64,000 nucleotides of DNA, taken from contig CANTEW010000005.1 of NCBI GenBank assembly GCA_947652925.1, positions 27,462-91,461 on the forward strand, read 5' to 3'. The DNA comes from an uncultured Lachnospiraceae bacterium (GTDB lineage Bacteria; Bacillota; Clostridia; Lachnospirales; Lachnospiraceae). Positions 1-64,000 of the stretch are shown one piece after another. Made by a program: the position numbers and the translations under genes. Under the pieces are notes generated by a model, which was not told where the DNA came from, did not search any database, and saw nothing but the letters and a program-made list of their open reading frames with translations. How positions within the stretch are numbered: the stretch's first letter is position 1; the number at the start of each line of letters is the position of its first letter.

Positions 1-16
1 ACGGGAAACTCCCCGT
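1..16 (-). terminator. Possible terminator hairpin at window edge
   Basis: ACGGG at 1-5 can pair with CCCGT at 12-16, just past the stop of the DUF3786 gene. It may be the end of the CODH/ACS operon, but the T-tract that would prove it lies outside the window. Confidence 0.25.
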
Positions 17-30
17 CCCTGGCCATCCCA

Positions 31-702
31 TCATGCACCGATACATTTATCCAATGCTTTCATCATCCCGATACACACATCCCCCACCACAGCTATATCT
101 TCTGCCTCGAAAGCATGTGGGAAATTATCAGAGAATATGATCTGTGAAGACGGTGGGAATTCTTCGTCTCCTTCCCATAAGATAAACCTGACATAGTATC
201 TCCCGATCAGGCATATTTCATAAGAGATATCCCCCAGATCCAGTTTTTTCCCTTTCATCCGTTCCATGACCGCCTGGAAACGATCGAGCTTATTGCCGAA
301 TCCATAGGCCAGACGCAGGATACAGCGTCCATGGAATTGCTTCTGGTAGACATTCCCCCAGGGCATATCGCTGTATGCCACGAATTTCCCGCTGGGAAAA
401 GAATCCTCCCCGTTCAGCAGATACCGGATGACGAGGATCTTGGCGGCGATCATATCTTCCAGCGGATAATACCCTATCTCATCTGGTTCATGATCCACTT
501 GGAAATCCGGCCAGGTGATCTTATAGACACTGCCCAGCAATCCTACTGCAAAGCTCTTCGTCCCCTCATCATAACTGATGCCAAGGCGCTGTGCGATCTC
601 CTGGGGATCTGCCTGTCCATACAGAGACAGGTAATGTTCCCAGGGCAGTCTCTCCTTATTGTCTTTCGCGTATGGAAACTCTTTCTCTGTTGTCTTCTCC
701 AT
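31..702 (-). CDS. DUF3786 domain protein, last gene of CODH/ACS operon
   Basis: A 223-residue soluble protein with no signal peptide or membrane segment. The segment around DEIGYYPLEDMIAAKILVIR and the later AYGFGNKLDRF region match my memory of the DUF3786 family, which often sits beside corrinoid and CODH/ACS genes. No catalytic motif is visible and the function is unknown. The ATG start has a CAGGAG ribosome site. The gene follows acsV by 15 bases on the same strand, so it is probably translated from the same mRNA and may help corrinoid-protein activation or complex assembly; that role is inferred from position only. Confidence 0.75.
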   Translation of the reverse strand: MEKTTEKEFPYAKDNKERLPWEHYLSLYGQADPQEIAQRLGISYDEGTKSFAVGLLGSVYKITWPDFQVDHEPDEIGYYPLEDMIAAKILVIRYLLNGEDSFPSGKFVAYSDMPWGNVYQKQFHGRCILRLAYGFGNKLDRFQAVMERMKGKKLDLGDISYEICLIGRYYVRFILWEGDEEFPPSSQIIFSDNFPHAFEAEDIAVVGDVCIGMMKALDKCIGA

Positions 703-717
703 TTCTCTACTCCTGAC

Positions 718-2652
718 TTATTCCATTCTAGCTTTTACGGAAGGGAACAGATTGATATCCGTGTGCGGCAGGAAACAAGCTCCTATAAATTCATCCATAT
801 AAGAAGGTACGGTACTCAACTCCATATATGTCATATTCTGTGCGATCTCGTAGACTTTCCGCTCTGATTCTGTGGATAAGAGCATCGCATAAGAACCGGA
901 CAGGGAAGAATTGCCCACATAGTGGAATTTCTCCTGGGGGATATCGGGGAACATACCGATATTCACCGCATTCTGCATATTGATCCCGCTCCCGATGCCT
1001 CCGGCTACATATACATTGTCGATCATAGATACGTCAAAATCCAGGGATACGAGCATCGTCTGGATCGCTGAGAAAATAGCGCCTTTGGCTCTGATAAAGT
1101 TGTCGATATCCACCTCTGTGATCTCCACATCTTTTACCGAGCCTGCCTCTTCCTCAAATGCCAGTACATAGCTGCCCGTCCCGTACTCATCACGTTTGAT
1201 CCGCTTGCCCTCCCGGATAAATTTACCCTTGGGGTCGATGATCCCCGCAAGATAAAGTTCGCTGATCACATCAATGATCCCCGATCCACACAGGCCAATA
1301 GGTTTCTCGCCCTCACCACCAACGATGATGCAAGTCGGTTCCATGGTCTCTTTGTCGATCGTACACGCCTCGATCGCCCCGTCCGTGGCGCGCATACCGC
1401 AACTGATATCACCGCCCTCAAAGGCCGGCCCTGCAGAACATGCACAACTCATGAGGAAATCCGAATTCCCGAAGACCAGCTCTCCATTAGTACCCAGGTC
1501 GATGAACAAGGAAAATTCTGGTTTGTTCCAGATCATACTGACAAAAGTCCCGGCTGTAATGTCACCGCCCACATAACTCCCGATATTCGGCGCTACGATG
1601 ATATGCGCGTCTGGATTCACATCGATGCCAAGATCTGAGGCAAAGAGCGAATTTGTCTTGAAGAAGGCCGGGATGTAAGGTTCCATCCTGAGCGGATCCG
1701 CATTGATCCCTGCAAAGAGATGGTTCATCGTCGTATTGCTGGCGATACACATCCGGTAGATCTGTTTCTTTGAGAACCCGATACTGGAACACATCTGCTC
1801 CACCATAGGATTGATCGTCTCTTCGATCACAGCTTTCTGGAGCCGGAGCTGGCCGCCTGGTTTCTGTGATTCGATGATACGGTTGATCACATCCGCCCCG
1901 TAACGTATCTGACCATTTCCTGAAGAGGCTTTTGCCAGGATCTCCCCTGTCTCCATATTGATGATCAGTGCAGATACAGTTGTCGTACCTATATCGATAG
2001 CAAGACCGCCTATGACCACATCGTAGTCTTTTGGGAAAATATCATATACGAACATATCATCGGGTGTGGTACGGATCACACATTTCACTGTGAAATCGCT
2101 CTCCCTGAGTACATCCGGCATTTTCAGCAGTACCGAATACGGAAAACGGACTGTCTTCAGGTTCATATATTTGCGCAGTGCCCGGGCAAGTCTTTCATTG
2201 TCCGGCATCGTATCATCCAATGACGGCGGATCCATCATCACTTCCACTACATCCAGACTATTATGAAGATCTATGCCGGCAAATTCTATGCTCTCTTTCG
2301 TCTGCTGGAAGATCTGGATCTCGTCTTTAGAACTCAAGTCCGCTACCTTCATCCGACTCTTGAATGCAGACGCGATATCCGGGACCAAGACCTCCACATC
2401 ATTGGTGAGTTCACTGATACAGGCAAGTCTCCAGCCCTGGTCAAATTCATCATCCGTGATATGACGAGTCTTCTTCGACTCCATCTGGCCTTCCAACAGT
2501 TTGATCTTACACTTTCCGCAGGAGGCATTCCCCGAACAAGGTGCATCGATCACCACGTTAGACTTCTGAGCTAATTCCAGAAGAGTCTCACCTTCGGTTG
2601 CATAGTTCTCCACCTGACTACCATCTTCAAATTTAAACGTCACCTTATACAT
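718..2652 (-). CDS. acsV: Reductive activator of corrinoid/iron-sulfur protein
   Basis: A 644-residue protein of the RACo/AcsV type (DUF4445/ASKHA fold). The first ~90 residues form a plant-type [2Fe-2S] ferredoxin domain with Cys39, Cys45, Cys48 and a later Cys in WRLACISEL. A linker follows, then from about residue 215 an ATPase-like domain with GGLAIDIGTTT, FIDLGTNGEL and VGGEGEKPIGLCGSGI. The family uses ATP hydrolysis to push an electron into the inactive Co(II) corrinoid of AcsCD, restoring Co(I). The ATG has an AAAGGAG site. It lies 179 bases after acsE, a gap with a terminator-like hairpin, so its expression may be lower than that of the enzyme genes. Confidence 0.93.
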   Translation of the reverse strand: MYKVTFKFEDGSQVENYATEGETLLELAQKSNVVIDAPCSGNASCGKCKIKLLEGQMESKKTRHITDDEFDQGWRLACISELTNDVEVLVPDIASAFKSRMKVADLSSKDEIQIFQQTKESIEFAGIDLHNSLDVVEVMMDPPSLDDTMPDNERLARALRKYMNLKTVRFPYSVLLKMPDVLRESDFTVKCVIRTTPDDMFVYDIFPKDYDVVIGGLAIDIGTTTVSALIINMETGEILAKASSGNGQIRYGADVINRIIESQKPGGQLRLQKAVIEETINPMVEQMCSSIGFSKKQIYRMCIASNTTMNHLFAGINADPLRMEPYIPAFFKTNSLFASDLGIDVNPDAHIIVAPNIGSYVGGDITAGTFVSMIWNKPEFSLFIDLGTNGELVFGNSDFLMSCACSAGPAFEGGDISCGMRATDGAIEACTIDKETMEPTCIIVGGEGEKPIGLCGSGIIDVISELYLAGIIDPKGKFIREGKRIKRDEYGTGSYVLAFEEEAGSVKDVEITEVDIDNFIRAKGAIFSAIQTMLVSLDFDVSMIDNVYVAGGIGSGINMQNAVNIGMFPDIPQEKFHYVGNSSLSGSYAMLLSTESERKVYEIAQNMTYMELSTVPSYMDEFIGACFLPHTDINLFPSVKARME

Positions 2653-2759
2653 AGATGAAATCTCCTTTATCCTTTTGAGTCCGGAAATCTCCGCCCACTT
2701 AATTTCCGCCCATTTCTATAAATATGAAACTTGACCGCTCCCTCCCGCGATCTTCATGA

Positions 2760-2809
2760 CAAAAGGGTGGAGAAAATCAGGAGACTAAAACCCCACTTTT
2801 CCTCCACCC
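2760..2809 (-). terminator. Attenuator-like hairpin between acsE and acsV
   Basis: GGGTGGA at 2765-2771 pairs with TCCACCC at 2803-2809, and AAAA/TTTT tracts extend the stem inward after small bulges. On the minus strand the stem is followed by TTTTG. The long loop makes it weaker than a textbook terminator, so partial read-through into acsV is likely. Confidence 0.45.
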
Positions 2810-2831
2810 CTGTATGATCATTTACAATATC

Positions 2832-3617
2832 TTACAGTTCAAGATAGGAATCTGCATACAGTGAATTATCCAAAAGGATATCAGCAGATTTAACAGCTTC
2901 CATCAACCTCTGATCACATGGATTAACGATCGCAGATGTCAGACCCATAGCCATACACATAGCAACCATTGTAGAATCCATGATCGGACGCATATTCTTC
3001 GGCATACCGTTTGATACGTTAGACAGACCACCTGTTGTGTTCAGGCCCATCTCTGTAAACTGACGGATAGATTCCATGATAGCTTTCTGCTGTTCCTGCA
3101 TTCCCTTAGCGACCAAGAATAACGGATCGAACCACAGATCTTCTGCTTCCATACCCAGAGTCATGCCGTGTTCCAGCATCTGCTGGCAGAATGCCATACG
3201 TTCATCAACGTCTGCCGGAACGCTCCCTGCTGAACACAATGCGATAACGATCGCATCGTTAGCAGCTGCAAGATCGATATAGCTCAGTCTGTCGCCAGCA
3301 TCTGCAGAGTTAACGATCGGTTTGCCTTTAGCCCTGTTGTATACAGAGATACCAGCTTCGATAGCAGCCTTGTTAGCTGTATCCAATGCCAGAGGTACAT
3401 TGTCAAACTCGTTCTGGATCGTTGTTACAGCCCATTTCATCAGGTCTTCGCCATCATTTTCAGCCGGTCCGATGTTTACATCGATATAAGTTGCGCCGGC
3501 ATCCAACTGCTCTTTTGCCCTCTGCAGGATCGGTGCAGGATCTCTTTTTTCCATCGCTTCGCGGATAACTGGAGATATACAGTGGATCCTCTCACCGATT
3601 ACGATAAATTTTGCCAT
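2832..3617 (-). CDS. acsE: Methyltetrahydrofolate:corrinoid/iron-sulfur protein methyltransferase
   Basis: A 261-residue single-domain TIM barrel of the pterin-binding (dihydropteroate synthase-like) family, the expected size for AcsE. It moves the methyl group from methyl-tetrahydrofolate onto the Co(I) corrinoid of AcsCD, joining the methyl and carbonyl branches. Family blocks are visible: GERIHC near the N-terminus, GATYIDVNIGPAEND, PLALDT, KPIVNSA, and TTGGLSNVSNGMP, in the acceptor/substrate region. The ATG start has an AAAGGAG site. It is followed by acsV and preceded by acsC in the operon. Confidence 0.95.
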   Translation of the reverse strand: MAKFIVIGERIHCISPVIREAMEKRDPAPILQRAKEQLDAGATYIDVNIGPAENDGEDLMKWAVTTIQNEFDNVPLALDTANKAAIEAGISVYNRAKGKPIVNSADAGDRLSYIDLAAANDAIVIALCSAGSVPADVDERMAFCQQMLEHGMTLGMEAEDLWFDPLFLVAKGMQEQQKAIMESIRQFTEMGLNTTGGLSNVSNGMPKNMRPIMDSTMVAMCMAMGLTSAIVNPCDQRLMEAVKSADILLDNSLYADSYLEL

Positions 3618-3669
3618 ATTAGTTCTCCTTTTATATATAAATGATAATTTGATGCTTTATTACAGACGA

Positions 3670-5013
3670 CTATGCCATTTCCTTCATGAACTTCACAAGC
3701 TGTGTTGCTTCGTTCGGAGCTACGATGATCTCCCAATCCGGAAGTTTTGCTTCCAGATCGCCCTTCAGTACGGCAACTTTACCTGGGATGACCAGCTTAC
3801 GGCATGATACTTTGTCCTTCACCTGTTCTTCGATGAACTTAGCGATCGTACCGGAAGACAGTTTACCAGCAGCCCAAGCTGTCAGTACAGACATACCGCC
3901 TGCATCGCTGATCAACAGGTTACAAGGAACGCCAGACCTCTCCAATTCGCCGGAAACAACGAAGTATGTAAGAGCAAAGTCAACAGTTGTCAGGCACAGG
4001 GAATTCTCGTCTCCACCATTGATCGGGTAGATGCCTGGTTCAACAGTCATTGGTTTCTGAGGATCTGTAAATACGTTCTGACGCAGGCCGTACAGTGGCA
4101 GAGCCTGATCATAGTCCATATCCTGCAGAACGATGATAGAACCATATTTCATTGTGAACAAGGCAGCCAGAGCTTCCTGCAGATATTTGTCGTCTTTTGC
4201 AAGTTTTGCAACTTTAACGATGGACGGATAACCACATGTGCGGTCGCCATCTTTGATCGCAGCACGCCTTAACTGTACAGCGTTTGCGAATGTAGTCTTA
4301 ACGTCAGCGCCTGTCACGTCAACTACGAGGTTCTTGTTTCCAAGTCCTTCCAGTTTTGCGATCGTGTCGTAGATCTCATTTAAGTCGGCTCCGCTCACAC
4401 CCAATACAACACCAGCTTCTGTAGCTACAGCATTCATAGCTTCAGCGTTTGCTGCAGTCGCGCCATTCAATACCGGTTTGGAATCTTTGCAGATATCCAG
4501 AGCTGCTTTTGCAACTGCTTCATCTGTGCATTCCAGTACCAGAGTCCTGCCTGTAGCAGCGGCTTTCTTAACGATATCCAGGTACTTGTCCTGTCCGTCT
4601 TCTGCGCTGTAGTTTACATAAATGAGTTCTACATACATCCTCTCACCGATACGCTCATAGTCAACCTTCTTCAGGCCTTCTAATTTTGCATCGATCGTAG
4701 CATCATCCATGCATGAGCAGATAGCTACAGCATATCTCGGACGGCTCACGAATGTTTTCTCATGCCTGTAAAGTACAGTCTCTCCGCCTAATGTATATTC
4801 TGCATCGCCTGCCCCGATCTTGATCGTCTTCATTGGAGGTGCAGTCGCATCAGCCAATGTAGCCAGAGCTTCTTCGGACATATGCGGGCACGCAGAGATA
4901 TCAGCAGCCCCCTGAGCAACTTTCATAGAGAAAGCCATACAGGTTGGAGACCCACATTCCTTACAGTTTTTCTTTGGTGTCATCTTAAAAATTTGAATAC
5001 CTGTCAGCGCCAT
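3670..5013 (-). CDS. acsC: Corrinoid/iron-sulfur protein large subunit (ACDS gamma)
   Basis: A 447-residue subunit of the corrinoid/iron-sulfur protein, the methyl carrier between AcsE and AcsB. Residues 17-42 hold the N-terminal [4Fe-4S] motif C-x2-C-x4-C-x16-C, which passes electrons to cobalt. A TIM-barrel domain follows, then a C-terminal corrinoid-binding domain (SDAGGMSVLTAWAAG region). Length and domain order match the family. The ATG has an AGGAGG site. It lies 26 bases after acsD, so the two subunits are very likely made together. Confidence 0.95.
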   Translation of the reverse strand: MALTGIQIFKMTPKKNCKECGSPTCMAFSMKVAQGAADISACPHMSEEALATLADATAPPMKTIKIGAGDAEYTLGGETVLYRHEKTFVSRPRYAVAICSCMDDATIDAKLEGLKKVDYERIGERMYVELIYVNYSAEDGQDKYLDIVKKAAATGRTLVLECTDEAVAKAALDICKDSKPVLNGATAANAEAMNAVATEAGVVLGVSGADLNEIYDTIAKLEGLGNKNLVVDVTGADVKTTFANAVQLRRAAIKDGDRTCGYPSIVKVAKLAKDDKYLQEALAALFTMKYGSIIVLQDMDYDQALPLYGLRQNVFTDPQKPMTVEPGIYPINGGDENSLCLTTVDFALTYFVVSGELERSGVPCNLLISDAGGMSVLTAWAAGKLSSGTIAKFIEEQVKDKVSCRKLVIPGKVAVLKGDLEAKLPDWEIIVAPNEATQLVKFMKEMA

Positions 5014-5039
5014 TCTTCTTTATCCTCCTATTTTTCCTA

Positions 5040-5981
5040 TTACACTAATTCTTTGACCATTTTCGCGATTGTTGCAACAGACTGAGGATGTCTCAGGATC
5101 ACGGCATTAGATCCAGATACCAGGTCAGATGCGGCGGTCATGATCTCCATGCCGATACCTCTCTCTTCCCTGGGACCCCATTCCGGGAAATCCTCTTCAG
5201 AAGCAACAGCTTCTTTCACATTCCAAGAATCATTTGCTACCGGTGTAATGATAGGCATCTGAAGTGTTGCATCATCCTGGGACAATGCGGCGCCTCTGAT
5301 ACGATCCATGGCAGATACCACATATTCATATCCGTATCCAACAGCAGCAGTACCAACATCCATCGCGATCCGATCTGCTTTAACGCCCAACTGTGTGCTG
5401 ATAACGTTCAACTGTTTTGCCAAGTTGATATCTACGGCAGACTCAGCACCCATGTTCAGGTCATAAGCCAGACCTACGGAAGCGCCGACTGCTTTGTAGT
5501 TTTCTTCTTTTGCAGACATGATCAGAGCATTTGTACCCTGGCATGCTTCAGCAACTTTCGGGAGGAGAGCAGCATCTTTTTCTACGTTTGAACAGCCTTT
5601 GACTACCAGCGGGCAATCAACTGCTGCAACAACTTCTTTCACAATGGCAACAAGATCTTCAACAGATTTGTTATCTCCATTTGGATCCCCGCCAACTAAT
5701 GTCAATACTACGAAATCTGCACCTTCCATCTGGGATGCTTTTTTAGCCATATCAGCTACTGAAGCACATCCATCATAGAAAGCTTTGATCCCCGGCAGAG
5801 AATCGTCGATACCATTATCTGTGATCTCTACACCCACCTTTGGCGCATTTTCGATGTCGCCGTCAAAAGTATAGAATGGAAGTACACTTTCTCCGCCCAG
5901 TGAGATAGCTTTGTCACCTGTGCCGATCGTGACAGTGTTGATCTTTGCAGAAAATTTTTGTGGTTTTTGATTAAACGGCAT
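5040..5981 (-). CDS. acsD: Corrinoid/iron-sulfur protein small subunit (ACDS delta)
   Basis: A 313-residue TIM-barrel protein that pairs with AcsC to hold the corrinoid cofactor. The N-terminal stretch NTVTIGTGDKAISLGGES is similar to the KIGAGDAEYTLGGE stretch of AcsC, as expected for the related delta and gamma subunits. The start is ATG with a GGAGG site. The 76-base gap to acsB upstream contains a perfect 10-bp hairpin (6026-6048), which may set the relative amounts of acsB and acsDC message. Confidence 0.95.
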   Translation of the reverse strand: MPFNQKPQKFSAKINTVTIGTGDKAISLGGESVLPFYTFDGDIENAPKVGVEITDNGIDDSLPGIKAFYDGCASVADMAKKASQMEGADFVVLTLVGGDPNGDNKSVEDLVAIVKEVVAAVDCPLVVKGCSNVEKDAALLPKVAEACQGTNALIMSAKEENYKAVGASVGLAYDLNMGAESAVDINLAKQLNVISTQLGVKADRIAMDVGTAAVGYGYEYVVSAMDRIRGAALSQDDATLQMPIITPVANDSWNVKEAVASEEDFPEWGPREERGIGMEIMTAASDLVSGSNAVILRHPQSVATIAKMVKELV

Positions 5982-6025
5982 TTTTGATTTAGCCTCCTTA
6001 TTAAAATATTCTATCTATTGACCAG

Positions 6026-6048
6026 TCTGCCTGCCAGAGGCAGGCAGA
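6026..6048 (-). other. Intercistronic hairpin between acsB and acsD
   Basis: TCTGCCTGCC, loop AGA, GGCAGGCAGA: a perfect 10-bp stem. No T-tract follows on the minus strand, so it is more likely an mRNA stability or processing element than a terminator. Confidence 0.6.
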
Positions 6049-6057
6049 ACTAATCTG

Positions 6058-8193
6058 TTACATTAATGGATCCATGCTCAGTGCCGGATGGTTCTTCTCC
6101 TGCAGGAATGTGAACAGTGTTTCCGGATCTTCAGCAATCGTCTCATCACCGATCATATCAGTGAAGTTGTCGATGCCATACATTTCTTTTGCCGTAGCGT
6201 TCAGTCTCTCAGCAACGAAGTCTTTCAGTTCTTTCGGCATCCATACGATACGCTCTAAGCCACCCTCAGCTGCCATGAACTTCTTAGAGGAGATGAAGTG
6301 TTTACCATGTCCCATGAAGCCAGGAGTCTGTACACCACCACCTGTCATAGAAGCCATCTCTGAGAAGGTCATACCCAGAGGTGTAGCGCCTGCGTACTCA
6401 CGGTTAGCGATAGCCACACCGTTTGACATCGGCTCGATACCACAGATACACTCGAAGCATCCACAGGATGTCATCGGGTCTTCCATGATGGAGTACAGTG
6501 TAACTTTTTCCAGTGCGCCCATGGAGTATTTTTTAACAGCAGTATTTACAGATTCGTAAGCGCCCAGTTTCTCGTCGATCACACCTTCTTTGGTGATGAT
6601 CTGGCAAGCGCCTTCCGGCTCCAGCTCATTTGTAGCTTTTGCATCCAACCATGAAACGGCACCGCACAGGCCGAGTCTCTCCGGTGTTACCACACATACG
6701 TGTGACGGTGAGAATGCCTGGCACAGGATACAGCTGTAGTATACGTCTACGGATTCGTCTGTGAGGCTCAGGAGTCTCTCATCACGTTTCTCGAATACGT
6801 TGAATACGAGGCCGTGGCGCAGCTCTTTACAATCCTCTGGGTTTGTATAGATCTTCACCTGACATCTGTCAACGACTGCTTCGTAATCATTCTTTACTTT
6901 CGCATAGAGGATCTCGCCAAGGTGTTTTGCACGGAATCCAGCATTGAAAGCATCCTTGCTGATACGGATACGGATCATATCCCTCTGGCCTGTATGCATG
7001 ATACCTTCACCACCGTTGATGTAAGTATGGAACTTACGCTCGATAACGGATTCGAAGTCTGTCTGCATCTTCTTGCCGCCTACTTCGACAACAAAGCCGA
7101 TGTTGTGCTTGCTGCCCACTTCAAATTCATCGATATCCGGACCGATCAGTTCGATCTTATGATCCTCGATCTCAGCAGCTTCTTTTGTCTGTACAAGTTC
7201 GAAGCAGTCAACCCTAGAACCGTCGAACTCTACCTGCATATCGCCCCTGCGGATGATCTCTCCTTCGAAAGCGGATGCATAGGATACAGGGATATCGATA
7301 TGTGTGATCTTGATCTTGATGTCGCGTGCTTCAAGGGAAGCAGCGTTGAACTTGGATACATCTTCCAGTCTGATCAAGCTCTTCGGTACTTTAACGCCAT
7401 TTGCATAGTCCATGTCGTTGGTCACTACCGGGAAGCCCAGTGCGATAGCGCCTGCACCGCAAGCTACGATCACGTCATCCAATGGTTTGAATGCGTTCAC
7501 GAATGCCGGTACACGCTCGAATGTATATTTCATCAGGTTTGCAGCATCGCCTGGTTTGATGTTACCAAAGATCAATGCAGCACGCAGAGCTACAGATACA
7601 ACATGGATAACAGATGTCACGTCTTTGCCCAGAGGGATGACACGTACATTTGCGCCAGTCTTCATGCCCACTTCTGCAACCTGGTCGATGATCCCGCCTA
7701 CTAAAGTAACGAGGATACCCTGTTCCTGATAGCTCTTTACAAGATCAGCGCCTTCCTGTGCTGTAGGAGCAGAACCAAGGATAACAGCTACACCTGGGAT
7801 ATCGCCTGTTACAAGCGGCACACCCAGTTCACGGATGATCGCATCTGCAAGATGGCCATAGCATGGCTCTGCATAAGGAGTCGCACCATCGATGTATTTC
7901 AGGGCTTCGATAAATTCTGCGCAGAGTGCTGTAGCAACACCTGACATGAAGGCATCGTTGATCCTTCTCTCTCTTGTCATCAGGCTCTTCACAACACCCA
8001 TAGCATCTTTGATATCTTTCAGAGTCTTGATCTTTGTACCTGTTACAGCGTTGTAGCAGGGAAGACCATAAGCTGTATCCGGGAAGCCAACGGCTTTATC
8101 TTCGCCATGCTGTGCGATCGCACTATTTACAGCATCTTCCGTAAGCTTATATACTGCATCATTTCCATTAAAAACGGTATCAAATAATAGCAC
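6058..8193 (-). CDS. acsB: CO-methylating acetyl-CoA synthase (ACS alpha)
   Basis: A 711-residue enzyme that condenses CO, a methyl group from AcsCD and CoA into acetyl-CoA. All six A-cluster cysteines are present at Cys488, 491, 500, 510, 577 and 579. The spacing equals that of the Moorella enzyme (506, 509, 518, 528, 595, 597, as I recall them) with a constant offset of 18, so the Ni-Ni-[4Fe-4S] site should be intact. The N-terminal part contacts CODH and carries the gas tunnel. The start is a GTG at 8193 with an AGGAGG site about ten bases upstream. It sits between a CooC-type ATPase gene and acsD. Confidence 0.96.
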   Translation of the reverse strand: MLLFDTVFNGNDAVYKLTEDAVNSAIAQHGEDKAVGFPDTAYGLPCYNAVTGTKIKTLKDIKDAMGVVKSLMTRERRINDAFMSGVATALCAEFIEALKYIDGATPYAEPCYGHLADAIIRELGVPLVTGDIPGVAVILGSAPTAQEGADLVKSYQEQGILVTLVGGIIDQVAEVGMKTGANVRVIPLGKDVTSVIHVVSVALRAALIFGNIKPGDAANLMKYTFERVPAFVNAFKPLDDVIVACGAGAIALGFPVVTNDMDYANGVKVPKSLIRLEDVSKFNAASLEARDIKIKITHIDIPVSYASAFEGEIIRRGDMQVEFDGSRVDCFELVQTKEAAEIEDHKIELIGPDIDEFEVGSKHNIGFVVEVGGKKMQTDFESVIERKFHTYINGGEGIMHTGQRDMIRIRISKDAFNAGFRAKHLGEILYAKVKNDYEAVVDRCQVKIYTNPEDCKELRHGLVFNVFEKRDERLLSLTDESVDVYYSCILCQAFSPSHVCVVTPERLGLCGAVSWLDAKATNELEPEGACQIITKEGVIDEKLGAYESVNTAVKKYSMGALEKVTLYSIMEDPMTSCGCFECICGIEPMSNGVAIANREYAGATPLGMTFSEMASMTGGGVQTPGFMGHGKHFISSKKFMAAEGGLERIVWMPKELKDFVAERLNATAKEMYGIDNFTDMIGDETIAEDPETLFTFLQEKNHPALSMDPLM

Positions 8194-8217
8194 TTTTTAT
8201 TTACCTCCTGATTATGA

Positions 8218-8982
8218 TCATTGATGATCGATTTTTTCTTTGATTGCCTGGATCTCTTTCACCACATCTTGACTAAAGTCAAAAGGGGACTTTCCCTGAC
8301 GGTCAGCATCCATCACGTCTGTGTTGTAATGGATCATCCCCAACAGGTCTTCCGGAGGGATCTTCTCCTGGATAAAAGCTTCGTCTTCCGGTCCCCGCAC
8401 TTTGTTGGCGACCACACGCACCTGCTTTACACCCAGATCCTCAGCCAGACGCTTCACATTCTTATAAGTCTGCACACTCCTGGCTCCCGGCTCGATGACT
8501 ACGATAAACTGCTCCATGCTCTCTGTGGTACCCCTGCCCAGATGTTCCAGGCCGGCTTCCATATCCAGGATCACCACGTCGTCCCTGTGCAGCACCATAT
8601 TATTGATGATACGTTTCAGCATCACATGTTCCGGGCAGACACAGCCGCCGCCCCCAGTCTCTACCGTACCCAGTACCAGCAGTTTTACACCGTTGCACAT
8701 CTTTCCGTAGCTATCCGGGATATCATCCACTTTTGGGTTTACACGATAGAATTGATTGTCTGGACCGGCTCCTGTGCGCTCCTCTACCAGTTTACGCATC
8801 CTGGAGATGGGGACGATAGAATCCAATGTCTCTTCATCAAACCCCAATGCAAGTCCGAGATTCGCATCCGGATCCACATCCGCGGCCAGCACTTTCCTGC
8901 CTTCCTCAGCATAGAGCCTGGCTAACGTAGCCGCAAAAGTCGTCTTTCCCACCCCGCCTTTACCGGTGATCGCAATCTTCAT
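8218..8982 (-). CDS. cooC: CooC-type ATPase, nickel insertion for CODH/ACS (first copy)
   Basis: A 254-residue MinD/ParA-like P-loop ATPase. The deviant Walker A GKGGVGKTT is at residues 7-15, and the Cys-x-Cys metal site of CooC proteins is seen in GGGGCVCPEHV. Family members bind Ni at this site in an ATP-dependent dimer and help mature the Ni clusters of CODH or ACS (the ACS-linked form is also called AcsF). Its place between acsA and acsB fits the ACS-linked role, but which cluster it serves is inferred. The ATG has a GGAGGG site. Confidence 0.9.
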   Translation of the reverse strand: MKIAITGKGGVGKTTFAATLARLYAEEGRKVLAADVDPDANLGLALGFDEETLDSIVPISRMRKLVEERTGAGPDNQFYRVNPKVDDIPDSYGKMCNGVKLLVLGTVETGGGGCVCPEHVMLKRIINNMVLHRDDVVILDMEAGLEHLGRGTTESMEQFIVVIEPGARSVQTYKNVKRLAEDLGVKQVRVVANKVRGPEDEAFIQEKIPPEDLLGMIHYNTDVMDADRQGKSPFDFSQDVVKEIQAIKEKIDHQ

Positions 8983-9026
8983 ATCATCCCTCCGATCATA
9001 CGCATCTGATCCTAGATCTCAGATCA

Positions 9027-10919
9027 TTAGATACCTATAGCTGTCCTCTTCTCTTCAATCTTCTCGATCATCAAGTCACCTAATTTATCAATATCTGTTT
9101 CAACTGTATAGCAAGCCTCTACCCAGTCTTTAACACCACCTGTGAGCAGCCCCGTTATCTCTGATGAGCCAGAAGCATACGGTTCTACGCCAAGGTATGT
9201 ATCGAGACCAGAAGCAACTACATAGTTACCGATGGATACAGCTTTTTCAGACATCCACTCAGGCGCACATCCTACTACTGGAAGCTGAGAGATGTTCAAT
9301 CCGGAATCCTTAGAAAGCTCGGCAGCCAGGATCAGCATACGGCTGATATCTACACAGGAACCCATATGGAGTACAGGCGGGATATCTGCCAGTTCACAAA
9401 CTCTCTTCAAGCCAGCGCCGCAAAGGTCTTTCGCACGTTTATCCATCAGACCAGCTTTTGCTGCTGCTTGAGCTGAACATCCGGATACGATGAGTACGAT
9501 ATCATTGGCGATCAGTTTCTTCATCAGACTGATATGGGCAGCATCCGGGCGTACTTTCGGGTTGTTACATCCAACCATAGCGACTGCGCCACGGAGAACA
9601 CCAGATACGATACATTCGATCAGAGGTTTCGTTGTTCCAAGCTCATCTACCTGAGAGTTTGTTACCCCGTCCAGTTTCTTAACGATCTGTTCTACGGAAT
9701 AACCAACTGTAGCCTTCTGTTTCAGATCTGGGATATGTACCAGTTCTTTCTTCCTGTTCGGGAAGTTCTCGATCGCTGCTTTTACGATCGCTTTTGCGTT
9801 CTCGCCTGCTGTGTGGGAGTTGAACCTGATAAATTCAGATTCCGGCATCTGAGCGATCGGTGATGTTGTGATGAATTTTGTATGGAAACATTTGCTCAAG
9901 GGGCCAAGTGCCGGGAAGATACACTGTACGTCTACAACGATCGCTTCACAAGCGCCTGTCAGTACAACGTTCTCCTGCTGCAGGAAGTTACCAGCCATCG
10001 GGATCCCACGACGCATAGCTACTTCGTTTGAAGTACAGCAAACACCAGAGACTGTGATGCCCTGTGCGCCTTTTTCTTTAGCGTAAGCGATCATCTCCGG
10101 ATCGTCTGCGTATTCACAGATCATCTCAGAAAGTGACGGGTCATGGCCATGTACAACGATGTTTACGTTCTCTTCTACCATAACGCCCAGGTTCGCTTCT
10201 GTCTCCATTTCTTTCGGTGTACCGAACAGTACGTCAGAGAACTCCGTACCCATCATGGAACCGCCCCATCCATCGCAAAGACCTGCACGCAGAGCCTGAC
10301 GGATCAATGCTTCCGGTTTAGAAGAACATCCCATATGAGTCATGTGCAGGGAAGATGCGACTTCTCTGTCGATCGCGCGCGGTGCGATCTCTTCTCTTTC
10401 CCAGATCTCCTGTGTATGTTTCGGAGCCCTCTTCAAGAATCTCTGGAACCCAAATGGTTTACCATATTCCATAAGACCCGCCTCGGCTACTTCATGAGCC
10501 AGATCATAGATGTCTTTTCCTTCTGTCTCGATATCCCATTCTTTTGCGATACGGATCAGTTTTTCAGGATCTTTTACTTTGTAGTTCCCGTCTGCTGCTG
10601 ATTCATACAGAGTGTGGCAGATCTCGCGTCCATGATCAGAATGGGTCGCAGCGCCGCCTGCTGTAAATTTCAGGTAATTCCTGCCAACGATACCATGGAT
10701 ATCACATCCGCAGATACCTCTCGGTGACTTTGCTGTTATACGGCAGGGTCCCATAGAACAGATCCTACAACATGCACCAGATTCACCGAATTTACAGTGG
10801 GGTGTCTGATTTTTAACGCGCATCTGCCATGAATCAGCACCAACTTTTGCACCATTCTCCAGCAACCGCTCGGTAGCCGCTTCAAATTCCTCCACTGTGG
10901 TTAACTTGAACTCACTCAT
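9027..10919 (-). CDS. acsA: Anaerobic Ni-CO dehydrogenase catalytic subunit
   Basis: A 630-residue CooS/AcsA protein that reduces CO2 to CO for ACS, or oxidises CO. The N-terminal cysteine block (Cys42, 50, 51, 54, 59, 70, 72) supplies the D- and B-clusters. C-cluster ligands are visible: the His in VVHGHDP near 257-259, Cys294/295 (SGVCCTS), Cys333, Cys451 (VGCNNP), Cys481 (SGCSAQ) and Cys522 (GSCVDIS). No key residue appears lost and the length is normal. The ATG has an AGGAGG site. CooC genes lie on both sides. Confidence 0.96.
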   Translation of the reverse strand: MSEFKLTTVEEFEAATERLLENGAKVGADSWQMRVKNQTPHCKFGESGACCRICSMGPCRITAKSPRGICGCDIHGIVGRNYLKFTAGGAATHSDHGREICHTLYESAADGNYKVKDPEKLIRIAKEWDIETEGKDIYDLAHEVAEAGLMEYGKPFGFQRFLKRAPKHTQEIWEREEIAPRAIDREVASSLHMTHMGCSSKPEALIRQALRAGLCDGWGGSMMGTEFSDVLFGTPKEMETEANLGVMVEENVNIVVHGHDPSLSEMICEYADDPEMIAYAKEKGAQGITVSGVCCTSNEVAMRRGIPMAGNFLQQENVVLTGACEAIVVDVQCIFPALGPLSKCFHTKFITTSPIAQMPESEFIRFNSHTAGENAKAIVKAAIENFPNRKKELVHIPDLKQKATVGYSVEQIVKKLDGVTNSQVDELGTTKPLIECIVSGVLRGAVAMVGCNNPKVRPDAAHISLMKKLIANDIVLIVSGCSAQAAAKAGLMDKRAKDLCGAGLKRVCELADIPPVLHMGSCVDISRMLILAAELSKDSGLNISQLPVVGCAPEWMSEKAVSIGNYVVASGLDTYLGVEPYASGSSEITGLLTGGVKDWVEACYTVETDIDKLGDLMIEKIEEKRTAIGI

Positions 10920-11033
10920 TAATAAACCTCCTTAAAAAAATTGTGGCATCCTCATCTAAAAATTAATCCTTCCAGAGTGCTATACCCCCTGGACCCTCTC
11001 CTTGTTTTTTTAGAGGGTGAAGTGCCTCTCACT

Positions 11034-11804
11034 TTACAAATGCAGTTTCTGTACGATCTCCCGGACAGCCTTCTTCACTGGCGAATCATCCGGAAGCTGT
11101 ACTGTAGGCTTGCCGTCACAGTCAAATTCATAGACTGTGTCATCCTGGGGGACGACCCCCAAGAGTTCAAGCCCCTGCTTCTCGATCTCTTCCCGGGTCC
11201 CATCGTTCAACTTCCCTCCGGGCGCCCGGTTGACGATCAGGCCGACGTTCTTCGGCTTCATGCCGCAGTCCTTGATGAGCTGGGCGATGCGCCCAACAGC
11301 CTGTACGCCTCTTCTGGAACAGTCACTGACCAGGATCGCTGTCTCCATGCTGGGCAAGATCCCGCGGCTGATATGTTCCATCCCTGCCTCATTGTCCACA
11401 ACAAAGAACGGATAATTGTTCTGCAGTTTGGCGAGCTGCGACTGCAACAATCCATTCACAAAACAATAACATCCTTTTCCCTGGGTGCGTCCCATGACCA
11501 GCATATCAAAGTCATCGTCTTCGATCACTGCGTTCCGGAACTGGATCTCCGCATAATCTGCTTTCGACATACTCGCCGGTATGGGGCTTTCTTTCGCGAT
11601 CTCCGCCTGTGCGATCTCTTCCCTGATATCCCCCAGGGTCTTCTCTACTTCCACGCCTAACACTTCGTTTAAGTTGGAATTGGCATCTGCATCCACTGCA
11701 AGGACCGGACCTTTCCCCATCTCGCCGAGATACTGGATGATCAACCCACATAATGTAGTCTTTCCCACCCCGCCTTTGCCGGCAACTGCGATCACATGTG
11801 CCAT
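11034..11804 (-). CDS. cooC: CooC-type ATPase (second copy)
   Basis: A 256-residue MinD-like ATPase with GKGGVGKTT at residues 9-17 and the CooC Cys-x-Cys motif in KGCYCFVNG. It is clearly diverged from the copy at 8218-8982, so this is an old paralogue pair, not a recent duplication. Lying upstream of acsA and downstream of cooT, it is the better candidate for loading Ni into the CODH C-cluster. The ATG has a TGGAGGT site. The gap to acsA holds a 7-bp stem (10993-10999 with 11012-11018) that has no T-tract after it on this strand. Confidence 0.88.
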   Translation of the reverse strand: MAHVIAVAGKGGVGKTTLCGLIIQYLGEMGKGPVLAVDADANSNLNEVLGVEVEKTLGDIREEIAQAEIAKESPIPASMSKADYAEIQFRNAVIEDDDFDMLVMGRTQGKGCYCFVNGLLQSQLAKLQNNYPFFVVDNEAGMEHISRGILPSMETAILVSDCSRRGVQAVGRIAQLIKDCGMKPKNVGLIVNRAPGGKLNDGTREEIEKQGLELLGVVPQDDTVYEFDCDGKPTVQLPDDSPVKKAVREIVQKLHL

Positions 11805-11906
11805 CAGGTTACCTCCAAAATCTTTTTGTTTTGTAAAACTATCAACTATTCGATCCTACTTCCTTCATAGTCACAAACAATGCACAAAACTGTGACTGAT
11901 CCCTAT

Positions 11907-12092
11907 CTATCCTATTGAATCCACTTCTACGATGCTATTGGCAAGATCCACCATCCGGATAACGCCCTGCACTCTTGTCTCATCCCCCATGATATCACGG
12001 ATGATCAGAGTCTCTGCATCCACATCGATCCGGCTGACGTTTTTAAAGATCGTACTCCCGTCCTGTTTCCTTATGACTGTAGCCAAGCACAT
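11907..12092 (-). CDS. cooT: CooT-type nickel-binding protein
   Basis: A 61-residue protein starting MCLATV. CooT family members are this size and bind one Ni through the conserved Cys2 in a dimer; Cys2 is present. The ATG has an AAAGGAGG site that lies inside the end of the preceding His-rich gene, only three bases separating the two, so translation is probably coupled. It is assumed to hand nickel to CODH maturation together with CooC. Confidence 0.85.
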   Translation of the reverse strand: MCLATVIRKQDGSTIFKNVSRIDVDAETLIIRDIMGDETRVQGVIRMVDLANSIVEVDSIG

Positions 12093-12095
12093 ACT

Positions 12096-12446
12096 CTATG
12101 CCTCCTTTACCTGCTCTTTCACCAGTGTCAGCGCCAGACTAAAGCGCATATTTGCTTTCTGGAAATCCGCCACCCCGTCCCGGATGGTCCTGGCCGCATC
12201 GAGCATATCCAGTTTCTCCAGATTGTCTGCCATCTGATCCAGTTCTGCCGCATGGTGTTCATTGTGCTGCACCATATAGGCGAGCAGTGCTACTGTCTCC
12301 TGTTTGCAATCCCCGCCCTGGCATCCGCCTTCACCGTGATGGTGTCCGCAGTGTTCATGATCAGGGTCATGGCTGTGGGGGCATCCCTGATGCTCTCCAT
12401 GGCCATGGGAAACCACATTTCCATTTTCATCTTTGATCAAATGCAT
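12096..12446 (-). CDS. Small His-rich protein, candidate nickel chaperone or store
   Basis: A 116-residue protein and the first gene of the operon. The first ~50 residues are packed with His plus acidic residues and Cys (HGHGEHQGCPHSH and HEHCGHHHGEGG), followed by an amphipathic helical region (residues ~52-116). This plan, a metal-binding tail plus a helical domain, resembles in outline the Ni-binding CODH accessory CooJ, although CooJ has its His tail at the C-terminus. No membrane segment is visible, so a transporter role is unlikely. The ATG has an AAAGGAG site. Nickel binding is inferred from composition and context. Confidence 0.75.
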   Translation of the reverse strand: MHLIKDENGNVVSHGHGEHQGCPHSHDPDHEHCGHHHGEGGCQGGDCKQETVALLAYMVQHNEHHAAELDQMADNLEKLDMLDAARTIRDGVADFQKANMRFSLALTLVKEQVKEA

Positions 12447-12531
12447 ATCCCGCTCCTTTCTCTAAGCGTTCTGGCTTCCACAGAAACCGCATGGTGCCCC
12501 ATGTCCTGCATGGTCCCACCAAGTACTTGTA

Positions 12532-12560
12532 ATTATACAACCATATCAGATATATTTCAA
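12532..12560 (-). promoter_or_regulatory. Sigma-A promoter of the CODH/ACS operon
   Basis: On the minus strand TTGAAA (12555-12560), a 17-base spacer and TATAAT (12532-12537). Transcription would begin near 12525, giving a leader of about 80 bases. An AT-rich palindrome (GATTTTT, TAT, AAAAATC; 12574-12590) lies directly upstream. The rest of 12447-12879 shows no gene. Confidence 0.8.
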
Positions 12561-12618
12561 GGAATTTTTATTGGATTTTTTATAAAAATCACAACCTTGC
12601 ACTGGTAATTTCCGGACA

Positions 12619-12652
12619 ATTTTGTGCAAAACCTCCGAACATTGCACAAAAT
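12619..12652. promoter_or_regulatory. Candidate operator: 11-bp inverted repeat upstream of CODH/ACS promoter
   Basis: ATTTTGTGCAA (12619-12629) and TTGCACAAAAT (12642-12652) are perfect inverted copies separated by 12 bases, about 60-90 bases upstream of the -35 box. A close half-site, TGCACAAAA at 11881-11889, recurs in the cooT-cooC gap inside a 7-bp stem (AGTCACA ... TGTGACT). No T-tract marks it as a terminator. The binding protein is unknown. Confidence 0.55.
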
Positions 12653-12759
12653 CACCATTTTCAGTTTTCATCCTCCGATCCCACAGATACGTGCCCCGAC
12701 ACCCTCCCTCCTGTACATATGCCCGCGCCACGGGATTTATTATTTTTGTAATACTTTTC

Positions 12760-12790
12760 TTGCATTAACTTCACATTTATATGCTATACT
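12760..12790 (+). promoter_or_regulatory. Putative promoter of aldo/keto reductase gene
   Basis: TTGCAT at 12760-12765 and an extended -10, TGCTATACT ending at 12790. The spacer is 19 bases, long, but the TGn extension may compensate. Confidence 0.5.
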
Positions 12791-12879
12791 CCACCAATGA
12801 TCACACCAAAAACTTTAAACCTACCACCGGATCTGAGCTTTCGGGGTACTTTTTATTTTATAGAGTCATGGAGGTCCAT

Positions 12880-13707
12880 ATGATAACTACGATCACACTA
12901 AATTCAGGAAATGAGATGCCCCTTCTGGGGCTGGGCGTATATAAAGCGACCGGAGAGCGCGAGGTAGAGCGCGCGATCGGGTGGGCTGTGGATGCCGGCT
13001 ACCGGCTCATCGACACAGCTTCTGCGTATAAAAACGAAGACGGCGTCGGCCGGGGCATCCAGGCCTGCCCCCTCCCGCGTGAAGATCTGTTCATCACTAC
13101 CAAGATCTGGAACAATGCCCAGCGGCTGGGCGATGTGGAAGGATCTTTTTCCAGGAGCCTCGAGAGGCTGATGACCAGCTACGTGGATCTATATCTGATC
13201 CATTGGCCCGTTCCAGGCTGTTACCTGAGTACCTGGAAGGAATTGGAAAGACTTTATGAACAGGGCAGGGCCCGTTCCATCGGTGTCAGCAATTTTGATA
13301 TCCGCCATCTGGAAGAACTCGCCAGCATATCGGATATCACACCTTCTGTCAACCAGATCGAGTTCCATCCCTATTGGTATCAGAAGAAACTGGTGGATTA
13401 CTGCCAGTCCAAGGGGATCGCCGTACAAGCCTACGCTCCCCTCGCACGCGGCGCCTACCTGGACGATGATGTGATCTGCATCCTCGCCACAAAATACGGA
13501 AAGACCCCGGCCCAGATCGGCCTGCGGTGGATCCTGCAGAAAGGCGTAGCCGTCATCCCAAAATCCACCCAGGAAGAACGCATCATCAGCAACGGCGAGA
13601 TCTTTGATTTTGTACTGGAAGAAGAGGACATGGACGCCATCGACCAGCTGAACAGAGACTACCGCAGCGCTTCTATCCCTGACGATCTGCGCGATGTAAC
13701 ATTCTGA
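12880..13707 (+). CDS. Aldo/keto reductase
   Basis: A 275-residue NADPH-dependent reductase of the AKR5/2,5-diketo-gluconate reductase-like group. Catalytic tetrad regions are visible: RLIDTASAYKNE (Asp and Tyr), FITTKIW (Lys) and YLIHWP (His); the C-terminal IPKSTQEERI binds the cofactor phosphate. The start is placed at ATG 12880 because GGAGG sits five bases upstream and the protein then begins at the usual family position; an in-frame upstream extension to 12781 overlaps the promoter and is unlikely. Substrate unknown. It is a single-gene unit convergent with gpsA. Confidence 0.88.
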   Translation: MITTITLNSGNEMPLLGLGVYKATGEREVERAIGWAVDAGYRLIDTASAYKNEDGVGRGIQACPLPREDLFITTKIWNNAQRLGDVEGSFSRSLERLMTSYVDLYLIHWPVPGCYLSTWKELERLYEQGRARSIGVSNFDIRHLEELASISDITPSVNQIEFHPYWYQKKLVDYCQSKGIAVQAYAPLARGAYLDDDVICILATKYGKTPAQIGLRWILQKGVAVIPKSTQEERIISNGEIFDFVLEEEDMDAIDQLNRDYRSASIPDDLRDVTF

Positions 13708-13716
13708 TCCATCCTG

Positions 13717-13743
13717 ATCCCCCTCACAGGCCAGAAGGGGGAT
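13717..13743. terminator. Hairpin between convergent aldo/keto reductase and gpsA genes
   Basis: ATCCCCCT (13717-13724) pairs with AGGGGGAT (13736-13743). A second stem, CACAGGC with GCCTGTG, overlaps it and would be mutually exclusive. No good T-tract on either side, so terminator function is uncertain. Confidence 0.4.
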
Positions 13744-13756
13744 GCGCCTGTGCCTG

Positions 13757-14767
13757 TCATTCCCATGGCAGGGCAGGGGATTCCACTTTCTTATCCCGCA
13801 GCATCAGATCATTGACCGCGTCGGCCGCTGGTTTCTCCTCGAACAGTACCTTACAGACTTCTGTCACGATCGGCATCTCTACATCATATCTCTCGGCAAG
13901 GCCTTTTGCCGCCTTTGCCGAATACACGCCTTCCACCACCATCCTGACTTCTTCCATAGCCTCTTCCATCGTCTTCCCCTGTCCGATCAGGAAACCCGCT
14001 CTCCGGTTCCGGCTGTGCTGACTGGCGCAGGTAACGATCAGATCCCCCATACCGGAAAGACCGTAGAATGTCTCCATCTTGGCCCCCATGCGCACACCCA
14101 GCCTGCAGATCTCCGCCACACCGCGGGTGATCAGGGCCGCTTTCGTATTGTCCCCGTATCCCAGGCCGTCTGCCGTACCGGCAGCCAGGGCGATGACATT
14201 TTTCAGAGCCGCGCCCAGTTCCACCCCCAGCATATCCGGTGTCGTATACACCCTGAATACCGGGCTCATGAAGACAGCCTGCAGATACTCAGCCGTTTTC
14301 CGGGTCCTGGCACTGACCACACAGGTCGTGGGGATCCGGCGCCCTACTTCCTCCGCATGGCTCGGTCCGGACAACACCGCCACATCAGCCTGCGGGATCT
14401 CCTCTTCGATGATCTCACCCAATGTCATCAGCGTCTTCTCTTCCACACCTTTTGCCACGTTCACGATCTTCTGGCCTTTTTCCACAAAGCCCTTTATCTT
14501 ATGTGCCGTATCCCTGGTAAAAGGGGAGGGGACTGCCAGTACGACCACATCTTTACCGCGCACGGATCCTTCCAGATCCTCTGTGAAAGTCACCGCCTCC
14601 GGTATCTCCACCCCAGGCAGTTTTGCAGCATGTTCATGATCCTGACGGAGCATCTCTACCTCTTCCTCCAGCGCAGACCAGACCTGCACCTGATGCCCAT
14701 TGTTCTCTAAAAGTATGGCCAGTGCTGTGCCCCAGCTCCCTGCGCCCAATATACCGATATTTGCCAT
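13757..14767 (-). CDS. gpsA: Glycerol-3-phosphate dehydrogenase [NAD(P)+]
   Basis: A 336-residue cytoplasmic enzyme that reduces dihydroxyacetone phosphate to sn-glycerol 3-phosphate for phospholipid synthesis. The N-terminal Rossmann motif GAGSWGTALA is at about residues 7-16; KGVEEKT, LGAALKNVIALAAG (active-site Lys) and GMGDLIVTC follow in normal order. ATG with AAAGGAG. It starts two bases after plsY, the next enzyme in the pathway, so the pair is co-translated. Confidence 0.95.
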   Translation of the reverse strand: MANIGILGAGSWGTALAILLENNGHQVQVWSALEEEVEMLRQDHEHAAKLPGVEIPEAVTFTEDLEGSVRGKDVVVLAVPSPFTRDTAHKIKGFVEKGQKIVNVAKGVEEKTLMTLGEIIEEEIPQADVAVLSGPSHAEEVGRRIPTTCVVSARTRKTAEYLQAVFMSPVFRVYTTPDMLGVELGAALKNVIALAAGTADGLGYGDNTKAALITRGVAEICRLGVRMGAKMETFYGLSGMGDLIVTCASQHSRNRRAGFLIGQGKTMEEAMEEVRMVVEGVYSAKAAKGLAERYDVEMPIVTEVCKVLFEEKPAADAVNDLMLRDKKVESPALPWE

Positions 14768-14769
14768 AT

Positions 14770-15411
14770 TCAGCTCTCCTTTGAAAATGTGATCTTATTC
14801 TCAGTACCCGCCAGCAGCCTTTTGATGTTCTCCCGATGCCGATAGACCGCCAGCAGCATAAGGACACCCATCACACAATACAGCTCTATCCGTCTGCCAA
14901 AAGCCAGGCCGTAGCGGCCCATCCGTCCAAAGACGACAGTCAGTACAAACACCACCAGATAGCTGGCGAGAGAACTCACTGAGACATAGTGGAAAAGAAA
15001 GAAAAGGCTGAAAAAGACCACTGCTGCGATCAGAAAAAGCCTCCAATCAAAAGCAAGGATCATCCCCACCGAGGCAGCGATCCCCTTTCCTCCTTTAAAT
15101 CCCATCGTCACCGGAAAATTATGCCCCAGGATACAGCCGGCCGCCCCATATAACACCAAGAGGGACATGATGTCCCCGTAACTCTCCCGGAACAAAAGGC
15201 GTATCACCCACACAGCCAGCACGCATTTCAGACAGTCGCAGACCAATGTGACCGCCGCCGCCTTTTTTCCCATGGTGCGCAGGGCGTTGGTGGTCCCGGC
15301 ATTGCCGCTCCCATGCTCCCGGATATCCATGTGATGGGCCTTTCCCAGAAAATAAGAAGTCTGGAACAACCCAAACACATATCCGATAAACAGACAAACA
15401 ACACGGATCAT
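14770..15411 (-). CDS. plsY: Acyl-phosphate:glycerol-3-phosphate acyltransferase
   Basis: A 213-residue multi-pass membrane protein that transfers an acyl group from acyl-phosphate to glycerol 3-phosphate, the first committed step of phosphatidic acid synthesis. The three PlsY motifs are visible: GSGNAGTTNALR, GHNFPV and GGKGIA. ATG with AAGGAG. It lies between der and gpsA, an arrangement common in Firmicutes. Confidence 0.94.
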   Translation of the reverse strand: MIRVVCLFIGYVFGLFQTSYFLGKAHHMDIREHGSGNAGTTNALRTMGKKAAAVTLVCDCLKCVLAVWVIRLLFRESYGDIMSLLVLYGAAGCILGHNFPVTMGFKGGKGIAASVGMILAFDWRLFLIAAVVFFSLFFLFHYVSVSSLASYLVVFVLTVVFGRMGRYGLAFGRRIELYCVMGVLMLLAVYRHRENIKRLLAGTENKITFSKES

Positions 15412-15423
15412 CTTCTCATCTCC

Positions 15424-16740
15424 TTATCCTTTCCGTTCCCTGACGATAAACCGCAGGGGCGTCCCCTCAAAGCCAAACGCATCCCGGATACGGTTCTCCA
15501 GATACCTGGTATAAGAAAAATGCATCAGTTTTTTACTGTTCACAAAAAATACAAACGTAGGCGGTCTCACAGACACCTGGGTCATATAGAAGATCTTCAG
15601 CCGCTTTCCTTTATCTGAAGGAGGCTGGTGGAGAGCCATGGACTCTGTGAGGATCTCATTGAGCACCCCTGTCTGTACCCGCAGAGCGTGGTTCTGGATC
15701 ACCGCATCGATCGTCTCGAACATACGCGGGATCCGCTGCCCTGTCTTTGCCGATATGAACAAAAGCTTCGCATAGGGCATAAAAGAGAGGATCTCACGTA
15801 TCTTATCCGTATAGCGGTAGATCGTTTTATCCGTCTTCTCCACCAGATCCCATTTATTCACCAGGATGATCACGCCCTTGCCTTTCTCATGGGCGATCCC
15901 CGCGATCTTCGCGTCCTGCTCTGTGATCCCTTCACTGGCATCGATCACCACCAGCACCACATCCGCTCTCTCCACGGCAGCGACTGCCCGGATCACGCTG
16001 TACCGTTCCAGCTCTTCCTTGACCTTACTCTTTCTGCGCAGCCCTGCCGTGTCGATAAATATATATCCCTGACCGTTCCAGTTTACCCCGGTGTCAACGG
16101 CATCCCTGGTCGTCCCGGCGATATCGGACACGATGACCCGGTCCTGCCCCAGGATCTTATTTATAATAGAAGATTTCCCCACATTCGGCTTTCCTATGAT
16201 CGCGATATGCGGGATATCATCTTCTCCTTCTTCCCCGGCACCCTTTGGGAAACTCTCCACGACCCTGTCCAGCAGTTCCCCCAGTCCCAGTTTCCCGGAA
16301 GCAGAGATCGGCAGAGGATCTCCCATCCCCAGGTTATAAAATTCATAGACATCCATCTCTAACTTCCGGTCATCCACCTTATTGACTGCCAAGATCACCG
16401 GCTTCTGGCTCCTGCGCAGCATATCCGCCACTTTGGAATCCGCGTCCACCAGACCCTGGCGCACGTCCGTCATAAATAAGATCACATCGGCCGTGTCTAT
16501 GGCGATCTGTGCCTGCTCCCGCATCTGGGATAAGATGATATCACCGCTCTCCGGCTCGATACCCCCTGTATCGATCATCGTGAAACGCTTGTCCAGCCAT
16601 TCCACATCCGCATAGATACGGTCCCTGGTCACGCCGGGAGTCTCCTGCACGATCGAGATCCTCCTGCCGGCCAGTGCGTTAAAAAGTGTGGATTTCCCCA
16701 CATTCGGCCTCCCCACGATGGCCACGATCGGTTTGCTCAT
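15424..16740 (-). CDS. der: Ribosome biogenesis GTPase Der
   Basis: A 438-residue double GTPase needed for assembly of the 50S subunit. The first G domain has GRPNVGKS at about residues 10-17 and DTGG; the second has GKPNVGKS and DTAG; both have NKxD motifs (AVNKVDD, LVNKWDL). A C-terminal KH-like domain ends the protein. The start is ATG 16740 with AGGAGG upstream; an extension to 16767 would run through that ribosome site. It overlaps the end of the upstream DUF512 gene by 62 bases. Confidence 0.95.
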
Positions 16741-18097
16741 ATATCTGTCTCCTCCTATGCTTTCCATTCCCCGGCGGCTGCAGCACCGCCTGTATCAGAT
16801 CCTCTCCTGACGGGTCTGCCACGGCCACGGGGACGCCCAGACGCTGCTGGAGCTCCCCCACCGTCCAGTCGTCCAGGAACACTTCCTCGCCGCTGCGCAG
16901 CATATTACAGGGGAGCAGCAGCTTATCCCCTAATCCCCTCCTGGTCAGCTGCTCATAGATATCCTGCCCGGTCAGCAGCCCGGACACCGTGATATTTTTT
17001 CCAAAAAAACGATTTTCCACGGGGAATACCCGGATCTGCACTTTTGGATATCTCTCCCTGAGCCGTTCCATATACCTTTCCAGAAAAGGCGCGGCCAGAG
17101 TCCCCGTGGCGATGCTCCCCCGGATCACTCTCCCGTCCCCGATCCTTTTCTCCAGAGCCTCCATAAACTCTTCTTCCAGCAGACGCAGCATCCCCACACC
17201 GTTCTCCAACTGGGGATATCCATCATACATCTTTTCACACGGCAGCGACCGGTCCGCCAGCAGATACCACTCATCACTGGGATAGACAAACCCAACGCCT
17301 GTCCTCTCCCGCAGCTGCTCCTGCCATCTCCCCAGCGTCTCCAGTACCTTTTTGGCATCTTCCCGTCCAAAAGGCTCCAGAGGCTCCAGGCCGTCCCGAT
17401 ACCGGGTCAGCCCCACAGGGACCACTGACAGGCTATTCATATAGGGCCACAGCCCCGCCAGGCCTTCCACCGTCTGCTCCAAGACCGCCCCGTCGTTCCA
17501 CCCTTTACAGAGGACGACCTGTCCATTCATCTCTATGCCCGCCCGGGCCAGAAAATGCATCTTCTCCATCACATCCCCGGCAAAACGGTTGTGGAGCATC
17601 CGGCAGCGCAGGGCAGGATCTATGGTGTGGACCGACACATTGATGGGCGAAAAATGATAATGGGCCACCCGCTCCAGCTCCTGCCTGTCCATATTGGTCA
17701 ATGTGACATAATTCCCCTGCAAAAAAGAAAGACGGCTGTCATCATCTTTAAAATACAAGGTCTTTCGCATCCCCGGGGGCATCTGGTCGATAAAACAGAA
17801 ACAGCATCGGTTGCTGCAGGAACGGTACTCGTCCATCAGCCCGTTCTCAAACCCGGCCCCCAGCTCTTCTCCCATGTCTTTCTCCACTTCGAAGAGCCAC
17901 TGTTCCCCGTCTGTCTTCTCCACGAGCAGCTCCACATACTCTTCCTGCATCTCATACTGATAGTCGAAGATATCGCGGATCTCTCTCCCGTTTATCTCCA
18001 GCAGCCGGTCCCCCGGGACCAGCCCCAATCCCTGGGCGATACTGTTTTGTCCTATCGTTTTGATCATATGCCCTTCATAGGCTCTCTTTTTTTCCAT
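16679..18097 (-). CDS. DUF512 protein with PDZ-like and radical-SAM-like domains
   Basis: About 472 residues. An N-terminal PDZ-like segment ([15 protein letters not shown]) precedes a cysteine motif of C-x3-C-x2-C type (CSNRCCFC near residue 93), as in radical SAM enzymes, and the DUF512 C-terminal domain. Substrate unknown; family members are usually next to der. The start is uncertain: ATG 18097 has no clear ribosome site, ATG 18067 has AAGGG only three bases away. The last ~27 residues run into the der reading region in another frame and look unlike the family end, so an older stop may have been lost. Confidence 0.8.
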
Positions 18098-18148
18098 TTA
18101 CTTATCATACCAATTTACATAAAAAAAAGCAATAAATATCTGTTTTCC

Positions 18149-18177
18149 TTGACTGCCAAAACACCAGATGTTATAAC
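18149..18177 (+). promoter_or_regulatory. Promoter of the PRPP synthetase gene
   Basis: TTGACT (18149-18154), 17-base spacer, TATAAC (18172-18177), 44 bases before the start codon. Confidence 0.7.
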
Positions 18178-18221
18178 TGAATAAGGAAAAGCATAACCAA
18201 TGATACTAGATGGAGGTTTAT

Positions 18222-19394
18222 ATGTCCAACACAGAACTATTGGAAAAGCCTATGACTGTGGCTCCTATTAAGATCGCGGCCCTTGCAGGCTGCAGGACTC
18301 TCGCGAAAGAAGTCGACTCCAAATTAGTCCGGATGCGCAGGGAACTGACCGATCACGACAGATCCGGTATCCGCCTGCCAGGATACAGCGCGGACACGTT
18401 TCTGATCGATTGTGAATGTCCGCGTTTCGGCACCGGGGAAGGTAAAGCGTATATCAAGGAATCCGTGCGGGGGGTGGATCTTTTCATCATGGTGGATGTC
18501 ACCAACTACAGCCTGACCTACAGCGTCTGCGGCCATGAGAACCATATGTCCCCTGACAACCACTACCAGGATCTGAAACGGATCATCTCCGCTGCCAACG
18601 GCAAAGCCCACCGGATCAACGTGGTCATGCCTTTTTTGTACGAAGGACGGCAGCATAAGCGCTCCAACCGGGAATCCCTGGACTGTGCATTGGCTCTGCA
18701 GGAACTGTCCGATATGGGTGTCTCTAACATCCTCACCTTTGACGCCCACGACCCCAGGGTGCAGAACTCCATCCCCTTAAAAGGGTTTGACAGCTTCTTC
18801 CCCACCTACCAGTTCCTGAAAGCACTGATCAAAAACGTCCCTGATTTCCGTACAGACAACGATCACCTGATGATCATCAGCCCGGACGAAGGCGCCATGT
18901 CCAGAGCTGTATATTTTTCCAATATCCTGGGTGTGGATATGGGCATGTTCTATAAGCGGAGGGACTACTCCACCATCATAGGCGGCAAGAACCCCATCGT
19001 AGCCCATGAATTTCTGGGGGATTCTGTAGAAGGAAAAGATGTGGTCATCATCGACGACATGATCTCTTCCGGCGGGAGCATGCTGGACGTGGCCATCCAG
19101 TTAAAAGAGCGCAAGGCAGACCGCGTCTTCGTATGTACGACTTTCGGACTTTTCACCGACGGCCTTGCCAAATTCGATGAATATTATGAGAAAGGATATC
19201 TGTACAGGCTGATCACCACCAACCTGAATTACCGCATCCCGGAACTGCTGGAACGCCCCTATTACATCGAAGCAAATATGAGCAAATACTTAGCCAGCAT
19301 CATGAACAACATCAATCATGATGTGTCTGTGGAAGGGGTACGTTCCCATAACGATAAGATCATCCGACTGCTCGAAAAGACGAAGAGCCGCTGA
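18222..19394 (+). CDS. prs: Ribose-phosphate pyrophosphokinase, long form
   Basis: 390 residues, against about 315 for standard Prs. The enzyme makes PRPP from ribose 5-phosphate and ATP. The PRPP loop VVIIDDMISSGGSMLD is intact, and NVVMPFLYEGRQHKR and FDAHDPRVQN match the ATP/ribose phosphate regions. The N-terminal ~100 residues carry extra sequence relative to the standard form. Start at ATG 18222, with GGAGG six bases upstream. A single-gene unit with its own promoter and terminator. It may be a second, specialised paralogue beside a normal prs elsewhere; that cannot be tested here. Confidence 0.87.
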   Translation: MSNTELLEKPMTVAPIKIAALAGCRTLAKEVDSKLVRMRRELTDHDRSGIRLPGYSADTFLIDCECPRFGTGEGKAYIKESVRGVDLFIMVDVTNYSLTYSVCGHENHMSPDNHYQDLKRIISAANGKAHRINVVMPFLYEGRQHKRSNRESLDCALALQELSDMGVSNILTFDAHDPRVQNSIPLKGFDSFFPTYQFLKALIKNVPDFRTDNDHLMIISPDEGAMSRAVYFSNILGVDMGMFYKRRDYSTIIGGKNPIVAHEFLGDSVEGKDVVIIDDMISSGGSMLDVAIQLKERKADRVFVCTTFGLFTDGLAKFDEYYEKGYLYRLITTNLNYRIPELLERPYYIEANMSKYLASIMNNINHDVSVEGVRSHNDKIIRLLEKTKSR

Positions 19395-19410
19395 AGACAC
19401 AGCGGCTCTT
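19383..19410. terminator. Bidirectional terminator between prs and pgeF
   Basis: An 11-bp perfect stem (AAGAGCCGCTG / CAGCGGCTCTT) with loop AAGACA; the prs stop codon lies inside the stem. TTTC follows on the plus strand. Confidence 0.75.
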
Positions 19411-19414
19411 TCAT

Positions 19415-20278
19415 TTACAGACCTTCTTCCAAAGCCAAGAACGCTGCCAGATTCCCCCTCTTCCCCTTAGAAGCCCGATGGGAGAACAGAAACTGGGGAT
19501 TACAGCAAGTACACAGTCCCGGCAGGATGATCTTCTCTTCTCTCACCCCTGCCTCCAGGAAGATCTGCCTGTTGGCTTCCCAGAGATCCAGCTGATATTT
19601 CCCATCCGACTTCTGATAAAACAGATCGTCCCACAGCTCTTTGGCAAAAGCCTTTTCAAACTCTCCGATCACATCCCCGCTCACCTCATAACAATCCTGA
19701 CAGATCGAAGGGCCGATCGCCGTCACCAGATCCGCCGGGTCTGTGCCGTATTCCCGTTCCATGGCCTGCACCGTAGCCAGTCCGATCTTCTCTACCGTTC
19801 CTTTCCATCCGGAATGGGACAGCCCAATGGCTTTCTTCACCGGATCCACCAGATAAAGGGGTACGCAGTCTGCATAAAATGTCGCCAGCGTCAGCCCTGG
19901 GACATCCGTGACCAGCCCGTCCACATCCTGATAAGTCCTGGGCTTTGTCAGGCCGCACCCCTTGTCCTGTCCTGTGACCACGCGCACATGCGCCGTATGG
20001 GTCTGATCAGATGTGACGATGCTCTCCCAGTCAAAGCCGATGGCCTCTGCGATCCTCCGGTAATTCTCCCTGACCGCCCCTTCCTCATCACCTCTGGAAA
20101 AACTCAGGTTCATAGACGCGCAGACGCCTTTGCTCACACCGCCCAGACGGGTGCTGAAACCATGGCGCACCACCCCCGTCGCCTCCAGGCCGGGATAGGC
20201 CAGATAGACCACCTCTCCCGCCTGGCGCACCTGCATCCGGCGCTCTCCCCCGCTCTTCCATTTTATATCCATCTGCAT
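19415..20278 (-). CDS. pgeF: Peptidoglycan editing factor PgeF (laccase-domain, YfiH family)
   Basis: A 287-residue protein of the former DUF152 family. Metal/active-site blocks are visible: VTSDQTHTAHV, TFYADCVPLYL and GLSHSGWKG (His, Cys and His). Homologues remove wrongly placed L-Ser from peptidoglycan precursors, or act as purine nucleoside hydrolases/phosphorylases. ATG 20278 has an AAAGGGGAG site. It is the last gene of the rplS-lepB-rbgA-GH18-rnhB-yraN cluster. Confidence 0.88.
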   Translation of the reverse strand: MQMDIKWKSGGERRMQVRQAGEVVYLAYPGLEATGVVRHGFSTRLGGVSKGVCASMNLSFSRGDEEGAVRENYRRIAEAIGFDWESIVTSDQTHTAHVRVVTGQDKGCGLTKPRTYQDVDGLVTDVPGLTLATFYADCVPLYLVDPVKKAIGLSHSGWKGTVEKIGLATVQAMEREYGTDPADLVTAIGPSICQDCYEVSGDVIGEFEKAFAKELWDDLFYQKSDGKYQLDLWEANRQIFLEAGVREEKIILPGLCTCCNPQFLFSHRASKGKRGNLAAFLALEEGL

Positions 20279-20296
20279 GATAGCATCTCCCCTTTC

Positions 20297-20662
20297 TTAC
20301 CAAGGCTTCCCATAACAAAGATCGAAAGCGTTTTTCACCAATGTGATCTCTCCTCCATCTATCCCCACCACGTCAAATCTGCAGGGCGTGTCCTCCGCTA
20401 TCCGCCGCTGCATCCTGTAATGGAGCGCCGCCCGGCAGATCCGCCGCTGCTTCTGGAGGCCCACCGCCTCCAATGACCCGCCCCGGGCGCCGTCCCTGCG
20501 GTATTTCACTTCTATAAAGACCAGATAACATCCGTCCCATCCGATGATATCGATCTCACCCCTGGCATACTGGTAATTCCTCTCCACGATCCGATATCCC
20601 TGTCCCGCGAGAAATCCCGCCGCCCGTTCCTCGTAGCGGCTCCCCAGCTCTCGTTTATCCAT
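20297..20662 (-). CDS. YraN/UPF0102 family nuclease-like protein
   Basis: A 121-residue protein with the PD-(D/E)XK-like core REYEERA... EIDIIGWDG ... VFIEVKYR, the normal size and motif set of UPF0102. The family is Holliday-resolvase-like, with no settled role. The ATG lies inside the end of rnhB (8-base overlap) and has a GGAGGAGG site, so translation is coupled to rnhB. Confidence 0.88.
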   Translation of the reverse strand: MDKRELGSRYEERAAGFLAGQGYRIVERNYQYARGEIDIIGWDGCYLVFIEVKYRRDGARGGSLEAVGLQKQRRICRAALHYRMQRRIAEDTPCRFDVVGIDGGEITLVKNAFDLCYGKPW

Positions 20663-21434
20663 CTGCCTCCTCCGGGATGCCCTTGAGATTTTTCAAAAAA
20701 CTCCTGCGGTGTATCGGGCTTGGTCCGTATCTGCGCAATGCCTCCAGATGGGCGGCGCTGCCATATCCTTTATGGGAAGCAAAACCATACTGGGGCATCT
20801 CCTTATCATACTCGACCATCAGCCTGTCCCTGGTCACTTTTGCCACGATGCTGGCCGCCGCGATGGACACGCTGCGGGCATCCCCGTGGATCAGCGGCAC
20901 CTGGGGGATATCCATACAGGGGATCGTGACCGCGTCATTCAAGAGGAGCTGGGGCTGGATCCTAAGTTTTCCCACTGCCTCCCGCATCGCCTCATATGTA
21001 GCCTGGAGGATATTGATCCCATCGATCCGGGACGGGCTGGCATACCCTACTCCCACAGCCAGGGCCTCTTCCAGGATCACCGCATAGAGTCCCTCCCTTT
21101 TCTTCGCCGATAATTTTTTGGAATCATCCAGATATAGGATCTGACAGTCTGGCGGCAGGATCACCGCCCCTGCCACCACCGGGCCTGCCAACGGGCCGCG
21201 TCCCGCTTCATCTACGCCGCAGAGGACTCCCACATGGGCGTATTTCCTCTCATATACCTGCATCTGACAGATCCTGTCTCTCTCCCGCTGTAACTTTTCC
21301 TGGATCTTTTGATATCTTCTCAGAAGATCGGCCACACCCTTGCGGCTGTCCTCCCGGTATTTTTCATAAAGGGCACCATAACTGTCCCCGGATGCCCGGG
21401 CAAATTCTTCCTGTATCTCCCGTATCGTCTTCAT
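20655..21434 (-). CDS. rnhB: Ribonuclease HII
   Basis: A 259-residue enzyme that cuts RNA in RNA-DNA hybrids and misincorporated ribonucleotides. The catalytic Asp-Glu pair is in GVDEAGRGPLAGPVV, with YLDDSKKLS and the later NDAVTIP / HGDARSVSIAAASI blocks. The ~70 N-terminal residues before the catalytic core form the substrate-binding extension common in Firmicutes. The ribosome site of ATG 21434 is weak. Confidence 0.93.
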   Translation of the reverse strand: MKTIREIQEEFARASGDSYGALYEKYREDSRKGVADLLRRYQKIQEKLQRERDRICQMQVYERKYAHVGVLCGVDEAGRGPLAGPVVAGAVILPPDCQILYLDDSKKLSAKKREGLYAVILEEALAVGVGYASPSRIDGINILQATYEAMREAVGKLRIQPQLLLNDAVTIPCMDIPQVPLIHGDARSVSIAAASIVAKVTRDRLMVEYDKEMPQYGFASHKGYGSAAHLEALRRYGPSPIHRRSFLKNLKGIPEEADG

Positions 21435-21448
21435 TTTTTACATTATCC

Positions 21449-22588
21449 CTACTCTTTCCGGATCAAAAACGTATCTTCCAGCGCCAGCCAGTTGGCCCTC
21501 CACCAGCGCATGATCTGCCAGTAGCCCATCCCCTGCAGCCCGTAGTCTTCCACCAGGCGGAATTTTGCCGCCAGGCTGCGCACATCCTCAAACCATACTT
21601 CATGCTCCACCTCTTCCTGCCAATAGCGGAAATACGGGGACTGAGCCGTCTCATCGTATTGGATGCGCGCATAATGGTCCACCGCGATCTGCACCGCCTC
21701 CACATTCCCTATGGTATTTGCCACTGTCACATTGGGCACGAAGGGCAGCGGCCAATCATATCCATAGTTTGGGATGCCCAGGCGTATCTTAGCCGCCGGT
21801 ATCTCGGCGACCGCGTACCGGACCACCTGCTCCACCCTATCGATCGGAGCCACTGCCATATTAGGGCCATATTTATAACCCCATTCATAAGTCATCAGCA
21901 ATACGCTGTCCGCGATGGCCCCTAACGCCGGATAATCTTTCCCCTCATAGAGGAGCCCTCTCTGGTCTGCAGAAGTCTTGGGCGCCAGCGCGATGCTCAC
22001 CTGGAACCCCAGCTCATGGACGATCGCCGCCGTCCGCCGGACAAATTCTGTAAAAGCATCTCTGTCTTCCCCGCGTATGTACTCAAAATCGATGTCCACA
22101 CCGCCATAGCCCTTTTCTTTCATCGTCCTGGCCAGTTCCAGGATGAGCCGGTCCCCGGCTTCCGGATCCCATACTACAGAGGTGATCAGGGCGTTATTGA
22201 ACCTGCCTTGTTCATCAAGGGGTGTGAGTGTGAGAAAAGGGACGACCGACTGGGTGCGGCACATCTCGATCATCCAGCTCTCTTCTGTCCCCGGCGGGAT
22301 CAGCCAGCCTTCTTCTGTAAATCCATAAGAAAATATAGGGAGTTCTGTCAAAAAAGGAAGTGTCTGCCCCAACACCCAGGGGCTGATATACGGATAAGCA
22401 TAGCCTGAGACCTGAGCCTGTGTGCGTTCTTTAGATAGGCCGTACGTGGGGACATAGAGTGCCTGACCGATGGCCAGCTTATAAGGATAGACCAGTTGGT
22501 TATCGTAGATCAGTGATTCTTCGGGGATGCCATAGATCTGGGCTATAGCATCCACCGTTTCCCCTTCTGTGACCACATGGATCTGCAT
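21449..22588 (-). CDS. LysM plus glycoside hydrolase 18 protein (YaaH/SleL-like)
   Basis: 379 residues. One LysM peptidoglycan-binding domain at residues 1-46 (VTEGETVDAIAQIYGI ... ALYVPTYG), then a GH18 barrel with the catalytic block GGVDIDFEY (Glu as acid/base). No signal peptide is visible, as in spore-coat YaaH/SleL enzymes that act on cortex peptidoglycan during germination, so a spore role is likely. It lies between rbgA and rnhB. Confidence 0.85.
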   Translation of the reverse strand: MQIHVVTEGETVDAIAQIYGIPEESLIYDNQLVYPYKLAIGQALYVPTYGLSKERTQAQVSGYAYPYISPWVLGQTLPFLTELPIFSYGFTEEGWLIPPGTEESWMIEMCRTQSVVPFLTLTPLDEQGRFNNALITSVVWDPEAGDRLILELARTMKEKGYGGVDIDFEYIRGEDRDAFTEFVRRTAAIVHELGFQVSIALAPKTSADQRGLLYEGKDYPALGAIADSVLLMTYEWGYKYGPNMAVAPIDRVEQVVRYAVAEIPAAKIRLGIPNYGYDWPLPFVPNVTVANTIGNVEAVQIAVDHYARIQYDETAQSPYFRYWQEEVEHEVWFEDVRSLAAKFRLVEDYGLQGMGYWQIMRWWRANWLALEDTFLIRKE

Positions 22589-22671
22589 AAATGATCTACC
22601 GCCTGCGATCTAGATTGGAATATATCTTTATGCAGAGGTACAAGGATGATAGAACCTGCCCTCACAAAAAT

Positions 22672-23505
22672 TCATTCCAGAGTGATCCGCCCCAGCCTCC
22701 CGCTCCGGAACTCATCCATCAACAGCCTGGCTGCTTTTGTATGATCCAGATCGCCGCCCTTTTTCAGACAATTGCGCTCCCGGGCGATATCTCCCAGGAT
22801 ATCTGCAGGATCCCCGTCCTCCTTGGTCTTGTAGCGTTCCTGCAAGATCCCCGGATAAGCTCCTTTCAGGTAAAGGATGAGCTTGAGCGTCAATCCATCC
22901 ATATCCACGATCTCATCTTTTACAGAGCCGATCATGGCCAGCCGTTCTCCCACCTGCGGGTCGTCAAACTTGGGCCATAAGATCCCCGGCGTGTCAAGGA
23001 GTTCTACGTTTTTATCCAGCCTGATCCACTGTTTGCCTTTCGTAACGCCTGGACGGTCCCCTGTCTTTGTACAGGCTTTCCCGGCAAAAGTATTGATAAA
23101 TGTGGATTTCCCCACATTGGGTATGCCGACCACCATCGCCCGTATGGGCCTGTTCTTGATCCCGCGCCGCCTGTCCCTCTCCAGTTTCTCCTTACACGCC
23201 TCCCTGATCATCGTATGGATGACTTTCAGACCTGCACGGCTCCGGGCGTCCGCCATGACTGTATAAAAACCTTTTTCCTGAAAATAAGCGCCCCACTCCT
23301 GGTTTTTCCTCGCATCTGCCAGATCCGCCTTATTCAACAGGATCAAGCGGGACTTTTGCTGCCCCAGCTGATCGATATCCGGATTCCGGCTGCTCAGAGG
23401 AGCGCGCGCATCCACCAATTCAATGATCAGATCGATCAGCTTGATATTTTCCTGCATCATCCGTCTGGCTTTCGTCATATGCCCTGGATACCATTGTAGA
23501 TCCAT
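22672..23505 (-). CDS. rbgA: Ribosome biogenesis GTPase RbgA (YlqF)
   Basis: A 277-residue circularly permuted GTPase for late 50S assembly. The motif order G4-G1-G3 is seen: LLNKADLAD first, then GIPNVGKSTF, then DTPGILWPK. The N-terminal WYPGHMTKA and a C-terminal helical domain are typical. ATG with AAAGGCAGG. It follows lepB, the usual Firmicute order. Confidence 0.93.
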   Translation of the reverse strand: MDLQWYPGHMTKARRMMQENIKLIDLIIELVDARAPLSSRNPDIDQLGQQKSRLILLNKADLADARKNQEWGAYFQEKGFYTVMADARSRAGLKVIHTMIREACKEKLERDRRRGIKNRPIRAMVVGIPNVGKSTFINTFAGKACTKTGDRPGVTKGKQWIRLDKNVELLDTPGILWPKFDDPQVGERLAMIGSVKDEIVDMDGLTLKLILYLKGAYPGILQERYKTKEDGDPADILGDIARERNCLKKGGDLDHTKAARLLMDEFRSGRLGRITLE

Positions 23506-23523
23506 AACTGCCTGCCTTTCTCT

Positions 23524-24096
23524 CTACTCTTTCACAAAACCCATCTTCTTGAACGGCGCCGCCACAAACCACAGTTCGCCCTCGATATATTTTTTCTGGA
23601 CGTTCCCCACATCCCCATACCGGCTGTCGTCGCTGTTATTCCGGTTGTCGCCCAGTACAAAATACTCACCTGCTTGTAAAGTGATCTCTTCCTCTGCCAG
23701 CCCTGGATTGCTGATGCTGGGAAGATCCCGCCCCTCTTTATACGTCTCCCCGTTTATGAGGATCTGCCCATCCTTGATCTGTATCGTCTCCCCGGGAAGC
23801 CCGATCACACGTTTGATATGCAGGCTGGCCTCAGCTTTCGGACTGATCTTGAAAGCTATGATGTCCCCGCGCTTTGGGTTCCCCAGCTTATACACCATCC
23901 TGTTGATAAAGAAACGGTCCCCTGCTGCCAGCGTAGGCTCCATAGAGCCCTCCTGCATAGTCACCGACTGGAAAAAAAAGATCGCCACCACCACCGCACA
24001 GGCCAGCACCACCGCCACTTGAAAGACCCATACCAGGATGCTCTTTGCAAGCTCCCCCTCGAATAAAGATCTTGCGCTCGATAATCTCCCTGCCAT
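23524..24096 (-). CDS. lepB: Signal peptidase I
   Basis: A 190-residue type-I signal peptidase: one N-terminal membrane helix (about residues 20-42), then the external catalytic domain. The nucleophile Ser is in QEGSMEPTL (~residue 51), the general base Lys in LHIKRVIGLPGE, and the GDNRNNSDDSRYG box is complete. It removes signal peptides from exported proteins such as those encoded at 24614-27406 and 41061-42017. ATG with GGAGGG. Confidence 0.94.
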   Translation of the reverse strand: MAGRLSSARSLFEGELAKSILVWVFQVAVVLACAVVVAIFFFQSVTMQEGSMEPTLAAGDRFFINRMVYKLGNPKRGDIIAFKISPKAEASLHIKRVIGLPGETIQIKDGQILINGETYKEGRDLPSISNPGLAEEEITLQAGEYFVLGDNRNNSDDSRYGDVGNVQKKYIEGELWFVAAPFKKMGFVKE

Positions 24097-24135
24097 GTCC
24101 CTGCCCTCCAGAAAATATCTCTATATAGAAATACA

Positions 24136-24157
24136 AGGGGCTGTTCCCACAGCCCCT
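24136..24157 (-). terminator. Terminator after rplS
   Basis: AGGGGCTGT, 4-base loop, ACAGCCCCT (9-bp stem), followed on the minus strand by TTGTATTTC. Partial read-through to lepB is expected. Confidence 0.65.
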
Positions 24158-24165
24158 CAGATCCG

Positions 24166-24516
24166 CTACCTCACTACCCGCTCTTTTACTTTTGCACGTT
24201 TACCTACACGGCCTCTCAAGTAATTCAGTTTTGCCCTCCTTACTTTACCGTATCTGACAACTTCGACTTTCTCCACATTCGGTGAGTGGACGGGCCAGGT
24301 CTTTTCCACTCCGATCCCGCTGGAAGACTTCCTGACTGTAAATGTCTCTCTGTTGCCGCCATTCTGCCTTTTCAGCACTGTACCTTCGAATACCTGGATC
24401 CTCTCGCGCGCACCCTCTTTGATCTTCGCATGGACCCTTACAGTATCGCCTACACGAAATTCCGGCGGCTGCTCTTTCAACTGTGTAGCTTCGATCTTCC
24501 TGATGATCTCATTCAT
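24166..24516 (-). CDS. rplS: 50S ribosomal protein L19
   Basis: A 116-residue ribosomal protein at the 30S-50S interface. [28 protein letters not shown] and the C-terminal [20 protein letters not shown] are diagnostic. ATG with AAAGGAG. Own promoter at 24608-24636. The ~85-base leader has a TACAGG/CCTGTA hairpin (24554-24571) that might be an L19-type autoregulatory leader, but I cannot confirm this. It is not preceded by trmD/rimM as in many genomes. Confidence 0.96.
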
Positions 24517-24607
24517 CTGTCTTCTCTCCTTTATACATTGTGGATGTTCTTAATACAGGCTCTTCCCTGTAAAAGAGGACCATCTCATCGTTTTCATAAC
24601 AAAGGCG

Positions 24608-24636
24608 ATTATACTACAAATGACTGGGTTTGACAA
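24608..24636 (-). promoter_or_regulatory. rplS promoter overlapping the end of the upstream gene
   Basis: On the minus strand TTGTCA (24631-24636), 17-base spacer, TATAAT (24608-24613). The -35 box and spacer lie inside the last codons of the gene ending at 24614, so no terminator separates the two units. Confidence 0.8.
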
Positions 24637-27406
24637 GCCTTTTTGTGTATACGCTCTTTTTCCCCGACCAGTCAGAATATAGCTTTCTATCCTTCCCAGC
24701 CGTTTTCACATTTTTATATGTGCGGATCCGGACGTAGTATCTCTTTTTTCCTTTTAGCTTGGTGATGTTCTTTGCGGCGGCGTTCTTTTTGGCTGTGACA
24801 GTCCTGGCTGTCTTTCCTTTAAAGTTCTTATCCAGGCAATACTGGATCTGGTAGCCGTCTATCTGGGCCGTCTGCTTTTTCCATGTCACCCGGATGCCTT
24901 TGGAGCGAGCTGTCACCTTCTTTAAACTGGATCCTTTGGGTCTGATGGTAAAGGCCGCCGTCATCCGCCCGCTGTATCTCCCACGGAGGGTGGCCGTGAC
25001 TGTATAGACTCCCGGATCCTTTCGCCCTGCAGGATAACTGATCTGATGATCCGTCTCTGCTGTCAGCGCTCTCCCCATCCTGTCTCTCACGGTCACAGAG
25101 GGTGTCTTGGCCTTGCCGTCATAGATAAACTCTGTTTTACTCAAGATGAGCTTTTTGGGTCTTGCAATGACCGCCACATCTCCGACATCTGAACATACAC
25201 TGCATACGTACCGCACCTGCCCATCCTTTTTTATAGTCGCCGGGACGGACTCTCTTTCATACTGATGCCCGGTCGCACGGATCCTCTCTACATATATATC
25301 CCCGCAACTACAAGTGTAGGTCCTGGATCCATCTCCCTCACAAGTGGCCTCCTCGGTCACACTGCTCTGATATATGTGTTCGTGGCTCCCCTGACTCCCG
25401 GTGGCAGGGATCGATCCCTGTTCCCTCAGGATCTTTCCACAGACACCGCAGTGGCTCCCTTCTGTCTTGCCTTCCGCTGTCTCCGTCGGCTCCACCGCAG
25501 GATCTATCACTTCCTGATGGCCCGTCGCAGGGATCTCTTCTGTATAGCTGGCTCCACAGGTGCAGGTATAAGTCCTGAGCCCCGGCTCCTCACAGGCAGC
25601 TTCTTTAGTCACGCTGCTCTGATATACGTGTTCATGGCCTTCCTGCCCTCCTGTAGCTGGGATCGGCTCCTGTTCCCTTAAGACCTTTCCACAGACACCG
25701 CAGTGGCTCCCTTCTGTCTTGCCCTCCGTTGTCTCCGTCGGCTCCACCGCGGGATCTATCACTTCCTGATGGCCCGTCGCAGGGATCCCCTCTGTATAGC
25801 TGGCTCCACAGGTGCAGGTATAGGTCCTGAGCCCCGGCTCCTCACAGGCGGCTCCTTTGGTCACACTGCTCTGATATACGTGTTCATGGCCTTCCTGCCC
25901 TCCTGTGGCTGGGATCGGCTCCTGTGCCCTTAAGACCTTTCCACAGACACTGCAATGGCTCCCTTCCGTCTTGCCTTCCTCTGTCTCCGTCGGCTCCACC
26001 GCGGGATCTGTCACTTCCCGATGGCCCGTCGCAGGGATCTCTTCCATATATCCGGCACCACACTCACAGATGATGTCCCGGAGCCCTGTACTCTCACAGG
26101 CGGCCTCCTTTTCCACTTTTTCCTGGTATCCATGTGAATGTCCTACACTCCCACATACTGTCCAGGCCTTTGCACTATGACTATATCTCAGTCCAAAGCC
26201 ATTATCCAGGCTTTTTTGTGCCAGCACAAAACTCTGCTCTGCTCCGATCTGCACATCTGCATAAATATACTCTTTGGTCACCGGGATCCCTGGGAACAGC
26301 TTACTCTTGGTCTGGAACTGCGTAGTCCCTGTGATATCCCCATAGACCGTCAATGACCCATTCGCATGCAGCACGAGTATCCCGCGCTCTCCTGCTGTAT
26401 CCTCTTCTCCGGCAAAGTCTCCTGCCACCGCCACATTCAAATTTTCCGCTTCGTTAAGATCCAGGCAGGCTCCGCGCAGCAGAGTGAGATCATGCAAATT
26501 TCCTGTTTTCAGGCTCATATGCGCTTTATCTGTCAACACAACACGCCCGATATCATTGAGCATTGCCCCTTGCAAGGTCATCCCCCCGCTCATCGTCAGG
26601 GTCGTATCTGCATTTCCGTAAAAAAGTTTTGTCATCACATACTGATCCTGCCCTCCAGCCAGCTTGATCTCTGACTGGGTATTCCAGCTTGCATCCACCT
26701 CTTCCTGGACAGTCGCTTTCGCATCCAACTCCAGCACAGCCCTTCCCATATAAGGGACATTTCCATCCTCTCCAGCTGGATGCCCCATATAGATCGACTT
26801 GAACATGGTCTTGTCATTGGAGTTCCTCACCGTCAAAGAGGCAGCGTCACCTATATCTGAACCGGGATAACCTCCTGCATATACAGTGGGGAGCAATTCC
26901 TCCTCAGTGCCTGTTATAGCTCCCCCGCTGGTATTTCCCGCCCGGTATGTATGTACGTTATCCAAGATGAGACTGTGCCCCGCCAGGAAGATCTCCCGGT
27001 GCGGAACGCTCCCCAGCGCATCACTGGATGAAAAAGTCAGTTCCACATCTTTGAAGCAGACACCGTCGCCCTCCAGCTGGATAGGGCTCCGGCAAGTGAT
27101 CGAACCCCCTGCCGCCCCCTGTACCACCGTATCACCCGGCACCATCACCGGGCGCATCCTGCCGTCTGGATCCGCTCCGTTATCTATCGTGATAGACGCT
27201 GTCACCGTGATCGGGCTCTGCCGCTGCCTCAGAGCTTCCTTGAACGCCTCTTCTGTAGAAACTGTGGCGCCCACACCAGCTTCCCTGCTGACCTCTTCCC
27301 GGTGGGCATCCATCTGCACTCCTGCCCACACCGGCATCTGTGCCCCGCCCACCGCCACGGCCACCGCCGTCAAGATGCCTAATGATGTCCTGATCATCTT
27401 CCTCAT
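24614..27406 (-). CDS. Large secreted repeat protein with Fn3-like C-terminus
   Basis: 930 residues. A signal peptide (residues 1-28: MRKMIRTSLG, hydrophobic core, AWAG-like cleavage site) shows export. Residues ~50-420 form a beta-rich domain, probably adhesin or carbohydrate-related. Residues 423-750 hold four copies of an 84-residue Cys-paired repeat. From ~750 comes a bacterial Ig-like segment (FIYDGKAKTPSVTV) and from ~826 a fibronectin-III-like domain (IRVTWKKQTAQIDGYQIQY). No LPxTG motif is seen, so it is released or held non-covalently. Repeats 2 and 3 are nearly identical. Function unknown. Confidence 0.8.
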   Translation of the reverse strand: MRKMIRTSLGILTAVAVAVGGAQMPVWAGVQMDAHREEVSREAGVGATVSTEEAFKEALRQRQSPITVTASITIDNGADPDGRMRPVMVPGDTVVQGAAGGSITCRSPIQLEGDGVCFKDVELTFSSSDALGSVPHREIFLAGHSLILDNVHTYRAGNTSGGAITGTEEELLPTVYAGGYPGSDIGDAASLTVRNSNDKTMFKSIYMGHPAGEDGNVPYMGRAVLELDAKATVQEEVDASWNTQSEIKLAGGQDQYVMTKLFYGNADTTLTMSGGMTLQGAMLNDIGRVVLTDKAHMSLKTGNLHDLTLLRGACLDLNEAENLNVAVAGDFAGEEDTAGERGILVLHANGSLTVYGDITGTTQFQTKSKLFPGIPVTKEYIYADVQIGAEQSFVLAQKSLDNGFGLRYSHSAKAWTVCGSVGHSHGYQEKVEKEAACESTGLRDIICECGAGYMEEIPATGHREVTDPAVEPTETEEGKTEGSHCSVCGKVLRAQEPIPATGGQEGHEHVYQSSVTKGAACEEPGLRTYTCTCGASYTEGIPATGHQEVIDPAVEPTETTEGKTEGSHCGVCGKVLREQEPIPATGGQEGHEHVYQSSVTKEAACEEPGLRTYTCTCGASYTEEIPATGHQEVIDPAVEPTETAEGKTEGSHCGVCGKILREQGSIPATGSQGSHEHIYQSSVTEEATCEGDGSRTYTCSCGDIYVERIRATGHQYERESVPATIKKDGQVRYVCSVCSDVGDVAVIARPKKLILSKTEFIYDGKAKTPSVTVRDRMGRALTAETDHQISYPAGRKDPGVYTVTATLRGRYSGRMTAAFTIRPKGSSLKKVTARSKGIRVTWKKQTAQIDGYQIQYCLDKNFKGKTARTVTAKKNAAAKNITKLKGKKRYYVRIRTYKNVKTAGKDRKLYSDWSGKKSVYTKRLVKPSHL
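25157..26140 (-). repeat. Four tandem 252-bp repeats coding 84-residue modules
   Basis: Modules begin at residues 423, 507, 591 and 675 of the surrounding protein, an exact 84-residue period. Each has a His-x-His start, CTCGASYTE-type and HCGVCGK cysteine pairs, and the phrase IPATGHQEVIDPAVEPTE. Copies 2 and 3 differ little; copy 4 is truncated and diverged. Confidence 0.9.
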
Positions 27407-27428
27407 ATCGTCCTCCTTTTCTTATACC

Positions 27429-29363
27429 TCACTCTACAACAAACGAACGCAGTCCAAACGCCATCCGCCTCTCATCCTCGCTCTCCCCCAGATCCTTCGG
27501 AGAGACAGCGTCAGGGAATTGAAAGGTGAGCCCCAGCATCTGTTCCCGGACACAGTCTGCCGGGATCGGTACTGTCACCATCGTCTCTTCCGCCTCTATA
27601 CTCTCATCAAATAAGACCTCATCCCCACACCTGACGATCATCTGCTGGGGCGCGTCATAGACCATATGAAGGCCCAGATGCAGCCGCAGATCCTCCTCCC
27701 CATGATCCGGTATATACAGATAGAGTCCCGCGCCGTTCCCATCCGTCCAGGCATGATCTAGGTCCGTCCACGATACCCCCTGTGTAAAATATCTGTGGGC
27801 GTCTTGTGCTGTGTCATCAAAACTGACCACCTGCCCCAGATCATATCGGAACTCTTCTTTCCACTCATCCGGCTCCCGCCGGGAGAAGAAGCGGTAAAAC
27901 AGAGACTCCTCATGATCATAAGTAAAATAATTATAAGCTTCTGCCGCTCCCACCGTGCCGTCCCTCCTGGCCCACGCCCGGAGACTGCCCGCCTGCGCCC
28001 CTTTAAGAGAGATCGGCTCTTTGAGGACCCCTGCCATCTCCTCCATGGGATAGACAGCCCCCACCGCCAAAAGCAGCACGAGTACGATCATCCGTTTCGG
28101 ACTCCTTGCCATACATCTACTATATGCGAACAACGCCTGGAGGACAAATACCATCAACAAAAAAACTGCCGGGATACTCCCGCTCATAGCCAGATCATTA
28201 TAGATCCCCATGCGGAAAAAAGGAAAGAGGAGCAGCGAGATGTTCACCAGATAAAAAAGCAGATCATCCTGGAACCGCTTAAAGATGACGACCGAGTACA
28301 CCATAAAGGCAGCGACAAAGCAAAAGTACACAGCCGGAAGGGTGCCATAATCTATATGGGAAAAACCCACCTCCGGCACTTTCTCACCTGTCAGATTCCC
28401 CATCAGATACACCACCGGGATCAGAAAACCCACGGCCACCGCCACATTCTGCGGGCTGAACACCTCTTTAAATAAAGCTGCCCGATCCTTTTCCGCAAAA
28501 AGCCTGTACACCACAACCCCAGCCATCAGGACAGCAAGTCCCAAAAAAGGGAACGTAGCATAGAGGAGGAGAGGCGCCCCGATCAGGCAATAAAGGCGCA
28601 CGTCCCGATAATCTTCAAAAAAGAGCAGTGTGGCGAGCCACGGGACCACCGCCTGGGGGAATGCCCATCTGAGGTTCGTGTAGAGCGCCCTGTACTGTAA
28701 TCGCACTGCATTGCTGATCCACTCACGCGCCCCGGAGATATCCGTACTCCCGATCCCCGTAGCTCCATACAGCGCTTTCCCCAGAAACAGGCATGTGCCG
28801 AAAAAGACAAGGACAAAAGCACTCACAGCCTGCTTTTTCACCGTATCTGCCCTGACCACCCTGAACAAGAGGAGTAGGACACCAAAGATCCCGATGGCAT
28901 CATAGATCAACAGCGCGATCTCCGCCACCCGGAAACTGCCCGCCGCTTTCCCGCACAGCGCCGGGACCAGATATTGGGCGATATAATAGGTGAGCATCGC
29001 TTCTCCGTCATCATTATGATAACAGACCGGCCAATGAGAAGTGACCAGATCGTTCAGCACATGATTGTGTTTCTCCCAATCACCCGCCTGTACAAAAAAT
29101 CCCCCCTGGCCTGCCACCAGGCAAAAAAGTACGGAGAATACCGCTGCCGCCGCCAGCACCCACGGACGCACGATGAGCGGTCTCCCGCTTTCTTCCTCCC
29201 GCAGCTCCTTCCAGTGCTTCCAAAGGCAAAACCCCAGAAGCACCAATGCCGGGACACTGAAGATGGCTTTCACCCATCCCAGGAAAAATACGGCCACACC
29301 CAGATATATGTAGACATAACAGGAAAACGTAAATCTGGCCCCATGGATATCCACTCCAGACAC
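27429..29363 (-). CDS. Large polytopic membrane protein of unknown function
   Basis: 644 residues with about ten or more hydrophobic segments in the first ~430 residues, then a soluble C-terminal part of ~200 residues. The pattern (glycosyltransferase-C-like membrane core with DWEKHNHVLND in the first outer loop) suggests a lipid-linked sugar transferase or a related cell-envelope enzyme, but I do not recognise a family. The start is GTG 29363, with GAGGGGGTG eight bases upstream; no ATG is nearby. It lies 22 bases before the secreted repeat protein, so the two may work together at the surface. Confidence 0.7.
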   Translation of the reverse strand: MSGVDIHGARFTFSCYVYIYLGVAVFFLGWVKAIFSVPALVLLGFCLWKHWKELREEESGRPLIVRPWVLAAAAVFSVLFCLVAGQGGFFVQAGDWEKHNHVLNDLVTSHWPVCYHNDDGEAMLTYYIAQYLVPALCGKAAGSFRVAEIALLIYDAIGIFGVLLLLFRVVRADTVKKQAVSAFVLVFFGTCLFLGKALYGATGIGSTDISGAREWISNAVRLQYRALYTNLRWAFPQAVVPWLATLLFFEDYRDVRLYCLIGAPLLLYATFPFLGLAVLMAGVVVYRLFAEKDRAALFKEVFSPQNVAVAVGFLIPVVYLMGNLTGEKVPEVGFSHIDYGTLPAVYFCFVAAFMVYSVVIFKRFQDDLLFYLVNISLLLFPFFRMGIYNDLAMSGSIPAVFLLMVFVLQALFAYSRCMARSPKRMIVLVLLLAVGAVYPMEEMAGVLKEPISLKGAQAGSLRAWARRDGTVGAAEAYNYFTYDHEESLFYRFFSRREPDEWKEEFRYDLGQVVSFDDTAQDAHRYFTQGVSWTDLDHAWTDGNGAGLYLYIPDHGEEDLRLHLGLHMVYDAPQQMIVRCGDEVLFDESIEAEETMVTVPIPADCVREQMLGLTFQFPDAVSPKDLGESEDERRMAFGLRSFVVE

Positions 29364-29403
29364 CTTTTTTTCACCCCCTCTGAAATAAAGTTTTTTGACT
29401 TTT

Positions 29404-29432
29404 ATTATGCCATACGCCCGGTCCTATCGCAA
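29404..29432 (-). promoter_or_regulatory. Putative promoter of membrane protein gene
   Basis: On the minus strand TTGCGA (29427-29432), 17-base spacer, CATAAT (29404-29409), about 40 bases before the GTG start. Confidence 0.45.
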
Positions 29433-29459
29433 GCTTTTTATCATACTTTTCCATTTGTA

Positions 29460-29502
29460 TATAGATAAGGCGGCGTGCTGCGCGCACCCCGCCTTATCTA
29501 TA
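29460..29502 (-). terminator. Long hairpin after the lacI-type gene
   Basis: A perfect 14-bp stem (TATAGATAAGGCGG / CCGCCTTATCTATA) with a GC-rich inner stem GTGC/GCAC. It begins five bases past the regulator stop. The T-tract is poor (TATATAC), so it is a likely but imperfect terminator. Confidence 0.55.
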
Positions 29503-29506
29503 TCCT

Positions 29507-30487
29507 CTATATCTGGAAACAACTGTCCCTCTCTATGATACGGCATGGAAATTCCACCCGCAGTTTTTCCGTGTGTCCGTGCAGGATCCTGTCATGCAGG
29601 ATATGCACCGCCATATGCGCCATCGCCTCCCGCGGGATATGCACGGTGGTCAGCAGCGGCTTTGTGGTCTGGGCTTCTTCTATATTATCGATGGAGATCA
29701 CGGAGATCCGCCTGCTCTTTTGCTCCCGGAGAGTCTGCAGAGCCCCCACTGCCGTGATATCATTGGCGCACAGGACCGCCGTCAGATCCTCATCCTCCAT
29801 CAGACGCCTCATGGCCCGGCAGCCCTCTTCTTTTGACTGCCCTGTGGATGCGATACAAGAATAATCGATCGATAACTGATTGCGTATCATCGTCTCACTG
29901 TATCCCACATAGCGGCTCTCATAAGAACAATCCCCGATATACCCGATCTTCCGATGTCCTTTCTTTATCAGATACGTGACCGCCGCCTGCGCCGCCTTCT
30001 GCCCGTCACAGACCACCTCGTCGATCTCATAGTTCATGGGATTACGCCAGATGCCTACCATATTCGGGGTATATCTCGAAAAGGTGTGCAGCAATTTCGA
30101 AGAACACCTGCCCAGGATGATCATCCCGTCACATTTTTTCAGCCCCTGCCCATCCTTCTCGCTGGCAGTGACCAGGCCGTCCACCACAAATCCTTTCTTC
30201 AGGACCTCATACGAAAGCCCCTGGTACAACTCCCTGAAAAAAGGATCCTTGTCCAAAGCCCCCACCCTGGCCAGGACGATCAAGATCCGCAGGGCTTTTT
30301 TCTGCTGCGTATGCCCCATCTTCAGATCCCGCGCCGCTGTGTTCGGCACATACTGGATCTCATGGGCCGCCTGCCATATCTTAGCTTTCAGCTGCTCTGA
30401 CGCACACGTAGTATAACTGTTGTTCAAGACCCTGGAAACAGTAGAAGGAGAAGTGCCTACCATTTCCGCTATTTTTTTTAACGACAT
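29507..30487 (-). CDS. LacI-family transcriptional regulator
   Basis: A 326-residue repressor: N-terminal helix-turn-helix (SLKKIAEMVGTSPSTVSRVLNNS, residues 2-24) with hinge, then a type-I periplasmic-binding-like sensor domain (ILGRCSSKLLHTFSRYTPN ... HRKIGYIGD ... VLCANDITAVGAL ... VISIDN). The effector is probably a sugar, but no sugar genes are adjacent. A perfect inverted repeat overlaps its own promoter, suggesting autoregulation. It is divergent from the broken AAA-ATPase gene. Confidence 0.9.
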   Translation of the reverse strand: MSLKKIAEMVGTSPSTVSRVLNNSYTTCASEQLKAKIWQAAHEIQYVPNTAARDLKMGHTQQKKALRILIVLARVGALDKDPFFRELYQGLSYEVLKKGFVVDGLVTASEKDGQGLKKCDGMIILGRCSSKLLHTFSRYTPNMVGIWRNPMNYEIDEVVCDGQKAAQAAVTYLIKKGHRKIGYIGDCSYESRYVGYSETMIRNQLSIDYSCIASTGQSKEEGCRAMRRLMEDEDLTAVLCANDITAVGALQTLREQKSRRISVISIDNIEEAQTTKPLLTTVHIPREAMAHMAVHILHDRILHGHTEKLRVEFPCRIIERDSCFQI

Positions 30488-30530
30488 GCCATCCCTTTCC
30501 TGCGCTGCTGCCTCTATCCGCTATCTTTAC

Positions 30531-30570
30531 ATCATACCGTCATCACAGCCTTTTGTCAAACTGTGATGAC
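30531..30570 (-). promoter_or_regulatory. lacI-type promoter with overlapping 10-bp inverted repeat
   Basis: On the minus strand TTGACA (30554-30559), 17-base spacer, TATGAT (30531-30536). The inverted repeat GTCATCACAG (30539-30548) / CTGTGATGAC (30561-30570) covers the spacer and flanks the -35 box, a position suited to repression. Confidence 0.65.
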
Positions 30571-30626
30571 ACAGCCGCATTTATATGATAAGATAAGTGA
30601 TAAGATACGAAAAAGGCGGGATATAT

Positions 30627-32269
30627 ATGCATAGACCGATCATCCCCGTGGGGACTTCAAATTTTGCAGAGATCAGACGCGAAGGTTACTATTTTATCGA
30701 TAAATCAGATCTGATCAGAGAACTGCTGGAAACGAAAGGGACAAAAGTCACATTGATCACACGTCCCCGCAGATTTGGGAAAACCCTTGCCATGCGCATG
30801 TTGGAAGAATTTTTTGATATACGAAAAGACAACCGCGATCTGTTTACAGGGCTCTCCATCATGGACGATGCAGATCTGTGTGAGAAATGGATGAACCGGT
30901 ATCCTACAGTGTTTTTATCCTTTAAAAATGTAGACGGGTCAAACTTCACGAGCGCGTATGCCCAGCTCACATCCGTCATGGCCGAACTGTACAAAAAGCA
31001 TTTTTATCTATTGGACCATGACAAGATCAATGTTCTGGATAAAGAGATCTTTTATAAAATAGCGGCCGACAGAGCAAGCCTCACAGATATAAAAAACAGC
31101 CTGCTGAAATTGACACAGTTCATGGAGATCTATCATGGAAAGCCTGTGATCTTGCTCATCGATGAGTACGACGTCCCCCTGGCCAAAGCAAATGAGAAGG
31201 GCAACTATCCTGAGATGTTAGATGCCATCAAGGGCATCATGCAGGCCATCAAAGATAATGATCCACTTAGATCCGCAGTCATCACCGGCTGCCTGCAGAT
31301 CGCGAAAGAGAGCATATTTACCGGAACGAACAATTTCGTATCCGATACGATCTCAGACAGCAGATTGAGCCAGTATTTTGGTTTCACGCAGGCAGAGGTG
31401 GACCGGCTCCTTGCCGACACAGGTACAACAGGCCATACCGCCGAGATCAGGGAATGGTACGACGGCTATCGTTTTGGCAAAACAGGCGTCTATTGCCCGT
31501 GGGATGTTATGAACCATGTACAGAACCTGCTCATGGATCCAGACTCGCAGGCGGAGATATCATAGAGACCGTAGAAGAAGATCTGACTTATGATATGGTA
31601 AGATCTTCTGAAGAAGATCTGTGGGGTCTTCTATATCTGACAGGTTATCTGACAAGACCGCACCCGCCCGCCGATCCACATGCTCTAAGGATCCCCAATA
31701 GAGAGATCATGGGGCTCTTTAAGAAAAATGTAAAAAACTGGTCTATAGAAAAGTCCGCACAAAAAGACAGGAGCAGCTTATTTGCCGCTTTATGGGATGG
31801 GGATACCCAAAAACTCTCAACGCTGATCTCTGATCTTCTGTTCGATACGATCAGCTACTTTGACTATGAAGAAAGTTTTTACCATGCATTTATCACTGGC
31901 CTGTTCCTGAATGCCGGATATCGTGTAGAGTCAAACTATGAAAACGGTCCTGGCAGATCTGATATCGTCATCAAAGACAGGAAAAAACGCAGAGCAGCCG
32001 TGATAGAGGCAAAACGGACAGATACAGAAAATGATCTGGATAAAATATGCGCAGAAGCTCTCCAACAGATCGCAGACAGACAATATGCAAGGAAAGTCGA
32101 ACGGGACGGTTATAAAAAAGTCTTGCGGTTCGGGATCGGGTTTTTCAAAAAAACATGCCTGATAAGAGTCCCCTCACAAAAGCATACAATGTATCTCCCC
32201 CACACAACGGCGCCCCAAGAAAATGGACATGAAAAGGTGAAAGATGAAAACGATCGATATCTTAAATAA
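30627..32269 (+). pseudogene. Broken AAA-ATPase-like / PD-(D/E)XK nuclease gene
   Basis: The intact family is an N-terminal AAA-ATPase-like domain plus a C-terminal PDDEXK-type domain (~550 residues). Here the first part reads from ATG 30627 (MHRPIIPVGTSNF; Walker-A-like RPRRFGKT; Walker-B-like ILLIDEYDVP) and stops at 31565. The second part continues in another frame from about 31552 (AGGDIIETVEEDLTYD) to 32269 and keeps the nuclease-like block (GRSDIVIKD ... AAVIEAKRTD). By comparison with remembered family members, ~33-38 residues are missing at the junction near 31545-31553, so this is a frame-changing deletion. The family is a common multicopy gut-bacterial gene of unknown role. Confidence 0.8.
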
Positions 32270-32984
32270 AGTAAAAGACCAGGAAATGACTGTAGAAGAA
32301 GCAGAACGATTTTTCCGCCGGGAGCCCTTCCAGGAGATGGGCTATGCAAAACTGGACACACACCGGGAGACGCGCTCCGGTTTTCCGGAGGTGATCTTCT
32401 GCAGCGGTAAAGCCGACACACACCTGCTCCCCATCGTAAAAAGACTTTACGAAGACAACGGAGAGGTCTTCGGCACCCGCGCCTCCCAGGAACAATACGA
32501 GATGTTAAAAAACATCTACCCGGATATCCAATACGACCCCATTTCCCATATCATAAAGATCGAAAAAAATGACAAAGAACATACGGGACTGATCGCCGTC
32601 TGCACAGCGGGCACGGCGGATATCCCTGTAGCGGAAGAAGCCGCCCAGACAGCCGAATACTTTGGTTCCCATGTGGAACGTATCTTCGACGTGGGTGTCA
32701 GCGGGATCCATCGGCTGTTCTCCCGTCTGGAGGTCATCCAGAAAGCCAACTGCATCGTGGCGGTAGCCGGGATGGAAGGCGCCCTCGCCAGCGTACTGGG
32801 AGGCCTGGTGGACAAACCGGTGATTGCTGTCCCCACCTCTGTGGGATACGGCGCGAACTTCCACGGCCTGTCCGCCCTGCTCACCATGATCAACTCCTGT
32901 GCCAACGGCGTTGCAACGGTAAATATCGACAACGGCTACGGCGCAGGCTATCTGGCGACCCAGATCAACAGGATGGCCAAGTGA
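32244..32984 (+). CDS. larB: Nickel-pincer cofactor biosynthesis protein LarB
   Basis: A 246-residue carboxylase/hydrolase with a C-terminal AIR-carboxylase (PurE-like) domain (VCTAGTADIPVAEEAA ... GMEGALASVLGGLVDKPVIAVPTSVGYG). LarB carboxylates nicotinic acid adenine dinucleotide to start synthesis of the Ni-pincer cofactor of lactate racemase and relatives. larC and larE are not in the window. ATG 32244 has an AAGGTG site inside the 3' end of the broken gene (26-base overlap), so larB may depend on transcription through that pseudogene. Confidence 0.93.
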   Translation: MKTIDILNKVKDQEMTVEEAERFFRREPFQEMGYAKLDTHRETRSGFPEVIFCSGKADTHLLPIVKRLYEDNGEVFGTRASQEQYEMLKNIYPDIQYDPISHIIKIEKNDKEHTGLIAVCTAGTADIPVAEEAAQTAEYFGSHVERIFDVGVSGIHRLFSRLEVIQKANCIVAVAGMEGALASVLGGLVDKPVIAVPTSVGYGANFHGLSALLTMINSCANGVATVNIDNGYGAGYLATQINRMAK

Positions 32985-33022
32985 CCCATGTCTTTCCCAA
33001 AAAGATACAACAGGTGAACAAT

Positions 33023-33715
33023 ATGAAAACAAAAGCTTTTAAAGCGGCCCTGCCGCACACCCTGCCCATCTGCGTGGGTTTTCTCTTTCTCGGGATGTCT
33101 TATGGATTCCTTATGCAAAGCAAAGGGTTCTCTTTCCTCTATCCCCTGCTGATGAGCCTTTTCATCTTTGCTGGCTCTATGGAGTTTGTCACTGTCAACC
33201 TGCTCCTGTCCGCTTTTAACCCTTTATATGCCTTCTTCCTGACATTGATGGTCAATGCGCGCCACCTCTTTTACGGTATCTCCATGCTGGACAGATACAA
33301 GGACATGGGATGGAAAAAGTTCTATCTGATCTATGGGATGTGCGACGAATCCTTTTCGATCAACTGTATCGTCTCACCACCGCCGGATGTGGACAAGGGC
33401 TGGTTTATGTTCTTTGTCACACTGCTCAACCATCTATATTGGGTCGCAGGCGCTACGCTGGGGGCACTCTTGGGGTATGTGATCCACTTTGACACCAAGG
33501 GCATCGGATTTGTCATGACCGCTCTGTTCGTAGTCATGTTCATCGACCAGTGGGAGGAGCGCAGCGATCACACCCCGGCACTGATCGGGCTGGGCTGCTC
33601 CCTGGCCTGCCTGCTGCTCTTTAAAGCGGACAACTTCATCCTCCCTGCCATGGCGCTGACCGTCCTATGTTTTGCACTGAAGAGAGATAATACAGACAAG
33701 GAGACAGACACATGA
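33023..33715 (+). CDS. azlC: AzlC-type branched-chain amino acid exporter, large subunit
   Basis: A 230-residue membrane protein with about seven or eight hydrophobic segments. [17 protein letters not shown] and [14 protein letters not shown] are typical AzlC blocks. With AzlD it exports branched-chain amino acids. Start at ATG 33023, with CAGGTG upstream; a GTG start at 32981 would overlap larB and lacks a site. Forms a two-gene unit with azlD. Confidence 0.9.
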
Positions 33716-34035
33716 CAACATCTCAACAGATCATCACAGTCCTCATCGTAGTCCTGGGGACGATGCTCACAAGATTCCTGCCCTTTCTCATATTCCCGGA
33801 AGGTAAGACGCCGCCCAGATCTATCCTATACCTGGGGACCGTCCTCCCCTATGCTGTCATTGGACTCTTAGTGGTCTATTGTATAAAAGATGCATTGTGG
33901 GAGCCTTTCCACGGACTGCCGGAAGCCATCGCGGTCTCCTCCATCATCATCCTACATAAATGGAAAAAAAACACGCTGCTCAGTATCGGGGCCGGCACTG
34001 TCTTATACATGGCCTTGGTGCAGAGTGTTTTTTGA
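33712..34035 (+). CDS. azlD: AzlD-type transporter, small subunit
   Basis: A 107-residue membrane protein with three or four hydrophobic helices, including [17 protein letters not shown] near the N-terminus, typical of AzlD. The ATG overlaps the azlC stop (ATGA), so translation is coupled. Confidence 0.9.
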
Positions 34036-34066
34036 TAAAATATCTTTTGTCATAGCATACCATCTT

Positions 34067-34131
34067 AGCTGGATATCTATACCACAGCGGTGAAAGATAG
34101 ATAAATACACCCCTGGGTATAGATGCCAGCT
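34067..34131. terminator. Long inverted repeat between azlD and sbcC
   Basis: AGCTGG (34067-34072) plus TCTATACC (34076-34083) pair with GGTATAGA (34116-34123) plus CCAGCT (34126-34131). The loop is 32 bases. It lies between convergent genes; there is no T-tract, so it may instead be a small repeat element. The rest of 34036-34254 is AT-rich and without genes. Confidence 0.4.
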
Positions 34132-34254
34132 TTGAGGAGTTAATGTATCAGGGATCTCTGACGTATCTATTATATCACAAATAAACTTAACAATAAATAT
34201 CCAATTTTATTTATTCTCTATTTACTAAAGAGCAGATCTTCTGTGGGAGTCCAT

Positions 34255-37200
34255 TCATACCCGTATCTCTGCCCTGCTCCCGCCCGTCTTCTCTTTCACC
34301 ACCACGATCTGTTTATCGATCTTCTCTTTCAGCTCACCCACGTGGGATATGATCCCCACCAGGCGGCTGCCGTCTGTCAGGCTCACAAGAGCCGCATACG
34401 CCTGCTGCAGCGCATCCTCATCCAGGGAACCGAAGCCCTCATCCACGAACATCGTCTCCAGCTGTATGCCGCCCGCAGAAGACTGGATCTCTTCTGACAG
34501 CCCCAATGCCAGGGACAGGGAGGCGATAAAAGATTCCCCGCCGGATAAGGTCTTGACACTGCGCTCTGTCCCGTTGTAATGATCCACGATGTTGAGTTCC
34601 AGGCCGGTCTGGCTCTTATTGTTGTCTGCGCCTGTCAGGCGTTTGAATTCATACTGGCCGCCGGACATGATCATGAAGTGCAGATCAGCCCGCCGGATGA
34701 TCCTGTCAAAATAGTGGGTCTGGACATACGTCTCCAGCATGATCTTCTCCTTGTTTTTAAGATTGCCGTTCACGGTGGCGGACAGAACGCCGAGCCATCC
34801 ATATCGTTTCTCCAGGACAGCCAGCTCTTTTGACCTTTTTTGGATATTGCCCAACATGTTCTCATTGGTCATCCGCCTGGCATGGACGGCTTTCTGTCTA
34901 TCCATGATCTTCTTTTGTTCCTGCGCGGCTGCCTCCTGTTTTTCCATCTCCTCTTCTCTCCTGATGATCCCTTCCTTTTCCAGCTGTTCCTGCAGGGATC
35001 GGATCCTCCCTTCTAAAACATCCCTCTCCTTGATACACGCTTTATAAGACTTTTCTGCACTTTCGTAAGCCTCCTGCAGTGTCCGAAGCTCCTCCTCCGA
35101 TCGGGCCTTTTCTCTCTCGGCCTCTTCCTTATCATTGTATGGGAGCTTTTCAGTCAATGCTTGTATCTGTTCCTCCAGAGCGCCTTTTTGTACCCGGGTA
35201 GAGGCGGCTCTCTCTTTCAAGGCGGCTGCCTCCATCTCTGCCTGTTCGGCCTTTTTTTCTTCTCCGGGGATCAGCCGGTCCAGCTCCTCTCTGCGTCTGA
35301 CTCTCTCTTCCTCTTCTGCGATCCGTTTTTCCAGTCCTGCGCTCTTTTCTTCCAGCGCGGCCAGCCAGTCCGCTGTCCCCTCCATATACTGTGGCCATTC
35401 CGCCTGTTCTTGCAGGGATCGGATCCGGGTCTTCAGAGCATCCAGTTCTTTTCCAGCTCTCCGATAGGATGTCTCTGCCTCCTGATAAGCGTCCCGCAGG
35501 TCTTTTGATCTCTGGGCTGCGCTTTCCTGTGCCTGTTCCGCCTCCCTCCTGGATGCGTATCTGAGCTTTCCTGTCAAAGTCTCGATCTGGCCAGAGAGAT
35601 ATCCTCCCCTCGTTTCCATGGCGGCCGCTCTCTCTTTTCGCTCCCTTCCCTTCGCCTCCAATGATCCGGCTCTCTCCTCTTCTGCAGGGATCTGCCGGTC
35701 CAGCTCCTTTTTCCGCTCGACATTTTTCTCTTCCTGGATGATCTGTCTTTCCAGTCCTGCGATCTCAGCTCTTAAAACAGGCAGAGAGACTCCTGCCTTC
35801 TGGAAATACTCTGTCCCCTCTAACTGCTCCTTTAGTGATCCGATCCTTTCCTTTAAGACAGCGCCTTCGTTCCTGCATATGTCATATGCGCTCTCCGCCC
35901 TTTTATACGCTTGCTCCAGAGATGCAGCTTCCTCAGACAGGCTCTCCAGCTCTTCCCGGGCTTCTTTTTTTCCTGGACAGTGCAGCCTGTCCGAGAGTTC
36001 TTTTACTTGTTTTGTCAGGGTCCCTTTCCTGATACCAACTTCTGTGCTCTCATCTTCCGCTGCCCTGAGTCCTGCCGCCAGCTGCTTTTCTATCTCTTCT
36101 TTTTCCCCGATCTCCCGTTCCAGCTTTTCTTTCCGCTCTGCCCGCTCTCCTTCCTCCCTGATCTGCTCTTCCAGCTGCGCGATGGTCTCCAGCGATCTGT
36201 CAAGCTGGTCTTCTGCCTGGCCGCCTGCATGGATCAGATCTGATCCATATAGATCTGTCTTCCCCAGCAGTCTCTCCATCTGCCGCTGCAGGCGCTCTTC
36301 CTGTTCTGAAGTCTTCCCGCAGATCTTTCCCGTCTCCGCACTGGCCTCTCCTGCTGCCGCGTCCGCCTCCTGCATCCTGGTCTTTGCCCGTTCCAGTCCC
36401 TCTCTGTCAGGGACTTCCTCCGGCATCTGCGCCAATCTGAGATGATGGGTGGCGCCGCACACCGGGCAGGCATCGCCCTCCCTGAGGCCCTCCGCCAGCA
36501 TCCCCGCCTGGCCGTCGAGAAATGCCTGCTGCATCCTGGAATAGATCCCCTGCAGCTCTTTGGCATATTCCCTTGCTTCCCGGTAGGCCTCCTGTCTCTC
36601 TTCCAGTTCTCCTTGCAGGACCTTATGATCCTCCAGATCTTTCAGGAATGCCTCCAGATCTGCACGCCGTTCCTCTTCCTGCTCCTTTTGGCGCAGGAGC
36701 CTCTCTCTCCTCTCCCCGGCGCCCTCCAGAGTCCCTTTCTCTTTTTTCAGCGCCTCCAGGCTCTTAGAGATCTCCTCATATCTCCCGCTCTTCTCCTCTC
36801 TCTCTTCCTGTACTGCTCCCAGGCGTTCTTCCAGTTCCCGGATCTCACACTCTTTTTCCTCCAGGCTGTCATACTCCGGCAGTTCCTGTTCCAGCAGCGT
36901 GATCCGTTTCCGGATCTCTTCCTGCCGTATGCGCTTGTGCCTTTCCGCCTGGAGAGCCTGTTCCAGCTCTTCCAGCCGGGCCGCCTTGTCTCCCTGCTGC
37001 CTCCGGGTCTCCTGCAGCTCCTCACAGAGTTTTGCATATCTCTCGGCTGTCTCTTTCCTGTGGAGCAGCTTTACCAACTGTTCCCCGGCTTGGGACAGAG
37101 ATGCCTGCTCTTCTTTAAGCTCCGCCAGATGCTGCTGCGTCCTCTCCTCTGCCAGGCCGTTTTCCCTTATCTCTTCCCGGAGTCCTCCCAGCTCTCTTGA

Positions 37201-38613
37201 CAGCTCCTCCTCTTCCTTTCGATACTGCTCTAAACTGTCATATCCCGGGAGTTCTCCTTCTAACAGCGCCAACTGTTTCTGGATCTCTTCCTGTCTGTCT
37301 TTTCTCCCCTCCTCTCTTCTAAATGCCTGCTCCAGCTCTTCCAGCTTGGCCCCTTTCTCTCTCTTCTGCCGCCGCAGCCCTTCCAGCTCCTCACAGAACT
37401 TTCTGCCCCTCTCGACCTCCTCCCTGCTGCTGCGCAGTCTCTCCCGCTGCTCCCCGGCCTGGGACAGAGACGCCTGCTCTTCTTTCATATCTTTCAGACA
37501 GCGGCGGATCTCCTCCAGCTCCTGCTTTTTTTGTTCCGCATTTTTTTGATCCGCGCCCAGGCTTTCCGCCAAGCCCGCTGCTCCAGTCTTTAACTGCTCC
37601 AGCCTGTCATACTCCGGCAGCTCCTGCTCTGCGCGGGCCAGCTGCTTTTTGATCTCTTCCTGTCTGTCTTTTTTCTCCTCTTCTTTCCTGAACGCCCGTT
37701 CCAGCTGTTCTGACCGTCCGGCCTCCTCCTTCTCCTGCCTGCGGGCTTCCTCCAGGCTTTTTTGTGCCTTCTCCTGCTCCTGCGCCTTTCCGATCCGGGC
37801 ATTCGTCTTAGCCATCTCCAGTTCCAATGCCCCCAGTTCTGTGCCCAGTCTTTCCTCCTCTGCCGCATCCTGCGCCACCAGCTTTTGGATCAGCTCCACA
37901 GTCTCCGTGATGGGCAGTCCTCCCTCCCTGGCTTTATCCGCCTGGGCAGCCAGAGGATCCCCCTCCGGGCAGAGGATCCCCTGGATATACTGCCGGACAC
38001 TGTTCTTCGCATCCTGGCATGCGCCGTATGCCTCTTTTGCCCGGTCTTTGATCTGCAGCTGGAGGGTCTGATACCTTTTTGTCCGGAAAAGCTCCCGGAA
38101 GATCTTCTGCCGCTCTGTGGTATCCGCCAGCAGGAGTTTCCGAAAATCCCCCTGGGCGAGCATGGCGATCTGGGAAAACTGATCTTTGTCCACCCCAAGG
38201 ATCTCCACAACAGCCCCGTCTACATCGCGTTTTTTCGTGATGACCCGCTGATCCGGCAAGATGAGCTGCGCACTCTGGAGTTCTCTCGTCATACCCCCGC
38301 CCCGTTTCGCCGGGCGCATATATTCCGGATTCCTTCTGATGATATAGTGTTCCCCTCCATGGGTGAAAGTCAGCTCCACTTCTGTGGGCATATCCGGCTG
38401 TGCGTATTTGGAGCGGAGCATGGACGGCTCCCTGCCCGTCCCACTGGCCTCCCCATACAGGGCAAAGGTGATCCCATCGAAGATCGTAGTCTTTCCCGCC
38501 CCCGTATCTCCCGCGATCAGATACAGGCCGCTGCTGCCCAGTCTCTCCATATCCAGCGCGATCCGCCCCGCATAGGGGCCAAACGCGGACAATACAAGTC
38601 TCAACGGCCTCAT
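34255..38613 (-). CDS. sbcC: Exonuclease SbcC, enlarged coiled-coil form
   Basis: 1452 residues; most SbcC proteins are ~1000-1200. ATPase halves are at both ends: Walker A GDTGAGKTT (35-43), signature KTLSGGES (1354-1361), Walker B LETMFVDEGFGSLD (1385-1398). The zinc-hook CPVC is at 716-719. Between them are two long coiled-coil arms. The outgoing arm (~300-668) holds three 123-residue tandem repeats; the returning arm (~826-1245) holds three 140-residue tandem repeats. With SbcD it cuts DNA hairpins and double-strand ends. The ATG overlaps the sbcD stop (ATGA). Confidence 0.93.
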   Translation of the reverse strand: MRPLRLVLSAFGPYAGRIALDMERLGSSGLYLIAGDTGAGKTTIFDGITFALYGEASGTGREPSMLRSKYAQPDMPTEVELTFTHGGEHYIIRRNPEYMRPAKRGGGMTRELQSAQLILPDQRVITKKRDVDGAVVEILGVDKDQFSQIAMLAQGDFRKLLLADTTERQKIFRELFRTKRYQTLQLQIKDRAKEAYGACQDAKNSVRQYIQGILCPEGDPLAAQADKAREGGLPITETVELIQKLVAQDAAEEERLGTELGALELEMAKTNARIGKAQEQEKAQKSLEEARRQEKEEAGRSEQLERAFRKEEEKKDRQEEIKKQLARAEQELPEYDRLEQLKTGAAGLAESLGADQKNAEQKKQELEEIRRCLKDMKEEQASLSQAGEQRERLRSSREEVERGRKFCEELEGLRRQKREKGAKLEELEQAFRREEGRKDRQEEIQKQLALLEGELPGYDSLEQYRKEEEELSRELGGLREEIRENGLAEERTQQHLAELKEEQASLSQAGEQLVKLLHRKETAERYAKLCEELQETRRQQGDKAARLEELEQALQAERHKRIRQEEIRKRITLLEQELPEYDSLEEKECEIRELEERLGAVQEEREEKSGRYEEISKSLEALKKEKGTLEGAGERRERLLRQKEQEEERRADLEAFLKDLEDHKVLQGELEERQEAYREAREYAKELQGIYSRMQQAFLDGQAGMLAEGLREGDACPVCGATHHLRLAQMPEEVPDREGLERAKTRMQEADAAAGEASAETGKICGKTSEQEERLQRQMERLLGKTDLYGSDLIHAGGQAEDQLDRSLETIAQLEEQIREEGERAERKEKLEREIGEKEEIEKQLAAGLRAAEDESTEVGIRKGTLTKQVKELSDRLHCPGKKEAREELESLSEEAASLEQAYKRAESAYDICRNEGAVLKERIGSLKEQLEGTEYFQKAGVSLPVLRAEIAGLERQIIQEEKNVERKKELDRQIPAEEERAGSLEAKGRERKERAAAMETRGGYLSGQIETLTGKLRYASRREAEQAQESAAQRSKDLRDAYQEAETSYRRAGKELDALKTRIRSLQEQAEWPQYMEGTADWLAALEEKSAGLEKRIAEEEERVRRREELDRLIPGEEKKAEQAEMEAAALKERAASTRVQKGALEEQIQALTEKLPYNDKEEAEREKARSEEELRTLQEAYESAEKSYKACIKERDVLEGRIRSLQEQLEKEGIIRREEEMEKQEAAAQEQKKIMDRQKAVHARRMTNENMLGNIQKRSKELAVLEKRYGWLGVLSATVNGNLKNKEKIMLETYVQTHYFDRIIRRADLHFMIMSGGQYEFKRLTGADNNKSQTGLELNIVDHYNGTERSVKTLSGGESFIASLSLALGLSEEIQSSAGGIQLETMFVDEGFGSLDEDALQQAYAALVSLTDGSRLVGIISHVGELKEKIDKQIVVVKEKTGGSRAEIRV
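34879..36138 (-). repeat. Three 420-bp tandem repeats in the SbcC returning arm
   Basis: ERKEKLEREI at residue 826, ERKKELDRQI at 966 and RRREELDRLI at 1106 mark an exact 140-residue period. The later LxxAYxxAExxY block at 899, 1039 and 1179 and the RIRSLQEQ-type block at 923, 1063 and 1203 confirm it. Confidence 0.9.
36610..37716 (-). repeat. Three 369-bp tandem repeats in the SbcC outgoing arm
   Basis: The block RQEEIxKxxxxLExELPxYDxLE starts at residues 317, 440 and 563, an exact 123-residue period. LKEEQASLSQAGEQ-type blocks at 376, 499 and 622 keep the same period. Confidence 0.9.
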
Positions 38614-39746
38614 AGACCCTCCTCCCAGATCTTCTCGATCAATGCTTCAACGAACGCCGTCTGCTCCCCGCTCATGGGCTGACCGTTCTGCTGTTCATAG
38701 AGATCCTGGACTGATCCCAGGGGGGTCTTCTTTTCTACCTCTTCCCCTCCTGTGATCTCCCTGGCCTCCCTGGTGCGTTTGTTATCGTAATCCAATCTCA
38801 TCAGATTGGGATAGATCACACGCAGCTTTCCGACGGCATCCAGCACATCTTCTTCATCCGTGAGTGTGATATGGATGTGATCGTCCACAGCTGTGCCTCC
38901 ATAATTTTTTTTATCTGTCAGCTCCTCATAAGTGCCTCTCAGCTCCCGCATATCGTGGAGCGGGACCAGCCCTTCTGTACGGATCGTCAGATCCCCCTTC
39001 TCCCCCAGTTCCACGATCGTCACCGATTTACGGTGTCTTGCTTCTGAAAAAGAATATTTCAGGGGCGTCCCGCAATAGCGTATACACGCCCTGCCCACAT
39101 GCTGGGGTCCGTGGATATGCCCCAGAGCCACATAATCAAAAGCCCCGAATACCGCGGCATCCACATGATCGGAACCGCCCACCGAGATCTCCTCTGACTC
39201 CGAACGCACAGCCCCGGTCACAAACTGATGGGTGACCAGGACATTGCGCTCCTCCTCCCGGATGTCCATATGATCGATCGCCGTGCGGACAGCCGCCGTA
39301 TAGGTATCCACATCCTCCTCCGGGAAGATACTGCGGATATGGGCCGGCTTGATGAAGGGGAGCATATAGATGTTGACCGCCCCATACGCATCTCTCAGAG
39401 AGACCGGACACACGGATCCGTCATAAACAGGGGCGATATGGATGCCGCTGCGCTCGATCAGCTCCGATGCAAATGCCAGGCGTTCCGGCGAATCATGATT
39501 CCCGCTTATGATAAATACCTGCACATGGGCATCGGCCAGTTTTTTCAGAAAGTCGTCAAAAAGCCCCACTGCTTCTATAGAAGGGACTGCCCTGTCATAG
39601 ATATCCCCGGCGATCAGCACGCCGTCCGGCCGTTCCTCCTTGATGATACGGAGGATCTGTCCCAATATATATCTCTGATCTTTGATCATGGAAAACTCAT
39701 TGACACGCTTTCCCAGATGAAGATCGGATAAATGTATCAATCTCAT
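38610..39746 (-). CDS. sbcD: Exonuclease SbcD
   Basis: A 378-residue Mre11-type metallophosphoesterase, nuclease partner of SbcC. The phosphodiesterase motifs are in order: HLSDLHLGK, AGDIYDRA, ISGNHDSPERLA, VTHQFV and GHIHGPQ. ATG 39746 has a GAGGAGG site. Promoter weak: a TATAAT on the minus strand at 39821-39826 without a good -35. First gene of the sbcDC pair. Confidence 0.94.
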   Translation of the reverse strand: MRLIHLSDLHLGKRVNEFSMIKDQRYILGQILRIIKEERPDGVLIAGDIYDRAVPSIEAVGLFDDFLKKLADAHVQVFIISGNHDSPERLAFASELIERSGIHIAPVYDGSVCPVSLRDAYGAVNIYMLPFIKPAHIRSIFPEEDVDTYTAAVRTAIDHMDIREEERNVLVTHQFVTGAVRSESEEISVGGSDHVDAAVFGAFDYVALGHIHGPQHVGRACIRYCGTPLKYSFSEARHRKSVTIVELGEKGDLTIRTEGLVPLHDMRELRGTYEELTDKKNYGGTAVDDHIHITLTDEEDVLDAVGKLRVIYPNLMRLDYDNKRTREAREITGGEEVEKKTPLGSVQDLYEQQNGQPMSGEQTAFVEALIEKIWEEGL

Positions 39747-39913
39747 CGGTACCTCCTCACTCCATAAAATCGATCGGATAGAAATAAAATATAAATAAAT
39801 AAACTGATCATAATATCTCCATTATAACATCTTCTCTCAGAGATACAGATCTTTTCTACAGATTTTATTTATATAAAACGCCGCTAAAAGATCCCTAAGA
39901 TCTCACTGCCCCT

Positions 39914-39964
39914 TCTAGACGATCCCCGCCTCCTGTGCTATGCTCTTTCTAGAACATTTCTAGA
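39914..39964. repeat. Three TCTAGA boxes upstream of sbcD
   Basis: TCTAGA at 39914-39919, 39948-39953 and 39959-39964. The last two are embedded in TTTCTAGA and lie 11 bases apart, one helical turn. A small TGCAC/GTGCA hairpin follows at ~39972-39985. Possible protein-binding sites; no known regulator recognised. Confidence 0.35.
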
Positions 39965-40019
39965 TCTATCCTGCACATTCGTGCATGATGTTCCATAACA
40001 CTATCACCGGATAAAACCA

Positions 40020-40219
40020 GACTTTTACTTTGAAAGTCCCGGCAAGCGGCAGGACGATGGGCGAACTTGTTTGCACACTCGGCCTGACATTTGACGGGCT
40101 AACCTGTATGAATGAGTAGGGCTGCAGCCCGGATCATGAATACAGGTGGCAGCTGTGGGAGTGCCGAAGGCACGGAGCAGCTGACTTTCATTCATGGTGA
40201 TGTCGCCGTCAGGCGACAT
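40020..40219 (+). ncRNA. Highly structured non-coding element (unknown RNA or repeat remnant)
   Basis: Four hairpins in 200 bases: GACTTT/AAAGTC (40020-40038); ACCTGTAT (40102-40109) with ATACAGGT (40140-40147), enclosing the palindrome GGGCTGCAGCCC (40119-40130); CAGCTG (40150-40155) with CAGCTG (40178-40183), enclosing GTGCC-GAA-GGCAC; and ATGTCGCC-GTCA-GGCGACAT (40200-40219), a perfect 8-bp stem with a tetraloop. The minus-strand reading frame here looks like non-protein. It could be a structured RNA or a dispersed repeat. The strand is a guess. Confidence 0.5.
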
Positions 40220-40247
40220 GTCCGTTTATTTAAGAAAGGATGATCAT

Positions 40248-40868
40248 TTGCACACAGTAGAACTCAAAGACAAGATACTCTTCCAAGTCATCAACGCCCA
40301 AAGGAACAGGATGCTCCTGGAACAGGTGCCCCATGAGAGATGCTTAGATCTCGCCCTCGTATTCTACTACATAGGAGAATGGGAAAACGGACGAAAGAAG
40401 GTCTTTCTCTTTAACAACACACAGATGGGAGAATACAACGTAGACAAAGGGGAACTAAGAGAATGGGCCATGAAAAACACTCCTCGGCTGCTGCCCGTAT
40501 CTTTCCACTCCATGACAGACCTTCTCAGAGGGTTCCAGGCAAGCTCCCCGTCCGCCGGGGACATACAGCAGATCTGTACAGGGCAAGTCCCCATGTATGT
40601 GCTCACCAACGTGAAGATGTTCCTGGGCGCCGCCTGCCTGTTCTATCCCCAAGTCCTGTCCTCCATTGGGAATGCCGTCCAGTCTGACTTCTTCATCCTC
40701 CCCAGCAGCATCCATGAATGCATTATCCTGCCAGTGTCAGAAACTTATACCCGCCAGGGACTGGAAAAGATCGTCTATGAAGTCAATATCACTCAGGTCC
40801 CTGAACAGGAGATCCTGTCAGATCATGTGTACTTTTACCAAAATAGCACCGGAAAAATAAGCAAATAA
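40248..40868 (+). pseudogene. DUF5688 protein, N-terminally truncated
   Basis: About 206 residues from TTG 40248, which has AAAGGA seven bases upstream. The sequence (KDKILFQVINAQRN, DLALVFYYIGEWENG, NTPRLLPV, PMYVLTNVKMFLGAACLFYP, ILPSSIHECIILPV, LSDHVYFY) follows the DUF5688 family from roughly its middle to its end. Intact members, as I recall, carry ~100 more N-terminal residues that are absent here. The break lies beside the structured element at 40020-40219, which may have replaced the missing part. It may still be translated as a shorter protein; function unknown. Confidence 0.55.
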
Positions 40869-40899
40869 AACAAATATCGCTGGTATCTCCTGTACATGC

Positions 40900-40928
40900 T
40901 TTACAAACGGATGCAAATGTGTTAATAT
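40900..40928 (+). promoter_or_regulatory. Promoter of tRNA-Arg
   Basis: TTTACA (40900-40905), 17-base spacer, TAATAT (40923-40928), 20 bases before the tRNA. Confidence 0.75.
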
Positions 40929-40948
40929 CATTTAGGTGTACGACATAA

Positions 40949-41021
40949 GCATCCGTAGCTCAGGGGATAGAGCAGTGGTTTCCGGTGCCACGTGTCGGGG
41001 GTTCGATTCCCTCCGGATGTG
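40949..41021 (+). tRNA. tRNA-Arg (anticodon CCG)
   Basis: Acceptor GCATCCG/CGGATGT (one G-T pair), D stem GCTC/GAGC, anticodon stem GTGGT/GCCAC with loop TTCCGGT (anticodon CCG, 40982-40984), T arm with GTTCGAT. No CCA is encoded. No terminator separates it from the next gene, so the two may share a transcript. Confidence 0.93.
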
Positions 41022-41060
41022 TTTCTTTAGGATCTATAAGATTATAAAGGAGGGATCTGT

Positions 41061-42017
41061 TTGGATAATTTCAGGGAATGGATATCCGATAATCTCCGGT
41101 ATATCCTATTGGGTGGAGGAGTACTGATACTGGCCGTCGTACTGTTCTTCGGTGTCCGTGCCATCACAGGGCAGGGAAAAGACAAGAAGAGCGTATCGAA
41201 AGGTCAGACGGATACAGTGTCAGCTGATCAGAGCGTATCAGACGGTCAAGTCTCCGGCGATCAGGTCTCCGGAGGCACATTGGAAAAAGATGCGGTGCCG
41301 GAAGTGAATAAACTGATCCAGGATTATTATACAGCCTTGGGTGAGAAGGACATCGAAGACCTCAGATCGATGGTGAGCAACTTGGATCCGGCGGAAGAGA
41401 GTAAGATCGCGAATACAAAATACATAGAGAGTTATGAGGATGTAGAAGTTTATACAAAAGAAGGGTTGGAAGAAGGCAGTTATGTTGTCTTCGCCAGTTT
41501 CGCCTATAAGTGTGCAGACGTTGGGACACCGGCTCCGGCGCTGAGCCAGCTCTATGTGGTCACCGATGAGTCCGGTAAACTGTGGATCTCCGGCGAAGCC
41601 ATCAATGATCCTGAGATACAGACGTATGTGGGTTCACTCATGGAGCAGAGCGATGTCATACAGCTCCGCAACAATGTACAAGCCGCTTACGACCAGGCAC
41701 AGGCCAACGACCCTCAGTTACAGGCATTTCTGGAGAGTCTCGGGAGTGCGGATTCCGGTACGCCCAGACCAGATAGCTCCAGTACATCCGATAATACTGC
41801 TGATGGACAGGCTGCAGGCAGTACGGACGGATATACCGAAGGGATGCTGACAGCCATTGACGACTGCAATGTACGGGCATCTGCTCAGTCTGGTTCAGAG
41901 ATCGTCACTGTAGTACCTGCTGGGGAACAAGTGAACAGAGTCGGTGAGGAGAACGGCTGGATCCAGATCGAATACAACGGTACCACGGGATATGTATATC
42001 AGGATCTGTTACAGTAG
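41061..42017 (+). CDS. Membrane-anchored SH3-domain protein
   Basis: 318 residues. A single membrane helix (about residues 15-32: YILLGGGVLILAVVLFFG) anchors the protein, leaving ~285 residues outside. A low-complexity Ser/Asp/Gln linker, an NTF2-like helical/beta domain (~75-190), a second Ser/Asp linker, then a C-terminal bacterial SH3 domain (~262-318; NVRASAQSGSEIVTVVPAGE), which usually binds cell wall. The start is TTG 41061 with AAGGAGGG upstream. Substrate unknown. Confidence 0.8.
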   Translation: MDNFREWISDNLRYILLGGGVLILAVVLFFGVRAITGQGKDKKSVSKGQTDTVSADQSVSDGQVSGDQVSGGTLEKDAVPEVNKLIQDYYTALGEKDIEDLRSMVSNLDPAEESKIANTKYIESYEDVEVYTKEGLEEGSYVVFASFAYKCADVGTPAPALSQLYVVTDESGKLWISGEAINDPEIQTYVGSLMEQSDVIQLRNNVQAAYDQAQANDPQLQAFLESLGSADSGTPRPDSSSTSDNTADGQAAGSTDGYTEGMLTAIDDCNVRASAQSGSEIVTVVPAGEQVNRVGEENGWIQIEYNGTTGYVYQDLLQ

Positions 42018-42038
42018 AGAGCATACATGATCATAGAA

Positions 42039-42081
42039 AAGAAGTACGGCAGGATATCTTCCAGGCCATACTTCTTTTTTT
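42039..42081 (+). terminator. Terminator after SH3 protein gene
   Basis: AAGAAGTA-C-GGC (42039-42050) pairs with GCC-A-TACTTCTT (42065-42076), followed by a T-run. Confidence 0.8.
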
Positions 42082-42090
42082 GTCCGTTCT

Positions 42091-42119
42091 TTGACGGGCA
42101 GGCCATTTTATACTATAAT
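42091..42119 (+). promoter_or_regulatory. Sigma-A promoter of rluF, apparently giving a leaderless mRNA
   Basis: TTGACG (42091-42096), 17-base spacer, TATAAT (42114-42119). The expected start point, 6-8 bases further, falls on the ATG at 42126. Confidence 0.8.
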
Positions 42120-42125
42120 GACACC

Positions 42126-42827
42126 ATGAATGATAAAGAGATCCGCCTGAATAAATATCTAAGTGACTGCGGCCTCTGTTCGAGACGCGCCGCCGACCGA
42201 CTCATCGAAGACGGCCGGATCACCGTGGACGGCCATACGGCCAGAACAGGTGAAAAGATCCGGCCAGGACAGACTGTCTGCTCTGATGGGAAAGAAGTGA
42301 GAAAAAGAGACAAAGAGATCCTGCTGGCCTTTTACAAGCCCAGAGGCATCGTATGTACAGAAGAAAAACGGGAGAAAAACAACATCATAGACTATCTGGA
42401 CTACCCCTGCCGGGTCTTCACCGTGGGGCGGCTGGACAAGGATTCGGAAGGGCTCTTGCTCCTGACGAACCTCGGCTATCTGGCTGACCAGATCATGCGC
42501 GGCCGGAACCTCCACGAAAAAGAATACCTGGTGACCGTAGATAAGGAGATCACCAAAGATTTTATAACAGCGATGGCCTCCGGTGTCCCCATCCTGGATA
42601 CGGTCACCCGCGCCTGTCAGGTGACCCGGACGGGAAAAAGATCTTTCCGCATCATACTCACCCAGGGCCTGAACCGCCAGATCCGGCGTATGTGCGCATA
42701 TTTGGGCTATAAAGTGGTATCACTAAAAAGGATACGTGTGATGAACATCCATCTGGACGGACTGCGGCCCGGAAGATACCGGGAAGTCACCCCAGAAGAA
42801 AAAAAGGCATTATACAGACTATTATAG
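42126..42827 (+). CDS. rluF: 23S rRNA pseudouridine synthase RluF-like
   Basis: A 233-residue RsuA/RluB/RluF-family enzyme: N-terminal S4 RNA-binding domain (RLNKYLSDCGLCSRRAADRLI) and a catalytic domain with the Asp block VGRLDKDSEGLLLLTN and the end block LNRQIRRMCAYLGYKV. The last, with the RluF-like IRVMNIHLDGL, favours RluF (pseudouridine 2604) over RluB. ATG 42126 is chosen because the promoter lies just upstream; there is no ribosome site. It ends 13 bases before ligA, likely one operon. Confidence 0.87.
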   Translation: MNDKEIRLNKYLSDCGLCSRRAADRLIEDGRITVDGHTARTGEKIRPGQTVCSDGKEVRKRDKEILLAFYKPRGIVCTEEKREKNNIIDYLDYPCRVFTVGRLDKDSEGLLLLTNLGYLADQIMRGRNLHEKEYLVTVDKEITKDFITAMASGVPILDTVTRACQVTRTGKRSFRIILTQGLNRQIRRMCAYLGYKVVSLKRIRVMNIHLDGLRPGRYREVTPEEKKALYRLL

Positions 42828-42840
42828 AAAGGTATATATC

Positions 42841-44808
42841 ATGGCAACAGCATCAGACCGTATAAAAGAACTGGTAGACACGCTAAACCGGGCTTCCCGG
42901 GCATACTATCAGGAAGACCGGGAGATCATGGACAATCTGCAGTACGACCGGCTCTATAGAGAACTGGAGGGACTGGAGCGGGAAACAGGGATCACACTGG
43001 CCAACAGCCCCACCGTCTCCGTAGGCTATGAAGTGCTGGAGGAACTGCCCAAAGAGGCGCATGGATCCCCCATGCTGTCCCTGGACAAGACAAAAGACAT
43101 CGAAGATCTGCGCAGCTTCATCGGCGATCACAAGACCCTCCTGTCCTGGAAACTGGACGGGCTGACCATCGTCCTCACATACGAGGACGGGCGTCTGGCA
43201 AAAGCTGTGACCCGGGGAAACGGACTGGTGGGGGAAGTGATCACCAACAACGCCCGCGTCTTCGCTGATCTCCCCCTGAAGATCCCCTATACAGAGAAGC
43301 TGGTGCTGCGTGGGGAAGCCGTCATCACCTACCGGGACTTTGAGAAGATCAACCAGAAGATCGAAGATGTGGATGCCCGTTATAAAAATCCGCGGAATCT
43401 CTGCAGCGGTTCCGTACGCCAGCTGAACAATGAGATGACCGCTCAAAGAAATGTACATTTCTACGGTTTCGCCCTGGTGAGCGCACCGGGCATGGACTTC
43501 CAGGATTCCCATGAAAAAGAGATGGAGTTCCTGGCAGGACAGGGCTTCCAGGTGGTGGAGTACCGGATCGTGACCGGCGATACCCTGGACACAGCGATGG
43601 AGTATTTCTCCTCCAAGATCACAGAAAATGAGATTCCCTCGGACGGTCTGGTGGCGGTCTACGACAGCATCTCCTATGGAGCCTCCCTGGGACATACATC
43701 CAAATTCCCACGCAATTCCTTCGCCTTCAAATGGGCCGATGAGATCCGGGAGACCACCCTGGAAGAGATCGAGTGGTCTCCTTCCCGGACCGGACTGATC
43801 AACCCGATAGCGATCTTCTCCCCTGTGGAACTGGAAGGCACCACGGTCAGCCGTGCCAGCGTCCACAACATCAGCATCCTGGAAGAACTGGAACTGGGGA
43901 TCGGGGACCGGATCCAGGTGTACAAAGCCAACATGATCATCCCCCAGATCGCCGATAACCTCACAAGGAGCAAAAGACTGGATATCCCCCAGATCTGCCC
44001 CGCCTGCAGGGGTGAGACACAGATAGACCAGGACAAAGACGTAAAAGTCCTGCGCTGCCCCAACCCCCTCTGCCCCGCCAAGAAGATCAAATCATTCACC
44101 CTGTTCGCCAGCCGGGACGCCATGAACATCGAGGGGCTTTCAGAAGCCACCCTGGAAAAATTCATCGGCAAAGGCTTCCTGCAGGATCTTTCCGACCTGT
44201 TCGGACTCAGCCGATACAAAGAGGAGATCATCGATATGGAGGGCTTTGGAGAAAGATCTTACGAAAACCTCATGGAAAACCTGGAAAAAGCCAGGACCAC
44301 GACCCTCCCCCGAGTCCTGTACAGCTTAGGGATCCCAGGCATCGGACTTGCCAATGCAAAACTGATCTGCAGGCATTTTGACCAGGATATGGGACAGATC
44401 ATGCAGGCCACAGAAGAAGAGATCAGCAGTATAGACGGCATCGGCCCTGTACTGGCCAAAAACCTGGCCACCTACCTGGCCCGGGAAGAGAACAAAAAAC
44501 TCTGGGAACATCTGAGCCGCCAGCTCCATATAGAAGCCGTGGAAGGCCCCGCAGACAGCACTCTGGAGGGAAAGACTTTCGTGATCACAGGTACCCTTGA
44601 ACACTTCACCAACCGGAAAGAACTAAAAGAACTGATCGAATCCAAAGGCGGCAAAGTGACCGGCAGCGTCACCGGGAAGACCCACTATCTGATCAACAAT
44701 AACACCTCCTCCAATTCATCCAAAAATAAAAAAGCCAGGGAACTGGGGATCCCCATCCTCTCTGAAGATGACTTTATAGACACCTACGCACCGGAAGCCG
44801 CCAGGTAG
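42841..44808 (+). CDS. ligA: NAD-dependent DNA ligase
   Basis: 655 residues. The adenylation domain has the active Lys104 in SWKLDGLTIV; an OB fold follows; a four-Cys zinc finger is in CPACRGETQ ... RCPNPLCPAK; helix-hairpin-helix repeats (SLGIPGIGLANAKLI, SIDGIGPVLAKNLA); and a C-terminal BRCT domain (LEGKTFVITGTLEHF). The N-terminal Ia region is short-to-normal. It seals nicks in replication and repair. ATG with AAAGGTA. The terminator lies at 44796-44829. Confidence 0.95.
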   Translation: MATASDRIKELVDTLNRASRAYYQEDREIMDNLQYDRLYRELEGLERETGITLANSPTVSVGYEVLEELPKEAHGSPMLSLDKTKDIEDLRSFIGDHKTLLSWKLDGLTIVLTYEDGRLAKAVTRGNGLVGEVITNNARVFADLPLKIPYTEKLVLRGEAVITYRDFEKINQKIEDVDARYKNPRNLCSGSVRQLNNEMTAQRNVHFYGFALVSAPGMDFQDSHEKEMEFLAGQGFQVVEYRIVTGDTLDTAMEYFSSKITENEIPSDGLVAVYDSISYGASLGHTSKFPRNSFAFKWADEIRETTLEEIEWSPSRTGLINPIAIFSPVELEGTTVSRASVHNISILEELELGIGDRIQVYKANMIIPQIADNLTRSKRLDIPQICPACRGETQIDQDKDVKVLRCPNPLCPAKKIKSFTLFASRDAMNIEGLSEATLEKFIGKGFLQDLSDLFGLSRYKEEIIDMEGFGERSYENLMENLEKARTTTLPRVLYSLGIPGIGLANAKLICRHFDQDMGQIMQATEEEISSIDGIGPVLAKNLATYLAREENKKLWEHLSRQLHIEAVEGPADSTLEGKTFVITGTLEHFTNRKELKELIESKGGKVTGSVTGKTHYLINNNTSSNSSKNKKARELGIPILSEDDFIDTYAPEAAR

Positions 44809-44829
44809 ATCACCTGACGGCTCCTTTTT
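44796..44829 (+). terminator. Terminator of the rluF-ligA unit
   Basis: AGCCG-C-CAGGT, loop AGATC, ACCTG-A-CGGCT: two 5-bp stem parts around one C-A mismatch, then CC and TTTTT. The ligA stop lies in the stem. Confidence 0.75.
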
Positions 44830-44858
44830 GCAGTCTGTTGGAACCTGGTTAGAAGTCC

Positions 44859-45968
44859 CTACATATAACCATTGCGGCTGATCTTATAGAGAGCCTGCAT
44901 AAAGACAGGATCCGCCCCTGTAAACGCTGTGATCACATGTCTGTCCTTATTTTTCTCAAACCACTCTCCTGCCATCTGGCAGATCTGCTCTTCACTGGCG
45001 CCTTCGGGGATGATCGATCCCTGCTGTCCGAAGAAGATCGGCTGGTCTATATATTTATCCGCCAACATGTCTATGTCATTGATCGGCTGGGGACACCACA
45101 GATCTACTCCCGCGGCGATATACGCCGGCACGAGGGCCTCATTTTTCCCACAGCTGTGCAGTTCAAAATACATGCCCCTCTCATGGACAGCGTCCGTAAC
45201 ACGCCTCAGATAGGGTACCAGCATCTCCATCGCTGTATCCAATGAAAAGAAAGCAGAATTTTGATGGCCCCAGTCGTCATGGATCAGCACACAGTCAATA
45301 GCACAGCGTTTTTTCATCCGGTCGATATACTCGATCAGAAGATCCGCATACTGATCAAAAAAGCGTTTCACCCCCTCTTTCTGATCCTCATCGATCAGAG
45401 CGATCGCCGCACCTTCCACATCCATCAGGGACATGAGCCTCTCCCAGAAGCCACTCAAGATCCCCAACTGGTTCAGCTGTGGAGTATCCAGATATTCCCG
45501 GTTCTTCTCCGCCACACTGTCCCAGTCAAGATCATCCAGATCTGGCATTGTGATCGACTTTTCCCACACATCCATATCTTCCACTTTGGGACTCCCCGGT
45601 TTTACCGTTGCCCCGCCTGCCACCGGGACATACACCCATTCCAGATCGAACCAGCTGCTCTTCATAGTCATGCTATCATAGTGATAGGGCGCCTCTCCAT
45701 CGCAGATGATATGGGTGGCCACATTATCCGGATGGATCCTGGGGCGGAACACATTGATATCACAGAACGCCCATCCCCCTGATGGGACCCAATAAGGCTT
45801 TTCCCCTGAGAACAGCAGGCGGAAATTCTCCTTTTCCGTGATCGGACGGTCAAAGATCGGTTCTTCACTGGGAAACGGATATCCCATATCCTTAAACATC
45901 TCAGAAGCACCTGCACGGTGCATTTTCACTACTTCCAATTCTTTTTCCTGGAACTTTTCTCTTGCCAT
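44859..45968 (-). CDS. URO-D superfamily protein, possible corrinoid methyltransferase
   Basis: 369 residues of the uroporphyrinogen-decarboxylase fold shared with MtaA/CmuA-type methyltransferases. The His-x-Cys metal motif is seen in YFELHSCGKNEA, and the DWGHQNS block precedes it. Such enzymes move methyl groups to or from corrinoid proteins (for example in O-demethylation). No partner corrinoid protein is adjacent. Start at ATG 45968, with GAAAGGAGAAAGGAT upstream; a longer frame to 46253 crosses the promoter. It is divergent from the PucR-type regulator, which probably controls it. Confidence 0.72.
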   Translation of the reverse strand: MAREKFQEKELEVVKMHRAGASEMFKDMGYPFPSEEPIFDRPITEKENFRLLFSGEKPYWVPSGGWAFCDINVFRPRIHPDNVATHIICDGEAPYHYDSMTMKSSWFDLEWVYVPVAGGATVKPGSPKVEDMDVWEKSITMPDLDDLDWDSVAEKNREYLDTPQLNQLGILSGFWERLMSLMDVEGAAIALIDEDQKEGVKRFFDQYADLLIEYIDRMKKRCAIDCVLIHDDWGHQNSAFFSLDTAMEMLVPYLRRVTDAVHERGMYFELHSCGKNEALVPAYIAAGVDLWCPQPINDIDMLADKYIDQPIFFGQQGSIIPEGASEEQICQMAGEWFEKNKDRHVITAFTGADPVFMQALYKISRNGYM

Positions 45969-46022
45969 CGATCCTTTCTCCTTTCGGCACATTGTCCATA
46001 TAGTTTTTTCATCGCTGCCGTC

Positions 46023-46061
46023 ATTATAAAGGAGTATGAAAAGATCTGCCATTCTCCAAAT
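46023..46061 (-). promoter_or_regulatory. Promoter region of URO-D-like gene with ATTCTCCAAAT box
   Basis: TATAAT on the minus strand (46023-46028) has only a weak -35 (TGGCAG-like). The 11-mer ATTCTCCAAAT (46051-46061) abuts it and recurs near another promoter (47686-47696), consistent with an activator site. Confidence 0.45.
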
Positions 46062-46062
46062 G

Positions 46063-46091
46063 TTGATTTTTGCCGGTAAATTTACTATAAT
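46063..46091 (+). promoter_or_regulatory. Promoter of PucR-type regulator
   Basis: TTGATT (46063-46068), 17-base spacer, TATAAT (46086-46091); the ATTCTCCAAAT box ends one base upstream of the -35. Confidence 0.75.
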
Positions 46092-46124
46092 CTGTAGCAA
46101 AGCCTGTATGAAAGGAGACCTCTC

Positions 46125-47648
46125 ATGGACCTGACCTACGCTCTTCTGGACCATCAGCTCCGGCAAAAATATCCCACAGAACATATAGGGGTCTGGAACT
46201 CTCAGAAAAAGATCTCCCGGATCATGCTGTGGGACGGCCGCTGTCACGGACAAGACACTCTGTATCTATATGACGTGGCAAACCACGGCGGCAGACTGCC
46301 CTCTGTCCCCCGATCTGATATACTCTTTCTGATCCCAGAACAGGACTGGCCTCTCTATGAGCAGGAAAAAGGCTGGTCCCTGCTGTACACAGACTCTATC
46401 CAGGCTGTCAATGACACTCTACAGGCCTGCACAGATTTCCAGACCTGGACCAGCCAGATCCTCATCCTCTCAAAAGTGGAACACAACTACTCCAAGATGA
46501 TGGAACTAAGCTGCAGCTACCTGAAGATGAGCTTTATGATCATCGACAGCGACTATAAGATCGCGGCCTGCCACAGCTACGACGCTGTACCTTTCTGGCG
46601 TGATGGGATAGCATCCGGGAAAATGGATACACAGGAGATCCAGACCCTCTATCTGGACTGCCCTGACTTTGACAAAACATTTTCAAAAAACGGTCTGACA
46701 TATTATCCCTATACTACGCTGGACGGCCATAAGATCTACTATTACAATATCGACTACCCGGGAGGATACCTGGCCAGACTGATCATCGCCGTCCCTTCAG
46801 GCCAGGATACACAAGAGACCTTCATACTCCTAGAATATCTCAGCGAACATCTATCCACATGCTACCGCCATTGTTATGAACATCGATCAAAAAGATCCAG
46901 CAGCGAAAGGATATACAGTTATCTGCGGAAACTCCTGCAAGGCAGCCAGGTCGACCGGCCAGATGCCATACAGACTTTCCAATCCATCGGCTGGCTGCCC
47001 GCCCACACTTACCAGGTCCTCAGACTCATATCGGAAGGCCATATAAATTCTACCCAGACACTGGGATATTTCTGTTTCCAGATAGAGGAGCAGTTCCCTG
47101 CTATCCGCGCCATCGAGATGGATAGCGGCATATTCTGTGTATATGACTTGAGCATGGATAAAAACCTTGACCGTTTCCAGGAAGACCTCCCCATCTTCCT
47201 GCGTGATGACCTGTTCAAAGCCGGTATGAGCGATCGGTTCTCTGATATTTTCAATTGTTATCTCTATGGCCGGCAGGCAGCGGATGCCCTACGGATCGGC
47301 AGCCAGACAGATCCTGACCTCTGGAGATACGATTTTTCAGCTTATTCCATGAGCTATATCTTCCAAAAGAGTACCGAAGACTACCCGGCACAGGAATTAT
47401 ACCATCCAGCCATACGCATATTAGAAAAATATGATGCCAGCCATCCCGGGACAGAACTTCTGGCCACCCTCCGTCAATATTTCTTATGTGGCCAGAATGC
47501 TTCCAAAGCTGCTGATGCCATGCATATACACCGTACTACATTCCTGTACAGGATGAAGAAGATCCAGCAGCTCACCCCTCTGAGACCAGATGACCCGGAA
47601 GATATCCTGCATCTGATGTTCTCCTTTGCGCTCTTATCTCATCAATGA
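46125..47648 (+). CDS. PucR-family transcriptional regulator
   Basis: 507 residues. The C-terminal PucR helix-turn-helix is clear (LLATLRQYFLCGQNASKAADAMHIHRTTFLYRMKKI, quoted in parts in the family as the DNA-binding end). A central GGDEF-like/CdaR region (~330-400) and a long N-terminal sensor part of unknown type precede it. ATG with AAAGGAG. It is divergent from the URO-D-like gene and lies 90 bases before a chemotaxis receptor. It probably senses a methylated or aromatic substrate; that is inferred from context. Confidence 0.8.
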   Translation: MDLTYALLDHQLRQKYPTEHIGVWNSQKKISRIMLWDGRCHGQDTLYLYDVANHGGRLPSVPRSDILFLIPEQDWPLYEQEKGWSLLYTDSIQAVNDTLQACTDFQTWTSQILILSKVEHNYSKMMELSCSYLKMSFMIIDSDYKIAACHSYDAVPFWRDGIASGKMDTQEIQTLYLDCPDFDKTFSKNGLTYYPYTTLDGHKIYYYNIDYPGGYLARLIIAVPSGQDTQETFILLEYLSEHLSTCYRHCYEHRSKRSSSERIYSYLRKLLQGSQVDRPDAIQTFQSIGWLPAHTYQVLRLISEGHINSTQTLGYFCFQIEEQFPAIRAIEMDSGIFCVYDLSMDKNLDRFQEDLPIFLRDDLFKAGMSDRFSDIFNCYLYGRQAADALRIGSQTDPDLWRYDFSAYSMSYIFQKSTEDYPAQELYHPAIRILEKYDASHPGTELLATLRQYFLCGQNASKAADAMHIHRTTFLYRMKKIQQLTPLRPDDPEDILHLMFSFALLSHQ

Positions 47649-47679
47649 TAGATATTTACAAAAAATCTCACAAATAGTG

Positions 47680-47708
47680 TTGAATATTCTCCAAATTTTT
47701 TGTAAACT
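47680..47708 (+). promoter_or_regulatory. Putative promoter of chemotaxis receptor gene
   Basis: TTGAAT (47680-47685), 17-base spacer, TAAACT (47703-47708). The spacer contains ATTCTCCAAAT (47686-47696), also seen at 46051-46061. Confidence 0.5.
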
Positions 47709-47737
47709 TAAAGAAAGTACATAAAGGGGAAGATAGA

Positions 47738-49417
47738 ATGAAAAAAGCGATAAACCAATCCAAACTGATCATCATCTTAAATGGGATCTCTATCCTGGCA
47801 TTATTGCTGACGGCTCTGCTCCTACTCATTTACAGCAGCACCACCGACCGTCTCAATGAAGCCAATGAAGAACGGTTCGACCTGACCTACAATGCAAACC
47901 GTTTCATGAACGGCTCCGCTTCTCTCACAAACGAAGTGCGCGCCTATGCGTCTACAGGCGACCAGGAACATTATGACGACTACTGGAAGGAAGTCAACGA
48001 TCTTAAAAACCGTGATAAAGGCGTCGCGGCCATGCAGGAGATCGGGATCACTGCCCAGGAACAGGGTATGATCGATGATATGTCCGCGCTCTCCAATGAA
48101 CTGGTCCCGTTGGAAGAACAAGCTATGGAAAACGTCCAGGCAGGGGATATGGAAAAAGCACTGGACTACGTCTACGGAACAGAATACAGCGAGTCGATCG
48201 CACAGATCGATTCACTGAAAGAAGAATTCCTGGAGACCCTGGACGAAAGGACCTATACACAGGTACACAGATTGAATGTCCGGGTACGGATCATCAAAGT
48301 GATCATATTTATCGCAGTGATCCTGGTCGCAGCCTTGCAGCTATTTGTCACGACGATCACCAGGAGACAGATCTTAACCCCTGTACTCTCTGTCCGCGAT
48401 CAGATGGGGGAGATCTCCCAGGGGAATCTCTCCGCCGAATTTGCCCTGGAAGCAGACAGCTCAGAGATCGGGATGCTGGTGGGATCTATCCATGAGACAA
48501 AACGGGAACTAAAAAAATATATCGACGACATTGATGAAAAACTGGCGCGGATGGCAGACGGGGATATGGACCTCTCCATCGGCAACGATTACCGGGGCGA
48601 ATTCCTGCCCATCCAGAATGCCATGCGCCAGATCCTGGATGCATTGAACGGGGCGCTCTCCCATATCAATATAACGGCAGGACAGGTCTCTGAGGAATCC
48701 GGACACGTGGCCGAAGACGCCCAGGTACTCTCCAAAGGTGCTGTAGAGCAGGCGGCAGCAGTCGAACAGCTGTTGTCCAGTATCCACTCTTTATCCGAAC
48801 AGGTGAACAATACATCCCGGGACGCAGAGGAAGCCCGCAAATGTTCCATCGATGCCGCCAAACAGCTGACCGTCTGTGATCAGAAAATGGAGGATCTTAC
48901 ATCCGCCATGGAGGATATCTCCAGATCTTCCCAACAGATAAGCGGGATCATCAAGACGATCGAGGATATCTCTTTCCAGACGAACATCCTGGCTCTCAAT
49001 GCGGCTGTCGAGGCAGCCCGCGCCGGTTCAGCAGGAAAAGGATTCGCAGTTGTGGCAGACGAGGTGCAGAGCCTGGCCAATAAGAGTGCAGAAGCCGCTC
49101 AGAATATCTCCAAACTGATCAAAGAATCTATGGATCTGGTGGAACAGGGGACTTCCCTGTCGGCAGATACAACAGGATCACTTTCCGTAAGCGTCACCGA
49201 GGCGAAGAGATCGACAGAGCTTGTGGGTCAGATCGCAAGATCCGCCACACAGCAGGCCGAGGCTCTGTCACAATTGGCAGAGGGGATGGACCAGATATCC
49301 GGAGTGGTACAGACCAACGCCGCCACTGCGGAAAGATCCGCGGCCTCAGCCCAAGAACTGCTCAACCAGGCAGAAAAGCTGAAAGTCTCCATCCAGAGAT
49401 TCCGCCTGCGTGGATAA
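47738..49417 (+). CDS. Methyl-accepting chemotaxis-type protein
   Basis: 559 residues. Two membrane helices (about 9-31 and 189-210) flank an external, four-helix-bundle-like sensor domain. A HAMP domain follows (~211-265), then the signalling coiled coil with the conserved tip [20 protein letters not shown] and [10 protein letters not shown]. No other chemotaxis gene is in the window. ATG with AAGGGGAAG. Ligand unknown; the promoter box shared with the URO-D/PucR pair suggests it senses the same compound. Confidence 0.9.
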
Positions 49418-49443
49418 ACTCCTATACATAGACCAAAGAAAAA

Positions 49444-49476
49444 GATGCGGCAAAGTCATCACGACTTTACCGCATC
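49444..49476. terminator. Bidirectional terminator between MCP and MATE genes
   Basis: GATGCGG-C-AAAGTC, loop ATCAC, GACTTT-A-CCGCATC. A T-run follows on the plus strand and an A-run precedes it, which gives a T-run for the minus strand. Confidence 0.85.
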
Positions 49477-49512
49477 CTTTTTCTGATCTTCCATCTATCC
49501 TCTGTGCAGCAT

Positions 49513-50865
49513 TCAGGCACGCTCCAGACCACGCTCCCTTATGAGGAACATGACGGAAAAAGCAACCCCCGTGGCCACCCAGGAGGCGATATAGAGCCAT
49601 ACGATGCATTCCATACTCCTATGTCCGGGCAAGATGGTCAGGATGCCTGCGACCCGGAGCAGGCAGGTGCAGAACAGCGTGATGAACATAGGTTTTACCG
49701 TATCGCCCATACTGCAGCAGGCTCCGGAAAAGGCTTCCGCCAGAGCATAGAATACAAAGAACGGGGCCATCATCCTCATATAATGGACCGAGAGCGGTAC
49801 CACATCCTTCGCATCCTCCGCCGCGATAAACCAATGCCCCATGATCCTCGTTCCAAAGAACAGGACAGCGCTGATAATGGCTACACAGGCGGCCGACATC
49901 CCCGCTCCTGCCAGTGCGCCTTGTTTCACACGCCCCACTTTTTTCGCTCCCACATTCTGCGCCGTATAGGTGGTCAGCGCGGGGCTCATGGCATCCGCGA
50001 TCAGCCAGATCAGCATATCCAGCTTATCACAGATCCCCCAGGCCGCGATCTGGTCTGTACCCATACTGTTCACACTGGCCTGGACAATAGAATTGGCAAT
50101 GGGAAAGAGGACCGACTGGAGCGCCAGGGGAAATCCCGTCTTGATCATGGACATCATATGTTCTTTACAAAAATGCATATGCCAGATCTTCTTCTGTCCT
50201 CCCTCGCGTTCGATCCCAGCCAGCAGCCACATCGTATACACGGCACTGACGATCTGGGCGAAAACAGTCGCGGCGGCCGCCCCGCCGACGCCCATGCGGA
50301 ACACACCCACCAACAGCAAGTCGCCCGCTATATTAAGGGCCGAACAGAGGATCAGCACATATAAAGGCCGCATGGAGTCCCCCAGCGCCCGTAAGATACC
50401 GGACGCCATATTATACAGGACCATCGCCCATATCCCTCCAAAATAGACCCGGGTGTAGATGGCCGTCTGTGCGTATATCTCTTCCGGCACAGCCATGATA
50501 TCCAGAAGAAAAGGTGTCAGGAACACGCCGGCGACAGAACATACGATACCCAGGCCGACCGCCACTGTATAGGCCGTCCGTATGGAACAATGCAGGCTCT
50601 CCCTGTCTTTTGCGCCATAGTACCTGGATATCAGGATCGTCGCCCCCGCCGCCAGGCCGCTCATAAAATTCAGTGGAAATTTAAAGACCGTGTGTACACT
50701 GTCGATCGCGGCAAGGCCGCTCTTTCCATTGAAACGCCCCACGATGACCGCGTCTGCCGTTACATACAGCTGCTGTATCAGACTTCCCAAAATGATCGGC
50801 AGAACGAACAGGAGCAATACCAGAAAAACATTTCCTTTTGTAAGGTCCAGCGTTTTTTTCTCCAT
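49513..50865 (-). CDS. MATE-family efflux transporter
   Basis: A 450-residue membrane protein with about 12 helices. The N-terminal KGNVFLVLLLFVLPIILGSLIQQLY and the mid VGRFNGKSGLAA (MATE N-lobe) are typical. MATE proteins export cationic drugs or metabolites using Na+ or H+. It follows the P1B ATPase gene by only 29 bases on the same strand and ends at the bidirectional terminator, so it may be the last gene of the B12-riboswitch operon. Substrate unknown. Confidence 0.87.
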   Translation of the reverse strand: MEKKTLDLTKGNVFLVLLLFVLPIILGSLIQQLYVTADAVIVGRFNGKSGLAAIDSVHTVFKFPLNFMSGLAAGATILISRYYGAKDRESLHCSIRTAYTVAVGLGIVCSVAGVFLTPFLLDIMAVPEEIYAQTAIYTRVYFGGIWAMVLYNMASGILRALGDSMRPLYVLILCSALNIAGDLLLVGVFRMGVGGAAAATVFAQIVSAVYTMWLLAGIEREGGQKKIWHMHFCKEHMMSMIKTGFPLALQSVLFPIANSIVQASVNSMGTDQIAAWGICDKLDMLIWLIADAMSPALTTYTAQNVGAKKVGRVKQGALAGAGMSAACVAIISAVLFFGTRIMGHWFIAAEDAKDVVPLSVHYMRMMAPFFVFYALAEAFSGACCSMGDTVKPMFITLFCTCLLRVAGILTILPGHRSMECIVWLYIASWVATGVAFSVMFLIRERGLERA

Positions 50866-50894
50866 AGTTTCTTAAAAGACCTCCCACTTCCGGA

Positions 50895-53690
50895 CTATTT
50901 TCTATATAAGATGCGGATCGAATTCAGGAGACACAGCACCGATACGCCTGTATCCGCAAATACCGCTACCCACATATTTGCGAACCCGAATAATCCGGCG
51001 ACCATGACGATCACTTTGACTGCCAGAGCAAAATATACATTCTGCCAGGAGATCCTGGACGTAGCCCGGGCGATATCGATCGCCTGGGGGATCGCATCCA
51101 TCTCGGAAGTCATGAACACCACGTCCGCCGCCTCGATCGCCGCGTCTGCGCCGCTGCCCATAGCCGCGCCCACATCCGCCCCGGCAAGGACCGGTGCATC
51201 ATTGATACCGTCGCCTACGAACATCACGCTCCCATGTTTGGCGCGTATCTTCTCCAGCTCCTTGAATTTCTCTTCCGGGAGCAATTTTGCATGGACCTCA
51301 TCGATCCCCGCTTCCTCCGCGACTGCCCTCGCACTGTCTTCCGCGTCGCCTGTCAGCATGGCCGTGACGATCCCGTACTTCTTCGTCTTGGCGATCGCCG
51401 TCACCGCATCCGGTTTGATCGTATCCGCGATCACGATATGTCCTGCAAAACGCCCGTTCAGCGCAACAAGGACTTCCGTGCCAAATTGTTCTTTCTTATA
51501 GCCGGACAGATCCACTTTGTTCGCCTCCATCAGCTTCCTGTTCCCACAGAGGGCAACGCCTTTGCTGATCTCAGCCCGGATGCCATGGCCCGCGATCTCC
51601 TCCACTTTGGAGGGGCGTTCGATCTCAAGGCCGGCGTTCTTGGCCGCCTCCACGATACTGTTCCCGATGGGATGGGTGGACGACAGCTCACAGCTGGCGC
51701 TGAGCGACAGCAAGTCTTGTGATGTCATGCTCTCATCGGCACAGACACTGTTCTGCACGACGAAGTTACCTTTTGTGATCGTCCCGGTCTTATCCATGAC
51801 CACGGCTTTGATGTTCTTCAGGGATTCAATGGCCACGCCGCCCTTAAACAGGATATTCTTCTTGGAAGCCGCCCCGATCCCTGAGAAAAATGCCAGCGGT
51901 ACAGAGAGGACCAGCGCACAGGGACAGCTGATGACCAGGAAAGTCAGCGCCGTCAGCACAGAAGCCGTTCCCGACGTCCCATAGACGACCCCCACCGTCC
52001 CCGCATAGTCCGCATCTACAAAGAAATGCCAGCCAGGGATGATAAAGGGCAGCGCCACAGCTACTATCACGGCAAACAGCACCACAAACGGTGTGTAGAC
52101 CCGTGCAAAACGGGTGATGGATTTGTCGATGGCGGGCTTGCTCGCCGCCGCATTCTCCACAGAATCCAGGATACGCGTGACCATGGACTCTTCCAGGATC
52201 TTCTCCACACGGATCTTGATCTGTCCGGAGGTATTGACACAGCCGGAATTGACCAGATCACCCACGCCCGCCTTGACCGGGACAGGCTCCCCCGTGATCG
52301 CAGACGTATCCAGACGGGTCTCCCCCTCGATCACAACGCCGTCCAGCGGCACACGGTCGCCGGGACGGACCAGGAGGATATCTCCCACCACGGCTTCCTC
52401 TGCATCCATGACGCGCACCTCATCTCCCACCACCAGATTGACCACCTCCGGCCGGAGATCCACCGCGTCCATGATCTGGGAACGGCTCTGCTCCGTAGCC
52501 CGGTCTTCAAAATATTCACCAATGCGGTAAAACAGCATGACGCCCACCGCTTCCGGGAATTCACGGATGGCAAAAGCCCCCAGCGTAGCGATACACATGA
52601 GGAAATTCTCATCAAAGATCTGCCCTTTTTTGATATTCCTCCCGGCCGTCATGAGGACTTTCCCCCCGAGGATCAGGTAAGAGACGATGAACAGGGGCAG
52701 CAGCCGTATGTCCGACTCTTCCAGCCCGCCTATGTGTAACATGCCAAAACCGATCAGGAATAAGACGGCTCCGATCCCGATCCCGATCAGAGGGTTCTGT
52801 TCTTTTTCTTTCTCTTTCTTCTCGCTCTTTTTGACCTCTTCTTTAGGGACGACCGTGATGCCATCTTCCATAGCGTCGATCGCTTTTTGGATCTCTGGGA
52901 TCAGTACATCCGGCCGTCCCGCCGAGAGACGCATCTGCTTATTGGCATAAGTGACAGAGACATCATCCACGCCCTCCATCGTCTTGATCTTATGCTCGAT
53001 CTTCGCCGCGCAATTGGGGCAATCCAGCCCTTCCAGGACATAGACCTTCGTCTTGGAGACCGTCGTCGCCGCTTTCCTGTTCCTTGGGACCAGGGTGATG
53101 CCGTCCTCGATAGAATCCACCGTGGCCTGCATCTTCTCCATCAGACCGGCATGATCCTGGGCGGATACACGCAGCTGCTTCGTTGCATATGCCACAGAAG
53201 CGTATTCCACTTCCGGCATCTGGCGGATCTTCGCTTCCACTTTCGCCGCACAATTGGCGCAGTCCAGTCCTTCCAGGATGTAGACACGTTTCTCCATCTT
53301 CTCATCCGGCATCACGCAGTTGCATCTCGCCAGGGATTCCCCACACACATCGCAGTATTCCACATGGGGATTACACACTTCACAATCGCAATCGTCCGGA
53401 TGCCCCTGTGTATGATGATGTTCTATGACAAAATGTGTGTGGGAACGGGTGGCCTCATCCCTTGGGCCATGATCGTGCCCGCAGCCGCATCCATCCCCAT
53501 GGTCATGGTCGTGCCCATGGTCATGTCCGCAGTCGTCCCCATGCTCGTGGTCGTGTCCATGGTCATGCTCATGGCTGTGTCCGTGGCCTTGTTCATGCTC
53601 ATGCTCATGTACGTGTCCATCATGTTTGTTCTCATGTCTTTGGCCGCGGCTATGTTGTTTGCGGCCACGGCTTTTTTTATGATCTTTCAT
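50895..53690 (-). CDS. P1B-type heavy-metal ATPase with His/Cys-rich N-terminus (ZntA/CadA-like)
   Basis: 931 residues, against ~700-800 for usual family members. Residues 1-100 are extremely His-rich (HGHDHGHDHDHGDG-type runs), 101-125 are Cys-rich (CDCEVC, CDVCGE, CNC), and two heavy-metal-associated domains follow with CANC (144-147) and CPNC (224-227). Then come membrane helices, the SCPCAL metal site (589-591 are C-P-C) and the phosphorylation motif DKTGTIT (633-639). SCPC with two HMA domains points to the Zn/Cd/Pb class; other metals are possible. ATG with AAGGAGG, 20 bases after the lipoprotein gene: likely same operon. Confidence 0.92.
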   Translation of the reverse strand: MKDHKKSRGRKQHSRGQRHENKHDGHVHEHEHEQGHGHSHEHDHGHDHEHGDDCGHDHGHDHDHGDGCGCGHDHGPRDEATRSHTHFVIEHHHTQGHPDDCDCEVCNPHVEYCDVCGESLARCNCVMPDEKMEKRVYILEGLDCANCAAKVEAKIRQMPEVEYASVAYATKQLRVSAQDHAGLMEKMQATVDSIEDGITLVPRNRKAATTVSKTKVYVLEGLDCPNCAAKIEHKIKTMEGVDDVSVTYANKQMRLSAGRPDVLIPEIQKAIDAMEDGITVVPKEEVKKSEKKEKEKEQNPLIGIGIGAVLFLIGFGMLHIGGLEESDIRLLPLFIVSYLILGGKVLMTAGRNIKKGQIFDENFLMCIATLGAFAIREFPEAVGVMLFYRIGEYFEDRATEQSRSQIMDAVDLRPEVVNLVVGDEVRVMDAEEAVVGDILLVRPGDRVPLDGVVIEGETRLDTSAITGEPVPVKAGVGDLVNSGCVNTSGQIKIRVEKILEESMVTRILDSVENAAASKPAIDKSITRFARVYTPFVVLFAVIVAVALPFIIPGWHFFVDADYAGTVGVVYGTSGTASVLTALTFLVISCPCALVLSVPLAFFSGIGAASKKNILFKGGVAIESLKNIKAVVMDKTGTITKGNFVVQNSVCADESMTSQDLLSLSASCELSSTHPIGNSIVEAAKNAGLEIERPSKVEEIAGHGIRAEISKGVALCGNRKLMEANKVDLSGYKKEQFGTEVLVALNGRFAGHIVIADTIKPDAVTAIAKTKKYGIVTAMLTGDAEDSARAVAEEAGIDEVHAKLLPEEKFKELEKIRAKHGSVMFVGDGINDAPVLAGADVGAAMGSGADAAIEAADVVFMTSEMDAIPQAIDIARATSRISWQNVYFALAVKVIVMVAGLFGFANMWVAVFADTGVSVLCLLNSIRILYRK

Positions 53691-53710
53691 GATCGATCTT
53701 CCTCCTTTGT

Positions 53711-54898
53711 CTATTGTCCTCTCCTGGCCTGTGCATCCTTGCGCGTATAGGCTTCTGTCAGAGCTTTCAGCTTCTCAAAGCTGGCTTTCTCATCATATCC
53801 TTTCATCACAGAACACAGATTTTCATAATTATAAGCATTCACATAAATACCTGTGGCTAATGCATATTGATCGTCGTATTCTTTTCTATCTTTTGATATC
53901 CAGTATCCCTGGGTCATCTTAAATGCCCTGCCGTCTTCACGGAACTCTTCCCCGTACCCGGTCACAGCATTATACATGGCGGCAAAAGAAGGCCCGATCA
54001 TAGAACTGGATTTACCTGCCACATAACACAGCGTCCCGTCCGCAAACAGATCTTTGTTCGTCATGCTGTAACAGTCGATCACACCCTGTCTCACCCCTTC
54101 TTTTCTGAACACATCCACCATGCTGTACATGGAGAACATGGAAAGGGCAAAGTCGTACTCCGTACTCTCCAATTCTTCCACTGCCTTCTCTCCTACTTCT
54201 TCTCTTGTGGTATACCCTGGGAAAACGGTCAGAGTGCTGTCACCCAATGTCAATCTCACCACTTCCTCCGTCGCTGCCAGCTCTTCCACGTCCTCTCCAA
54301 GATCGCCGAATTTTTTTTCAAAGACCTCCAAAGCCCCCACAGAGCGCATCCGATGCATCTCATTGCCTATGGCCGCGCCGCCGGTGAACAGGATATAGGA
54401 GTCCCCTTCCATCTCGTTGATAAAATAGTCCGCCAGATCCGCACCGGCCTGGTGTTCGATCTCAAGTCCGGGTCCTACCACTCCTACAAAATAAGGATCG
54501 TCCGCTACTGCCTCATATGCCTCCTCTGTGACCGTTCCGGAAGCCAGCATATAGTATATGCCTTTTGACGCACAGAGATCCACCTCCGCCGCCAGATCAT
54601 ACGTGATGAAGGACATGATCCCTTCGACCCCTTCCGCGCAGGCCTCCTCCAAAAAATCCATCTCATCTTCCGCACTGCGGATGGCATAAGAATAACAGAA
54701 CTCCACCTCCGGAAAGCATTTTTTGATATAACCTGTCAGATAATCACGGAACGCGATCACTTCATCATCCGTCACATCATAGACGGCTACTCCGATCTTA
54801 TGTACCGCTTCGTCATCTACATCTTTTTTCCTGCTGGAACAGCTCACCACACCGAACACGAGCAGGACCGCCAGCAGGATAAAAACGAACCTTTTCAC
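53711..54898 (-). CDS. Lipoprotein with type-I periplasmic-binding-protein fold
   Basis: 395 residues. A lipoprotein signal with lipobox VVSC near residue 20 places it on the outer membrane face. The rest (KIGVAVYDVTDDEV ... GIMSFITYDLAAEVDLC ... GGAAIGNEMHRM ... LSMFSMYSMVDVF) fits a sugar- or BMP-type binding protein. The start is GTG 54898, with GGAGG six bases upstream; the GTGA overlaps the stop of the upstream ATPase gene. A second binding protein in a Nik/Dpp-type operon is unusual. Ligand unknown. Confidence 0.8.
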   Translation of the reverse strand: MKRFVFILLAVLLVFGVVSCSSRKKDVDDEAVHKIGVAVYDVTDDEVIAFRDYLTGYIKKCFPEVEFCYSYAIRSAEDEMDFLEEACAEGVEGIMSFITYDLAAEVDLCASKGIYYMLASGTVTEEAYEAVADDPYFVGVVGPGLEIEHQAGADLADYFINEMEGDSYILFTGGAAIGNEMHRMRSVGALEVFEKKFGDLGEDVEELAATEEVVRLTLGDSTLTVFPGYTTREEVGEKAVEELESTEYDFALSMFSMYSMVDVFRKEGVRQGVIDCYSMTNKDLFADGTLCYVAGKSSSMIGPSFAAMYNAVTGYGEEFREDGRAFKMTQGYWISKDRKEYDDQYALATGIYVNAYNYENLCSVMKGYDEKASFEKLKALTEAYTRKDAQARRGQ

Positions 54899-55872
54899 GC
54901 TTTTCCTCCTCTCTTTCCAAAGACATGACAAGACACCTCATGCCCCGGCTTTAGTTCTGTCAAGACAGGATGCTCCTGCCGGCATATGCCTATACAATGC
55001 CCACAGCGGTCCTGGAAAGGGCAGCCTTTTGGAACGTCCAGGGGACTAGGCGCTTCGCTCTCGATACTCTCGATCTTCTTAGAAAAATCCATATTGATAT
55101 CAAAGATAGCGCCCATCAGCGCTTTTGTGTACGGATGTACCGCATTCTTATCTGATCCCTCTGCCGGGATCACCTCCACGATATCCCCCAGGTACATGAC
55201 CGCGATCTGATGGGCGAAAGACTGGATCAGACCCAGGTCGTGGGCGATAAAACCGATGGATATATTTTTCTCTTTCTGCAGTTTTACCACCAGCTCTATG
55301 ATCGTCTTCTGCACAGAAACGTCCAGGGCGCAGGTGGCCTCATCCATGACCACGATCTCCGGTTCCAGCACGATGGCCCTGGCGATGGCGATCCTCTGGC
55401 GTTGGCCGCCGCTCATGTTATGGGGATAGCGGTCCGCGAACTCTGCCGGAAGGTCCACCAGCTCCAGATACTTTTTCGCCACTGCGTCCTTTTCGCTTTT
55501 TTTGATCCGCTTAAAATTCATCAGCGGCTCGCAGATGATATCCCGGATCTTCATCTTGGGGTTAAAAGAACCGGAAGGATCCTGGAATACCATCTGGATC
55601 TTCTGACGGTTCTGCCGGAGCGCTTCCCCCCTCATCTTCGTGATGTCGTTTCCATGAAAAAAGATCTCACCTTCTGTAGGCGTATCCAGTGAGACCAGAA
55701 AACGCATGAATGTACTCTTTCCACAGCCGGATTCTCCCACCAGACCCAGAGTTTTGCCCTTATACAGACGCAGGCTGACATCGTTGCACGCCACCAGCGT
55801 CCTGCCATTGGAAGCCGGGAACTTGCGTGTCACATGTCTCGCATCCAGGATCATGTCTTTCTCATCAAACAT
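54895..55872 (-). CDS. ABC transporter ATPase, Dpp/Opp/NikE-like
   Basis: 325 residues. Walker A GESGCGKST, signature MSGGQRQRIAIARA and Walker B VVMDEATCALD are present (the last reads DEAT, not DEPT). The C-terminal Cys block (GCPFQDRCGHCIGIC) is that of Opp/Dpp F-type ATPases. Start at ATG 55872 with GGAGGTG; it overlaps the previous gene by 8 bases. It pairs with the next ATPase to energise the two permeases. Confidence 0.9.
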   Translation of the reverse strand: MFDEKDMILDARHVTRKFPASNGRTLVACNDVSLRLYKGKTLGLVGESGCGKSTFMRFLVSLDTPTEGEIFFHGNDITKMRGEALRQNRQKIQMVFQDPSGSFNPKMKIRDIICEPLMNFKRIKKSEKDAVAKKYLELVDLPAEFADRYPHNMSGGQRQRIAIARAIVLEPEIVVMDEATCALDVSVQKTIIELVVKLQKEKNISIGFIAHDLGLIQSFAHQIAVMYLGDIVEVIPAEGSDKNAVHPYTKALMGAIFDINMDFSKKIESIESEAPSPLDVPKGCPFQDRCGHCIGICRQEHPVLTELKPGHEVSCHVFGKRGGKA

Positions 55873-56647
55873 AACGTTCACCTCCCAACGACGGTACTGC
55901 CTCCAACAGGTTCCTTGTATACTCGCTCTGAGGATGATGGAGGATCTTCTCACGGTCGCCCGCGTCCACGATCTCCCCGTCCTTCATGACAACGATATAG
56001 TCCGCCATGTAAGCCGCCACCCCCAGGTTATGGGTCACCACGATGATGCTTGTCTTATAGGTATCCCGCAGTTCCATCATCTGACGCACGATCTGCGCCT
56101 GTGTCGTCACGTCCAGCGCGCTGGTGGGTTCATCCGCCAGCAAGAGTTTCGGCTGGAAAGTCATAGCCATGGCGATCCCTACCCTCTGCCGCATACCGCC
56201 CGATAACTGGAAAGGGTAGCTTTTCATGATGTTGTCGCCGCTGGGCAGGCGCATGCGTTCCAGCATCTGGATCCCTTTATCCCAGGCGTCTTTTTTTGTC
56301 ATATCCTCATGGGTGCGGATATATTCCACAAACTGCCTGCCGATGATCCTAGTCTGGTTGGTCATCGCGCCGGAATCCTGGAAGATCATGGAGATATCCG
56401 TTCCTCTGAGCCGTCTCCACTCTTCCTTTGTATTGGACAATAGAGATCTTCCTTCAAACAGGATATCCCCCTTCGTCACTCTGCCTCCGCCGCCCAGGAG
56501 TCCCAGGACCGCCCGGATCACCGTCGTCTTCCCGCTGCCGCTCTCTCCCACGATGCTGCAGATCTTCCCCTGTCCGAGAGAGAGGTCAAAACCTTTGACC
56601 GTTGGCCGCCCTTTATAAGATATCGTAACATCTCTTAATCCCAACAT
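55865..56647 (-). CDS. ABC transporter ATPase, NikD-like short form
   Basis: 260 residues with Walker [10 protein letters not shown], signature [14 protein letters not shown] and Walker [12 protein letters not shown]. It is much shorter than typical DppD/OppD (~330) and lacks the C-terminal Cys extension, which is more like NikD of nickel importers (~254). That makes metal transport more likely but does not prove it. The start overlaps nothing and follows the permease gene by 15 bases. Confidence 0.9.
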
Positions 56648-56662
56648 GCTCCATCCCCTCCT

Positions 56663-57484
56663 TTACTCATCTCTGGGGTCCAGCACATCCCGCAGGCTGT
56701 CGCCGAACAGATTGAAGACTACCACTACGATAAAGATCGCAAGGCCGGGGAAGATCATCAGCCACGGCGCCGCCGCCATGTAAGCCCTTCCCTCATTGAG
56801 CATCAAACCCCATTCTGGTATGGGCGCCTGCGCCCCGAAACCCAGAAAAGACAGCCCTGCCAGCTCCAGCATCATGCTGCCGATATCCGTCGCCCCTGTG
56901 ATGATCAGTGTGGGCAGAGCATTGGGGAGCATATATCTCATCAGGATGTACGGCGTCTTAGACCCGGTGACCACAGCCGCCGCCACATAATCCCGGTGAC
57001 GTATCTTCAGCACCAGGCTCCGCGCCAGGCGCGCATATTTCGTCCAGCTCACCATGGAGATCGCAAGGACCGCATTCTGGATGCTGGCCCCCAGGATACC
57101 TGCGATCGCGATCGCAAGGACCATGCCCGGAAAGGATACCATCATATCTGAAAAACGCATGATCACCGCATCCACCACCCCGCCGAAGTACCCGGCCAGG
57201 ATGCCTAAGACCGTGCCCACGGCAAAGATGATCGTGACCACACTGAGCGCCGCCGTCAGGGACGTCCGCGTCCCGTAGATCACCCGCGCAAAAATATCCC
57301 TGCCCAGTTTATCTGTCCCAAACCAATGTTCGCCGCTGGGTCTCTGCAGGGCGTTTGCCAGCGCGCCTTCCGTCGGATCTTGGCCCCTTACCAAAAACGG
57401 TGCAAAGACCGCCACCAGCACCACCAGCAGGACTAAAAAGCAAAAAAATATAAAAGACCTGTTCTTCTCCACAAAATCTTTCAT
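56663..57484 (-). CDS. ABC transporter permease, DppC/NikC-like
   Basis: 273 residues with about six helices and the coupling block WTKYARLARSLVLKIRHRDYVAAAVVTG (EAA-type loop). The N-terminal cytoplasmic tail and first helix resemble OppC/NikC. The start is ATG 57484 with AGAGGTG ~9 bases upstream; a GTG at 57496 overlapping the previous stop is the alternative. It forms the pore with the partner permease. Confidence 0.9.
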   Translation of the reverse strand: MKDFVEKNRSFIFFCFLVLLVVLVAVFAPFLVRGQDPTEGALANALQRPSGEHWFGTDKLGRDIFARVIYGTRTSLTAALSVVTIIFAVGTVLGILAGYFGGVVDAVIMRFSDMMVSFPGMVLAIAIAGILGASIQNAVLAISMVSWTKYARLARSLVLKIRHRDYVAAAVVTGSKTPYILMRYMLPNALPTLIITGATDIGSMMLELAGLSFLGFGAQAPIPEWGLMLNEGRAYMAAAPWLMIFPGLAIFIVVVVFNLFGDSLRDVLDPRDE

Positions 57485-57492
57485 GGACAGTA

Positions 57493-58431
57493 TCACCTCT
57501 TCTCTCTCATTCTGGGATCTACAAAATTATAAGAAATATCCACCACCAGGTTGATCACCATATAGATCAGCGCGATCCACAGCACATATCCCTGGATCAG
57601 CGGATAATCATAAGATGTGATCGCCGACACCGCCAGGCTCCCCAGCCCCGGATAGGAGAAGATGACCTCCACCACCGCTGTACCGCCCAACAGGGATCCC
57701 ACAGAAAGCCCCAGCATGGTGATCAGCGGGAGCAGAGAATTGGGAAATACGTTCAGCCACAGGATCTTCCATTCTTTCACACCCCGCGCCCGGGCGCCTG
57801 TCACATAATCCTGGCTCAACTCTTCCAGCACCGCCGTGCGCACCTGTCGCGTATATTTCGCAGACATGGCAAAAGCCAGCGTCACCGCCGGGAGGATCAT
57901 ATTTTTGAAAGTGATGTCTGTAGAGACCACCTGGAACCATTTCAATTGAACACAGAAAAAAGAGATCAGCAAAAGGCCCACCCAGAAATTCGGCACAGAT
58001 ACGCCGAGAAAAGTAAATCCACGGACCAGGCTGTCGATCCATCTGTTCTTGTTCACCGCCGCCAGCATGCCAAAGGGTATGGAGACGATCAGCATCAAGA
58101 TCATCGAGAACAGCGCCAGCTTCATCGTGGGCCACAGTCTGGATCCCAGAAGATCCAGCACCGGCTTTTTCAGAGAATAAGAAGTACCGAAGTCACCCCT
58201 CAGACATCCCGTCAGCCAATCCCCGTACTGGACCAGGAACGGACGGTCAAGTCCCATCTCCGCCCGTGTCTGCTGCATGACTTCCTCGCTGGGCACGATA
58301 CCTGACGCCGCATACATGGTGCGCACCGGATCCCCCGGCGCCATATAAGTCAAAAGAAAGGTCAAAAAACTGATGCCCACCAGCACGATGACGATCTGAC
58401 CCAGCCTTTTTCCCAATTGTTTTATTGACAA
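57493..58431 (-). CDS. ABC transporter permease, DppB/NikB-like
   Basis: 312 residues, about six helices. GRLGQIVIVLVGISFLTFLL-type first helix, the YMAPGDPV loop and ELSQDYVTGARARGVKEWKI (EAA loop) are OppB/DppB/NikB features. Start at TTG 58431, eight bases after GGGGG; an upstream frame to 58530 overlaps the gene before. A hairpin precedes it at 58484-58510. Confidence 0.9.
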   Translation of the reverse strand: MSIKQLGKRLGQIVIVLVGISFLTFLLTYMAPGDPVRTMYAASGIVPSEEVMQQTRAEMGLDRPFLVQYGDWLTGCLRGDFGTSYSLKKPVLDLLGSRLWPTMKLALFSMILMLIVSIPFGMLAAVNKNRWIDSLVRGFTFLGVSVPNFWVGLLLISFFCVQLKWFQVVSTDITFKNMILPAVTLAFAMSAKYTRQVRTAVLEELSQDYVTGARARGVKEWKILWLNVFPNSLLPLITMLGLSVGSLLGGTAVVEVIFSYPGLGSLAVSAITSYDYPLIQGYVLWIALIYMVINLVVDISYNFVDPRMREKR

Positions 58432-58483
58432 ATCTTTCTTCCCCCTTTCATATACCACCATTGAGGTGATCGCCAGATCTGGG

Positions 58484-58510
58484 AGCCGGGAAGAGATCCC
58501 CCTCCCGGCT
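58484..58510 (-). other. Hairpin between binding-protein and permease genes
   Basis: AGCCGGGA (58484-58491) pairs with TCCCGGCT (58503-58510). No T-tract on the minus strand. Such stems often stabilise the upstream message and raise binding-protein output over permease. Confidence 0.55.
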
Positions 58511-58526
58511 GCGGATATCTGTAGCA

Positions 58527-60242
58527 TCATTTCGGTGCGATCTCATTGGAGAGCCAGTAATAATCCACCGTATGGATATCGGCGCCCGATACTTTCGACG
58601 CGTTGGAAATGAATGTACTATTGTAATATCCATGTACCAATACTGCGCAGTCGTCGATCAGGATCTGTTCCATCTTGATGACCAGATCGGCGCGCTCATC
58701 CAGATCCGTGGAGGCCATATACTGATCGTAGAGTTTATCGTATTCATCGTTTTCATACCAGCAGTAATTCGTTCCCTGGCTGTTCACATAGAACTCACTC
58801 CCCTTGTCACCGCCGTACCAGTTTTTCAGAAATGCACTGGGCTCGCCGGTCCCCACTGTGGTCCAGTTGGAGTCGCACAGGTCATATTCTCCCGCCTGCA
58901 TCATATTCCACTCTGTATCAGAGTCCGTGTTGTTCACATTCACATCAATACCGATCTCAGACAGGGATATCTGGATCGCCTCCGCAAAATCACTCAGGCA
59001 TCTGTTGGTGTATGTGATGTACTGCAATGTGATATTCTCGCCGTCAAGCTCGCGGAATCCGTCCCCATCGCTGTCTTTGATGCCCGCGTCATCCAGGAGC
59101 TTCTTTGCGCCTTCCACATCATACTCAAAGTCATTTTTTAAGGACTCTTGATCATAGGAAAGTGTAGACGGAAGGACTGCCGGACCGTATGTATACATCC
59201 CGCCCACGGTCACATCACAGAGGGTCTGGCCGTCCACAGCTTTGAACACAGCCTGGCGCAGCGCTTCGTTTTTTCCCAGGATACCGTTGAAATTCACATA
59301 GGCAAAGCCAGTCCGCATACCAGGGGTCTTGGATACATAATAAGCGTCGTCCCCTGACAGTTCTTCCAGATCGCTGGCCGTTGTGATATTCTCTGTCAGA
59401 TCGATATCCCCTGTCTTTAAGGCGCTGGCTTTCGTGCTGTCGTCTTCGATAAAGATAACGGAAATGCTGTCATAGGGCACTTCCCCGTTCCAGTAATGTT
59501 CATTCTTCACCAGTTCTGAACATTTCGTCGTCTCGTCCATGGAAGAGATCACATAAGGACCTGTGCCGATCACTGAAGTAGCGTCTGCTGTATAATCGTG
59601 CTCCGCGTCTGTGGTATCCCCCTCCACATCCATGATCGTATAGAATGGAAAGCAGAGGATAGATGTGATATCTGCATAAGCTTCAGATGTGACGATGGTC
59701 ACCGTGTTGGCGTCTGCGTCTGCGGTGATGGATTCCGTCTGCAGATACGTCTCCGGTGTGGAGCTTTTCTTATCCGTAGCACAGACCGTATAGAGACGGT
59801 TCAGTGAATCCGCCACTGCCTGCGCATTGCAGTCGTTACCGTTTGAAAACTGCACCCCGTCGCGGATATGGAATGTCCAGGTCTTCTTGTCCTCTGATAC
59901 ATCATATTTATCACAGAGATCATAGTCCACAGTCAGATCGTCCTTGAACTTGAACAGACCCTCCATAACTCCATGGCGCATACCGTCCCAGGCTGCATTC
60001 TGATACTCAGCCGGATCATATGATGTAGAATACACATAGCATCCGAAGTTCAGATGTTTGCCGTCTCCGTCTTCTGTCTTGGCGCTGCTGCTCTTGCCCG
60101 CATCATCCCTTGCGTCCGCCGACCCACCCGAGCCGCCGCATCCTGTCAGCATCGCAGCTGCCAGCGTCCCGGCCAGACTGAGAGCCAGCGCCTTTCTCAA
60201 CAAACCCTTCCCCGATCTCTTCTCTCCTTTTGTTTTCCTCAT
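58527..60242 (-). CDS. Extracellular solute-binding protein, family 5 (Nik/Dpp/Opp-like)
   Basis: 571 residues. A lipoprotein signal (LAAAMLTGCGG, Cys at ~35) anchors it to the membrane. The family-5 blocks DGMRHGVMEGLFKF, WTFHIRDGVQFSNGND, IGTGPYVISS, NEALRQAVFKAVDG and AKKLLDDAGIKD are in order. The family binds peptides, nickel chelates or other small molecules. It is the first gene after the cobalamin riboswitch, so its ligand is probably tied to corrinoid or cobalt/nickel supply (inferred). ATG with GGTGAGGAG. Confidence 0.9.
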   Translation of the reverse strand: MRKTKGEKRSGKGLLRKALALSLAGTLAAAMLTGCGGSGGSADARDDAGKSSSAKTEDGDGKHLNFGCYVYSTSYDPAEYQNAAWDGMRHGVMEGLFKFKDDLTVDYDLCDKYDVSEDKKTWTFHIRDGVQFSNGNDCNAQAVADSLNRLYTVCATDKKSSTPETYLQTESITADADANTVTIVTSEAYADITSILCFPFYTIMDVEGDTTDAEHDYTADATSVIGTGPYVISSMDETTKCSELVKNEHYWNGEVPYDSISVIFIEDDSTKASALKTGDIDLTENITTASDLEELSGDDAYYVSKTPGMRTGFAYVNFNGILGKNEALRQAVFKAVDGQTLCDVTVGGMYTYGPAVLPSTLSYDQESLKNDFEYDVEGAKKLLDDAGIKDSDGDGFRELDGENITLQYITYTNRCLSDFAEAIQISLSEIGIDVNVNNTDSDTEWNMMQAGEYDLCDSNWTTVGTGEPSAFLKNWYGGDKGSEFYVNSQGTNYCWYENDEYDKLYDQYMASTDLDERADLVIKMEQILIDDCAVLVHGYYNSTFISNASKVSGADIHTVDYYWLSNEIAPK

Positions 60243-60303
60243 ATCTCCTCACCTTTCCAGCATTTTGGTTTCTTAGATCGAGCCGGTGATCCCATAGGAT
60301 AAG

Positions 60304-60331
60304 AAAAACGCCCGTATCACAGATACGGACG
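60304..60331 (-). terminator. Terminator of the riboswitch leader
   Basis: Ten-bp stem (60309-60318 with 60322-60331, one U-G pair on RNA) with a TGT loop, then TTTTTCTT on the minus strand. It lies between the aptamer and the first gene, as expected for transcription attenuation. Confidence 0.85.
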
Positions 60332-60394
60332 CCAAAAAAACAATATAAACAAAAGCCTGCTCCTTATCTTCCGTAAGAATCATACTCAATGACG

Positions 60395-60561
60395 AACTGC
60401 AAGCAGGTCTCCTGACTTAAGATCGACACTTTGAGACACCTTCCCAGACTTACTTACACAAAGCCCAGTGGTATTGACCGTCCCAAAGCTCCCTCATACA
60501 GTGACGGGATCGTACCGGATTCGCACCGGTTTCCCTTTTGATCCTTGCGGAACTTGCAGTT
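60395..60561 (-). promoter_or_regulatory. Cobalamin (B12) riboswitch
   Basis: On the minus strand: P1 AACTGCAAG/CTTGCAGTT (60553-60561 with 60395-60403, 9 bp, perfect); the core GGGAAACCGGTGCGAATCC and CCCGTCACTGTA; ACCACTG; TGGGAAGGTG; and the B12-box GTCAGGAGACCTGC ending at 60403. Together with the promoter upstream and terminator downstream it should turn off the operon when adenosylcobalamin or a related corrinoid is plentiful. Read with the terminator it is a transcriptional switch. Confidence 0.93.
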
Positions 60562-60608
60562 GGCTGGTTCCCAAACCAACAAATGCTATTTAATTTTTTC
60601 TGTCTGAT

Positions 60609-60637
60609 ATTATAAAACAAAAAACATGAAATGTCCA
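60609..60637 (-). promoter_or_regulatory. Promoter of the riboswitch operon
   Basis: On the minus strand TGGACA (60632-60637), 17-base spacer, TATAAT (60609-60614), directly upstream of the aptamer. Confidence 0.8.
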
Positions 60638-60674
60638 GGCTTTTTTCGACTCCCTCCACCAAAAGTCCCACTCC

Positions 60675-61196
60675 TCAGACCGTGGCAAGGGCTACGCTCA
60701 CCACGATCCCCGCAAACGTTGCCAAAAGCGCCCCCGCAAGGGTGTAGCGCGTCTTCGTGATCTTAGCCGTCATAAAATAGACCGACATCGTATAGAAGAT
60801 CGTTTCCGTACAACTGAGCATCAGAGAGGCGATCGTCCCGATACGGGAATCTGTTCCATATTCTTTAAAGATATCCAAGGCAAGCCCGGTAGCCGCCGAA
60901 GATGAAAACATGCGGACAAAAGCCAAAGGCACCAAAGGCGCTGGAAATCCCAGCGGATCCGTAATCTTGCCCAGATACTCACCCAACATATCCAAAAATC
61001 CAGACCCCCGCAGTATCCCGACAGCCACCATCAGTCCGATCAGAGTAGGGAGGATCTTAACGACCGTCTTCAGGCCATCGGCCGCTCCTGTGATAAAAGA
61101 TTCATAGACCTTGACTTTCTGCAGGATACCAAAAGCAACGATGTAGAAAATGATCAGCGGTATAGTGACTTCCGACAAAAAAAGGAGAAATCTCAT
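60675..61196 (-). CDS. spmB: Spore maturation protein B
   Basis: A 173-residue membrane protein with about four helices. The nucleoside-recognition domain blocks KILPTLIGLMVAVGILRGSG and the SCTETIFYT region are typical of SpmB, which acts with SpmA on spore core dehydration. spmA, normally next to it, is absent here. It ends just before the riboswitch promoter. Confidence 0.87.
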   Translation of the reverse strand: MRFLLFLSEVTIPLIIFYIVAFGILQKVKVYESFITGAADGLKTVVKILPTLIGLMVAVGILRGSGFLDMLGEYLGKITDPLGFPAPLVPLAFVRMFSSSAATGLALDIFKEYGTDSRIGTIASLMLSCTETIFYTMSVYFMTAKITKTRYTLAGALLATFAGIVVSVALATV

Positions 61197-61310
61197 GATC
61201 TGACCCTTTAACTGCTTTTTCTATATCTATGCGTTCTTACCGGCAGACATGTCAGACATTCTGTGCTATACTATAAAAACTAATACAAAGAAATGGAGGT
61301 CGCAGAAGAG

Positions 61311-61613
61311 ATGACCATGCCAGAAGATCCAAAGACACCTTTTCCCCACAGTGACTTGCAAAAGATACCCGGTATCGGTGCAAATATGGAACGGCACCTG
61401 CATAATATCGGTATCCGGTGCATCGCAGACCTGAAAGGAAAAGACCCTGAGACCTTATACCACATGGACTGCCTGAAAAAAGGCTTCCAAGAAGACAGAT
61501 GTGTCCTGTACGTCTTCCGCTGCGCAGTCTATTATGCCGAACACCCGCAGCGTGAAGCCGAAAAGCTGAAATGGTGGTATTGGAAAGATAAAAAATATCC
61601 AGAAGAGGAGTAA
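61311..61613 (+). CDS. Cdd1-like helix-hairpin-helix protein
   Basis: About 100 residues. The helix-hairpin-helix KIPGIGANMERHLHNIGI and the CLKKGFQEDRCVLYVFRCAVYYAE block match the Cdd1 (pathogenicity-locus) family, seen in many Firmicutes; function unknown, possibly nucleic-acid binding. ATG 61311 is chosen because GGAGGT lies ten bases upstream; ATG 61293 lacks a site. A TGCTATACT extended -10 (61264-61272) precedes it. Confidence 0.75.
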   Translation: MTMPEDPKTPFPHSDLQKIPGIGANMERHLHNIGIRCIADLKGKDPETLYHMDCLKKGFQEDRCVLYVFRCAVYYAEHPQREAEKLKWWYWKDKKYPEEE

Positions 61614-61618
61614 GACAA

Positions 61619-62404
61619 ATGGTCTATAAGATCCATACGACAGAACAGATCCAAAAAGCCGCACCATTGTTTGACGGATGGCAGGAATCCCTGATCTGGT
61701 CCTGCCTCCAGGGCGTGATGGGGGATCTCTATGTGGATTCCCTGGAAAGACCCACCTGCGCCATGATCTTACTGGGAGATTTCTGTTACTTCGCCGGGAC
61801 ACCGGACAGAAGGCTGCTCTCACAGCAGCCCTGGAAAGGTCGGAACACAACGCCGCCAGACGTGATCATGGTCCCCCAGGACGACCGATGGGGCAGGATG
61901 ATCGAAGATCATTATGGGACAAAAGCCCGGAAAGTCACCCGCTATGCCATAAAAAAAGAACCCGGCATATTTAACACGGAAAAACTCCATGCCGCAGCCG
62001 CTGCCCTGCCGGAGGGCTATACTTTAGCGATGATCGATGAGCGTCTCTTCCAGCATTGCAAAAAAGCTGCCTGGTGCCAGGACTGGGTACGGCAGTATGA
62101 CGACTATGCCCTGTATCAAAAACATGGCCTGGGGGCAGTGGCCTTAAAAGACGGGAAGCCTGTCTCCGGCGCCTCCTCCTATTCCGGCTATCTGGGCGGC
62201 ATAGAAGTGGAGATCATCACCCGGGAGGACCACCGCAGAAAAGGGCTTGCCTACGCCTGCGGCGCGAAACTGATCCTGGAATGTCTAAAGCGGGGCTGGT
62301 ACCCCAGCTGGGATGCCCAAAATAAATGGTCTGTATCCCTGGCAGAAAAACTTGGGTATCATTTTGACCATGCATACACAGCATATGAGATCCGGCTGTC
62401 GTGA
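61619..62404 (+). CDS. GNAT-family N-acetyltransferase
   Basis: 261 residues of the GNAT_acetyltran type. The N-terminal half is family-specific; the acetyl-CoA site is VEIITREDHRRKGLAYACGAKLI (V-R-x-x-Q/R-x-G-x-A/G-like). Substrate unknown. ATG has GAGGAG inside the end of the Cdd1-like gene, five bases before, so the two are co-transcribed. Confidence 0.88.
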   Translation: MVYKIHTTEQIQKAAPLFDGWQESLIWSCLQGVMGDLYVDSLERPTCAMILLGDFCYFAGTPDRRLLSQQPWKGRNTTPPDVIMVPQDDRWGRMIEDHYGTKARKVTRYAIKKEPGIFNTEKLHAAAAALPEGYTLAMIDERLFQHCKKAAWCQDWVRQYDDYALYQKHGLGAVALKDGKPVSGASSYSGYLGGIEVEIITREDHRRKGLAYACGAKLILECLKRGWYPSWDAQNKWSVSLAEKLGYHFDHAYTAYEIRLS

Positions 62405-62422
62405 GGGTATCAATATCCTATT

Positions 62423-63131
62423 CTTTTTCAGTTTTATAGTGAAAGTCGTTTTCACATCCGGCGTGCTGTCCAAAAAAAAGATCTCCCCCATCTGGACGGC
62501 AAGCCCCTTGGCGATCGTCAGCCCCAGGCCATTCCCCTGTACAAAAACAGGCGTCTCAGGGATAGACAGATCCACCTCAAAACCTTTCTGCAGTAAGATA
62601 TCGTAAAAGCCCAGCACATTCTCCCTGCACACTTCACAGATATCGATCCTGCCGAGGTCTATATCCATATCCCCGGCCTCCAGTTTCGCCAATGTAAAAA
62701 ACTGGTCGATCAGATCCATGACCTGTTTTTGCCTTATCTTCCACTTTGAGCAGCATCTCATCATCCCCGCGTGCCAGGCGCATGATCTCCAGATACCCCA
62801 ATATGACTGTCAGAGGCGTCTTTATATCATGAGATATATTCGACAGCATTTTCTTAGAGGAGATCTCCGCCCTTCTGAAATCCGCTCTCACTCTCTGCCG
62901 GTCCGCCAGCAGGCCATTGATCTGCGCGCCCAGTTCCTTAAGGACAGGATCGTCCGTGAAGATCATGATCTGCTCATCAGTGTCCGTCTCGCCGATCTCC
63001 TCCAGCTTCTCATTCACCTGCCTTATCTTTGCTGTGTCCCCTTCCTGAAAGCAAACCGCTGATATAAGAGGACAAGGGACAGGACGAAGACCAGGACGAG
63101 CAGAAAAAATATGACCGTATCCTCACTCATC
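62423..63131 (-). pseudogene. Broken sensor histidine kinase gene
   Basis: Reads from ATG 63131 (one membrane helix, MSEDTVIFFLLVLVFV) through HAMP-like/H-box sequence (MLSNISHDIKTPLTV, His intact) toward the ATPase domain. Three lesions: a frame change at the four C of 63038-63041 (one base lost), a frame change at the five T of 62726-62730 (one base gained), and a deletion at about 62537 joining the pre-ATPase linker directly to GNGLGLTIAKGLAVQMG, losing the N- and G1-boxes (~75 codons). The kinase cannot work. It begins inside the end of the response regulator gene. Confidence 0.85.
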
Positions 63132-63824
63132 TCCCACATCCCCCAGCTTATACCCGATCCCCCACACCGTGATCACATACCGAGGCTTGCGGGGTTCATC
63201 CTCTATCTTGTTCCTCAGCCTGCTGATATGGACATTTACGGCATTCTCATCCCCCATATATGCATCTTTCCACACAAGGGAATATATCTGTTCCTTCGTA
63301 TATACCTTTCTGGGATCTTGCAGGAATGATCTCAAGATCTCAAATTCTTTCGAAGTGAGCTCTACTTTATCGCCGCCCTTTGTCACAGAGTGCTGGACAA
63401 GGTCCATGACAAGACCGCCTCTCCTCAATACTGGCTGCTGCTCTGGAGCACCCGCGGCATATTGTGTGTTCCTCCTGATATTCGCCTTGATCCGCGCCAA
63501 TACTTCCGTAACAGAAAAAGGCTTCGTTATGTAATCATCCGCCCCCAGACCCAGGCCCAGTGTCATATCAGAATCCGTGTCCTTTGCTGATAAGATGATG
63601 ATCGGGACCGTGTCCGCATCCCTGATCCTCCTCATGACCTCCATGCCGCTCATCTTGGGGATCATCAGATCCAGCAGGACCAGGCTGAAACGATCCGAAA
63701 AAAAGCGCTCACAGGCGCTCTTCCCGTCCAACGCGGTGACCACTCCAAATCCCTCCATCGTCAGAAAATCCTTCAGCATGGTACTGATCTCCACATCGTC
63801 CTCCACTAATAAGATCTTATCCAT
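63123..63824 (-). CDS. OmpR-family response regulator
   Basis: 233 residues. Receiver domain with acidic pair D9-D10, phosphoryl acceptor Asp52 (LLDLMIPKMSG) and the Lys in ILSAKD; C-terminal winged-helix DNA-binding domain (LTSKEFEILRSFLQDPRKVYTKEQIYSLVW). Intact, unlike its kinase. Start at ATG 63824 with GAGGAGG; the longer frame to 63851 lacks a site. It may be driven by another kinase or be an orphan. Targets unknown. Confidence 0.93.
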   Translation of the reverse strand: MDKILLVEDDVEISTMLKDFLTMEGFGVVTALDGKSACERFFSDRFSLVLLDLMIPKMSGMEVMRRIRDADTVPIIILSAKDTDSDMTLGLGLGADDYITKPFSVTEVLARIKANIRRNTQYAAGAPEQQPVLRRGGLVMDLVQHSVTKGGDKVELTSKEFEILRSFLQDPRKVYTKEQIYSLVWKDAYMGDENAVNVHISRLRNKIEDEPRKPRYVITVWGIGYKLGDVGDE

Positions 63825-63899
63825 CGCACGCCTCCTCATACTCAATATCATACCGGTCTTAAATAAATATTACAAGACGAAATTTTTTTCAAAAAACAC

Positions 63900-63928
63900 T
63901 TGCATTACTCAGCAGGATATGGTAATAT
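63900..63928 (+). promoter_or_regulatory. Promoter of tRNA-Glu
   Basis: TTGCAT (63900-63905), 17-base spacer, TAATAT (63923-63928). Confidence 0.75.
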
Positions 63929-63948
63929 TAATCTCGCGTTAGGGGAAT

Positions 63949-64000
63949 GGCTCCATGGTCAAGTGGTTAAGACACCGCCCTTTCACGGCGGTAACAGGGG
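63949..64000 (+). tRNA. tRNA-Glu (anticodon TTC), cut by window end
   Basis: Begins GGCTCCA (acceptor 5' strand), D arm GTC/GAC, anticodon stem CCGCC/GGCGG with loop CTTTCAC (anticodon TTC, 63982-63984), then the start of the T arm. The 3' part lies outside the window. Confidence 0.9.

Follow-up and report, generated by a model that had tools for sequence, protein, structure and literature searches.

The stretch of DNA analysed here, 64,000 nucleotides from an uncultured Lachnospiraceae bacterium (hereafter the window), carries an operon of eight genes behind a cobalamin riboswitch (Table 1), which on balance probably serves a B12-repressed acquisition of cobalt for B12 synthesis. Judging from the sequence and from related loci, its P1B-type pump would purge zinc- or cadmium-like metals and its MATE transporter would export the spent chelator. 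That an ATPase for metal export should lie behind a B12 riboswitch is surprising, this not being an arrangement expected for metal pumps.

Table 1. Leader elements, genes and terminator of the operon (window coordinates).
Feature	Coordinates	Strand	Matches and remarks
Promoter-like site, TGGACA-17-TATAAT	60609..60637	-	11/12 consensus positions; consensus only
Cobalamin riboswitch aptamer, RF00174	60385..60572	-	107.4 bits, E 6.5e-26
TTCTTACGG leader element	60371..60379	-	About 20 nt (23 in window) past B12 box; outside Rfam match
Leader terminator, terminator-like stem	60307..60333	-	12 pairs and U tract; between aptamer and first gene
SBP, family 5 substrate-binding lipoprotein, NikA-type fold	58527..60242	-	
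B, permease, Opp2B type	57493..58530	-	NF045470 399.3 bits (cut-off 350); first possible start, true start unsure
C, permease, Opp2C type	56663..57496	-	NF045474 333.3 bits (cut-off 300)
D, ABC ATPase, NikD/OppD-like	55865..56647	-	PF00005 94.1 bits; nikD 233.5, below cut-off 318.7
F, ABC ATPase, DppF/OppF-like	54895..55872	-	PF00005 and oligo_HPY; SD-supported start 55872
LIP, second binding lipoprotein, type I (sugar-binding) fold	53711..54898	-	
P1B, His-rich P1B-2 type heavy-metal ATPase	50895..53690	-	TIGR01525 543.4 bits (cut-off 346.25); HMA in two stretches
MATE family exporter	49513..50865	-	PF01554 186 bits (cut-off 24.9); TIGR00797 204.2 (cut-off 147.4)
Operon terminator	49439..49481	-	20-pair stem with U tract

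The first-pass annotation of this DNA had proposed a promoter, a cobalamin riboswitch and a terminator ahead of the first gene. The riboswitch is firmly established, as the match covers the RF00174 model in full (positions 1-189) with a score well above the Rfam gathering cut-off of 31.5 bits, and the leader terminator was likewise recovered as a stem with a U tract. The promoter was upheld in part: the site is close to consensus, but promoter-like sites are no commoner in the region (8 on both strands of 48500-61500, versus a shuffle mean of 11.5), so that its assignment rests on position. Terminator-like sites in the same region and on both strands number 24, versus a shuffle mean of 10.0. 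Among the leaders of relatives, 31 of 47 have a hairpin of -8 kcal/mol or lower ahead of a T tract, and 44 of 47 have, 3' of the aptamer, an element that differs from TTCTTACGG by at most two mismatches. This element is followed by a short inverted repeat, the two together spanning 60361-60380 in the window. The window copy could form 6 bp with the 5' arm of the terminator and may thus be an antiterminator; pairings of 6-8 bp are found in the window and in five relatives (L072, L074, L076, L078 and L093). As a general mechanism this was rejected: over 26 leaders the longest helix averaged 4.73 versus 4.21 with shuffled arms, reaching 5 or more in 9 of the 26, and since the pairing is barely above that of shuffled arms we make no such claim for the relatives generally. 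The riboswitch is presumably an OFF switch. Elsewhere in the window a Clostridiales-1 sRNA was recognised at 40031-40190 (101 bits).

The eight same-strand genes are tightly packed, as had been proposed, with short gaps or overlaps when SD-supported starts are used; seven have Pfam or NCBIfam names and the sixth, LIP, has none. The start of F overlaps the stop of D (55865), the SD-supported start of LIP (54898) overlaps the stop of F (54895), and gaps of 20 nt, with AGGAGG, and 29 nt separate LIP from P1B and P1B from MATE, respectively. For the first permease, B, no SD-supported start was found. Within the operon, the promoter-like sites on the coding strand (59929, 57924 and 50705) each match only 9 of 12 consensus positions. 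The terminator-like sites on that strand are weaker in stem or tail; the F/LIP junction has one (54947-54929) with 8 pairs, of which 3 are G-C. The scan for promoters and terminators thus gave no clear break between P1B and the ABC genes, which would have been a reason to separate the pump from the importer, and the closing terminator is where it had been placed. These observations support the eight genes as one predicted B12-sensing unit.

The first five genes have the Pfam and NCBIfam matches of a Nik/Dpp-type importer, as first annotated. Both permeases exceed the cut-offs of the "nickel" Opp2B and Opp2C families. The earlier argument that a short NikD-like ATPase supports a metal did not hold, because D scores practically alike against NikD (233.5 bits) and OppD (233.6), below the cut-off in both cases, and is thus weak evidence. 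The closest solved folds of SBP include nickel-chelate binding proteins, and three of its arginines (Arg89, Arg310 and Arg414) are invariant in 35 of 35 sequences, the last two aligning with arginines of Staphylococcus aureus NikA. According to the accessible text of PMC2667541, the residues of Escherichia coli NikA that contact the chelate include Arg137; this position (in the mutant chain 2noo) aligns to Phe200 of the window SBP, at an identity so low that the alignment is unsure. It is quite unlikely, in our estimate, that the importer takes up a peptide or a chelate of nickel or zinc, with B12 control reflecting some other need, since SBP misses the cut-offs of both nickel SBP equivalogs (TIGR02294, 173.4 against 393; NF045468, 212.6 against 600) and every one of the 22 genomes with a member of the SBP family possesses the B12 synthesis gene cbiF (22/22; these genomes overlap in part with the 50 carriers considered below).

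These 22 genomes were identified among 358 of the family, the best four candidates per genome being scored, by SBP scores of at least 660 bits (the next best being 483). In 14 of them LIP is missing at the locus; the riboswitch pattern is found at 9 of these 14 loci, MATE at 8, an AstE/AspA-like hydrolase gene (AstE below) at 4 and P1B at 2. The core would thus be the riboswitch and the five ABC genes, MATE being the steadiest partner at these loci. A second SBP5 set was observed in the genome of the window itself (L157, contig C1, 6597-12507), without a riboswitch: it comprises a LysR gene, a fusion of an AstE-like hydrolase with a methyltransferase-like part, an SBP and two ABC ATPases. No adjoining permease genes were found, and this set might share permeases with another importer.

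The second binding lipoprotein that had been claimed is present as LIP, for which a type I, sugar-type binding protein fold is predicted. The window LIP belongs to no Pfam or NCBIfam family, and among 40 LIP relatives Peripla_BP_4 was matched, weakly, by 6 in Pfam. At 1e-40, LIP was matched in 11 of 295 genomes sampled across the order. Six neighbourhoods were drawn from this sample. One (L156) is the riboswitch cassette; the five others are ABC loci of the sugar type and lack a riboswitch, four of these lying outside the family or distant within it. In two loci (L099, 308-2314; L127, 9660-11663) the LIP gene has a riboswitch of its own, and a second riboswitch is then followed by the SBP operon.

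A search for relatives, by a scan of a species-genome collection (84,980 species) with two peptide patterns from the LIP alignment, which is not exhaustive, identified 63 related loci in which the importer and LIP recur, cultured carriers of such loci including strains of Blautia schinkii, Blautia luti and Hominisplanchenecus faecis. The parts of the operon are thus found together in other genomes, where the first-pass annotation had proposed to look for its gene order; the earlier remark that it would be unusual for one B12-sensing unit to combine import with the export of metal is in line with the literature consulted, but the arrangement recurs among the relatives of the operon. Where a locus extends upstream for 6.5 kb or more (45 loci), the riboswitch was recognised by pattern in 41; Rfam recognised it in all 16 loci submitted to it out of the 63. 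Genes were counted as chained if they lay on the strand of LIP with gaps of up to 220 bases. By this rule P1B is chained with LIP in at least 21 of the 63 loci, AstE, a zinc hydrolase, in at least 21 and MATE in at least 17, these being lower bounds because many contigs end early. The fullest operons (L083 and L084) comprise the riboswitch, SBP, B, C, D, F, LIP, AstE (two copies in L083), MATE, an ArsR-like gene and P1B; the labels RbsA, YesM, ArsR and HMA chaperone were assigned by sequence reading and not by family search. When the unassigned ORFs near the loci were clustered, a LysR regulator came up in 7 loci and the other families in 3 or 4, and no genes for the synthesis of a chelator were recognised near the loci, by eye or among the ORF clusters. 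Just upstream of its Nik-type operon, which has its own riboswitch, L084 carries another riboswitch followed by Peripla_BP_2, FecCD and ATPase genes (520-4360; both riboswitches by pattern). In L100 (11313-18474, reverse strand), a second cobalamin riboswitch heads the gene of a CbiK cobalt chelatase, which by eye has a signal-like N-terminus and thus seems to be exported. The genes that follow encode a short protein, exported by its looks, then a Peripla_BP_2 protein, FecCD, an ATPase and an AstE-like protein.

Control loci show almost none of these partners. Among 45 test loci of at least 12 kb, P1B occurs in 26, AstE in 20, MATE in 17 and the riboswitch pattern in 39; among 28 control loci of at least 12 kb around distant LIP homologues the corresponding numbers are 0, 0, 1 and 0. 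This enrichment bears on the idea that the five ABC genes work alone, while P1B, MATE and LIP are passengers sharing their transcript. Such an idea draws on the coming and going of P1B and MATE among close relatives and on the 14 SBP-family genomes that lack LIP at the locus; we nevertheless hold it to be very unlikely, given the strong enrichment over control loci, the existence of two P1B architectures and of at least two MATE score groups, and the LIP genes with a riboswitch of their own. Indeed, the MATE proteins of at least 300 residues encoded on the same strand fall into two groups by their score against the window MATE (602-643 and 145-231 bits), the window protein itself exceeding the cut-offs of PF01554 and TIGR00797, as expected from its first annotation. 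P1B is of two builds as well, one His-rich and of 818-1094 residues, the other of 621-665 residues and usually beside a separate HMA-like gene; mapped on the LIP tree with three states, these builds require 20 label changes versus a minimum of 2, the state "none" including short contigs. The AstE gene is absent from the window operon. In the AstE-like proteins of relatives that have at least 290 residues, the zinc ligands (HxxE and a later His) are conserved in 27 of 27 by alignment, a narrower pattern having matched only 4 of the 27, and His-rich C-terminal tails are found in six loci (L081, L084, L091, L096, L131 and L038).

The annotation of a metal ATPase is borne out by TIGR01525, the HMA stretches and the motifs CPC589, K892 and DTG with D913; 31 His are found among the first 200 residues, and the best solved sequence match is a zinc-transporting ATPase (4umv). 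A CPC in the membrane with K and DxG near the C-terminus characterises the Zn/Cd/Pb P1B-2 class, and SPC the cobalt P1B-4 class. Among 40 pump sequences, the window's included, 33 could be typed (the 7 others, too short or containing X, were left out): CPC is present in 33 of 33, with no SPC, and K and DxG in 32 of 33, the exception (L126) having a broken frame. No NiCo or other metal riboswitch exceeded the gathering score ahead of the P1B genes in 16 loci. One might speculate that, beside the same cobalt importer, the pump acts as a safety valve that lets out cobalt itself during import. Its chaining with LIP would be in keeping with this, as would its place as the first recognised gene past the riboswitch in five loci (L080, L106, L107, L109 and L126; L106, L107 and L109 are near copies, and the riboswitch of L107 was found by pattern only), and some CadA-type pumps also transport cobalt. 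The uniform CPC, K and DxG signature without SPC argues against it, and we consider it unlikely. A further heavy-metal ATPase was noted on contig C12 of the window's own genome (L070, 7064-10685), where a copper-type-looking ATPase gene and a small HMA-like gene are found just before the third riboswitch of that genome, which precedes a gene for a small Cys-rich protein (PF04071).

The link to cobalt comes from the genomes that carry the loci, which were searched for 50 of the 63 loci (13 being left out). Of the 50 carrier genomes, 48 possess the gene cbiF (TIGR01465), versus 226 of 394 sampled family genomes; once the nine sampled carriers are taken out (218 of 385) the Fisher p is 2.5e-9, a value that is too small because related genomes are counted as independent. 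The gene is absent from 2 of the 50 carriers and from 1 of the 9 sampled family genomes with a close LIP, draft genomes being liable to miss genes. CbiM-family genes (PF01891, which also covers NikM) occur in 17 of the 50 carriers, and NiCoT in none of the 50, the positive controls having matched; 31 carriers possess cbiF without CbiM or NiCoT. The genome of the window has cbiMNQO under a riboswitch of its own. That the operon replaces CbiM was considered and rejected, the carriers not being significantly poorer in it (17 of 50 versus 100 of 218 other cbiF-positive genomes, p = 0.16, again too small for the same reason). Cobalt transporters are among the members of the cobalamin regulon according to the accessible text of a survey (PMC3766115). 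The operon has both the riboswitch and the occurrence in B12 makers of a predicted B12-regulated cobalt transporter.

As cobalamin riboswitches often control B12 uptake, the importer might instead take a corrinoid (cobinamide or B12), which the AstE-like enzymes would trim in the manner of CbiZ, and some appeal is lent to this by L100, where an AstE-like gene is the last of what seems to be a riboswitch operon, after those of a binding protein, a FecCD permease and an ATPase. The carriers, however, are nearly all B12 makers (48/50), which is unexpected for salvage, since genomes that make no B12 should have a use for a corrinoid importer too. L084 has, in addition to the Nik-type operon, the separate riboswitch-led unit of a binding protein, FecCD and an ATPase that is expected of a corrinoid importer. 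The metal pumps and, in some loci, genes for an HMA chaperone and an ArsR-like protein fit a metal instead, and the solved relatives of SBP bind small chelates and peptides. A corrinoid ligand is thus quite unlikely. Of the ligands first envisaged, a metal, most likely cobalt, appears to be the better class, in view of the folds of nickel-chelate binding proteins and of the B12-making carriers.

In the cobalt acquisition that we favour, low adenosylcobalamin would lead to read-through of the leader and to the production of all eight proteins. SBP would capture cobalt on a small organic chelator, LIP helping to capture a ligand, and the BCDF transporter would import the complex. In the relatives, the chelate, once in the cell, would be opened by the zinc-dependent AstE/AspA-like hydrolase, some copies of which have a His-rich tail, and the freed cobalt would enter corrin synthesis. 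As chelators of this kind are carriers of zinc and further divalent metals as well, the P1B-2 pump, produced together with the importer, would expel the wrong metals (Zn/Cd type), and MATE would export what is left of the chelator, whole or in fragments. The His-rich stretches of P1B and of several AstE tails count in favour of this reading. Cobalt efflux is described, in the accessible text of a review (PMC7689651), as generally controlled by the cobalt ion itself; for a pump placed behind a B12 switch, a purge in the course of import is a better fit than detoxification. A more elaborate cycle, possible but doubtful, would have MATE export a self-made chelator, both lipoproteins recover its cobalt form for the importer, an AstE-like hydrolase open it, the cobalt go to corrin synthesis and the P1B-2 pump, on the same B12 switch, purge the zinc or cadmium brought in with it; such a metallophore system would be devoted to cobalt and answer to B12, the end product.

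The cassette is a concrete candidate for the cobalt supply of B12-making gut bacteria without CbiMNQO or NiCoT, and its binding proteins can be purified. If B12-repressed cobalt acquisition is indeed its role, co-expressed export would enforce metal selectivity during uptake, and a cobalt chelator may await isolation. In the literature searched, most subscription papers being outside it, we found no description of a cassette of importer, pump, hydrolase, MATE and lipoprotein.

Parts of the arrangement resemble known systems. CbiMNQO under cobalamin riboswitches is also a B12-controlled cobalt uptake system; it is of the ECF type and takes up cobalt as the ion, without the binding lipoproteins, pump or MATE of the window operon. 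The ZntA/CadA P1B-2 ATPases share CPC, K, DxG and HMA domains with the window pump, but they are usually under the control of a metal repressor and not behind a B12 riboswitch, and the window pump has a long His-rich N-terminus. The staphylopine Cnt system has an Opp-type chelate importer next to an exporter, an arrangement like that predicted for the window operon, in which, however, the exporter is a MATE protein, no opine-synthesis genes were seen and SBP scores 114.3 against the CntA equivalog cut-off of 800. S. aureus NikA and the Bacillus halodurans Nik-type SBP, which bind nickel chelates, have 23-25% identity to the window SBP, which differs from NikA systems in falling below the NikA equivalog cut-offs and in being under B12 control. 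The NikABCDE members of Clostridium tetani and Desulfitobacterium hafniense are led by a B12 riboswitch as is the window operon, are predicted for cobalt and are set apart from the nickel-specific ones (PMC2667541, accessible text, citing Rodionov 2006). A Nik-type importer predicted for cobalt behind a B12 riboswitch is thus already known; what appears to be new, not having been found in print, is the cassette of pump, hydrolase, MATE and lipoprotein, the published description of the C. tetani and D. hafniense systems mentioning, in its accessible text, no P1B, AstE, MATE or type I lipoprotein (PMC2667541), whereas the window operon joins three of these to its importer.
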